Source: Porphyra umbilicalis
Taxonomy: Eukaryota; Rhodophyta; Bangiophyceae; Bangiales; Bangiaceae
Length of the DNA: 48,204 bases
Assembly (NCBI GenBank): GCA_002049455.2
Contig: KV919207.1
Coordinates: 1-48,204 of the forward strand
Direction of reading: 5' to 3'
Both the position numbers and the translations under genes were made by a program. Under the pieces are notes generated by a model. That model made no database searches. It was not told the DNA's origin and saw only the letters and a program-made list of their open reading frames with translations. Of this stretch, positions 1 to 48,204 are shown one piece after another (the first letter of the stretch is position 1; each line of letters begins with the position of its first letter).

Positions 1-1
1 T

Positions 2-1618
2 GCTATCGGCGGCGCGGCTCCGCCCTTTGCGCCGGGCGTCAAGCCATCGCGGCGGCTGACGCTGACGGCTCTGGTGGTGGAGCCCGCACGCGCGTCGCGC
101 CACCTCATCCTGCGTTCGAACGATTGGCTCGACTCGGAGTACGCGCCTCTTTCTGAGGCTGTGGAGGGCCTGTGGGCACGCGTGATGGGCCCCTCGGCAG
201 GCGCCAGGACGACAGCGAGGGCGGTGACGACGACGTCGAGGAGCACCAGGAACCGCCTTCGCAGCTTCCTGCGGCGGCCGTGGACGGCAATGGCCGGGCC
301 GGAGCGGGACGGCCCCCGCGTCGCCGCCGGCTTTCTTTCCGAGTGGACGGCTTTCGTGGAGCGCTTTGTTCGCCCGTCCCTGTCCAACGCGGATGTGTAC
401 CGGCTGTTGCACGACCAGCACCATGTGCCCCACGTGTTTCTCGACGGTATGCAGCCGCTGATGCGGCGGCGGTTCGTCACGCGCCTCCAAGAGGCGGGCG
501 CGGAGCAGATGGACAAGTACACGGCGCAGGTCGCCCGCTTTGACGCGGCGGCCGTCAACCAGACCAAGCAAGCGGAGGATGCGGCGGGGCCGCGGCCAAC
601 GCCACCGCCCTCCCCAAAGGCCATGTTTGTCCACACCCAATACGGCCTCGGCAATCGACTACGGGCGTTGGGCTCGGCACTCGCCTTTGCCCGCGCCGCC
701 GGCCGGGTGTTGGTGCTGGTATGGGTGCCCGACGCGCATCTACAGTGCACGTTTGCGGATCTCTTTGTCAACGACCTGGTGTGGCAGTCGGAGCTGTCGC
801 TGACCTTCCCCTTCCGAGAGGATGCCACCTACCGGGTCGACGCCCCCCTCCGCCGCATCCGCAAGTACTCCTTTATGCGGCACAACGCGACGCATGTGCT
901 CGACCCCAACCGGGTGGCGGTTGCCAATGATAGGCGCCACCACCTGTACGTATCGACCGCGTACGTCATCCGCTCGCAGCTGACGCCTAACATTATTGCA
1001 ATGGACTCACCCTACTGGGCCGCCCTCCGCTCCCTCATCCCCGTACCGCCGGTCCTCCGCCGCGTGGAGAGCGTGCAGGCGCGGGTCGACTCGTCCCTCT
1101 CCCCCGGGTCGGCGTCGGCAGCCTCCTCGGGGGCGACCCGCGGGCTCGCCACGATGGTCGGCGTGCACATCCGCTCCCGCTCCATCTCCACGGACATTAC
1201 GGGGGTGACCGCCGCCGACTACTCGCCGACAGCCGCAGCCATCACCGACTACTGGCGGTCCGTGACCGGGGTGTCCACATTCCTGACGCGCATGCGCGCG
1301 GCGCCGCTGAGCGTACGCTTCTTTGTGGCGACCGACTCGCCGGGTGTGTACGACGCGCTCGTCGAGGAGCTCGACGCGTCCCGGGTGGTGCGGTTGGAGC
1401 GGCCGCCGTGCCCAGACCGCACGGCGGCGTGCGTGCAGTTGGCATTGGCTGACCTAGTTGCGCTGTCCCGCACGCGCCTGCTGCTCGGCTCCCACTGGTC
1501 GTCCTTTTCCGAGGCGGCTGGGCGGTTGGGAAACAAGCGCCTGCTACTAGCGGGGCTCCACTTTGGGCGGCCACGGCGAGCGCCACCGCGGCAGTCGGGA
1601 AGAAGGCCCAGGTTATAA
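2..1618 (+). CDS. GT23/POFUT-like glycosyltransferase (5' end outside window)
   Basis: The frame is open from the first bases, so the gene starts upstream; at least 538 residues are present, ending at a TAA. The C-terminal two thirds look like the NodZ/FUT8/O-fucosyltransferase fold. Near 620-800 there is a LGNRLRALGSALAFARAAGR block followed by a W-x-PDAH...F-x-DLF segment, a donor-site pattern of this group. Near 1160 there is GVHIRSRS, resembling the V-H-(I/V)-R-R motif that contacts GDP-fucose. Near 1320 there is FFVATDSP, and near 1460-1530 a DLVALSRTRLLLGSHWSSFSE block, equivalent to the last conserved motif. The likely reaction is transfer of a nucleotide-activated sugar, probably fucose from GDP-fucose, in the secretory pathway. 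No signal anchor is visible because the N-terminus is missing. Family membership is fairly secure; donor and acceptor are inferred. Confidence 0.7.
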   Translation, partial: AIGGAAPPFAPGVKPSRRLTLTALVVEPARASRHLILRSNDWLDSEYAPLSEAVEGLWARVMGPSAGARTTARAVTTTSRSTRNRLRSFLRRPWTAMAGPERDGPRVAAGFLSEWTAFVERFVRPSLSNADVYRLLHDQHHVPHVFLDGMQPLMRRRFVTRLQEAGAEQMDKYTAQVARFDAAAVNQTKQAEDAAGPRPTPPPSPKAMFVHTQYGLGNRLRALGSALAFARAAGRVLVLVWVPDAHLQCTFADLFVNDLVWQSELSLTFPFREDATYRVDAPLRRIRKYSFMRHNATHVLDPNRVAVANDRRHHLYVSTAYVIRSQLTPNIIAMDSPYWAALRSLIPVPPVLRRVESVQARVDSSLSPGSASAASSGATRGLATMVGVHIRSRSISTDITGVTAADYSPTAAAITDYWRSVTGVSTFLTRMRAAPLSVRFFVATDSPGVYDALVEELDASRVVRLERPPCPDRTAACVQLALADLVALSRTRLLLGSHWSSFSEAAGRLGNKRLLLAGLHFGRPRRAPPRQSGRRPRL

Positions 1619-2993
1619 ACGGGTTGCGGCGGAGGTGCTGAGAGGAGCGGGAGACCAGACTGGTCGTGTTGAAGAAAGCATGTGTTCAGGAATGTGAGCG
1701 GCGGCTGGTGGAGTAAACAAGGTGGGGTCGCGAAATCGCGCCGGTCAAGAAGACACACGGTAACACTGTTGCCTTCGTCGGCTCGCGTTGACCTTGAGGA
1801 CATGGGGGCACACACCTCACGTCTTGTTGTTTGGTCGCATCCTGGCTGGACCCAAACGCCTCCCCAACAGATCGGACCAAACATCATTTACAACGTCCCA
1901 GTGTCTTCTTGTCGAATCGAGCTGCACATGACGATGCCTCTTTCATGCGTCAGGTGTGATCATGTTCCGCTGAGTGACATTGCTCGAGCGGTGGAGCGTC
2001 TGCAACGTCTTGCTCCGGTGGAGTTCTTATTGCATTGGTTCTGCCTACATGGGCAGACAACGTGCATACAAATACGCACGTGCTTGTTTTAGTACGTGTG
2101 TGTTGTGCTGGGGAACGCATGCTCGTGTTCATCCGGGCTGTGATATCATGAGCTCCACCGCTTCCGTATTGCACCGTGTTGCAGACAACTATGAACTACA
2201 GCAGATGACGGGCCAGGACGCACCCAGTTCAAACCAATTGCTTCCGGTCTTCTGACGATGAGCCCGTGAGGCCGGTTGAGGTGATACGCTCCTGGAAGAG
2301 AAACCAGGATATCAGAAAAGAAGAAGAGAAGACGCGGCTTCTGAGCATAGGGTTCCCTTTCTCTATCGGCCAACAGAGCCTGTCTGTGACTCTCAGTTCA
2401 ACCAAGAAGTAGAGGAACATCCCTCTTGTGGCTGGCCAAGGACAACGTTGCCACGCGATCCAACAAAAAAAGAAGACCTCCCAGATCTGGGTGAAATAGT
2501 GGGCGATAAACGCCCCTCGGCTGGGCAGGCAGTAGTATGTAAGAGTCAAATATTTTGATGCCGATCCCCTCTATTAGCCCCCTTTGCTCCAGTGAAAGGT
2601 CCGGGATTGTCTTGAGGATTCCAACCATCATCAATTACCGCTCAGAGAAACCACTTGGCATCTTCGTTGCAGAAGGACCTTGCTGTCAGCGACCGTCCTA
2701 TCGCCCACACGTCAAGCTCTGTTCCTGGCGCTCGCTCACCTGCACCGCCAGCGTTGGTGGTGATGAGCCGGCGTCAACCTCACTCCGCGCCTGGTTCTCT
2801 TCCCCAAGCGCTTGTCAGGAGCCCCTCCTTGGCTGGCCGGGGCGGCCGCCAAAGTGTGGCGTGCTGTCTGGCTCTGACATCGGCCGCCGGTTGCCCTGAC
2901 CTCTTCACCTAACCATCAATATTCTTGCTACTCCCACTCTGCTCTTCCGGCTCTCTCGGTCTGGTGTGTTGGTTCACCGCCCACGGGCCCACG
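1619..2993. other. Intergenic region, no recognisable gene
   Basis: The stretch is less GC-rich than its neighbours and holds only short frames without family motifs on either strand. It should contain the 3' UTR of the glycosyltransferase and the promoter and 5' UTR of the TMF-like gene that starts at 2994. No tRNA, terminal repeat or transposase remnant was seen. Confidence 0.5.
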
Positions 2994-5900
2994 ATGGCGA
3001 GCTCCCGGGGTGGCGCCTCCTGGGGCGCCACCGGATGGGGTGACGATGACGAGTGGGAGGATGTGGACGCCGTGGCGACGGTCGCCACGACGGCGGCCGT
3101 GGCGCCAGCAAAGGCGGCGGTCGCGCCGACAAAACCACCTTCACTGGTAGAACTACCTGTGCCGCCGACATCGATGGCCTCGGACGCAGCGGCTGACCGC
3201 AATGGAGCCTCGGAGGAGAGGCGTACTGCCGAGGACAACGCAGCGCGGCCTCCCGCTGTGGTCGTGGGAGAGACGGTACGTGATGCTGCTGCGGTGGTCT
3301 TGTTTGCATGTACGGCTGTCGATGTTGCAGCGTTTCTTAGACATGAGACATGGTAGTCGCCGTGCTCTACTTGAATGAGCGCCAGACATGGTGTGTGTGT
3401 GCCTGCCTGAGCTCTCTGCGTCGTTTGGCGGCGGTGGACGCGACGCAGACGTGCAGGGGCTGCTGAGCCTCAGCACACTGACCATGCCCAAATTCTGTGT
3501 TCTCTATGCTGCCTTGCGTGTGGGTACCTTGCCCGGTCCGTGCACATGTGCTGCTGCCGCGTCCCGCCCCGTCCTGTTCTGCGTTTGTTTAGGATGAGCC
3601 CAGACCACAAGACGATTCTTCCGCGCCCCGTTTGGCTGAACCACCCGTTCCACCTGCGCCCGAGCACCAACATTCGGTCGATTCGCCACGGGGTGGGGAC
3701 ACCTCTGGCGGTTCCGCGGGCCTTTTCACCCCCACCGCACCTGTGGCGCTGCCGTTTGTGGGTTCCCCGGCGGGTGCATCCCCCGATATCTCCCCCGCGT
3801 CCAACGGGGCCCTGACCCCATTGACGGGTGCCTTGACTTCTGGGGCCGATGCGGTGGTGCTGCCCCCCCCTCCCCAACCCCCTCCGTCAGCTGTGTCGGC
3901 CGCACCTGCCCCCGACGACGCCACATCGTCCGCCGCAGCCGCGGCCACGGAGGCCATGCACGCGGCGCTCGCACGGGCGGAGCGGGCCGAGACGGCGGCT
4001 GCCGATGCGGCGCGGCGGTTGACGACCGCCGAACGCAAAGCTGCCATTTTGATAAAGGAGCGGGACTCCCTGCGGCGGGTACGGGATTCCCGCTCTGCTG
4101 AAGCGGCGCTGCTGCGGGACAAGGACGCGCAAATTGCGGCGGTGTTGACAGAGGGCGCCGCCCTCTCCGCGCGGCTCACGGATCAGGAGACGCTCAACAG
4201 GAAGCTCAAAGTCGCCGTCCGAGAGCACGCCTCCCAAATCGAGGCGCTGACGTCGGCGCGGGATATGGCGGCCGCGCAAGCTGCCTCCCTCACCTCCCAC
4301 CTGCGGACGGTCGAGACATCCGAGCGGTCGGCGCGGGAAGCTGCCGACGCGGCCAACCGGCGTCTGCGCGAGGTCGACGCGGACGCGCGGTCGTCGGCGG
4401 CAGCGGGCGCGGCGGCGGATGAGGCGCGGTCCGAGCTCGCCGCCACGACCGCCCGCCACGCGGAGGAGCTTCGCGTCGCGCGGGCGGCGGCGTCCAAAGA
4501 AGCTGCTGAGGCCGCTGCGACGACCGCCGCCGAAGCGGCCCGCCGGGAGCGCGCGCTGTCGGCGGCCATGACCGAGCTGCGCGCCCACCTGAGCCGCGTG
4601 ACCGACTCGGCGGGGCGGCGGGAGGACGAGCTGGCGGCCGCCGCCGCCGACGCAATGGCCCGCTGCCGCGCCGCCGAGGCGGCGGCGGAGGAGGCGGCGG
4701 CGAGCGTCCCCGCTGCCACCCGTCCGCTGCTGCGTCGGCTGGACGGCCTGGCCGCGGAAGCCGCTGAGCGGGAAGCCGCCGCCGCAGCGGAGCAGGAAGC
4801 CGCTGCCGCGCGCCTATCGGCCGCCGACGTGCGCGTGACGGCGGCGGTGCGTGAGACTGATGCGGCCAAGGCAGCAGCCGCTGCCGCCGACGAAGCACGC
4901 CAACGAGCCGACGCCGCCACTGCTGCCGCTGAGGCCAAAGCGTCCGCTGCTACGGACGCGTCCGAGGCGGCTGCCCGTGAGTTGGCTGCGGCGGTGACCG
5001 CGCGGGAAGCCGACGCGGCGTCGGCCGCGGCAACTGCGTCAGCCCTCCGCGCGGACGTGGAGCGCCTTAGCACCGCACTGTCAGCGGAGCGCCTGCGTCG
5101 CGCAGAGGCGGCCGAGGCCGCCGACGCCGCCGCGGCGGCGGCGGCCTCTGAGTTGGCCATCTCTCAGTCGCGGTTGGCCGACGCGATAGAGCGGCTGCGG
5201 GTAGCTGAAACGATCGGTGGGGGCAGGCCGCTGCGGTCGTTGGCAGATGCAGATGGGCCATTGTCGGCGACCGGCCGGAGTATGGACGGCTTGCTGTCTG
5301 GTGCTGGCGTTAGTGGTGCCGCCGGGGGTGCGGGCTTTTCGTCCGCCTCCATCCCCGGCGCAGGCTTCTCCTCCGCTTCCATACCTGGGTACCCGCGCTC
5401 TCCACAGACGCCTCTCTCTGCCCGCCCCCCGCGGCCGCTGCTCGCATTTGCAGACGGGAGTTATCTGGACGCTGGCGACGCAGGGGCGGGCGCTCCGTCG
5501 GGCCTTGACGGTGGAGACGTTGGCGGCGGCGGCGGCGGGGGCACCGGCGGTGGTCTCCTGGGCGGCGCCTACGACGACGGGGGCGACTCTGTGTCGGCTG
5601 TGTTGTCTTCGGGCGACGGCGACGGTGGTGGTGGCGGCGGCGGCGGCGGAGGTGGTGGCGGTGCCAGCGGCGGTGGCGGCGGCGGAGTGTACAGCATCGA
5701 GCGTCTGACCGCCGCCCTCCGCCAGCGCACCGGCGAGTCGGCAGCGCTGCGGGCGGCGCTCGCCGCTCGCGACGCGAGCACCTCCTCCCTCGCTGAGACG
5801 GTCGTGACACTGACCGCCCGCGTCGATGAGTTGGAGGCTGCCCTCGCGGGCGCGCCGGCGCTCGAAGCAGAGGTGGCGGCGCTGCGCGCGGCCGCGGTCG

Positions 5901-6034
5901 AAGCGGCCGCCACCGCCGCCGCGCGGGAGGAGCGCATTGGGGAACTGGAGGCAGACCTGGACGACGTGAATGGGATGTACAAGGACCAGGTTAACACTCT
6001 CCTCATGCGCATTGAGGCGCTCGAGTCGCGCTGA
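2994..6034 (+). CDS. TMF1-type golgin, coiled-coil protein (2 exons)
   Basis: Exons are 2994-3275 and 3593-6034, giving about 907 aa. The ATG at 2994 opens a Trp/Asp-rich N-terminus (GWGDDDEWEDVD), a common feature of golgins. Most of the rest is an Ala/Glu/Arg-rich coiled coil. Two blocks point to TMF/ARA160: a central segment with KERDSLRRVRDSR, then LLRDKDAQIAAVLTEGAALS (about 4050-4180), and a C-terminal segment with LRQRTGESAALR and ERIGELEADLDDVNGMYKDQ (about 5710-6000), which matches the pattern of the TMF DNA-binding/Rab6-binding coiled coil. TMF proteins tether vesicles at the Golgi and bind Rab6. A Gly/Ser linker of about 150 residues (5300-5690) with polyglycine runs separates the two coiled-coil regions. 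TMF assignment is good; the role in this organism is inferred. Confidence 0.72.
3276..3592 (+). other. Intron of the TMF-like gene
   Basis: Donor GTACGT at 3276 and acceptor TTTAG ending at 3592. Removing it joins codons in phase 0 and links the acidic N-terminus to the coiled-coil frame, which has no ATG of its own near its 5' end. The intron is T-rich towards the acceptor. Confidence 0.75.
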
Positions 6035-6899
6035 AGGGATGCCGGTGAGTCGGACGACTACCCCGATGGGGGTCAAGCGGCCGTACGGAGATGTTTGCCC
6101 CCTTGCGCCGTCCCGCGCGCCTCCATGACTCTAATCCTGTGCGCCTTTTTTCCTGTGGGACCTTTCCCTGCATGTGCTGCGATGCGAAAAACGGCTCCTC
6201 GCGCTCACGTATTCTCGCCAGGCCCACGACGGGCGCCTCGCTGTCGCAGCACCCAGACGCGACGACAGACTCGTTGGCGACGTTTTTGCTGCCACGCACG
6301 CGAGGCGTTGACCCGTGGGCCTCTCGAGAAAACGGGCAACCGACACCTGACTCCCGTTTCGGGAATATCCACGTAAAACTGCTCAATAAATCTCCGGCAG
6401 ATTCGATCTCTCGTTTAGGCGGGGTCGCAACGTACAGCAACGGAGGTGCTGCTGGGGCTGCTTGGAGGGGACCCGAGGTTGCTCTGCCAGCGCGGTCTGG
6501 GTCACCCCCCCCGCCCCACCCGCCCGAGGGCTGCTGTTGCTGGAAACGGTGGTGGAGAACGCTGTCGCTCTGGGCCAGCACTGCCTGACTTGCCCCGACT
6601 AGTGTGGCGTGGCGGCGTTCAGGCGAGCACTCCCTGGTGCCTGTCAGGTCCGGCTGCGTTTCCACGACCGACGTGGGCGTGTGTGTGTGTGGGTGTCGGT
6701 GTGGCGGCGAGGGTGGGCGTACGTGCAGCGTGTGCGTCGTCGCGCGGGTGCTGGTCGACGTGGTCGCCCACATCCCCAGGCGCGTGGCGCTCCACCTACA
6801 CCCTATTCATCGGCGGGGTGGTGCTGGTGGTGTGTTGATTCCCATCGCCTGTGGCCCTGCCGGGGTACGCCCCGACGCGTTCTTTCGCAGCCGTGTGCC
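6035..6899. other. Intergenic region between TMF-like gene and GTPBP1
   Basis: No supported gene. An AATAAA hexamer at 6385-6390 could serve as poly(A) signal for the upstream gene, but it is about 350 nt past the stop, so this is weak. The frame that runs into GTPBP1 is open upstream of 6900 but encodes Cys/Trp/Arg-rich, non-protein-like sequence, so I treat it as 5' UTR. Confidence 0.45.
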
Positions 6900-9062
6900 A
6901 TGCCGCCATTACCACCATTACGGGCCTGTGCGGGGACGGGCGCGACGCCGGCCTCGGCGGTGCCCACACCAACTGTTGGCGCTGCGACGGGCAGTGGCAA
7001 CGACCCGGGGGTGCCCCCGGGTTTATCAGGCTCGACGCGGTTAGGCTCGCCGCCGGTGCCGCCGCCGTCCTCCGCAATGGCGACGGTGGCGCCGGCAGCA
7101 GAGGGTTCCGGCGGGGCGTCCGGCGGGGAGGCGCTGGTGAAGGCCGTAGGCGTCGTGGATGGCGGAGAGCCAGTGGTCATCGCACCGACGCTGCTGCCGC
7201 GCCCAGCCGTGTCACGGATGCAGGAGCTGTTGACCGACGGCGGCAGCGGCAGCGGCAGCGGTGGGGGCGGCGTGGAGCTCATGTTTGCGGATGACCTCGA
7301 TCCCGAGGACGACGAGGGGTCTGTCGAGTACAAGTGGAGCCTGGTGCAGCCGCCCCCCGCTCGCTTCATGGAGTTGGTCACGCAGCTCAAGTACCGGCTG
7401 TTGGAGGGCAGTGGCGAGGCTATCTATGAGATTGGTGTCACCGACGATGGGCGCGCGCGGGGGCTCTCACCCGACGCCCTGACCGCCTCGCTCGGCACCC
7501 TCACCCGCATGGCCGATGAGCTGCACGCAGAGTGCACCGTCGTGCGCCGTGCGCGTGCGACTGGCGGCTCTGCCGGCGACATGGTTGCGTCTGTCCTTGT
7601 CCGGCAGCTGCCCGAGACGCTTGAGGATTACCTCGACTTGCGCGTGGCTGTCGCGGGTAACGTCGACAGTGGCAAGTCGACGCTCATCGGCGTCCTCACT
7701 GGCTGCGGGGCGCTCGACAATGGGCGTGGCCGCGCCCGCGCGCAGGTGTTTACCCACAAGCACGAGATGGAGAGCGGGCGGACGTCGAGCGTCAGTCAGC
7801 AGATCATGGGCTTTGGCGCGGGGGGGGCGGTCGTCAACTACACGGGCGTCCGTGCGCTGACGTGGGCGGACGTGGTGTCACGGGCGGCTAAGATTGTCAC
7901 CTTTTTCGATCTGGCGGGGCACGAGCGCTATCTGCGAACGACTGTGTTTGGGCTGACGGCGCACGCACCGGACTACTGCATGCTTGTACGTTGGTCATCA
8001 GTGTTCTTGCGGTGGGCGCTGTGAGAGCATGTCGCCTTGACAGTAGTTTCTGCTTCAGTTTGTCTTTCATGCTGGCAGAGACTGACCCACGCAGTCACGT
8101 TTTTGCTGTGCCCTTGTTCCGCACTCCACTGTCTGTTGTCTTTTCTTGCGCAGGTTGTGGGTGCCAACATGGGTGTCCTCCGGATGACGAAAGAGCACCT
8201 TGCCATTGCGCTTGCGCTCAAGGTCCCTGTGCTCGTCGTCATTACGAAGGTCGACCTGGCGCCGACGCACGTGTACGAAGCTACTGTGACGCACATTCAG
8301 AAGCTGCTCAAGTCGCCAGGCGCCCGCAAGCTCCCCGTCTTGGTCAAGTCGTCTGACGAGCTGTCACTGTGCGCCCAGAACATTGTCAACGATCGTGTGG
8401 TGCCCATCTTCTCCGTGTCCAATGTCACTGGCAACGGGCTGGACCTGCTGCGTGGGTTCCTTAACCTGGCACCGTCGCGCCGCAACTGGGCCGAGTTCCG
8501 CTCGTCCCCCACCGAGTTTGCCATTGACGAGACGTTCCTGGTGCCTGGCGTCGGCACGGTCGTGTCTGGCACTTGTTCCGCGGGATCGGTCGGCGTCGGC
8601 CAGTCGCTCTCCCTGGGCCCGGACCACAGCGGCGCCTTTGTGTCGGTCGTTGTCAAGAGCGTGCACTACAAGCGGGTGCCCGTGCGACGGGTGGTTGCCG
8701 GTCAGGCTGGGTCGCTGGCGTTGAAGAAGGTTAAGCGCGCGACGGTGCGCAAGGGCATGGTCATGCTCGACACGCGCGTGGCGCCGGGCGCGGTGTGGGA
8801 GTTCACTGCCGAGGTGCTGGTGCTCTATCACGGCACGACCATCCGCCCGGGCTACCAGCCGGTCATCCACTGCGCGGCGGTGCGCCAGGCTGCGCGCGTC
8901 ATGTCGATTGATAAGGAGGTGGTGCGCACGGGTGACCGTGCGCTCATTCGCTTCTCCTTCTGTTACCGCCCAGAGCACATCAAGGCGGACGCACGCTTTG
9001 TGCTGCGGGAGGGCAAGACCAAGGGCATTGGCCGCATCCTCGACATTGTGCGCAGGTGCTGA
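6900..9062 (+). CDS. GTPBP1: GTP-binding protein 1 (GTPBP1 family translational GTPase)
   Basis: Exons 6900-7985 and 8154-9062 encode about 664 aa, close to the roughly 670 aa of animal GTPBP1. G1 is GNVDSGKST (about residue 253), G3 is DLAGHERY (about 337), G4 is TKVD (about 393) and G5-like is SNVTG. The GTPase core is followed by the two beta-barrel domains, with PGVGTVVSGT and ALKKVKRATVRKGMVM blocks typical of this family. GTPBP1 is an EF1A/EF-Tu-like GTPase that delivers aminoacyl-tRNA and is linked to exosome-mediated mRNA decay; it acts in the cytosol. I chose the ATG at 6900; an in-frame ATG at 7077 is an alternative, because the first 60 residues are low-complexity Ala/Pro/Gly. The downstream ends in all domains look intact. 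Confidence 0.93.
7986..8153 (+). other. Intron of GTPBP1
   Basis: Donor GTACGT at 7986, acceptor GCGCAG ending at 8153, phase 0. It falls between the CML and VVGAN residues just after G3, and removing it restores the conserved family sequence exactly. Confidence 0.9.
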
Positions 9063-10494
9063 CGGGGCCACCCTGGCCATTTTACGGCGCCAAGTCCATT
9101 GTACAAGCCACCCCCCCGCTGCAACCTCACGAGCAGTTCCGCTGCCCCGCGGTCGCCTGATCCCGGCTTTTTTTGACGGTCCTGTGCATGTTTTTTGTTG
9201 TATTGTTTTTCTTTTTTTTAATGCATTACTGATTGTTTTCTGTTTTTTGTTCGCTCGTTTGGCAGCTCCTTGAGCACCCACGCGAGGCACTCGTGGAAGC
9301 ATGGTACACCAAGTGTAAAGACGTACTCGGTGGCCGAGAAGGCAACCAGCGGCTCGTGGGCGTGGCTGCCAGAACTGTGGTGTTTTGCCAACACGGGCGG
9401 GGGCAGCCGGCTACGCGGGTGACGATGCTGCTAACGTCGGCGGGGTTGGTGGTAAGGGCGGCGGCGGCCGCTGCTGCAGGCCATGCGGACGCGTCAGCGT
9501 CATGGTTGCTGCCATCCCTGGCCGTTCCCATACTGGCCAAAGCAACGTCAGCACCACGTCGATGGGCACCCGCGCGTTGCTCCGCGGCCGTGGCGTGCTG
9601 ACGGCGACGACTTTGTCGGCGTGGTCCTCACGGACTTGCACTACCCGACGGCGTCAGCGTCCCGGTAGAGCCGCCGCGGTCCTGCGCGTGCCCGGCTGGA
9701 CCGTTGGTGCCCGTTTCGCTGCCGCGCACGATGCAGTCAGTTTCCGCCAAACGACGGCCGGCCCTCAGATGATTTTCGAAATGAGCTGCGTTCCCACGAC
9801 CTGGAGGGGGGTCAGCATGAAAATAGCAAAGATATTGCAAAGTTCCCCCTAACTTTCGAGAGGGAACGGAACGCAACGGCAGCTCAATCGTAAGCACACC
9901 CAAGAGGGACGGGCCAAAGACGAGCTGTGAAAGCTTTAGTAGTGGGCCCGCGGGGACGTGGCAACCGATTGTTTTTGTTGTTGCGCTCGCGCGCGGGACC
10001 CAAACGGGACAGGCAGCGCCGTCGCGTCCGCGGGGCCCTCGCCGCCGCGCTCGGGAAGCCCACGCGCGCACCAGAGACGCGCAGCGCAGCGGCGTACGGG
10101 CGCGCGGGGCGAACGGACCCCCTGGCCGGCCCCCGCGGCCGACGCCCAACGCGGCAAACCCGTGGGGTGGCAGCGGCGAGCGCCGCCGCGCCCGAGGCCC
10201 CACGGCCGCTGCGCCGCGACCACGCACGCCCTCCCCGCGGCGGGCCGGCCAGCGTGGCGTCGGCGGCAGGCAGCGCCCGCACGAGGCGTCCCGTCGCCCT
10301 TGCCGCCCGCCTCGGGCAGCGTCGGCTGCCGGCGACCGCGCGTCGGTGCCCCTCTGGCGGGTTCCGTCGGGCGCAGCTCGCCCACAGCAGACAGCGGCGG
10401 GTGCCCGACGCCCGCCGGCACGCGTCGAGCGTGCTGCTCCCGGGCTCCCGCCGCACGGCAGCGCGGCGACCGGGCGCGCCCCCCCCCCCCCGCC
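9063..10494. other. Convergent intergenic region (3' UTRs of GTPBP1 and metacaspase)
   Basis: A T-rich tract lies at about 9165-9265. From about 9910 on, GC content rises sharply and long frames open on both strands, which is expected by chance at this composition. A frame at about 9265-9480 on the plus strand reads protein-like after a TTGGCAG acceptor-like site, but I recognise no family and do not call a gene. Confidence 0.4.
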
Positions 10495-13134
10495 TCACAG
10501 CTGAAACATATCCGACAGCGCCATCGGGTGCGAGGAGCTCAGCTGCGGCAGCTGGTTCAACCCCACCGCCACCATCTTTTCGCGCATGAGCTTGAGCAAG
10601 TCCATGTACGTCAGCCCCCCCTCCCCCCCGAGCCGGCGCTCAGCCGCGAGCCACCCACGCACCGGAGGTTGCCCCGCCGTCCGCCACCGCTCCGCCGGCC
10701 ATCGGCGGCGGCGGCGGGGGGGGGCTCCCCCCCCCCCCCCCGTCCGCGTCGTCGTCGTCGACCCACTCGACGCCCGCCTCCTCCATCGCTTCGACAAAGG
10801 CGTAGGTCATGGCGCCCGTCGGCGTGCCGTCGTGGCTCATGCACCCCGAATCTTCCGACTTTTGGCCGTCGGCGCACCCCGAAAAGAGGACGACGCGGCC
10901 GCGGCGCGCGAGCTCTGCAGACGAGGGCGCGAGTTTGGCCCGCAGCGCCTCGGTGCGGCGCGCCGCCGCCGACCCAGCGGCGACGGCGCGCGCGAGGCTC
11001 CGCGCAGACTGCCGCGCGCGCCGCCGGCGGACGAGGGAGAGGACGAACGCGGCGGTGCCGGGGAGTTGCATGTGGAGGAGCGAGTCGGCGGCGGGGGGGG
11101 CGGGGACCGCGCAGACGCCGCGGCGGGAGTTGGGCGTGGAGGGCGGGGGCAGCTCGTGGATAAAGGGCAAGTCGAGCACCTGCGCAGCAGCCAAGAGGGG
11201 AGAAGAAGCAGGGATGACGCGAGGGGCATGTGGCACAACGCACGGTGAGTGACCAATCCGGGCGACCGACGAGGCGCCAGAGCCACGTGCGCAGAGACCG
11301 AGCGGGACCACCCAACAACGATCTATAGCCCGGTGGGGTGCGCAGCCACACAAGCCGGTGCAAGGCCAAGAAGAAGCACCAGTGCACCCAACGTACGGTG
11401 CCACTATGGCAAGTGTCAATCACAGAGGTGAGGGAGGACCCAGACTGCAAGCCCGCCACGAGGACCGAATGGATTTCATCGTCGACAATGTGGCCAACCT
11501 CCTCAAAGTCCATCGGCATGAGCGTCTCGTCGAGCCCGTCCTCCTCGTCCCCGTCCAAGTCTTGCACCTGCGTGCCGGGTGGGAGCCACACCACCGCGCA
11601 CAAGCAGCACAACCGCACACACAAAGGGTGCAGCGAGGGGCCGGCCACGGCACACACGACCGGGGTCACCACGGCGAAAACAACCAGCGTGAGTACCCAT
11701 GCCCCCAACGCCGGCGCGCCAAGACACCAGACCGCCCACCCAAAAAAAAACCAAGACCCGTCCGCGGCGCACCCTCGACCAGGACCCGCGGGAGCGCTTG
11801 CGCACCCCCCCCCCCCTAGCCCCCCCCCCCCCCCCCCCCACGTACCTGCCCCCCGTGGCCCGAAAAGTGAAAAAAGAGGCAATCCCCCGACACGGCGCAC
11901 CCCGCCAGCCAGTGGAGCCCGTTGAGGATGTTGCGGCGGCTCGGGCGGAGGCGCACGACCGGCGCGTCAATGCCGTCGGGCTCGTCCGTCATGACCCACA
12001 TGTCGCGGCTGCGGTAGCCAAAGCGGCTCGTCAACAAAAAGTGCATCAGGCGCACGTCATTGACGCACCCCTCCAGCCACGGGAGCGTCTTGGCGCCCCG
12101 GTAGTTGATGCCGACGAGGAGCGCCCGCTTGCCGCCACCCCCCCGCCGCCGCCCCGCCGTCCGCGGGGGGGGCCGGCCCCGGCGGCCGCGTCGAGGATCG
12201 ACGCGGGCACGGGGAGGCCCGACGCGAGCAACCGCACGTCCCCATAGGGCGACGGCGGCGGGGGGGGGGGGGGTGCGCGTGCGCGTGCGCGTGCGCGTGC
12301 GCGTGCGCGTGCGCGTGCGCGTGCGGGTGAGCGTGGGCGTGGGCGCGGGCGTGGGCGTGGTGGGGGGGGGGGGGGGGGGGGGGGAGGGGGGGGGGGCGCC
12401 GCCGCCCCCGCCACCGCCCCAAACGCGCCCGGCGGGTGGGGCGGCGGCGGCGGCGGCGGCGGGAGGGGCGTGTGCGTGCCATACGGGGATTGGAGGACGC
12501 GGCGGACGGTGGAGGGGGAGGGCACTGCCGGCGGCGGGCAGTAGGAGGCAGAGGAGAAGCTCGACTCCGCGGAAACCGCCGAGTCGTTGCGCCGGAGCGT
12601 CGCCGCCGCCGAGCCCCACACGCCGACGCCCGCCTCTGTGGCGGGGGCTTCAAAGAGGGGGTTGGGCCGCCCCGCCGCCGCACCCGCACCCGCCGCCGCC
12701 GTGCCGGGGGGGGGGGGGCGCCGCCCCCGCCCCCGCCGTGCGTGTAGGGGGGGGGGCGTAGGGGGGGGCCGACGGCGGCGGGTAGGCCGCCGCCGGCGGC
12801 GACGGCGGCGCCGACGCTGCGGCGCGCACGCGCGGCGGCGCCGCCTTGGGCCTACCGCGCCCCGGCAGAGCAGATGGCAAAGACGGCGCACCGACCGGGG
12901 GGGACACGGAGCGAGCGAGCACTCCCAGCCGCGGTTAGCGTTGCCGCCGCCCGGCGCCGCGCGGCGACCCGCCCCCACACGCCCCCACCGCGCCGCCGCC
13001 ACGCGCCACGCGGCGCAGGGGGCAACCCGACACGGGGGCGCTCACCCCCCCCCCCCCCCACCCACAGCGGCGCTCACACCAACGTACCATCCATACGCGG
13101 GCGGCCGCCCCCCCCCGTCGGCCATCCCCCCATG

Positions 13135-13172
<38 letters not shown>

Positions 13173-13750
13173 TGCCGGCGGCGGGCACCCCCCCCGAGTG
13201 GCGCCGCGCGGGCGCCACGGGCGCCGCCCCCCCCCACCCGCCCCCCTCCACCGCCGACGACGCGCGGTGCGGGGGCGCCTGCCGCGCCGCCGACCGCATC
13301 GCCCACCCCCCCTCTGACGCCGAGTGCGTTAGCGCCGGCTGCCGCGGCGACACGCCGCCGCCGCCGCCACCACCACCCCCACCCGCACCCGCACCCGCCG
13401 CCGCCGCCGCCGCCCAGCCGCCGCCCGCGGGGGCGTGCGGGGGTGGCGACGCCCCCCCCCCCCCCAAAACGCTTGCGACACGGCGCGCAGGCCGCCCGCC
13501 GCCGCCGACGACGGCGCGGCAACGTCGAGGCGCGGGCGCCGCGGCGGCCGCGGCGGCGGCAGCGTCGCCGTGCGGCGAAAGGCGTCGGCGGCGGCACCAC
13601 CGGCGTCGGGGGGGGGGGGGGGGTGGTCACCCCCCCACCCCACCCGCCGCCGCCGCCGCCACCACCCCCCGTGCGGGCGGCGAGCGCGCGGGCGGCGGCG
13701 GGGGAGAGGGACGGCACGCGCGTCGGCGCCGCCGACGGCGGCTGCTGCAT
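10495..13750 (-). CDS. Type I metacaspase with very long low-complexity prodomain
   Basis: Caspase-like cysteine protease with Arg/Lys specificity, usually Ca2+-activated. The p20 part begins KRALLVGINYRGAKTLPW (about 12123-12060). The catalytic His is in FHFSGHGGQ (end of exon at 11846) and the catalytic Cys in IDTCHSGT (exon 11567-11397). The p10 part has VVLFSGCADGQKS, GAMTYAFVEAM and a C-terminal QLPQLSSSHP, all diagnostic of type I. Secure introns are 11845-11568 and 11396-11180, both GTACGT donors in phase 0; another probably starts at 13087. The prodomain is Gly/Pro/Ala/Ser-rich and appears to begin at MQQPPSAAPTRVPSL (13750). No LSD1 zinc finger was seen. Frames change several times, each near a long G or C run (for example 10718-10741, 12360-12398, 12705-12718, 13610-13622), so the exact prodomain is uncertain. 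The protease core is certain; the 5' end is tentative. Confidence 0.8.
11180..11396 (-). other. Metacaspase intron after the catalytic Cys
   Basis: Donor ACC|GTACGT directly after DTCHSGT; acceptor GCGCAG before VLDLPF. Phase 0; splicing restores the conserved CHSGT-VLDLPF junction. Confidence 0.88.
11568..11845 (-). other. Metacaspase intron between catalytic His and Cys exons
   Basis: On the minus strand the donor is CAG|GTACGT and the acceptor CGCAG. It carries long C runs at about 11811-11839. Splicing joins HGGQ to VQDLDGDEEDG, as expected for type I metacaspases. Confidence 0.85.
12273..12360. repeat. GTGCGC hexanucleotide array and GTGGGC variant units
   Basis: About eight tandem GTGCGC units are followed by looser GTGGGC-like units and then a G run of more than 20. 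The array lies in the metacaspase prodomain, where it would encode alternating Ala-Arg or Arg-Thr depending on frame. Alternating purine-pyrimidine DNA of this type can adopt Z-form. Confidence 0.85.
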
Positions 13751-13762
13751 CGCGGGGTGTGG

Positions 13763-13793
<31 letters not shown>

Positions 13794-14001
13794 GCGCCGC
13801 CGAGTGGGGGGGGGGGGGGGAAGGGGAGACGCGGCAAAAGCGTCGGCCGCCGCCCGGTCGCCGCCCCCGCGCGGTCGAGCGCAGAGGAGGCGCGGCGACG
13901 CGGGGGCGGGGCGGCGGGGGTCCCAACCCCGCGCCCTTCCCACGCCGCCGAGGCGGCGCCCGCGCGCGCGCCGAGGCGCCGCCGCCGGGGTGCGCGCGCG
14001 C

Positions 14002-14045
<44 letters not shown>

Positions 14046-15621
14046 GACCGCGACCGCGGTCGCGCGTGCGCGGGGGGACGCGGGGGGACGCGGCGGCGGG
14101 GGGGGCGGCCGCGGCCACACCCGCGCGGCGGTTGCGGCGCGGGCGCGGCGGCGGGTGGGGGGCCACCGCGGGGCGCCCCGCGGGCAGCGGGGCACACACC
14201 TCGCGTGGTGGCAGTGGGCGCGGCCCACGGGCGGGGCTGCGTCGGGCCCGTGACGGACCGCGCGCGCGCCGCCCGCCCCCGACCGCCGCGCGCCGCACGC
14301 ACGGGCGCCGCGGACGTCGATGCGGCCGCCCATGGGGTGATCAAGCGCAGCCAATCGGGGTTGCGGGCGCGGCGTGCCCGCGGGCGTGGCCCCGGGCCGC
14401 CTCGGGGACCCGACAATCGTGTGACGTGGGGGAGAAACCACCGCGGCGGGGGGGGGGCCAACCGCGGGGAGGGGCATCAACGCAGCTGACAGCTGACGGC
14501 AGAGGCCCCTCGGCATGCGGCCCATTGGTGTCATTGGGCGGCTCTGCTTGGTGAGTGTCAGCCTTTGTAGAGCGACAGTGCGTTCCTCTCCTTGCTTGTC
14601 GACTATAATGTACACGTGTAACTTATCAACAGACCGAGGGCGCAGGGAGGGGCAACACGCGCTAAAATAAGGATATCCATTTTACCTTTGTGACCCCTCA
14701 GTTCAGTACATAATGTAAAATCGATATTCTAGTAGTTGCCATAGCGGCTTTTATTCGGTCATGCCGGCTGCGTCGAGTTACGATGCAGAAAAAAGGTCCT
14801 CAGAGCTCGCTGTTGTCCTCATCGGCTTGACCATACGGCATCCCCAGAGGTTTTTATGCTCGTCTTGGACTGGACTGGACTTTATCCAGTGGGAACTAAT
14901 GGGTCCTGTATTCAGTGATTTATGCTCGACTGACCACCCAGGCAGGGCGTGAGGCCATTACACGCGCGTGTACGCTCGCGATTAGGGCGTACGCTCTGAC
15001 GCGAGTCAACGCACGGCCCGGGCGTATCGTTGCACACGCCCGATGAGCGCGTGCTGCGCAACATTTGGTGCGCGTGGGATGCGCCACGGAGTAATGCCGT
15101 TGCTGGGTCAGCTCATATGGTCGAGGCTCCTCGTCGCGGATCCCGCTGGCGAAGATGCTCTGCGCCCAGTCGACCAATGCGCCATGCGCATGACCGAGCT
15201 GCCGGGTAGAAACGCCAGCATTGTTGTCGTCTTCAAAAAAGAGCCGTTGATCGTGGGGGACCTTTCTTGTTGGGCATTGTCGTCGCTTCACGGTTACACG
15301 CTGCAGCGCTGTCGCATTGCGACGAGTGGCCGACAGGGAAAGGAAGCGCTTGAGGAGCCACGGCGGGCTGGACCATTGGGTGAGCGGTGGACGGCTCAGT
15401 ATGCTGCGCCTTACTTTATCCGAGGAGCCACACGAATTGTCTCCCAGCCGGTCGCTCGTCCGGCCGCCTCATCGGTCCGTCGGCTGCTCAATCCCCCAAC
15501 ACGCCAGACTGCTTGGAAAGTTGGACGTTTGGCCCACAGAGCCTGCTTCGCCACGCACATCTCTAGCGTATACCAAGAAACAAAAGCACAAGCGTTCGCC
15601 CCGACGCCTCGAGACAAACGT
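13751..15621. other. GC-extreme region grading into AT-richer spacer
   Basis: 13751-14460 is nearly pure G+C, with many homopolymer runs and long open frames on both strands; no family motif was found in any of them. From about 14580 to 15050 the sequence becomes much more AT-rich. It then returns to mixed composition up to the end of the eIF3h gene at 15622. Presumably it holds the metacaspase promoter and the eIF3h 3' UTR. Confidence 0.4.
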
Positions 15622-16857
15622 TTAATCATCCCCCAACACGTCTTGCGTCTGCAAGCTGCCGACGCAGCTTTGTTTGACCATCTCCTCCGACGCGAGCAGC
15701 TTGACCGTGTCAATGACCGAGTGGAGCTCCGCAACGAGCATCTTGGACTCAAGGCGGGACGACTCAGAGGCGAGCAGCCCCGCCAGCCCTGTCTCCTCAT
15801 CGTCCGCCCCGATCGGCCCCTTGTCCGTCCCCGCCAGGCGCTTGGCGCGGAGCTTCTCCGCCACCGCCGGCGACGCGCGCACGTACGAGCGGAGGAAGAA
15901 GGGATACCGCCCCTGCTCCCGCGTGATGCCGTCCATCTCCCCAATGGCGTATTCGATGCTCGCCTCCACACCCGCCCGGTCATTGAGGCCGAGGCGAGAC
16001 AGCTCCACGTCCTCCGCGCCCGAAAAGGGCGGCGCGTACTCGCAGTCAACGAGCACCGCCGACGTCAGGGCGGTGCCCGAGAGGGTGATGGGCAAAGACG
16101 AGATGATGCGCGTCGCGTCGACCGACGCGAGGGAGAAGCCCGCCGACGACATGTCGCCGCGGCGAAAGACGCCCATAAACGCGTCCGTGAGACGCACCGC
16201 CGACAGGCAGAGGGTGCCCTCGGACGTGCGCACCGGGTCGTGCACAAGACAGACAGCGTTGCGCAGCTGGTTTTGGTAGGAAAACTGTGTCTCAATCCAC
16301 TGCTGCGTCAGGAAGGAGCCACACGAGGCGCCCGTGGAGGTGTACCACCCGACCACCTGCTGGTCAATGTTCACCTCCTGCACGCAACGCATCATGTCCG
16401 TCTGGTACTGGCTCTGGTCGAGCGCCGCCGTACACGCCGCCGCGTCGTCGCCGGTCGGATCCGCAAAGGGGTTGGCGCCCTCCCCGCCACCGCCACGCCC
16501 CGCCGCGCCAGGGAAGCCGTAGCAGTTGGTCACCTCCAGCACCCGCTCCACGTCCATCCCCAGCAGCTGGCCGGAGACGGGGAGGGGGAAGGCGTCTTCG
16601 CAGTGCTTGACAATCTTCATCAGCGGCAGGGCCGCGACGGCCACGGACGAGACGATCGGAGGGAGGCCTTTGGAGACCGCCTCCGCCGCAGCTGCGGCGG
16701 CAAGCGCCTCGGGCGACGGCGGCAGTCGTACCGGACGGGCGGTCGTCACGGGGGCGGCGGCCGGGGCGGTGGCGGTGGCGGCCGCCGCCGCGTCGGGTGC
16801 GGCCGCCTCGGTCGGCGGCGGCGGCGATTCCGGGACGGGGTCCGTCATGGCACACAT
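15622..16857 (-). CDS. EIF3H: Eukaryotic translation initiation factor 3 subunit H
   Basis: Single exon, 411 aa (human eIF3h is about 350). It is a subunit of eIF3, which organises the 43S preinitiation complex; the plant homologue is needed for reinitiation after uORFs. After an Ala/Pro-rich N-terminus of about 65 residues comes the MPN domain: IVSSVAVAALPLMKIVKHC, LEVTNCYGFP, QYQTDMMRCVQEVNIDQQVV, GWYTSTGASCGSF and QFSYQNQLRNAVCLVHDP. The JAMM metal ligands are absent, as in all eIF3h, so it is not a protease. A Gly-rich insertion (about residues 116-135) accounts for part of the extra length. The C-terminal helical region is present. The first ATG is used; an ATG three codons later is equally possible. 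The 677-codon open frame on the opposite strand is a shadow. Confidence 0.95.
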   Translation of the reverse strand: MCAMTDPVPESPPPPTEAAAPDAAAAATATAPAAAPVTTARPVRLPPSPEALAAAAAAEAVSKGLPPIVSSVAVAALPLMKIVKHCEDAFPLPVSGQLLGMDVERVLEVTNCYGFPGAAGRGGGGEGANPFADPTGDDAAACTAALDQSQYQTDMMRCVQEVNIDQQVVGWYTSTGASCGSFLTQQWIETQFSYQNQLRNAVCLVHDPVRTSEGTLCLSAVRLTDAFMGVFRRGDMSSAGFSLASVDATRIISSLPITLSGTALTSAVLVDCEYAPPFSGAEDVELSRLGLNDRAGVEASIEYAIGEMDGITREQGRYPFFLRSYVRASPAVAEKLRAKRLAGTDKGPIGADDEETGLAGLLASESSRLESKMLVAELHSVIDTVKLLASEEMVKQSCVGSLQTQDVLGDD

Positions 16858-17814
16858 GATTGGTCGACAGGGGCTTTCACATACACGTACAGAGGCAGGC
16901 GCTCACGATGGGGGAACAGGCCGCGCTCGGTGTGTCAAAGACGAGCGTCGAGGCGAGTGGCGGGGGGGCGCGCGAGGGCGTCGTCGCGTGCCGACCAACG
17001 CGGGCATCCCCGTGCGAAGCCGACCGTCGTCGACCATTTGAGCGGTACTGCTCTGGAACGATGCAGGAAACCATAGACTTACAACAACTTGCGAGAAATT
17101 GGAAGAGAATTGTTTACCTTCAGTTTCATGGGCGATGCTGTGAATTAGGACGGCTAAACGACAGCACTTTGACGCCACGTGTATTCATGAATCACCCTCA
17201 ACTGCGCCTTCTGGGCAACGCTATTGGCTGCAGCATGCCATGCCTCATCGTCCATCTCTTTCCACGAGTTGGTTGTGACAACAAACAACAGCCACCTGAT
17301 GAGTGGTGAATCCGTAGGCGACCTGCACAGAAGCCATCTTCGGTCAGCCACCGAGAATGGGCAATCTCTTTCTTCACGTCCAGTAAAATCAGTTCTGAGG
17401 ATTCGGGATGCTGCTTTTTTACAAATCGTACGTGCAATGAACCCATATTGGATTTTCATTGCCCTCGTCTGTAGACTTCTGCCAAACATATAAACCACAT
17501 TCAAATGAGGCAGTTCATCAGCTTTTGATGGTCCGAATCGGTTGACTGTATTTAGAATGCTACTCACTTTCCGAGGAACGTGGGAACGCATGATCAAGAC
17601 AGTCATGCACGAACAATGCGTACAGTGTAGTTCTCTCCATCAGCGACGAGTCTCAGTGACTTGCACGCATGCTAGAGGCTGATCTGGGGCCCCAGCCCAC
17701 CGTTCCATCACACTGCGCAGCGACGGGTTAGCCTCTGCGTACTGCGCTTTCGGGCCGCGTGCGTGCAGCCGCGCCAGTCTGACCATGTTGTGTGTCCAAA
17801 GGTGTAAGTCATAC

Positions 17815-17850
17815 TGACTGCCATGAGGGTGTTGACTGCCATGAGGGTGT
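17815..17850. repeat. 18-bp tandem duplication
   Basis: The unit TGACTGCCATGAGGGTGT occurs twice head to tail, identical in both copies, and the next four bases start a third. No function is apparent. Confidence 0.9.
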
Positions 17851-18056
17851 TGACATACCCGTGCCGAGACTGGCGGTTGCAAAAATGCACTATTTAGAAA
17901 GCAAACTGCTGACCATGACGTTCGGATTCGGGCTCATGGCTTGTATGCTCGAATAGTCAACTTGTGTCCAAAGATCTGCTCGAAGTACAGGACAAACACG
18001 GCAACACGGCCACACACTTTGATTGTCTTGATGTGAAATGCGTTGTGAAGTCGAGA

Positions 18057-18091
18057 ATGAGTCATGATGACTCATCAGGCAGATGACTCAT
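18057..18091. promoter_or_regulatory. Cluster of three ATGA(C/G)TCAT bZIP (GCN4/AP-1-type) sites
   Basis: Perfect 9-bp ATGASTCAT palindromes lie at 18057-18065, 18067-18075 and 18083-18091, the first two one base apart. This is the optimal GCN4/AP-1 half-site arrangement. The closest confident gene start downstream is the A20/AN1 gene, 1.27 kb away, so the target is not clear. Confidence 0.5.
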
Positions 18092-19356
18092 GATGTCTGG
18101 TCCTGATCATTCTGAACTTCAACAAACTTTTCACAAAACTATGAAGGTCCTGGGTGCTTGCTAGTAAGTTGATTGGGATTGGAGCGGGTTAGCCCCAAAA
18201 CCTCGTTCATGCCTGTCGGGTATGAAGGGGAGAGGGGACTCCAAGATGGGGCCTGCTGAATTGGCTGTCGGAGGCACCGATAGACGCGCTCGGGTGGGGT
18301 GGGCCAAAAATATCGGCTGCGGACCCCAATTAGCATCCATATCCTCTGCCACGTGTCTCATCTGTGGATGGCAATTTTGGAGGCCCACCTTGTGCCGCCT
18401 GGCAGTCAGTTTCTCGCGGGGTGGCTTAGTTTTGGTCCTTTCGGCCAGCAGCGCCGCCTCCGCGGGGCGCCACGCAGCCAGACCCGCGCGAGTGGGCGGG
18501 TGTGGCCCAGCAACAGCAGGTGCCCGTCGCTGCCCACCACCACCCTCGCCCTGCAGGCGCGCCTCGTCCGAGTGGGTGCCAGCACGCCTCCCCCACCCAC
18601 CGGGCCAGCCAGCACCCTTCGCCAGGCAGGGGAGCTGCCAGCGCTAGCCGACGTGTGGAGGCCTGCTGGTGCTGGCAGCAGAGCGGCAGCGCACCACTGC
18701 CGGCGCGGCGCAGCCAGAATCGTCACGACTCTCCGGGGGGGGCGCGACAGCTGGCTGGCTGGAGCCCTGTTTTCATTCTTTGGGCTAGACCAGATTGGGG
18801 CCCGTCCAATCTGGTTTCGCACACGACCTTTTCCAGGTGCTGGCTGGTGGTGCGGCGGAGCAGGAGCTAGCCCTTTGGCCCCCACAGCCTGCCACACACA
18901 CATTGCCCTTTCAGTCTCGCGCAGCCGTGCCGCTTGTGGCCCCAACGGCACAGGACGCGACGCCCCCGTGGGCCCTCACGCCACACCCCCCTCCGTGGAA
19001 GCCCCCCTCGCGCGGCGAGCCGGTTGCGCCCATATTTGGGGGTGCGGCCACCCACCAGCTAGCGAGCGACAGCGTGCAGGTGCGGGCGTCTGGCGGAGTA
19101 GCGCGGTGTGTGTGTCGGCACGACGGTGGACGCTGCCCGCCTCGTGCTCCCGTCCGTCGCGTTGCCCGGGGCCGCCCGTCTTTCTCGGACTGCGTTGCTG
19201 TGACTTGGGCTGTGGTGGCGTATCGTGCTGCCGTTGGATCGCTTGCTCCGACCTCGACCAGGTGACTTCTGTCGGCCGTATTGCGGCCGTTGCCTGTCGA
19301 CGTTGCGACCCTGCCTCCCCCCGCACCTTTTTTGTTTGTCTTCCTCTGCCGGCACA

Positions 19357-20616
19357 ATGACGGACAACCAGGCGGGCGACGCGACCGCGAACGCGAACAC
19401 CCCCAGGGTACTGTGCGCCAAGGGCTGCCCCTTTTTCGGGTACGTTCGGGTACATCGCTTCATTTGCGGCTGCTGCTGTGTGTCAGGGGGATTGCGTGTT
19501 AGTATTTGCGGCGCGTGGCTGAGACAATATGACGGCTGGTGTGTGTTCGGCGAGGATGCCCATCAACCATCGGGGGACAAGTGTAGCCCCGATGCGTTCG
19601 TGGTTGATGGAGCTGCTGCATCGTGCGTGGTGTGTGCGGTGTCGTGGTCTGGGAATATCCCTTTCCGCTCTGGTGTGTGTGGCGCTTCCCCAGTGAGCGG
19701 GTGGCGACGTCATGCGTATCACGTCTTGATCCGTTGAGTGCTTCCGTAGTGGTGCTTGTCGCTGACTTTTTCTGCGTTATTTCACTCTCCGCGCTTTTCG
19801 TCTCCTTTTTTCTGCGTATTGCGGCGTGATTGCTCTGTTGCCTGCTGCTTCTTGCTCCATAGGGACCCGTCCACACTTAACATGTGCTCGACGTGTTTCC
19901 GGGATCACCAGAAGCATGAAAACCCTCAGAACGGCGCCGAGACGGCGGTGTCGAGCATGGCGGCTGCGGCAGCTGCGTCCATCGCCGCCGCGTCGGCGGC
20001 GAAGCAGTCGTCTCCCGCCACCTCTAGCCGTGCGGACAGCAGCAGCAGCCCCCTTCAACCAGCGCTGCCCCTTCTCCCCCCGACCCCACCACCCACTGCC
20101 GCGTACCTTGCTGACGCGGTGGCGGCCGCAGAAGCAGCCCCTGTTGCGTCCTCAATGGCTCCCACGGCAGTGGTGGCGGCGACCTCCCCTCCTCGGCTCT
20201 CTGCGTTGGTTGCGCATGACTCGCCGCCAGAAGCCCTTTGCCTGCCCGCCTCTGTTGGTGGTGCGGCCCAGGCCACGGCCCCTTCGTCACCCATGGCGCT
20301 GAAGCGCAAGGCGTCGTACCCGAGGGTGGACGTCGAGATGACCACATCCTCTGAGGCGGGCGCGTCTGCTGCGGCTCCCGAGGACGAGGAGCCCAACCTC
20401 CCCGCCCGCAAGGTCCAAAAGGACAAGCGGCGGTGTTTCTCGTGCCGGAAAAAGGTGGGCCTCACGGCCGTGCCTTGCCGGTGCGGCTACGTCTACTGTG
20501 TCACGCACCGGATGGCCGCGGACCACAACTGCGACTTTGACTACAAGTCGCACGCGCGGTCGGTGCTGGCGGGCGCGAACCCGCTTGTCGCTGCTGCCAA
20601 GGTGCACAAGATCTAA
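19357..20616 (+). CDS. A20/AN1 zinc-finger stress-associated protein (2 exons)
   Basis: Exons 19357-19439 and 19863-20616 encode about 278 aa. The A20 finger is CAKGCPFFG-DPSTLNMCSTCFRD, split by the intron after PFFG. The AN1 finger is at the C-terminus: CFSCRKKVGLTAVPCRCG, then YVYCVTHRMAADHNCDFDY, with all the usual Cys and His ligands. The protein ends in the short basic tail typical of the family. A long Ala/Ser/Pro-rich linker of about 180 residues joins the fingers, which makes it longer than plant SAPs (about 160-200 aa). SAPs bind ubiquitin chains through A20 and act in stress signalling and protein quality control, in cytosol and nucleus. The exon 1 ATG is the only one that gives the A20 half, so the start is well supported. 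Confidence 0.92.
19440..19862 (+). other. Intron splitting the A20 finger
   Basis: Donor GTACGT at 19440 and acceptor CCATAG ending at 19862; the junction is in phase 2 (GG|G, glycine). The 3' part is T-rich. An open frame from 19756 into exon 2 is only intron read-through. Confidence 0.9.
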
Positions 20617-21206
20617 CGCACCCGCGCGGTCCTCGCTACCAGCGTCACACGCGGCTGGAGTGCCACGCGGGCGCCACTTTTTGGGGGGAGAGAACCTGGG
20701 GAACGCGGCCCCCACTCGCTGCTTGCGGCGTGTGAGCCTGGGAGCCGCCCTCCCGGCGGCAATCGGGCCAGCTGGCACGATGCCTCGTCTGGCTGCTTCC
20801 TCGACCTCGGCGGTGGCGGTTCCGATGACCGCTGCCGTGCATTGACCGTCGTGCAGCACTGAGTTGCCGTGTCGTACACGGAGCTATGCTCACACGTTTC
20901 TTTGTTGCGCTGTGGGTCGAGTTTGACCCGCTCGTGCGGTGTCACTTGTTCTGGTGGCGTTTGTGGTGGCTTGCGTGTTCTCCGTTAGTTTCTGCGCTCT
21001 GTTTTGTACTTTTGTCTTGTGTTTCTCTTTCTCCTTTTTGTTGGGAAGCTCACGTTCGCACACACGCGTGTTCCTTGATGAGGCCCCGTGCGATGGCGAG
21101 TACCGCGCAACATACGCAAAGCGGCATGGCAGCCACACCGCCCAACAACTTTGCACCCAGAAACCTCCGTGCCCACCGTCGCTTCCACTTTCACCTACCC
21201 CAGCAA
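20617..21206. other. Convergent intergenic region
   Basis: 3' flanks of the A20/AN1 gene and of the minus-strand gene at 21207. T-rich stretch at about 20940-21050. No gene recognised. Confidence 0.45.
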
Positions 21207-21749
21207 TCAACCCTGCGGGTCCAGCGCTGCCGCCCACGCTTCTGCATCGTCGTGGTCGACGGCGCCGGCGCCGGCATGCCCATCTCCCCTGCCCCCGCCG
21301 GCACCAGCCTCGCCCCCGTCGGCGCCGGCGTCGTGCTCCCCAGCGCGTCCCTCGCGTCGCCCCGCGCGGCGGCGCGCCCGCTCCTTGCGGCGCTCCCACC
21401 CGCCGTTGAGCACGACGACCAGCATGTTGTCCAAGCTCAACACCTTGCGCCCGCTGAGCGCCGGCGGGGGCGCTTGCGTCCCAGTGGCGTCCCCCGCCGC
21501 CGAGTCGGCGCCGCCGCCGTCCATGCCCGGCGGCTCGTCGCCGGCCACGACCGACAGCAGCGCCGCGCGGGTGCGCGGGATGGACGTGCCGTCAGAGAGG
21601 GCCAGCAGCGCCAAGTGCGACGCGTCGTGGAGGGCGGCGGCGGCCTCGCGGCGCGCCTCCGCCGTCTCAAAATCCTGTTCCTCAAACTCCTCGTCGAGGG
21701 CGGTGGGATCCATGGCGTCCAAGTTGACGTGGACCGCAAAGCAGCTCAA
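21207..21749 (-). CDS. Hypothetical acidic small protein
   Basis: An ATG-started frame of 180 aa; a second ATG at residue 13 (21713) may be the real start. Residues 13-75 look like real protein: acidic (DEEFEEQDFE), then an Ala-rich helix (AEARREAAAALHDASH) and LLALSDGTSIPRTRAALLSV. The second half is Gly/Ala/Arg/Asp-rich and could be a low-complexity tail or intron sequence; no GTACGT donor is seen. I do not recognise the family. No transmembrane segment or signal peptide is seen. Confidence 0.45.
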   Translation of the reverse strand: MSCFAVHVNLDAMDPTALDEEFEEQDFETAEARREAAAALHDASHLALLALSDGTSIPRTRAALLSVVAGDEPPGMDGGGADSAAGDATGTQAPPPALSGRKVLSLDNMLVVVLNGGWERRKERARRRAGRREGRAGEHDAGADGGEAGAGGGRGDGHAGAGAVDHDDAEAWAAALDPQG

Positions 21750-22017
21750 GCAGCAAGGGAGCAGGAAGCGAACCAGGCGAATGCAGTGGATGGATTAGAC
21801 ACAGTTTGGCAGGCCGACGTGACACCTCGGACTGCAGTCGAAAGCAGGTGGCTTCACCAACGAAGGTAACATCGTCACCGCCGGCAGAATCCCCATCCGT
21901 CCCCATCCAAAGCCTATCCGTATCCAAAACTCCGTTGCCTGGGCATTTCTCAAGTCTCTGAGCGACCCCCGATTTTCCATACAAAGAGTTACTTGGATGG
22001 GCCTCCTCGACCGAGGT

Positions 22018-22157
22018 CCGCGAATCAACGATCATCCCCGTGGAGTTGATCCAATACCCTAACTACCGCGCAACTAAATCCCTCGGTAGACTTGGTACCG
22101 AGTCCTTTCGCCCAGACACTGTCACCCGACACGCGGCTGTCTGGCCACCGGCCAACA
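22018..22157 (-). repeat. Copia 3' LTR, probably truncated
   Basis: A 140-bp match to 26628-26767 with three mismatches. It starts TGTTGGCC on the minus strand directly after a G-rich polypurine tract. The similarity stops at 22018, where no CA end is present. Confidence 0.85.
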
Positions 22158-22166
22158 CTCCCCCAC
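22158..22166 (-). other. Copia polypurine tract
   Basis: GTGGGGGAG on the minus strand immediately precedes TGTTGG of the 3' LTR, the position required for plus-strand priming. Confidence 0.65.
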
Positions 22167-22205
22167 AGCCGTGTGCCCCGTCCGGTCCACGTTGACCCAC
22201 TCCCG

Positions 22206-25200
22206 TCAGTGGAGGCCACTCGCCTTGGTGCGCCCATCGTCCTCGGCGTTGCTGCCCTGGTCGGCTACCCCCATAAGCTTGCGGAAGCAGGCGAGGGTGT
22301 GCTCCGGCAACGGCTTGGTCAAACCGTCCGCCGGTTGGTCAGCACCGGCCAACGGGACCAGCTTGACCTCCCCCGACGCCGTGCGCTCCCGCACGAGGTG
22401 ATGTGCGATGTCAATGTGCTTGGCACGCCCCGTTCCCTCGGGGTTGTTGGCCATCGACCGGCAGGCTGCGTTGTCCTCGGCGATCAGTACCGTCCCGTCC
22501 GGCAGCTCCAGGTCCGCCATCAGCTTCCGCAACCACAGTGCCTCCTTTGTGGCCGCGGCAGCGGCGACGTACTCCGCCTCGGCGGTAGATGCCGCCACGG
22601 TCGTCTGTCGCTTGCTCGTCCAGGAGATGGCCGCGCCGTTAAGGCTGAACGCCCACCCAGTGGTGGAGCGCCGGGTCGTGGGGCAGTCCCCGTAGGATGC
22701 GTCGACCGCCCCCGTTAGCCCGGCGCCGCCGCTGTATCGGAGACCCATCCCCTTCTTGCCAGCGAGGTAGCGCAAAACAGCCTTGGCCGCCTGCCAGTGG
22801 TGCAGCTGCGGCTCCTTCATGAACCGCGCCAAGACCTCTGTGGCGTAAGCCAGGTCGGGGCGCGTCGTGGTATCCAGGTAGAGGAGGCTCCCGACCAGCT
22901 CCATAAAGGGTGCAGGGTCGGCAAGGGTGGCTGTGTCGTCTCGCCCGAGCACCGAGCCGGCGGCCATTGACACGTTGTTGGGGTTGGCGTCGGCCATGTT
23001 ATACTTGTCGAGTAGGGAGGCGGTGTGGCCAGGGGCGGAGAGAAAGAGTGTGTGGCTGGGACGGTGGCGCTCGAAACGCAGGCCCAAGAAGTCCTTCAGC
23101 TCCCCCATGTCGCGTACCTTATACTTCTCGGCCAGAACCTTCTTGCCCGCCTCGACCCCTTCCATGGTGTCCGCCGCCGTCAAGGAGTCGTCCACATGGA
23201 TGACCGTGATGATGAGCCCGTGGTATGGATGGTGCCAAAGTTAAAGGTTGGGGTCCTCGTCCGCCCGTTGCGCTCCGGCGGCCGTCATCGTTCCGTGCAG
23301 CTCCCCGTTCCACAGGTTGCCGGCCTGTTTCGCCCCGTACAGGGCCAACTTGAGGAGGCAGACCGTGCTGGGCCGTCCCGCCTCGTACCCCTTGGGCTGC
23401 TCGGTGTACATCGGCTTGTCATCTGCGCGTTTAGATACGCGTTCTTGCCGTCTAGGGTGTGCGCCTCCATATACCGCAGGGCCACGACGGCCCTGACGGC
23501 TCGCACCGTCGCCTTGGATGGACAGGGGGCATAGACCTCCTCGTAGTCGATGCCGGCCAGTTGGGTGAACCCGCGGACACAAAAGTGCGCGCGGTAGCGG
23601 TTGATCTCGCCTGCCGCGTTGCGCTTGTAGTCGTACGCCCATTTGCTGCTGGTGATGTGGGTGCCGGGCGGCGCGTCCTTGAGATCCCAAGTCCCACGGC
23701 TCTCGTGCGCCGCCATCTCCTCGTCCATGGACTTCTTCCACAGCCAGGCGTTGGGGCGGGCCATGGCTGCCTCGTATGTTGCCGGCGGCTTGCGGTCCCA
23801 CCCCGGTCGTACCATTTTCTCTTCCACCGTAAGGGGGCCACCAGCCGGCGGCGTTGCGGTTGCCATGTTGGCAGCCCCATCGGGGGCGCCGGCTGCGTTA
23901 GCGGCACGGGGCCGCAACTCGTACCTTGTGAGCGGCCCGGACTCGCTGGCCGACCCCACTGGCTCGCTGCCGCTCGAGGAGGCCGAGGTTTCAACCGATT
24001 GCTTGTCGCTCCCCCCGCCAGATGGCCCTCCCGCGCTCCCAGGGCTGGAGCCCGTGTCGGCGCCCCACCCGCTGGGCAGTGCCGCCAAAGTTGGCAGACC
24101 CGCGCCATGCAGGCGCTCCTCCCTTACCGTCTCATCCACGATGACGTCTCGGCGCTCGAGGATGCGTCCCGACACCGGTGAAAGGATGCGAAGACCGTGG
24201 CCTCCGGCGGCGTAGCGGACGTGGGTACCGACGAGTACCCGGCTGTCCAACCTGCGCTGCTGGCTCGGCGGCTTGAGAGCATAGGCCATGCTCCCCCATA
24301 CGCGCAAGTGGCTCACGTCGGGTTTGGAGCCATAGAAGCGCTCTTGCGGCGTCGACTTCCCTTCCTTGGTCGGCGCAAGGTTAATGGTATGGGCCACTGC
24401 CTTGATTGCCTCCCCCCAGAGGTTCTTGTCCGCTTTGGCGTCAAAGAGGACGGCCCGGGTCCGCTTGAACAGGGTGCGGTTGAGGCGCTCCGCAACTCCG
24501 TTCGACTCCGGCGAGTAGGGTAGCGTCGGCTCGGTTTTGATGCCCTTGGACTGGTAGAATGCGACCATCTCCACACTCTTGACCAGTTCCCCGGCACCGT
24601 CGCTGCGCATTCGCTTCACGGGCTTTCCCTTGGCCTTCTCCAACTCGTTGATGGTGGCTCGGAGCGCCGCCCCCGCCTCCGCCTTTGTCTTGAGCAAGGA
24701 CACCACCCTCAGCCCTGTGGCGCCGTCCGTGGTCTTCAGCACGTGGTTGGCCCCGCCCTGACTCGTCGGCGTGACAGGCCCCGCCAGGTCAACGTTCAGG
24801 AGATCTAGTGGCTCCGTGGCGGTCCACCCCTCGCCGTCGTGGGGTGAGCGAGTCATCCGCGCCTCAATGCATGGGCGGCATGTCGCCCCCTCGACTTGGT
24901 TGGCGTCTGTCGCCTTGATGTCCGTGCCCTTGACGATCTTGGGCAGCTTGGCGAGGTTGCCGGTGGCCAAGTGTGAGTAGCGGCGGTGCCACAGCCGCCC
25001 CTTTCCCGCCATCTCCCCATACGCCACGCTTGCGTATGCGGGTACCTTTGCATGGACGTCCATCAAGTACTGGCCGCCACCGTCCGCGCTGCCGGTGGCG
25101 ACTACCTTGCCGTCCTTGAGTACCTTCAGGGTGACACCGACAAAAGTGACAACGCCACCCTTGCGCGTGATGGCGCGCACCGAGAGTAGGCTGGTTGCGA

Positions 25201-26302
25201 TGCTCGGCACGTGCAGCACGTTCTCCAACACCATTTCCACGCCGACCGTAGTGTGCAATGTGGTGCTCCCCTTGCCGCACACGGGCACCTTTTACCCGTT
25301 GGCCAACACTACGTGCATGTCCTCAACCACCTGGTAGTTCAGGAATGCGTCCTTGTTGTTGACCATATGGTGCGACGCCCCAGAGTCCAGGTACACGCGG
25401 GTGTCGATGACGCCTTGGTCCATTGCCGACGCCACGAGCGCCGTCCCAGGGTGTGCCTCGTGGGTCTGCACGTCTCCATGTGCGTTGGCGACGCCGGCGG
25501 TCGCCATGATCCCCGTCGCCATGAACACGACGGCCTTGGTGTCAGGGGCGTTACCCTCCTTGTTCTCCTCGGCTCGGGCCGACCGACACTCTGACTGGTA
25601 GTTCCCGCGCTTGTTGCAGTTCCAGCAAACGATGTTGCGGCGGCGCTCCCGGCGGGCATCTGTTCGGACCTGGCTGGCCTGGTACGCCGCGGCCGTCACT
25701 CCCTCCTCCTTGGTGGTGGCCTCGCCGAGTTCCGCCTCGATTGGCAACAGGGCGGCCAAAACCGACTCCCAACTAAGGAATTGCGGCGCGGCCAGGAGCA
25801 CGGTCTTGATCATCTTGTAGTTCTCCAGTAGGCCTCGAAGCACGTAGAGGATGACCGTGTTCTCATCCAGTGGCTGGCCGGCCGAGGCCAGCTCCGCCTG
25901 CATCGCCTTGGCACGGCTGGTGTACATCATTAGATCCTCCTCCGCCTTCTTGCGGATGCTCGTGAGGTCCATCGTCAGCTGCGTGCGGCGCGCGTTCGTC
26001 TGCGAGCTGAACGCCGCGTTCAGCGCGTCCCACGCGTGCTTGGCCGAGGGGCTCCCGGACACCGTCACGAGGTGGTGGGGCTTGATCCCGAGGATGATCA
26101 GGGACAGTGCCTTCTCGTCCTTCTCCTTCCAGTCGGCGTGTTCCGTCGGGTGCTCTGCCTGGCTCGGGGCTTCGGGGTTGGCGAGCGTCGTGCACAGCCC
26201 CTTGGATGTCAGGAACGCGCGGAAGGTGATGCTTCAGGTGGGATATTCCCGATCGAGCTTGTCTGGCTTCATCGTCGAGCCCTCCCCGACCGGGTCCGCC
26301 AT
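22206..26302 (-). pseudogene. Copia gag-pol polyprotein, interrupted
   Basis: Gag starts at the ATG at 26302 and has the UBN2-like region and a zinc knuckle CWNCNKRGNYQSEC, in which Asn replaces the usual His. Protease has YLDSGASHHM. Integrase has an H-H-C-C region (HRRYSH...C-x2-C), then LLNVDLAGP, RSDGAGE and SPESNGVAERLNRT, giving the D-D-E triad. RT has SSKWAYDYK, a YxDD box reading HVDD, and LLYLDTTTRPDLAYA. RNase H has VDASYGD, TAEAEY and KHIDIAHH. Breaks: in-frame TGA at 26236-26234, in-frame TAA at 25294-25292 (between protease and integrase), a frameshift near 23424-23430 and in-frame TAA at 23243-23241 just before HVDD. None is at a long homopolymer. The copy is therefore not autonomous. 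Confidence 0.92.
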
Positions 26303-26484
26303 GATCTTGATCTGGTCTGATCCGGCTTGGTCCGGCTTGATCGGCCCCTCCGCGGAGGCTCCGCGGTATAGGGCCTGTTGTCTCTTCCGGGTGAGGCCCG
26401 GGGTGGTCGTTGGTCTCCGTGAACACGCGTGTCAGGTGCGCAGTGTTGCCGGCGACAGGTGATTGTCGACGTCTACTGGCATAC

Positions 26485-26501
26485 CTGGGCCCATAACCTG
26501 T
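26485..26501 (-). other. Copia primer-binding site matching the initiator tRNA-Met anticodon arm
   Basis: The minus strand reads AGGTTATGGGCCCAG here. It is complementary to the anticodon stem-loop of eukaryotic initiator tRNA-Met, not to a tRNA 3' end. Drosophila copia is known to prime from a 5' half of initiator tRNA-Met in this way. Confidence 0.6.
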
Positions 26502-26767
26502 AGGGAAAGGCGTGTTACTGATTTTCGTCCAGGACTGAGAACCGCTGTCCCGTGCCCCTCAAATGTCACCTTGGCGTGGCGCCAGCGGCGCTCGTGCCCT
26601 CACCCGCCCCTCCTCACAATCTCCTCACCGCGAATCACCGATCATCCCCGTGGAGTTGATCCAATATCCTAACTACCGCGCAACTAAATCCCTCGGTGGA
26701 CTTGGTACCGAGTCCTTTCGCCCAGACACTGTCACCCGACACGCGGCTGTCTGGCCACCGGCCAACA
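26502..26767 (-). repeat. Copia 5' LTR (266 bp if it reaches the primer site)
   Basis: On the minus strand it begins TGTTGGCC at 26767, the usual copia LTR start. Identity with the other LTR covers 26628-26767. I extend it to 26502 because a CTACA end there abuts the primer-binding site, giving TG...CA ends. The extension is inference; the 140-bp match is seen directly. Confidence 0.7.
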
Positions 26768-27057
26768 GTCAACAGTCATCGCACTATTGTGCAGGACAAG
26801 TCATGCGTGGCCCCGACGCTCAGAGCGCCATCAGTGGGCGTGCCACGCATACGAGGGCAGTCATCGTAGGTTGGTGGCAAGTTTCCTTTCGACCTCTGAG
26901 GGCTGATTGTCAGGGCTCCCTTTAGCTGGGACAGCAGTTCACAGGTGCTGGGTCAGCATTCTGCTCGTTGTCGGCGGTCATCGAGTTTTGACCGACACTT
27001 GACAGTGTCATGTCTATACTTAGCTGAGCAGAAATGACAGTTTGCGCCCCAAAAGCG
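26768..27057. other. Short spacer between copia and hAT
   Basis: No gene. It contains TGACCGACACTT at 26989-27000, an inverted match to the iterons at 45.5 kb, and the left hAT target duplication AAAAGCG at 27051-27057. Confidence 0.5.
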
Positions 27058-27749
27058 TAAGGTTGGCATGTCGGTAAATTTGGTCGATAAACGAAATCGG
27101 TAAGGGTCGGTATCCCGATCGATAATCGGTATTGTCGATTCGCCCAACGCTCGGTATATGTCGGTATGGTACTTATGTTGGTCTTTAATCCTGGGAGAAC
27201 TCGACCGATGCCATGCAACGAGAGAGGCACTCGCCAGACCCACGAGTCGCGAATCAGACAGACCAGCAAACCAGCCACGATACGTTTTTGAGCTCACGAG
27301 GCTCCTGTGTTTGGCATACAGACCCCCCCGCCCCACACCAACTAGCCCTGTGGCCACACCCAACGTACGCACCACCACTAGCCGGCCAGCCTACATACGT
27401 TTGATGGCGCATCGGGCACTCGCGTCAGGCACCCAGACCCTCGCACCCGATTCCAGCTCACGCTGTGGCCGCACCCTACGCACCGCCACCGGCTGAACGG
27501 CCTTGATTAGTTTACCAGGGCACCAGGAGCCCACGCCATGCACATATCACTCGGCCCGCAGTCGCGCTGACCCCCCCCCATTCACAACGGCCGTACACAG
27601 CAGCACCTCGGTGTGCCCCAGAGCTTTGTCCAGGACGCGACGCTGCTCGGTCCTGCCGAGGAGCACTGCAACTCTCCGTGTGCATATCGCTGCCCGCACT
27701 CCTTGCACCCATCTTTCCCTCTTATCTGCACTCCCTCACCCCCATCACG

Positions 27750-30251
27750 ATGCAGACGACCACGATGCCCGGGTGGAAGGCGTTTCGACGGACGAGCGAG
27801 CGCTACTTGCGGGCGGACGGCAGTGCGTCCAACTATTGGGTGGCCTATTGCATTGCGTATGAGCGCGCGTACGCGCGGTACGAGGAAGCTGTAGCCGCTT
27901 GCCAAGGCGACGACCAGGCGATTGCCAAGATTGATGTCGTGCGCCCCGCGGAGCGTCTCCCTGGGCGGTCTGATAGGATGCATCCTCATCTAAAGACCTG
28001 CAAGTTTATGGACCCGACTATCTTTGTTGTCGATGTGGACGGACGTGGCAGCAATGAGCCCCACACAGCTCCGGCTGCAGCGTCCTCCTCTTCAGCTGAA
28101 GTTGCCTCCCGGGAGTCAAAGGCGGCTTTGTGCCGCCGCCTGGGCTTGACCAGCCATCAGTTTCAAGGTGTGCGCGGCTACCTCATCGACCAGACGAAAC
28201 AACTTACGCCCGGGCCTAAGCGGCGCAAGGCGGACCCGACGCTCGACTCATTTTTCAGCCGCGACCTGTCGGTAGCGGGGAAGGGGGAGTTGGACATGCG
28301 TCTTCTCCGGTTGGTGGCTGATCGGCGTTTGCCGTTTGCGTTCGTGGAGAGCCAAGCATTCATCAATCTCGTTAGTCTACTTCGTTAGTCCGCGGCGAGC
28401 AGGCTTCCCAGTCGTCGCCAGCTCGGCGGTCCCATCCTCGACGCTGCAGCCGCAGACGCCGAAACCAAGACCCGTCATGCGGTAAGGGCCTTGCTCCGAG
28501 GATCGGCGCGAGCGATTTCGATGCTTGATGGCTACAAAACGGCTAACAACACCCATATCCTCGGAGCTGTGATCGGCATTGGCGCGGAACGCTACATTTT
28601 GGACGCTGAGGAGGAGGGCTACCAGCATCATGGCGTAGCGGAGGCGAGTGAGATGGCGTCCGTTATTGACAAGCTGGAGGCGGATGGTGATCTATCTATC
28701 GGATGCGTTTGTACGGACGATGCTGGGCAGTGCGGCCGCGCTCGCTGATTTCTAGCGTTGCGGTACCCGAAGCTGGTTTTTCTAAGATGCTTGGCTCACC
28801 AAGTCAATCTTTTGATGAAGCACGTCCTCCAAGATTCCAGTCTACGACCGACCTCTGAGGCCGCTGTTTCCGCGGCCAGCCTGCTCGTCCGGTCGTCCGC
28901 TAAGCTCCTCCCTCAAGCAAGAGCCTCGATGCACCGACTTTACGGCATCTCATTGGCTATCCTAAGCGTTTGCGAGACGAGGTGGAGTTCGCTGCAAATG
29001 TGCATGGCGAGCCTCCTTCGTGTGCGTGGGGCCTTGCGGTGCCTCGTTGCTGAGCTGGGGTCGGCAGCTCCCGACGCGCTTCTCCCACTGAATTCCGACG
29101 AATTCTGGAGGGAGCTGGCGGCGGCCGAGTGGGTCATTCGGCCTATCGCGCATGCATCCTTCCTTTTGGAGCGCGACGACACCACACTTGCAGACGCGTT
29201 TGGCATCTATGGGTCAGTGTACCAGCACCTCGCGAGTGTAAGCTCCCATCCCGGCCAGGCTCGCTTGTGTGCTGACCTTGAGCGTCGCTGGGGCGCGGAG
29301 GAGCAGGTGCTGTTCCTCTTGGCTTTTTGCTTCCACCCGCAGTACATGCATGTGGCCAGAGAGCTGCTAGGTCAAGACTGGCGGTCGTCACCCGTGCCGT
29401 TCTTTTCCACCCCGTGCTTGGCAAACGCCTCGGCCGACTACTTCGCCAGGTGGTTCCCAGACGAGGCTGCCAAGGCAAACGCCATCGTGCAGCAGATGTT
29501 TGACTTTTTTACTGGCGACGTTGAGCACCTGCTTTGCGCTCCCGCACGAGCAGACGACCAGTCCTACCAAACCGCTGGGTGGACCTGGCTGAAGTTTTGG
29601 GAGTTTCTTGCGATGAGTGGCACCTGCTCAGAGCTGGCCAAGTTTGCCCTCAGTCTCCTAGGATGCAAGCGGCAGACGGCGTCTGTCGAGCGGCTCTTCA
29701 AGGAGCATGCAGCTCAACAAAGCAAACCTAGGAACCGCATGGGTCTTGCAACCCTCAACAAGGTCACGTCTGTCAAGTGTGTCTATGATCAAGAGGATCG
29801 GCGACGGGCCAGCGTGCGTACCAAGTCAAGAAACCGCGTGATGGCAGCCGCAGAGCGCATCAGGTCGACACCTGAACAGTCTCGAGACGCTCCGCCGGCG
29901 ACAACTGGCGGGGAGGTGGATGACCCTTTCGCTGAGGACGCACCTTCGGCCTCAATCGACGTGTTGCACGAGTGGGCAGCCGCTTTGGGGGGTGCGGAGG
30001 ACGCGGACGAAGCGGTGCTCCACGATCTGCGAGGCGAGGTGCCCGCCTATATGGCGTCTGACTTTTCGGTGCCCGCTCTGCCCGAGCAAGCATGCCCACT
30101 GCCCCCTCATGACGTGCCTGGGTATCCACAAGAGGTTGTGTGGCGGTTGCGCAACTTCCGCGCCGCCAAGTTTCCTTTGCGTCATCTTGTTGGCAGCAGG
30201 GTCGGCGAGCAGTTTGCTGTCGATATGTGTGCCTTGATGCGTGGGGAATAA
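27750..30251 (+). pseudogene. hAT transposase with two in-frame stops
   Basis: One frame runs from the ATG at 27750 to TAA at 30251 but is broken by TAG at 28386-28388 and TGA at 28746-28748. The N-terminus (WKAFRRTSERYLRADG...H-x3-C) resembles a BED-type DNA-binding finger. The catalytic region has MLDGYKTANNTHILG (first acidic residue) and a VCTDDAGQ segment (second), followed by CLAHQVNLL, the C-x2-H motif of hAT transposases. The C-terminal dimerisation domain has WTWLKFWEFL, LAKFALSLLGC, TASVERLFKEH and KPRNRMGL. A Ser/Ala/Asp-rich tail of about 150 residues follows. The protein resembles DUF659-type hATs. Upstream ATG at 27678 is in frame but encodes a hydrophobic leader unlike the family, so I start at 27750. 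Confidence 0.9.
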
Positions 30252-30488
30252 ATGGCGTGGCTTGGCACGCAGTTGAGTCATTGACGCTGGGGCGAAGGGA
30301 CGAGTGCAAGCTAACCCAGGTCGGGCACGGTCGAGGTCGTGGCGCTGGTCGGGTGGAGTGCCGAGGCGAGCGGTTGGCACGGTCGGGGTCATGTGGTGGC
30401 CGTTGCAGTGTGTGACAGAGGGAGCGAACGCGAGTGGAGCTCCATCCACACATCCCACGTAATCGGAGTTATCATGAAAAACTAGAAT

Positions 30489-30528
30489 ACCGAGATCTCG
30501 GTACGAAATCGGTAAATCGGTATACCGA
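30489..30528. repeat. hAT subterminal palindromes
   Basis: Perfect palindromes ACCGAGATCTCGGT (30489-30502) and TCGGTATACCGA (30517-30528), both built from the TCGGTA motif that also recurs at 27070-27170 in the other subterminal region. Likely transposase-binding sites, by analogy with other hATs. Confidence 0.6.
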
Positions 30529-30802
30529 TCGGGAAACGGTATCCAGAATCGCAACGTTCGGTAAAAGGCAACCTTAAAAAGCGCCCCGTCCAATGTGGGG
30601 CGCGTGCCGCTTACGCACCAAAATCGCACTGTTAAGCGTGCCCTAAGAGCGCCCTCAAGCGCGCCCCGAGATGCGTTTAGCAACCCTACCCGCCAGCACG
30701 AGAACCGCGGTATGCATCCAGCATCAAAACTAAGGTGTTAAAGTACACAGACCCACACAATTGAGAAAATACAATTGGAGACAGACTCCTGAAGACCAGT
30801 AG

Positions 30803-30834
30803 TCACCTCTGGAAGAGGTGAGGAGCGAAGCTCC
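30803..30834 (-). ncRNA. Candidate Fanzor guide-RNA scaffold: two abutting hairpins
   Basis: Read on the minus strand: a GGAGC/GCTCC stem with a TTC loop (30834-30822) is followed without spacing by a perfect 8-bp TCACCTCT/AGAGGTGA stem with a TCC loop (30821-30803). Before the LINE inserted, these would have lain 4 nt after the Fanzor stop codon on the same strand. TnpB and Fanzor guide RNAs are derived from the 3' end of the gene and its downstream flank. RNA identity is inferred; only the structure and position are seen. A transcription-termination role is possible. Confidence 0.4.
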
Positions 30835-30915
30835 CTATTCACACCCCACGAGATGAACCTGGTGAACAGTCTACGATTACCCGCTCGAGGCGGCTCGAAG
30901 ACGAGTGGCTGTGCC
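30833..30915. repeat. LINE target-site duplication, left copy (83 bp)
   Basis: Matches 39082-39164 with two mismatches (81 of 83). On the minus strand it encodes the last residues of the Fanzor frame and its stop. It continues leftwards into the hairpins, so this copy keeps the original Fanzor 3' flank. Confidence 0.93.
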
Positions 30916-30987
30916 GGGCGAGACGGTGACGTGGCGGAGGGGTGCGTTGGGGGTCCGGGCACCCCCCCCCGCGGCGGCGCGGCGGCG

Positions 30988-33900
30988 ATGGACGTGGCGG
31001 CGGCCGGGGGGGCCGCCGCCGTGGCCGCGACGACGCGCGCGATCGCGGCGTTGCTCGACGCCGTCGCCGTGAACGCAACGGCGGCGTCGAAGCGAACGCT
31101 GCTGCTGCTGACAGTAGCGCATCTGACAGAGGATCGATTGGCTGGGGATGGTCCAATTTACGATTCTCGCCTTTCATTGGCTGGCGCGGCGCCGCTAATC
31201 GCTATTAGCGGCTTAGCCGGCGCCGCTATCCCCCCCACCCCCGCGTGCTCCCCCACCCCCGCCGCTGACCGCCCCGCCCCCCCCGCCCCTTCGCCCCCGG
31301 CTCCCCCCGCTCCTGCTGCTGCTGCCCCCCACCCCCCCGTCGACGGGGAACCCTTCCCGCTGCCGCCCGGCCGCCGCGGCCGCAAGGCCCGTCGAGCGGC
31401 GCGCCGGCGTGCCGCCGCCGAGACGGTGGCTGCTCACCTGCTCGCCGCTGCTCCCACCGGCGCCGGCGCCGACGCCGGCCTCTCCCCCCCTCGCGGTTTT
31501 TGCGCTCCCCCCCCCGCGCTGGCGGCTGCGGCTGCTGCCGCCGCCGCCCCCGCCGCCGTCGACCAAGTCGCCGGGCCCCCCGCCGGCGCCGCCAACGTCG
31601 GTGCCCGCGGGTCCCCCCCCCCCCGCTACCGGCCGCCCCGGCGGCGGCCGCCCAGGACGCCGTCGCCGCGCCTGCGACGGTTCCGCGCGCTGCCCCCCGC
31701 CCGCGCCCCGCGACATGGGCCGACGCGGTGGTCGGCGGGCGTGGGGCTGCCCCTGCGGCCGTGACCGGCGGCCGGCGGCCGCCGCCGCGCGGCGGCCAGA
31801 CCAAGGACGCTGTGGCGGTGGCCGCCGCCGCCCCGGCGGCGACAACCAAGGCCAAGGACGGCGACGCTGCCGCGGCGGCGGCTGCTCGGCTCGCCCGCGC
31901 GACCGCCGCGGGCGCCGCGCTGCGCCGCCTCGCCGCCGGGTCGCCCCCGCCGGTGACGCTGCGGACGGTCTACGTCCGCGGCGTCGCCCGCGAGTCGCGC
32001 ACCTGGCGGCTGCGTGAGCTGCTGTCGTGCGCCACGGGGCTGCCCAAGCGAGCGGTCGTCGACGTGGACCGCGCCGGCGACCTCGCAGAGGTGCGCCTGC
32101 TGGCGCAGCACGCCGATGCGTTTGAGGCGGCCGTGGCGCTGTCGCCCGCCGCCGCCACGCTGACGCTCGTGCGCGGCGTTGACCCCCTCTCGCCGTCGCT
32201 GTTGGGGGCCCCGCGACGACGCGCGCTGTCGGCGGAGGCGGCGCGCGAGGTGGCGCGCGCCTTTTTCGTGGCGCGCTGCCGCGCCAAGCTCGCGTCGCTG
32301 GACGAGCGGGTGGGCATGCCGCCCGCCCAACGGGACGCCCTCCGCCCGCTGCTGCACCGGGAGCTCGCCCCGTACGTGCAGCAGCTGGGTGCTGGTGGTG
32401 GCGCCATGGGCGGCCGTGCGGTGCCCCCAGCGGCGGCGGCCGCTGGGGCCGACGCTCCGCGTCGCGGCGCCGCCCGGTGCGGGGCGGACGGCGCCCGCCT
32501 GGTTCCGCCCCAGGGGGGGGCGGCCGCGGAGGCGGTCGACGCCGACCGGCCGGGAGACGAAAATTCCCAGCCGGCGGCTTCGACCCCCGCGTCGGTTTCT
32601 GCCGTACAGTCGGAAATTTCGGTATTGCCGCCCACCCCCCCCACGTTTTCGGCCGCCGCCGAAGATGACGCGGCGGCCGAGGAAAATTCTCGCGCCGACG
32701 GGGTCGCGGTCGATCCCGCATCCGGGATCGGGATGCGGGTGGTCGCCACGACGGCGACCGATCCCCCCCCCGGATCGGATCGCGCCTCGCCCCGGCGGGC
32801 AGAAAATTTTGCTGTGTCCGCCTCGCCCGGCGGCCGCAGCACGCCCCCCACCAGCCCCCGCATTGCGGCGGACCCCCCGACGCCCCTGGCGCGCGGGGAT
32901 GGCAGTTCGCTCGCGGCCGCCCGCCTTATGGCTGCGGCGGGCGGGGTGGTGGATGCGGACGTGTCGGCGGGCACTGCTGCCTCGCTCCCCCCGTTGGCCG
33001 ACGCGGTCGCCGCGGCTGTCCGGCGCGTGCCGGGCGGCGCTGTGGGCGCTTTGACGCTGGCGGCGGCGCTGTTCCGCGTCGCCGACGGCGCGGTGGCGGA
33101 GGCCGCTGACGCGGCCGCCCCACCGCGTCGCCTCGATCCGGCCGCCGCGGAGGCGCGCGCAGATGCGGCGGAGGCGCGCGGCGTGCGCGTCGCCGCGTCG
33201 GCCGCCGCCACGGCAAACACGGACTTGGCGGTGTCGTCGCCGGCTCTGTCCAGCCCCCCGACGTCGCCGTCGCCCAAGGGGCGACTCGACGCCGAGTCGG
33301 ACGTCGCCCTGAGGACCGCGCGTGGGTTGCAGCGGGCGGCCGCGCGCATCGTGGCCGCCCACGACGCGCCGGTCGCCGTCGCGCGCCGCCTGCGGGCGAC
33401 CGCCCTCGCGGGCATCGCCCGTCGTGCGCGGGGCGCCGCCGCGCGCGCTGTCGCCGCTGCTGCCGGCGCCGACGCCGCTGCCGCCGCGATGGTGCGCCTT
33501 CCCCCCGACATGGGGAGGGACGACTTCGCCGTGGGGGGGGGGCGGCCCTGAGCGCGCCTGCCCCTGGTGCGCGCGCTCCCCCACCGACGCCCGCCGCTAA
33601 GCGGCGCGTGCGGGCGCCGCCCGACTCCGCGTCGGGGCATCGCCTCGCCTGTGCGGGCGGCGCGCCGCCTGTCGGCATTGCCGGACGGACGCGCGGTGCC
33701 TGGCTGCGCGCTGCCGCTGTGGCGCCGCCGCACGTGGCCGGCGTTGCTGCGGGGCCGGTCATCGCTGCGTCGCCGGCAGCGGCGCACGCTGCTGCCAGCG
33801 TGCCGAGTCCCCTACGCGTGTCCAGCGAGTCAGATGTCGGGGAGGGGGTTCCCGCGGCGCCCCAACCTGAAGGTTGGCGTGCCGCGAGCGCCCTCTGCTC

Positions 33901-34030
33901 CGCGTCCGACGCGCACGCGCGTGCGGCTGTGGCCGTGTCGGCACCATACGAGCACGGGGCTCGCGTCACCGCGCCGGCGGTCGCGCCGCCTGCTGCCTCC
34001 CCCCCCGTTAGCGACGCGGCCGCCAAATGA
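30988..34030 (+). CDS. LINE ORF1 protein (two frame changes at homopolymers)
   Basis: Starts MDVAAAGG at 30988 and ends at TGA 34028-34030, roughly 1010 aa if the frame changes are artefacts. Protein-like sequence passes from one frame to another at a run of 12 C (31613-31624) and at a run of 10 G (33533-33542). The product is Ala/Pro/Gly-rich with a basic patch (GRRGRKARRAARRRAAAE). It contains one folded-looking segment, TLRTVYVRGVARESRTWRLR...VVDVDRAGDLAEVRLL (about 31960-32110), which has the look of an RRM-type RNA-binding domain as in other LINE ORF1 proteins. No gag knuckle was seen. RNA binding is an inference from the element type. Confidence 0.6.
31192..31211. repeat. Perfect hairpin in LINE ORF1
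   Basis: CCGCTAAT and ATTAGCGG form an 8-bp stem with a CGCT loop, flanked by further GGCGC/GCGCC pairing potential. It lies in the short AT-richer segment of ORF1 and may be structural RNA; no known role. Confidence 0.5.
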
Positions 34031-37000
34031 GTTCATCTGGCGGCGACTCGCTGCCCCTCCCGGGGGTGGGTCGGCTGCCGCGCCCGGTAGGGCGGCGCGG
34101 CCTGGCGAGGCGGCGGGGCGCAGCCCCCCCCGCAATCACAGGACTGGCCGTTCCCGGCCGGTGTACTCAGACGGTTTGACCACCTCCCCCGACGACAGTG
34201 ACTGTCCCCCTGCCCCTCGTGGCCTGTCCCTCGCGCCGTCCGGCGCGGGTGACCTCGCCTTTGCCCCCCCCCCCCCCGCCCGCTCTACTTCCTCTGGCGC
34301 TTCTGTCCTCCCCCCTCCCCCCGGCACTCCTGCTGCTCGTTCGTGTTCCCCCCCCCCCCGCTGGCCTCGACGGCTGGTGGGGCTGCCGCGGCCGATGGGC
34401 ACCGCTGCCCGGTCGCGAGCTGCGGCGCGACCGCCGCGGGCAACCCGCTGTGGCTCGGCGTCCGCGCTCACCTGCGCGACGCCCACAAGGCTGCTGACGT
34501 GCCAGCGTCGGTGCTGTCGGCCAACCGGCTGCGCGGCTGCCGCCACTGCGGCGCCCTGCTTCCTTTCGGTCGGTCGACGACCGCGCGCATGGCGTTGGTG
34601 GAGTACGAGGCGGGGTGTGCTCAGCGCCCGCGCGCGCCTGCCGCCGCGCTGGCGGCCCGCGAGATTGCGAGCTCGCTGGCGGTGGGTAGCGCCGCGACCG
34701 CGTCGACCGTTGCCGCGCCGCCGCCCTCTCCTGCTGTGGACGGCGGGTCTGGTGCGGCTGTTGGAGCGGCCTCGCCCATTGGCGTCTGCCCGCTGCTCAG
34801 CTGTGGTGCGGCCGTCGGGGAGGGCGACGCGTTCGTCGAGCACCTGCGCTCGGCGCACACGGCGGTGGACGTGCCGCCCGAGCGCCTCGCGGAGGCGCAG
34901 CTGGGGGGCTGCCGGCACTGCCACCGCCTGTTTTCGGTGGTGCGGACGGCGTCCGGGCATCGCCCCCTGCGCTCGCACGAGCCCAACTGCCCGTCGCACC
35001 CGCTGCTGCAGGGGGGGGTGGTCGTGCGGCGGCTGTGGCGGCAACCACCGCGGCGGGTGCGGCACCGGCGACGGCGGCCGACCTGGCCAGCTGGGCGACG
35101 CGCACGTGCTGCGTGGTGGGTGGTTGCACCACCACGTTTCGCGGCGCCGTGACGCCGCGCACGCTGCCGGCGCACCTGGCGCGGTCGCACAAGCTGGCGG
35201 CGGTGCCGGCGGAGTGGGTCCGCGCGCTGCGGTTGGCCGGGTGCCGCTACTGCGGCCGCCCATACCGCACTGTCGTCGACTGGCAGCGGCGCACCTCGCT
35301 GTCGAGGCACGAGGCGCGGTGCGACGAGCGGCCACCGCGCGAGCCTGACGCGGAGGCCGACCTGCCGCCGCCGCCGGCGGGCGACGCGGGGGGCTTCCTG
35401 CCCAACGTTGGCGACGACGCGCACCCGGCTGTGGGCGGCGCCGCCGTCGACGGGGCGGCAGCTGGCACCACCGCCCCCCCTCCCCCCCCAGCCCAAACAA
35501 TGTTTTCGGCTGAGCCGAGCGAGTGGGCGCGGCGGCGCGGGGCTTTTCTGCTGCTGCAGGCCCCAACCCCCGACTCGTGGCCTGCGCTGGTGGCGTCCGG
35601 CGCGCGCACCGCCGACCACGTCGCAGCTTCTCTGCTGCCCGCGTGGCGGCAGCTGGGTGCCGACGCGCTCTCCTGGGTGCGGCGCGAGCCGGGCAACGCC
35701 ACCGCGTGGCTGTGGGTGATGACCCTCCCCTCCCTTCTGTTCCACGTCCCCGCGCGCACGCGGGGCAGGGGGGAGGGTCCCGCGCCGCTGAGTCACGCGG
35801 CGCGCGTGTCCGCGCTCCTCGACGGGGACTTTGCGGCCGCGTTGCGCGACCGCAATGTCGGTGTGTGGCGCGAGCCGCCCCAGTCTGTGGGTACGGCCCC
35901 CACGCCCGCGGCCGGGGCGCCACCCGCGTCGCCTCCCCCACACCCGCTCCCCCCCCCCCCCCCCCCCCGCCCGACTCGCCGGCTGCCCCCCTCCCCTCCC
36001 CGCGGGTTGGGCCGGGCGGCCCCGTCCGCCCGACGAGCGCCCGGCCGCGCGTGACACACGTGCAGCGGCGGGCGCTCCGTCAAGTGTGGCGCGGCCGCCT
36101 CAGCGCCGCGGCGCGCACCCTGCAAGGGGCGCCGGTGGCACCCCACACGGGCGCCGCCTGGCAGGCGGCGCGGCGGCTCTTCCCGCGCGCCACGCCGGGG
36201 CTGGCGACGAACGCGTCGGTCGAGGCCGAGTTTAGCCCTGAGCTCGACGCCGCCGCCGCGCACGGCGTGGCCGCGGGTGCCCCGCTGGGCTTGTCGGCGG
36301 CGACGGTGGTGGCGACCATCCGGTCTGCTGCGCGCGGCTCCGCCCCGGGTCCGTCCGGCCTCCGGATGGAGCACCTGTGGGCGCTGGCGGAGGACGGGCG
36401 CGACGCGCTGGTGGGGGTCGTGCGGCTGTTGGCAACCGCGGCGGCGACAACGGTGGTGCCCGCGGTGGCGAGTCACGCGCTGGCGGGCGCGGAGCTGCTG
36501 CTGCTCGTGAAGCCGGGGGCGCCCGACAATGACGGGGTGCCCAGGCTCCGCCCAATTGGGATGCCGGAGACACTGCGCAAGCTCGTTGCGGGGTCGCTGG
36601 CGCGCGACCTCCGCGCGTCGGCGGCCGCGCTGATGGCTCCGCTGCAGCTGGGCATCGGCGTTCCCAACGCGTGCGAGCGCCTCTTGCACGCGTTGGAGGC
36701 TCAGCTGGAGGCGGCGCCGGAGGAGGGGGTGCTGCTGCTGGACTACAAAAACGCGTTCAACCTGATCTCCCGCGCGGCGGCGCGGGCGTTCATCGACCGC
36801 GCCTTTCCGTCCTTGACGCCGCACGTGGCGGCGACGTACGGCGGCGCTCCACCGGCGGTGTACGGGTGGGCGGCGGCGCGGCGCGGCGGCGACGGTGCCG
36901 GCGACGGCGACGGCCGCGACGGCCAGGGCGGGGCGGGCGACGGCGGCGACAGTGGAGTGGGCGACGAGGACCCCCCCGGCCTAGTCGGCGAGGACGAAGA

Positions 37001-39021
37001 CGCCCACCCGCCCCAGTGGGTGCCCCCCCCCCCGCTCGACGGGTGCTCACCGTCGAGCGGGGGACGCAGCAGGGGGACCCGTTGGGGCCCTTTCTCCACG
37101 CCGCGGCTCTGATGCTCGTGCTTCTGCGCCTGGCACGCCTCCACCCCGCGCACGCCATCGACGCATTTCACGATGACGTGCGCGCGGTGGGGCCCGTGGC
37201 TGGGCTCGGCGCGGTGATGGCGTCGGCGGCGCGGGTTGGGGCGCTCGTCGACGCGGAGCTGTCGCCCACCAAGTGCGTGGCGTGGTCGCCGGGCGCACCC
37301 GCGGCGCCGCCCGACCTGACAGCCCAGTGGCGGTCGGAGGGGGTGGTGCAATTTTCTATCCCTTTCGGCAACCGCGATTTCGTAGCGGCGCGCGTCTCGG
37401 CCATGGCGGCCGAGCACGCGGCGGGGGTGGCGGCGATTGTCGCCCTGCCGGAGGAGGAGCTGCAGACCAAGCTGCTCCTCCTCCGCCTGTGCGCCGGGCC
37501 GCGCGTGACGTACGCGCTGCGGTCTCTCCCCCCCGACGCGGGCGCCACGTTGGCCGCCGCCGTCGACGCGGACGTACATCGGACGGTGCTCTCCCTTCTG
37601 TGCGACGCGACGGACGGCGCTGAGGTGCGCGCGGCGCTGCTCGAGCGCGCCGCGCTGCCCGTCCGTATGGGGGGGCTGGGCGTTGGCGATCGTTCGCGTG
37701 TGGCGGCGGCGGCTGTCGTGGCGTCCTGGGCGGACGCCGCCGTGCACTGCCACAGGGCGGCGGCGCCGGCGTTGGCCGACCTGGCTGGTGCCCTGCAGGA
37801 AACCGACCCGGTGGGTCCTGCGGCGCCTGCCGGCGCCCAGGTTGACACCCGGGCGTGGCCGGGCGCCCCTCCTGCGGGCGCCGCGGCTGCTGCTGGTGCC
37901 GCTGGCGCTCTACCGGCGGCCGACGCGACGCCGTCGGGGCGGCGCCTCCCCATCCTCCCGGGTCTTCTGGCGGCCGTGGCCGCCCTGAACGCCGCGTGCG
38001 GCGCGGCGCCCGCACCCCCCCCAACCGCCCCCGACCTCCTTGCCCCCCCTGCCGACGCCCATATCGCTGCACCCGGCCTACTCCGCGTCGCGGGGGGGAC
38101 TCGGCTGAGTTGGGCGCGACTGCTCGGGGGGCGCGGGCCCCGTCCCAGCGGGACCTGGCGGGGCCCGTGCACCTTGCCGCGCTGGAGCGGCTGCGGGCCT
38201 CGCTGCCGGACAATGCCGACCTTGCGCGGCTCGCCGACTTCCACGGGGACGGCGCGGGCCTGTGGCTGTCGGCGTTGCCGGCACCCGGCCGCCTTGCCGG
38301 CGCCATGGGAGGGAGGGCCATGCGGATGGCTACCCGCCTCTGGCTTGGCGTACCCCCTGTCGCGCGGACAGCGGTGGCGCGCCGGTGCGCGTGCGGCGCG
38401 GCGGTGGACGCGTACGACGTCCACTTCCTGGCGGCGTGCAGGGCCGCCTCGTGCATCTCGAATGCCACGTTTCGCCACAACGCGCTGGTGGAGCGGACGG
38501 CGGACGCGCTGCGCGCGCACCCGCAGTGGCGGGACGTCGTGGTGGAGGCGTCGTCGGCACTTTTCAGTGCCGGAACTGAGACGCTTCGCCCGGACGTGCG
38601 GGCAGTGCGCGTGCAGACTGGGGGGGTGGTCTGGGGCGACGTCGCCGTCGCGTCGGTCTTCACCGACAAGGTCGTCGCGGACGTGGTTGCCCGGCCTTCC
38701 GTGGCTGTGGCGGCGGTGGGGCGCGAGGCGCGCAAGGTGCGCAAGTACGCGCCGCGCCTCCCCGCCGCCGACCCGCCCGCTGTCTTCACCCCACTGGTGT
38801 GGGAGGTGTTCGGCCGCGTGGGCCCCGCGTCCGCAGACTTTTTGCGACCGGCCGTCGGTGGTCCGGGGCGCTCGCGCGCGCTCGCGTCGCTGCTGACGGA
38901 CGCGTCCGCTATCATTTGGCGCTATAACGCGCGCATGCTTTGTGAGGGTTTTTCGAGGTGTGACGCGAGGGGGCGGGCCACTTTGGACGCCCCAACTGCT
39001 TTGGCCCGAGTTTCCGGTTGA
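34027..39021 (+). CDS. LINE ORF2: zinc fingers, reverse transcriptase, restriction-like endonuclease
   Basis: Starts at the ATG that overlaps the ORF1 stop. About 34405-35330 holds three paired fingers: each C2H2 unit (e.g. CPVASCG...HLRDAH, CCVVGGCTTTFRG...HLARSH) is followed by a C-x2-C...C/H unit (e.g. CRYCGRP). RT spans about 36330-37600: PGPSGLRMEHL, LRPIGMPETLRKL, motif A LLLDYKNAFNLISR, motif B RGTQQGDPLGPF and motif C FHDD. A CCHC-like knuckle CACGAAVDAYDVHFLAAC (about 38390) precedes RPDVRAVRV...GDVAVASVFTDK, which fits a PD-(D/E)xK endonuclease. Frame changes occur at runs of C or G at 34124-34131, 34348-34359, 35011-35018, 35949-35968 (20 C), 37023-37033 and 38092-38098. Without those, the product would be about 1,660 aa. 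Confidence 0.8.
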
Positions 39022-39081
39022 GTGGGGCCTCGGCCTCATTTCGTAGTTAGCGGACATAAGGTCCGGGCCTGATGAGCAGCA

Positions 39082-39164
39082 CCCTATTCACACCCCACGA
39101 GATGAACCTCGTGAACAGTCTACGATTACCCGCTCGAGGCGGCTCGGAGACGAGTGGCTGTGCC
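39082..39164. repeat. LINE target-site duplication, right copy (83 bp)
   Basis: Second copy of the 83-bp repeat. It is contiguous with the Fanzor coding sequence to its right and abuts the 3' end of the LINE to its left. Confidence 0.93.
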
Positions 39165-42100
39165 CCACGGCTGGCGCGGGGCTGGCAGCAGCCATCTGGC
39201 CGACGTTACTCGTCGCCAGGTCACCGCTTGCCGACGCAGCAGCTGCGTCGTTCGCCCCGTCTGCCACCACACCCAGCGCCTCTACCCGCACCGTTGGCGC
39301 CGCCACTGGCACGGCCGTGGGGGCCGTCCCCGCCTCTGCGACCGGCGCGTCGGCGACGACAGGTCGGCGCCACGGCTCCCACGACGTGGGTGAACACCGC
39401 GTCCACCCGTAGCCGGCCTCGTAGGTACCCGCGTCGATCGCAGCCGCGTGCCGCACCGCCTGTACAGGGTCTGCCTGGGGTGGCGCGCGTGACACGGTGT
39501 ACCCCCGGATGTGGGGGAAGATGCTCCGACCCCGCATGCTCTTGATGGCAATCTTGGACATGTTGCGCGCCGCGTTGGTGTCTCGCCCGACGTACGAAGC
39601 CGGGCAGGCGACGTTGGTACACAGCTTGACCCCCCACAGCGCCAGCGGGTCGGTCCCAAACGCCCACTTGCCGTGAGCCGCAATCGCCCGCAGCACCTTT
39701 GTCCGCACCGCCTCTGCGTGCTCCTTGGCGCGCTGGGCAGCCGCACCGTCGCGTGGACCCGACCGACTGCCGGTCGTCACACCCCGTCGCGCGCGCCGGC
39801 CGCCGCGAAGGGGTGAGGCGCGCTTGGCCGCCGACGCCGACGCGCGATGTGCGTAACTGCTTGCCGCCTTGAGGGGCGTCAGGTCGACCGGCGAGTCGGG
39901 CGACACGTACGTGTTGCACAAGCCGTGGCCGCACTCTGCACACGTCTGGCTCGTATTGTGCTCGTCCACGTACACGAGGTGCACATGTTTGGCCATGCGC
40001 CGCACGAGGTCGACGCTGCCGGCGCGCGGCCGACACCGCCCAATCGCCAAAACCGCCTTGGTACCGTCCACCGTGCGCCGCAGCAAACCGCTCGTCAAGC
40101 GGCGCGCCAGCACCGCCGCGTACCGGTTGCGCTGGATGAGGGCGTGTAGCCGCGCCTTTCGCCGTCCTTCCATCGCGGCCACCCCGTACGCCGCCTGATA
40201 GGCGTCTGTGTAGGTGCGCGCAATGCGCACAGTGGCCGCCACCACCCACGCGCCCCACGTCGTGACCTTGAGGGAGCACCCGGCCGTCAGTGACTCGCGC
40301 GGCACGCCTGGGTGTGCCGCCGCCCACACCGCCACCGCTGCCGCCTCGGCGCGCCTCGTCATACCGGCGCCCGTCGCCTCGCGGTACGCGCCTTTGGAGA
40401 CTACCAGCGTCGCACCAGTGGGCGGGACGCGCACGCGCCGGCGCCCCCCGGCGGCGGCCGCACGTTTGAGTGCGGCACACAACACGCGCAAGCGGTCGGC
40501 CGACGGCAGCGACGTGCCGGGCGCGCCGAGCTGCGGGGGCGCAGCGGGTGCAGCAGCGGCCGCCGCAGCCGCCACTCGCTCTGCCGTGCGCAATGCCGCC
40601 GCCGTCTGGTGCTTGTCATGCGCCGCGCGCTGCACGACGCACGCGGCGTGTGCCCCACTGTCGACCGACACTGCACGCCATGCCGCCTCTGCGTGAGCCG
40701 CCGCTTCTGTCTTGGCCTTGACAGCCGCCGTCGCGTGCGCCGCCTCTTTGATCAGGGCCGCCTCGCCCACCCACACACACACGTGGTTGGACAGGTGCCA
40801 CGGTTGGACGTTGCCGCCATTGATCGTGGCGTGCGCGGTGGCGCGCATGCGCGTGAGGATGGCCCGGCGGCGGCCGGGGGCGCTCGTCCCCCGCTTGCGG
40901 GCCACCTCTTGCCGTTGAATCGGGGTCAGCCACTCGTCGCCAAAGGCCGGCTGCTTGTACCGCCGGCGCTTGGGGGGGGGGGGTCCACCGCGTCTGTCGG
41001 CACCGTCGGTGCGTGCTCCAAAGGCAGCAAAGACGCTTGTGCCGCGGGCGTGGCCGCCGGCGGGCCCACCAGATGTGTACGAGTCCGCTTTGGGGGAGAT
41101 CCCGCCGCCCCGGTCGACGCACCGAGCGCTCCACGGCCGCGCTTTTTGGTCGTCTGCCTCACCGCGTCACCGCCGCCGACGGGAAGGCCCGCCGCGGTGG
41201 CCTTGGCCGCGCGCGCAACGTCAGCCAACTTGGCGTGCAGCGTGTCGACGGTCGGCAAGACCCGACCACCCCGCCGCACGAGGCACTCGGCAGCGGCGGT
41301 CGCGGCCATGGCCGCCCGCGCGAGCGCGTCGCCCGCAATCCGAAGCGCCCGGTACGCCCGATACGCGTGCAGGTGCGGCGCAGGTGACTGAACAAACGGC
41401 ACCGCCCTAGGGCAGTAGGCAGCGACAATCGACGCGACGCCCGGGTCCCACCCAATAAACGCCAGCTCTTTGACGACGTCGGGCGAAAACGCCATGCGGT
41501 CCTGCTGCGTCCGCACGCTCGCCGCCTCGGTGGCCCTCCCCCCCCCCCCACGACCGTCACTTGCAGCCTTACGACGCGCCCGCCGAGCGGCCGCCGTCGA
41601 CGCGGCCGTGGCGGGGTGCCGTATGGTAAAGTGCACGCCGACACCGTCCGACACGATGGAGGGCCCTACCACCGTCTTGGCGCCGACAATGCGCGCGCGG
41701 CGGAGCAGCGTTTGAATGAACAGCCCGTCGGTTGTCGGCGCTGGCAGCGACACCCCGGCGGACGCCAGGCGCCGGCGAAGCAGCGCGCCGCCGACACGCG
41801 CGTACGCGGTGCACGTGGCGGCTCGGCCGGGTGACGTGTCGATCGCCTCGATGCCCGCACGGATGCACAACAGCTGGGCATATTGGAACAGCGGGTTGAT
41901 GTGCAGCGGCCGCTGTCGCAGGGCCGACGTGTCGAGCTGGAGGAGACAGCGCCGCCGACCGTCACCACCGGCGTAGACTAGCACAGTGTCGTACGCCAGC
42001 GTGGCCCCGGCCGCCATGGCAGCCCCATCCGCCGCAAACACTTTGCCCGCCGGCCTCTTGAACGACGGCGGGCGCGTGCCGTCGGCGGCTTGCAGGCCGG

Positions 42101-44015
42101 CAACGAGGGCCGCAATCAGTGCCGCGCGGCGCTGTCCGTTGAGACCGCCGGGGGCCTGCGGGTAGACGTCGTGAACGATGCACTTGGCAATGGCCTTGAC
42201 CGCTGACGTGACGTGCGTCACATAGTGGTTTTCAAAAGCCGTCGCCACGGTGGCCCAACCAGACGTGTCGCCCGGACCCGGCAGCAGCGTGCTGCACGGC
42301 AACCGGCTTGGCTCGGTCACCGCGTCTGCCACCGCCGCCGACGCCGCCACAAAGGCAGAGTAGTCGCCATCGCCTTGGGCGGCGGCCTTGATGTCCCCGC
42401 GGGGCTCGACGTGTGCGCCTCTACCCGAGCAATCGACGCACGCCCGCCGGGAGGCGCCGCCAAACGCGTGGACACCGCGACAAGAGACGGTCGAAGCGAC
42501 CTGCTTCCAGGCAAGCCTGTGGTTGTTTGTCAGCGACGCCGGCACGGCCGCGATAAACTCGTCGAGCGTGCGCCGGCGGTGGCCGCCGCCACCGCCGCCA
42601 TCCCCACTACCGCCGCCGCCCCCTCCCGCACCCTGCCCGCCGCCACCACCATCGACGCGCTCGAGCAGGTACCGCATCGTGCCGTCCATGACAATGGACA
42701 CGAGCCGCAGATGCTTTGTCTGTGCCGTGGCCAACTCGGTCAGCGCGGCCGCCCCCGCGGCAGCGTTTGCGACAGCGGCGGCGGTCCCCGTCGGCGCGCG
42801 ACGGCTCGACGTCGTAGGCGGGCGCCGCGTCGGGGGCAAAGAGTTTGCCGGCCCCCCTGGCGCCAGCCGTCGTCGGACACCAAAAAACCGGTCGACCGAC
42901 ACGGGAACGGTCGTCGTCACCTCCCCCGTCATGCGGTGCTGGTCGACGCACCCCAAGTCGCGCCCGCGGTCTGCATTGTGGCCCGACCCGCCCTGGGCGA
43001 CGGCTCGCAGCGGACACACAGCGCTGGCCCGGGTGTGGCCACGCGCGTGGCACGCACTGCACTTGTTGTTTCCGCTGCCGGCCTTGGCGCCCTTGGCCGC
43101 CTTGGCCGCCTCGCCACGCGCCGCGTGCGCCGCCTTGGTGGCAGCGTCAGCCGGACACGTTTTCACATTGTGCCCCGTCGCCCCGCAGCCGCCGCATCGA
43201 CGCTGGCGGCCACGCGTGCCGCCGCCGCCGCGCGCCGTGGCGCCAGCGGCGCCACCATTGCCGTCGCCATCGTCGTCGCCTGCGTGGTCCCCCGCGTCGG
43301 GCTGCACCATTGGGATCAGGCCCTTGACCGCCGACAAGACGCTGCCCGCCGCGTGACGCGCTCGCGCGCAGAGGCGCCTGCACGCCACCCGGACGGAGGC
43401 GTCGGCTCTTGTGTCGGCATCGGCGGGGGGTGCCGCGGCGCCCTCATCACCGTCGTCTGGTGCGGGTGGCCAGGGCGGCGGCACCGTCACCGCGGCGACG
43501 GCATGCAGCACGGCAGTAGAGGCCGACGTGGCGTCGTCCATTGCCGCCGACGCGGGCGACCCAGTGCCCCGCGCGTGCACCGGCTTTGATGCGAGGAGGT
43601 TGGACAGGAGGGCACTCGCGGCACGCAAGCTCGCCACCGGCCCCGCATCACCGGCCGCCTCACACGCGGCGACGGCGGCGGCAGCCTCCACCGTTGCCGA
43701 CCGCACGGCAGACGCCGCACTCTGCCGCGCGCTGTCGAGGTGGCCACCCGCCTTGATTGCCGCGTCCTCGCCGGCCGTACCGAGGAGCGTGACCTCGTCG
43801 TCGTCGTCGAGGTCTGCGCCCACAGGCCCAGTCACACCCCCGCCATTGTCCCCATTGTCGTTGCCGCTCGCCGTCGCCTCGTGGGGCGGCGCTGTCGCCA
43901 AACTGGTGGTCGTCGTGGGGCGCCGCGTCGTGGGACAGTGGCCGCTGCGACGCGCCCGAAGCGCTGTCGACGTGCCGGACGCCCCCTCCTCGTCGGTCGA
44001 CGACTGGTCGTCCAT
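39088..44015 (-). CDS. Fanzor (eukaryotic TnpB-like RNA-guided nuclease), frame-shifted at a C12 run
   Basis: Two frames make up the gene. Part 1 (44015-40926, 1029 aa) starts at an ATG in a strong GCCATGG context. It has an acidic Ala/Gly-rich N-terminus, a zinc knuckle CGGCGATGHNVKTC (residues 274-287), a second, CSACHARGHTRASAVC (319-334), a polyglycine linker (about 456-478), and RuvC-I FIGWDPGVASIVAA with Asp857. Part 2 (frame of 40905-39088) continues with basic PKRRRYKQPAFG..., then a long helical region, the Fanzor-type acidic motif YVDEHNTSQTC (Glu at about 39963), the split zinc finger C-x2-C...C-x4-C, and RuvC-III GRDTNAARNM (Asp at about 39582). The switch falls at a run of 12 C (minus strand; 40971-40982). 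Fanzors cut DNA using a guide RNA from the gene's 3' flank and live in transposons. The 3' flank here is separated by the LINE. Family is clear; activity is unknown. Confidence 0.88.
40971..40982 (-). other. 12-C run where the Fanzor frame changes
   Basis: Upstream of the run the frame carries RuvC-I; downstream it ends after about 17 codons, while the adjacent frame continues as conserved Fanzor sequence. A one- or two-base length error, a real indel, or slippage would all explain it. Confidence 0.8.
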
Positions 44016-44993
44016 GGCGGGGGACGAGCGCACACGGGCGGGGGAGGGCTTGACGTCCTCAAGGCGGTGGCACGCCCTTGCCGCCCGCTAGGGGTGTCGG
44101 CGCGGGGCGGCACGGCGGCCAGGCCTGTGGGCGCATGGTTGTGCACGGCGCCAGCACCCATCACACCTTTTATGGGAAACGGCACGGGTAGCGGTGGCTG
44201 GCTTGCCGCGGACCGCCACACGACACGGGCGGGACCAGACTACCCTGCGAGACAGTCTAGGAGCTGGTTGCGGGCCGGCCGAGCGCACGACACAAACACA
44301 CCCTCGCGTGCAGGCACTCCCGCCGCGCTCTCCTCCTTTCTCAGCTCCACGCGCCACGCCGCCGCCGGCTCGTGCAGGTGGGTGTACCCACAGGCCGCCA
44401 TGCGGGCACCGGCGGCCGTGCGAGAAGCTGGGCGGTGGGTCGGCGGGTCGGCACCCGGTGGGTCGGTACCCGATGGTGGGAGAAGACAATGTACGGACGA
44501 ACGGGCAGCGCCAGTCCCCCCTCCCGCCCCCCCCCCCCCCCCTCCGCGGAGATGGGGTGTGGAAAATTTTGACGTCATACGCGCGGGCGTGTCACGGACA
44601 GAAGAGGTGTTGCGCGTTGAACGCCACCGTTGGCCATCATGGAGACGCCTGGACGACGTCTTGCCGACCGCTGCGGTGCGGCGGCGTCGCCGCATAGAGC
44701 ACATGCGCGCCATACAGGTCCCACGGGTCCGACGGATGGGCCCAGCCACAGCGCTGCGACGACCCCACGCCCATCCCGCCGGGGCGTGCGACCACCTTGC
44801 CGAAACACCCCCTTCTTCTTGGTGTTGAACGCGCCGACATCGATGAAACCCGGCCGCACGAGTCGTCGTGGCGGTGGGGGTGGTCGGTCGTGTGGGGTGA
44901 GAATTTGGACCATCACGGCTGGTGTCGGTCGCCTGGGTGGCGCCGCTGCACTAGAGACCCCCCACCATACCTGGTGAGGGGGGGGGGGGCGGG

Positions 44994-45113
44994 GACAATG
45001 AGGACGATGAGGAACACCAGGACAATGTGGACAATGAGGAAACAGACAATGAGGACAATGAGGAAATTGAAGAAAACGGACAAGGAGGACAAGGAGGATA
45101 ATGGAAACAATGA
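44994..45113. repeat. Degenerate GGACAATGA/GGACAAGGA tandem array
   Basis: About 120 bp of imperfect 9- to 12-bp purine-rich units (GGACAATGA and variants), immediately after a run of about 13 G. Confidence 0.85.
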
Positions 45114-45210
45114 GGACATTGAGGCATCCGAGAGTACGGGGCGGCCGTCTCGGGAACGACCAAACACCGGCATTCGGGCGCTCGGTGGCGGATGGGCCCC
45201 ACGCCAACAC

Positions 45211-45270
45211 CCACCGACAGCAACCGACACCCACCGACACCCACCGACACCCACCGACACCCACCAACAC
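45211..45270. repeat. 10-bp CCACCGACAC tandem array
   Basis: Six head-to-tail units, three perfect and three with one change. Confidence 0.9.
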
Positions 45271-45474
45271 GAGGCGCGCGTCTCCACCACCACCACCGAC
45301 GGGCACGAGTGTGAGAGCGCCGACTCGCGCATTGGCCAGGCGACACCGTCGCGGTTGCTGCCGTCGGATCGGTAGTTGCGTCGAGTCGCGCCAATTGAAA
45401 AGCAGCCGCCCGCGCAGTCTTAAATACAATTTCACAGTGGTCTACAACCCGCCTCAAGTTCGGTACCATCGGTC

Positions 45475-45574
45475 AAAGTGTCGATCACTGGGTTAACGTG
45501 TCGGTCATTGGGTTAAAGTGTCGGTCACTGGGTTAAAATGTCGTTCACCGGGTGAAAGTGTCGATCATCGGATC
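45475..45574. repeat. Five 20-bp iterons (AAAGTGTCGRTCAYTGGGTT-like)
   Basis: Units start at 45475, 45495, 45515, 45535 and 45555; consensus core GTGTCGGTCACTGGGTT. Units 1-3 differ at one to three positions; 4 and 5 are more diverged. No spacers, so not CRISPR. A 12-bp core, AAGTGTCGGTCA, recurs inverted at 26989-27000. Confidence 0.92.
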
Positions 45575-45941
45575 GTCGGCAGCGGGGTTATGTCTGGTGG
45601 TGGGCGGTCAGTTTGGTGGCGCCTCTGTCGTCTCCGGATCATACACGTAGTTGTGTACCCAAATTGCACTATCAACTCTTGAGAGGAGGAGGTGCTGCGG
45701 TGTGGTTGTTGGTGCGACAAGGCAACGACGACAGGCGCTCCGGCACATGCACGCACTCTAGGTCGCTGCTCCCCAGCGCCTTCAGCATTTCACTCTGTCC
45801 CTCCCCCTGGCCATCCCAAGTCTCTCACCGTGTCCGTTGTGCTTGTACTTCCCCACCTTTGTGCGCTTTTGTGGATTCCCTGTAGACGCTTACAACACCC
45901 GACGCGTTCCGACAGCCGTATAGAAGCCGCTCGTATGATCG

Positions 45942-46260
45942 TCAGCCTCGGTCTTTTGGACGAAGGTCCGTTGCATTCAAAAAACATCTCGCCTGTGGGG
46001 GCAGGCGCGGCGGGCCCCCCCGCCGCCCCCCCGCTGACGCCCCCCCCCCGGCGGCGGCGCCGAGCGCTTCGGCGGTGACGCGTTCCCCCCCCGACAACCC
46101 CCCCGACACGGCGGGCTCCCTATGGGCGGCCACCACCCGCACGACCTGCCCAAACAGCGCCGCCTCGTCGAGGTCGTCGAGTGGCGACTCATAATTGCCG
46201 TCGTGCACTGAAAAAGTGATGCCAAAGAGGGGGTCCTCGCGCAACTGTACAAAAAACTAA
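45942..46260 (-). CDS. Probable C-terminal exon of an unrecognised gene
   Basis: After a TTTTTTGTACAG acceptor-like site, the minus strand reads LREDPLFGITFSVHDGNYES, then PLDDLDEAALFGQVVRVVAA, then a Gly/Arg-rich tail to a stop at 45942. The first part has a natural composition and is unlike chance frames here. The acceptor and the first 14 codons are duplicated at 46533-46591. I do not recognise the family. The upstream exon cannot be assigned securely; a Pro-rich frame at 46700-47139 is a candidate. Confidence 0.4.
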
Positions 46261-46359
46261 TGGAGGCTGCTCCCATGACCGCTCTGTATCGAGAAGCGCC
46301 GTGAAAAGACCTATCCGCGGTGCTTTTTTCACAACATACGCAACCCCTCCCAGACGCAT
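46202..46359. repeat. 158-bp direct repeat, copy A
   Basis: Matches copy B at 46533-46691 with about four differences including one T-run length change. It spans the 14-codon exon start and most of an intron-like sequence on the minus strand. Confidence 0.93.
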
Positions 46360-46532
46360 CAATTTCAATGGTTCGGAGCCTACGAAAAACGCGTTGGCGA
46401 CGCTTCAGCTTGTCAAACTGCCTTTTTTGGGCTGTGGCATCGGATAGGACTCGCAAAGGAGCATCGCGTGCATATGCGAAACTCACAGACGTGCCACGCA
46501 CCGGCCGTTGAGCGACGGCTCGACTTTATAGA

Positions 46533-46691
46533 CGTGCACTGAAAAAGTGATGCCAAAGAGGGGGTCCTCACGCAACTGTACAAAAAACTAATGGAGGCTG
46601 CTCCCATGACCGCTCTGTATCGAGAAGCGCCGTGAAAAGACCTATCCGCGGTGCTTTTTTTCACGACATACGCAACCCCTCCCAGAAGCAT
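46533..46691. repeat. 158-bp direct repeat, copy B
   Basis: Second copy, offset about 331 bp. Sequence beyond either end is unrelated between copies, so the duplicated block is well bounded. Confidence 0.93.
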
Positions 46692-47139
46692 GACAGTCTA
46701 TGGTGCGTCTGCCGGTGCCGTCGCACCGCGGCGACCGCCGGTGGTCGCGACGCGGGGTGACTTCTGGCCGGCGCCAGGGCAGGGGGGTGCGCTGGGGCGG
46801 CAGCGACAGTGCAGAGAGCGCGGGGACCGCCGCTATAACGTCCATGGATTTCTTCGTTCCTAACGCTGCGGGTTTCCAGTTGGAACTGCTGCCCAACGAT
46901 GAAGGCTGCGACGCGTCGACCGGCGCCAGCCGGTCAGCGTTGTGGCGGGGCAGCGGCCAGCAGGATGCTTTGCGGTGGCGTGGATGGGGTCGTTGTCCGG
47001 AGGGGTAGGAGTATTCGTCTCTGGGTACAGGGGGCACCCACTCAGACGGTGGCGCACGCCACTTTTCTGGCTGTGGCCGCCTCGTGGCCGTCGGCGCTGG
47101 CGGAGACAGCGGCGGCGGGACGTCGCCGCTGGTTGGCAA
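46692..47139 (-). CDS. Possible proline-rich exon (low confidence)
   Basis: The minus-strand frame after a GCTCAG acceptor-like site reads LPTSGDVPPPLSPPAPTATR, later SLGSSSNWKPAALGTKKSMD and VIAAVPALSALSLPP. It has no ATG at its start, which suits an internal exon. It would lie upstream of the duplicated exon blocks on the same strand. No domain is recognised, and a Pro/Ser/Arg-rich frame can arise by chance at this GC content. Confidence 0.25.
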
Positions 47140-48204
47140 CTGAGCGGCACGTCACGATGACGCCAGAGCGGTTCTAGCGTTGACTTGAAGGGGGTAGTGG
47201 GGTGACTGAGTAGACGGCGGGGGTGGCTGCAGGTCGGAGAGTGTGGGAGGTCTGCGGCGGGGGACGACTTGCTCCTGGAGCTGAATGAGCAGAGTTGGGG
47301 ACAGGAGAATACCACGCGTGGCCGGCCTCCTCTTTTAGGCCGTCCGCCGACCACACATATACCTTCGTCGCGTCCCGGGTGGGTCGCATGCGTCTGTTAC
47401 TGCACCTCTGCCGCAACATTGTCGTGTCGCACGCGGCGACGACGGTGAAGGGTGACGGCGGAACAGGAAACCTGGCAGGTGTTGCGGAGTAGGTGACGCA
47501 GACGGTGTGGTCAGGTGGTGTGTGGCAGCGGAGGTGCGGGAAAGAGGTCTCCGCAGGGTTGGTTGCCTTTTATCGGTGCGAAAACAGACACCGCGGAGCC
47601 ACGTTCTTTTATTTTTTGACAAACTCTTTTCACGCCACAGCGCCTGCCGCAGGGACACAGTTGTGTGTCGACATGTGTTTTGGGGGTGGCGAGGTGGAAA
47701 ATGGACGGTGGAGCGGGTGGTGCATTCGTGGACGAGAAATGTCATGCTGGAGACGCTGACTGTATTTGGGGTTGGTCTTGTGCCTTTCCCGGCCCGCCGC
47801 TGTCGGTTATCCTTACATAACGACTGCGCACGCCCGCTGCGCCACCCCCTTTCGGCAAATGACGTCGTGATAGGCACCCTCCCGGCCACGGCGGCCCACG
47901 ACCCGGCGCCCAAACTGTCTGCCGGCATTTTTATTTGGTCGGGTCCTCCTGTCCAGGCTGTCCAGGGGAAGCAGAGAATCACAAAACAGGACGAGGTCGC
48001 AATAAAAAACATACGCAGATAAACGAGGGATGGTGGCTGCCGCGCACAGTGGTGCAGGGCACCGAAGTCGTAGACCGAGCCCCGTGACGTCAGTTATCAT
48101 GTACCCACTGTGGATCCTGGCGCAGATGCGTGCCGTGTCTTCCTCCTCGCAGCATGTGGACGACATCACACCAATCACAGCAACGCACACACTCACACAC
48201 CACT
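47140..48204. other. Right edge, nothing identified
   Basis: Frames on both strands are short, Arg/Ser/Thr-rich and without motifs. GC is lower than in the centre of the window. No RNA gene or repeat was recognised. Confidence 0.4.

Follow-up and report, generated by a model that had tools for sequence, protein, structure and literature searches.

The stretch of DNA analysed here (the window) comprises 48,204 nucleotides of the Porphyra umbilicalis contig KV919207.1. Its principal features are a putative Fanzor-type nuclease gene on the minus strand and a retrotransposon-like block, which lies between two copies of a direct repeat; the coordinates are listed in Table 1. Fanzors are eukaryotic relatives of the CRISPR nucleases. 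The window also carries a copia-type gag/pol, a TMF1-type gene, and an AN1 zinc-finger gene.

Table 1. Features of the putative Fanzor-type locus and of the adjoining retrotransposon-like block in the window.
Feature	Position	Strand	Remarks
Putative Fanzor-type nuclease gene	39088..44015	-	Two overlapping frames, ~1,640 codons; has relatives
First CCHC zinc knuckle	43155..43196	-	CGGCGATGHNVKTC; Pfam PF15288
Second CCHC-like knuckle	43014..43061	-	CSACHARGHTRASAVC; Pfam PF15288
SDG	41643..41651	-	Possible counterpart of the Fanzor1 wedge-domain TDG; also in P0005, P0006, P0007
RuvC-I, FIGWDPGVAS	41430..41459	-	Putative first catalytic Asp, codon 41447, residue 857; GWDPGVA in P0005, P0006
Variable linker with frame change	40951..41162	-	12-base C run; P0004 continuous there
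Relocated putative catalytic Glu	39961..39963	-	Pattern E-x6-C-x2-C; also in P0001, P0002, P0003
C4 zinc finger	39604..39942	-	~103 residues between second and third Cys
RuvC-III Arg-Asp	39580..39585	-	Putative third catalytic residue
83-bp direct repeat, right copy	39082..39164		Last codons of the gene, stop, 6 bases
83-bp direct repeat, left copy	30833..30915		2 mismatches to right copy
Retrotransposon-like block, 8,166 bp	30916..39081	+	Between the repeats; zinc-finger-like and RT motifs, C-terminal Cys-His motif, PD-x14-D; frames broken
Two adjoining perfect hairpins	30803..30834	-	Outer edge of left repeat copy; candidate native 3' flank/right end of the Fanzor element

The nuclease motifs are distributed over two different frames and not one. 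The first frame (44087-40926, with an ATG at 44015) holds the two CCHC knuckles and the RuvC-I DPG, while E-x6-C-x2-C, C-x4-C, and RD-x-NAA are found in the second (41166-39088). The G+C content by codon position is similar in both ORFs (0.73/0.64/0.80 and 0.71/0.63/0.81). Because the relative P0004 has a single open frame, with similar residues, through the stretch where the window gene changes frame, we take 44015-40926 and 41166-39088, on this sequence continuity, as one gene. All four motifs named in the preliminary description were indeed found on one strand and in the order given there.

The Glu codon at 39963 is the E of DEHNTSQTC, and the segment reads E-HNTSQT-C-AE-C; the relocation of the second acidic residue into the xDExxTS segment, six residues before the finger, is thus confirmed. 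The cysteines of the zinc finger are located at 39942/39933 (C-x2-C) and 39621/39606 (C-x4-C), and the RD of GRDTNAARNM (39585/39582) follows the finger after six residues (CPASYVGRD), within the spacing [C4 finger]-X(5,50)-RD used as a criterion for Fanzor. A loose pattern, namely E-x6-C-x2-C followed by C-x2-5-C and then [RK]D-x-NA, has one match in the six-frame translation of the whole window and none in 60 first-order Markov shuffles. Pfam PF15288 matches two stretches of the first ORF at 21.6 bits, slightly below the cut-off of 22; we infer a role in nucleic-acid binding for these N-terminal knuckles. The SDG sits 68 residues ahead of the DPG, and a TDG motif is described in the wedge domain of Fanzor1 (PMC10711439).

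The nine relatives are fragments. The DPG was seen in two of them (P0005 and P0006), the relocated Glu in three, and the RD in the same three (P0001, P0002, and P0003); in P0003, Y replaces the D preceding the Glu. Where aligned, the relatives without a motif stop short of the corresponding stretch or lose the frame earlier. In P0005 and P0006, the knuckle region and RuvC-I are joined in one frame, and P0004 alone covers 457 residues of the Asp-to-Glu interval in one frame. A third protein search, with residues 360-580, revealed no relatives beyond P0001-P0003. Judging from these alignments, the locus represents one of several related copies of an element.

The frame change can be explained in several ways. 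It may merely reflect a homopolymer run that was misread or misassembled, with the frame intact in the organism; the C run lies within the overlap of the frames, and P0004 is continuous there. The neighbouring block is broken in several frames, so that G+C-rich runs at this locus have likely suffered indels or were misassembled. We regard such an error as a serious possibility, somewhat short of probable. That the linker is a true short intron, which would also leave the reading frame intact, is doubtful. GT at 41162 and AG at 40951 delimit 212 nt, both exon edges fall by eye at codon boundaries with the phase kept, and no frame of the linker shows a clear codon-position preference; moreover, some Fanzor1 genes of Chlamydomonas are reported to consist of five or ten exons (PMC3627910). 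However, P0004 stays in one frame across this stretch, and P0006, inspected by eye, also shifts frame in the linker, but to a different frame, a pattern suggestive of a hot spot for indels. The broken frames of the adjoining block likewise argue against an intron.

When the two copies of the 83-bp repeat are compared, the left one, translated by eye, reads SSSSRLERVIVDCSPGSSRGV, like P0003. The copy within the gene differs from it at two residues, and at both of them the left copy agrees with the C-termini of P0001 and P0003. In the gapped BLAST alignment (97 columns, 93.8%), the similarity runs on for about 14 more bases, and the edge of the repeat is therefore not razor-sharp: the similarity has a sharp end on the gene side, whereas on the opposite side it fades over about 14 bases. 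Target-site duplications are usually shorter than 83 bp. The motifs of the enclosed block, including those of the RT, are putative, and the libraries yielded no RT or endonuclease match for the block (no RT in Pfam or PDB).

In our reading, which draws on this one locus, the repeat-bracketed 8.2-kb block is a retrotransposon that duplicated a long stretch of its target site on insertion. A non-LTR retrotransposon of the RLE type would have entered shortly downstream of the stop codon and duplicated about 83 bp of the target site. Alternatively, the repeat might be no target-site duplication, and the left copy would then be a remnant of a second Fanzor element to which the block is adjacent by chance. 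The length of the repeat and the closer agreement of the left copy with P0001 and P0003 at the two differing residues speak for a remnant. We nevertheless consider it unlikely: the copies sit at either end of the RT-bearing block, the similarity breaks off on both sides as described above, and only by coincidence would a remnant have been cut at that very base. In addition, exceptionally long target-site duplications are reported for R9 elements, which are relatives of R2 (PMC12203849).

An insertion of the retrotransposon would have displaced the native right end, together with any guide RNA, by about 8.2 kb. By homology, the nuclease would bind an RNA made from the right end of the element, immediately past the stop codon. 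In this copy, a guide RNA of its own in place is probably no longer possible, and the protein could act only with RNA from other copies. The 83-bp repeat is a concrete pointer to the true right end of the element and to a likely guide RNA, which would otherwise be sought in the wrong place. For the 196 nt around the hairpins, the fold has a z of -1.78 (11 of 200 shuffles were as good), and the best fold retains only the smaller hairpin; downstream of the stop at the right copy, z is -0.76 (44 of 200). Rfam gave no match at gathering scores. Neither terminal repeats nor a target-site duplication of the Fanzor element itself was recognised, and no inverted repeats were found between 28000-30930 or 38900-39170 and 44000-48204. 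The 53 inverted pairs in 36000-48204 (25 of the 53 listed) were read as G+C-rich chance matches and not as element termini.

Profile searches recognised short segments of the gene. Pfam PF07282 (TNB) matches the second frame with an E-value of 9.6e-6 and 26.1 bits, just below the cut-off of 26.3; the match is confined to 22 residues, and all four cysteines of the split finger are present. The same model matches three of the nine relatives, P0001 above the cut-off (33.2 bits) and P0002 and P0003 just below it (25.2 and 25.4 bits). The NCBIfam TnpB model scored 12 bits, far below its cut-off of 100. In a profile comparison, HVHLVYVDEHNTSQTCAECGH was aligned with the same segment of TnpB-like proteins (probability 45%, E-value 2.2e-4 for a single comparison); the partner was an alignment of 14 such proteins from contigs of a viral collection, three of them shortened by the chosen start. 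The RuvC-I half found no match in profile comparison (probability 0.4%). No Fanzor was found by the PDB sequence search with each part and with an alignment: there were no matches for the second part, 30 for the first, all in a Gly-rich stretch, and one irrelevant match for the alignment (E-value 1.5). The AlphaFold2 models of the two parts (pLDDT 33.0 and 32.5, five sequences each) were too poor for use, be it for a RuvC fold with its acids in contact or for the kinked REC2 helices of Fanzor1.

The viral contigs, searched with the C-terminal part, gave five pattern matches, none of which was confirmed as a relative. A tblastn search for the C-terminal segment in plasmids returned 32 records; among the matches listed (15), the E-values were 5 to 10, and they were attributed to chance. 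Fanzor-like DNA patterns, the finger spacing of which we partly presumed, identified 19 loci (L001-L019) in the viral contigs; of two patterns with a longer finger, one gave five loci already among the 19, and the other none. A frame was recovered in 17 of the 19 loci, 14 of them distinct after trimming. Since the search pattern required a short finger, this set is a contrast and not an unbiased sample. These TnpB-like proteins share with the window gene the DE-x2-T[ST]-x2-C-x2-C segment and RD-x-NA; however, all 17 recovered frames have D-L-G 114-127 residues before this segment, whereas the window gene has DPG. Prokaryotic TnpB proteins differ from it in both respects, with D-hydrophobic-G in place of DPG and a Glu about 50 residues before the finger and not six.

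The molecular fingerprint of Fanzors is described as a DPG paired with a relocated Glu six residues ahead of the zinc finger (PMC10711439). Both members were found in the window gene, the Glu being six residues upstream of the zinc-finger Cys (Ealt), and together with the eukaryotic surroundings they support the Fanzor-type identity. The published spacing D-X(125,275)-[TS]-[TS] (PMC3627910) is violated, with about 495 residues (1,484 nt) from Asp to Glu; splicing of the 212-nt linker would reduce this to about 424. Of the proposal that this is a Fanzor nuclease gene, the fingerprint stood; the frame proved to be interrupted, the gene oversized, its spacing abnormal, and the right end probably separated. 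Compared with Fanzors by published motifs and descriptions, the gene probably encodes a divergent and oversized Fanzor-type nuclease, of which this copy is probably decaying. By homology, such an enzyme would be RNA-guided and would cut guide-matching DNA, with D (41447), E (39963), and D (39582) forming the RuvC site.

An unrelated nucleic-acid-binding transposon protein, which acquired a TnpB-like zinc segment by chance or domain capture and is not an RNA-guided nuclease, would agree with the abnormal spacing, with matches confined to short segments, and with the failure to find global similarity. We find it very improbable, given three separate catalytic motifs in the correct order, the rare DPG and relocated-Glu pair, the occurrence of these in relatives, and the absence of the finger pattern from the shuffles. 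Bacterial contamination, against which the preliminary description had already decided in favour of a eukaryotic host, is rejected in view of the eukaryotic host genes and retrotransposons around the locus. A Fanzor-type element, probably Fanzor1-like, with a later retrotransposon insertion after the stop codon is, in our opinion, quite likely the best explanation overall.

With Fanzor1 proteins (SpuFz1, GtFz1, and PpFz1), which are eukaryotic TnpB relatives from diverse transposons, the window gene shares the DPG of RuvC-I, the Glu six residues before the finger, the C4 finger, the RD, and a eukaryotic transposon setting. It has SDG where TDG may be expected, and this deviation, like the spacing, counts against the assignment. 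At ~1,640 codons, the gene appears to be more than twice the usual size: most Fz1 are given as 600-700 (PMC11423790), and Fanzor1 as up to ~800 (PMC10711439). The catalytic residues of SpuFz1 are D383 and E541 (PMC11423790), 158 residues apart, whereas the RuvC-I Asp of the window gene is residue 857 and lies far more distant from the Glu. The long N-terminal part with two knuckles and the splitting of the finger by 103 residues are further differences. CMe-1A of the red alga Cyanidioschyzon merolae is likewise described as a eukaryotic element that carries a Fanzor1, lacks terminal inverted repeats, and is of unknown class; its consensus of ~3 kb, compared by description, is shorter than the window ORF alone (PMC3627910). 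A literature search found no paper joining Fanzor and Porphyra. The earlier statement that there are few Fanzors is outdated: a wide distribution in eukaryotic transposable elements is described for them (PMC3627910).

If the insertions and knuckles belong to a working protein, the known range of Fanzor size and architecture would be wider, and these parts could show how Fanzor nucleases acquired extra nucleic-acid contacts. It is conceivable, and in our estimate distinctly improbable, that there is a giant-Fanzor subfamily with CCHC knuckles and a split finger, some copies of which are still active, and whose right ends serve as a favoured integration site for an R2-type retrotransposon that duplicates 83 bp on insertion. 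Fanzor genes hit or flanked by retrotransposons have been described before: Gypsy/Ty3 insertions are reported at Fz loci of Spizellomyces punctatus (PMC10432273). The 83-bp direct repeat is a new observation at this locus.

The gene on the minus strand at the right of the window likely encodes a predicted Fanzor-type nuclease. RuvC-I, the DE-x2-TS zinc-finger segment and RD-x-NAA, listed in this order in the preliminary description, are all present and follow one another as described, spread over two overlapping frames. A loose finger plus RuvC-III pattern has one match in the six frames of the window and none in 60 Markov shuffles. The CCHC knuckles of the first frame score 21.6 bits with Pfam PF15288, just below the cut-off of 22, and the second frame scores 26.1 bits with Pfam TNB (cut-off 26.3). 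The start at ATG 44015 is backed by the relative P0009, whose first residues are a matching MDDQ.

According to PMC10711439, the molecular fingerprint of Fanzors is DPG together with a glutamate that precedes the zinc finger by six residues; both are found in this gene. As a contrast set, 19 viral-collection loci were picked by the relocated-glutamate pattern; all 17 with a readable frame (14 distinct) have D-L-G rather than DPG. The earlier Fanzor call stands as to the fingerprint, although the gene occupies two frames and the motif spacing departs from the D-X(125,275)-[TS]-[TS] of Bao and Jurka (PMC3627910): the Asp lies ~495 residues from the Glu, and ~424 even with the 212-nt linker, the variable stretch of the frame change, removed as an intron. 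In SpuFz1, D383 and E541 are 158 residues apart (PMC11423790). The zinc finger is interrupted by 103 residues, an insert common to P0001–P0003. PMC10711439 describes Fanzor1s that reach ~800 residues and carry insertions in REC, RuvC and the zinc finger; the window's protein is about twice as long as the largest of these. Judged by its sequence, the protein is oversized and of unusual architecture. The TDG motif of Fanzor1 is replaced by SDG, and we lean towards Fanzor1 on size, SDG and host.

Three protein searches returned nine close relatives (P0001–P0009) and no distant Fanzor. They are 66–93% identical to the query over 10–100% of its length (BLASTP) and were therefore classed as fragments. 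The open frame of P0004 extends over the frame change, from ~15 residues past the RuvC-I Asp to ~25 residues short of the glutamate. In P0005 and P0006, the stretch that begins in the knuckle region and takes in RuvC-I is unbroken. Thus, the two frames belong to one protein, the whole of which is covered by none of the nine relatives. The frame change may be an error, an indel or an intron. P0006 also shifts frame within the linker, ending in a frame other than that of the window (compared by eye), which makes the linker a hot spot for length changes. By our reading, P0007 and P0009 hold stretches outside the family's frame, as expected of decaying copies. It is doubtful that the window's copy is working.

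Sequence searches of the PDB found no Fanzor. The score with the NCBIfam TnpB model was 12 bits, its cut-off being 100. In a profile comparison with viral-locus TnpB-like proteins, the probability was 45% (E 2.2e-4, calculated for a single comparison), the alignment being restricted to 21 residues around DE...C-x2-C; the RuvC-I half reached 0.4%. AlphaFold2 models of the two parts, from five sequences each, had pLDDT values of 33.0 and 32.5, too low to weigh on either side.

Features of the transposon cluster in the window
Feature	Position	Strand	Remarks
Copia-type element	22018-26770	minus	143-bp direct repeats 22018-22160 and 26628-26770, 97% identical
hAT-like transposase remnant	27113-30534		ORF ending 30251; PF05699 E 0.015, below cut-off
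Perfect hairpins (two)	30803-30834		
83-bp repeat, left copy	30833-30915		
RT-bearing block	30916-39081	plus	RT, zinc-finger-like, Cys-His, PD-x14-D motifs
Zinc-finger-like motifs of block	within 34406-35322	plus	
RT motifs of block	36741; 37070; 37166	plus	DYKNAF; QGDPLGPF; FHDDV
C-terminal Cys-His motif and PD-x14-D of block	within 38386-38640	plus	
83-bp repeat, right copy	39082-39164		
Fanzor-type gene	39088-44015	minus	two frames
First frame	ATG 44015 to 40926	minus	two CCHC knuckles, FIGWDPGVAS
Second frame	41166 to 39088	minus	zinc-finger segment, RD-x-NAA

The RT-bearing block, whose frames are broken, we take from its motifs to be an R2-like non-LTR retrotransposon of the restriction-endonuclease type. 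No RT or endonuclease match was found for it in Pfam, where matches were weak (e.g., zf-BED, E 0.094, below cut-off), and three of its ORFs gave chance matches only in the PDB. An 83-bp direct repeat brackets the block, its two copies differing at two positions. BLAST stretches the similarity to 97 columns (93.8%, with a gap), adding ~14 bases on the side distal to the gene. The right copy comprises the final codons of the Fanzor gene, the stop and six further bases; the left copy has the same sequence without the remainder of the gene. At both mismatches, the left copy agrees with P0001 and P0003 (SSSS, CSPG; the gene itself has SSPS, CSRG; translated by eye), as if the gene-attached copy had drifted. 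On the simplest interpretation, the retrotransposon landed close past the stop codon and duplicated ~83 bp of its target site. Exceptionally long duplications are reported for R9 elements, relatives of R2, in a title cited by PMC12203849; PMC3627910 describes duplications of up to 443 bp beside Chlamydomonas Fanzor1 elements, there flanking the element itself. Such an insertion would have displaced the native right-end stretch, the presumed guide RNA source, which would now start near 30832, ~8.2 kb from the gene. The two hairpins lie where this stretch would begin; the fold at the left-copy flank is not exceptional (z -1.78), and only the smaller hairpin is retained in the best fold. Possibly, the bracketing repeat reflects site-specific insertion of a retrotransposon at the right ends of Fanzor elements.

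The window also contains host genes (TMF1-type, EF-Tu-like GTPase, AN1 finger), and the hAT-like remnant has short imperfect inverted repeats close to its ends. The host is a eukaryote rich in G+C, perhaps a red alga. Upstream of the Fanzor gene, a 20-nt tandem repeat, GGTTAAAGTGTCGATCACTG, is present in 4.8 copies (45471-45567). Direct repeats of ~174 bp, 94% identical, occupy 46202-46375 and 46533-46707 with a gap of 157 bases.
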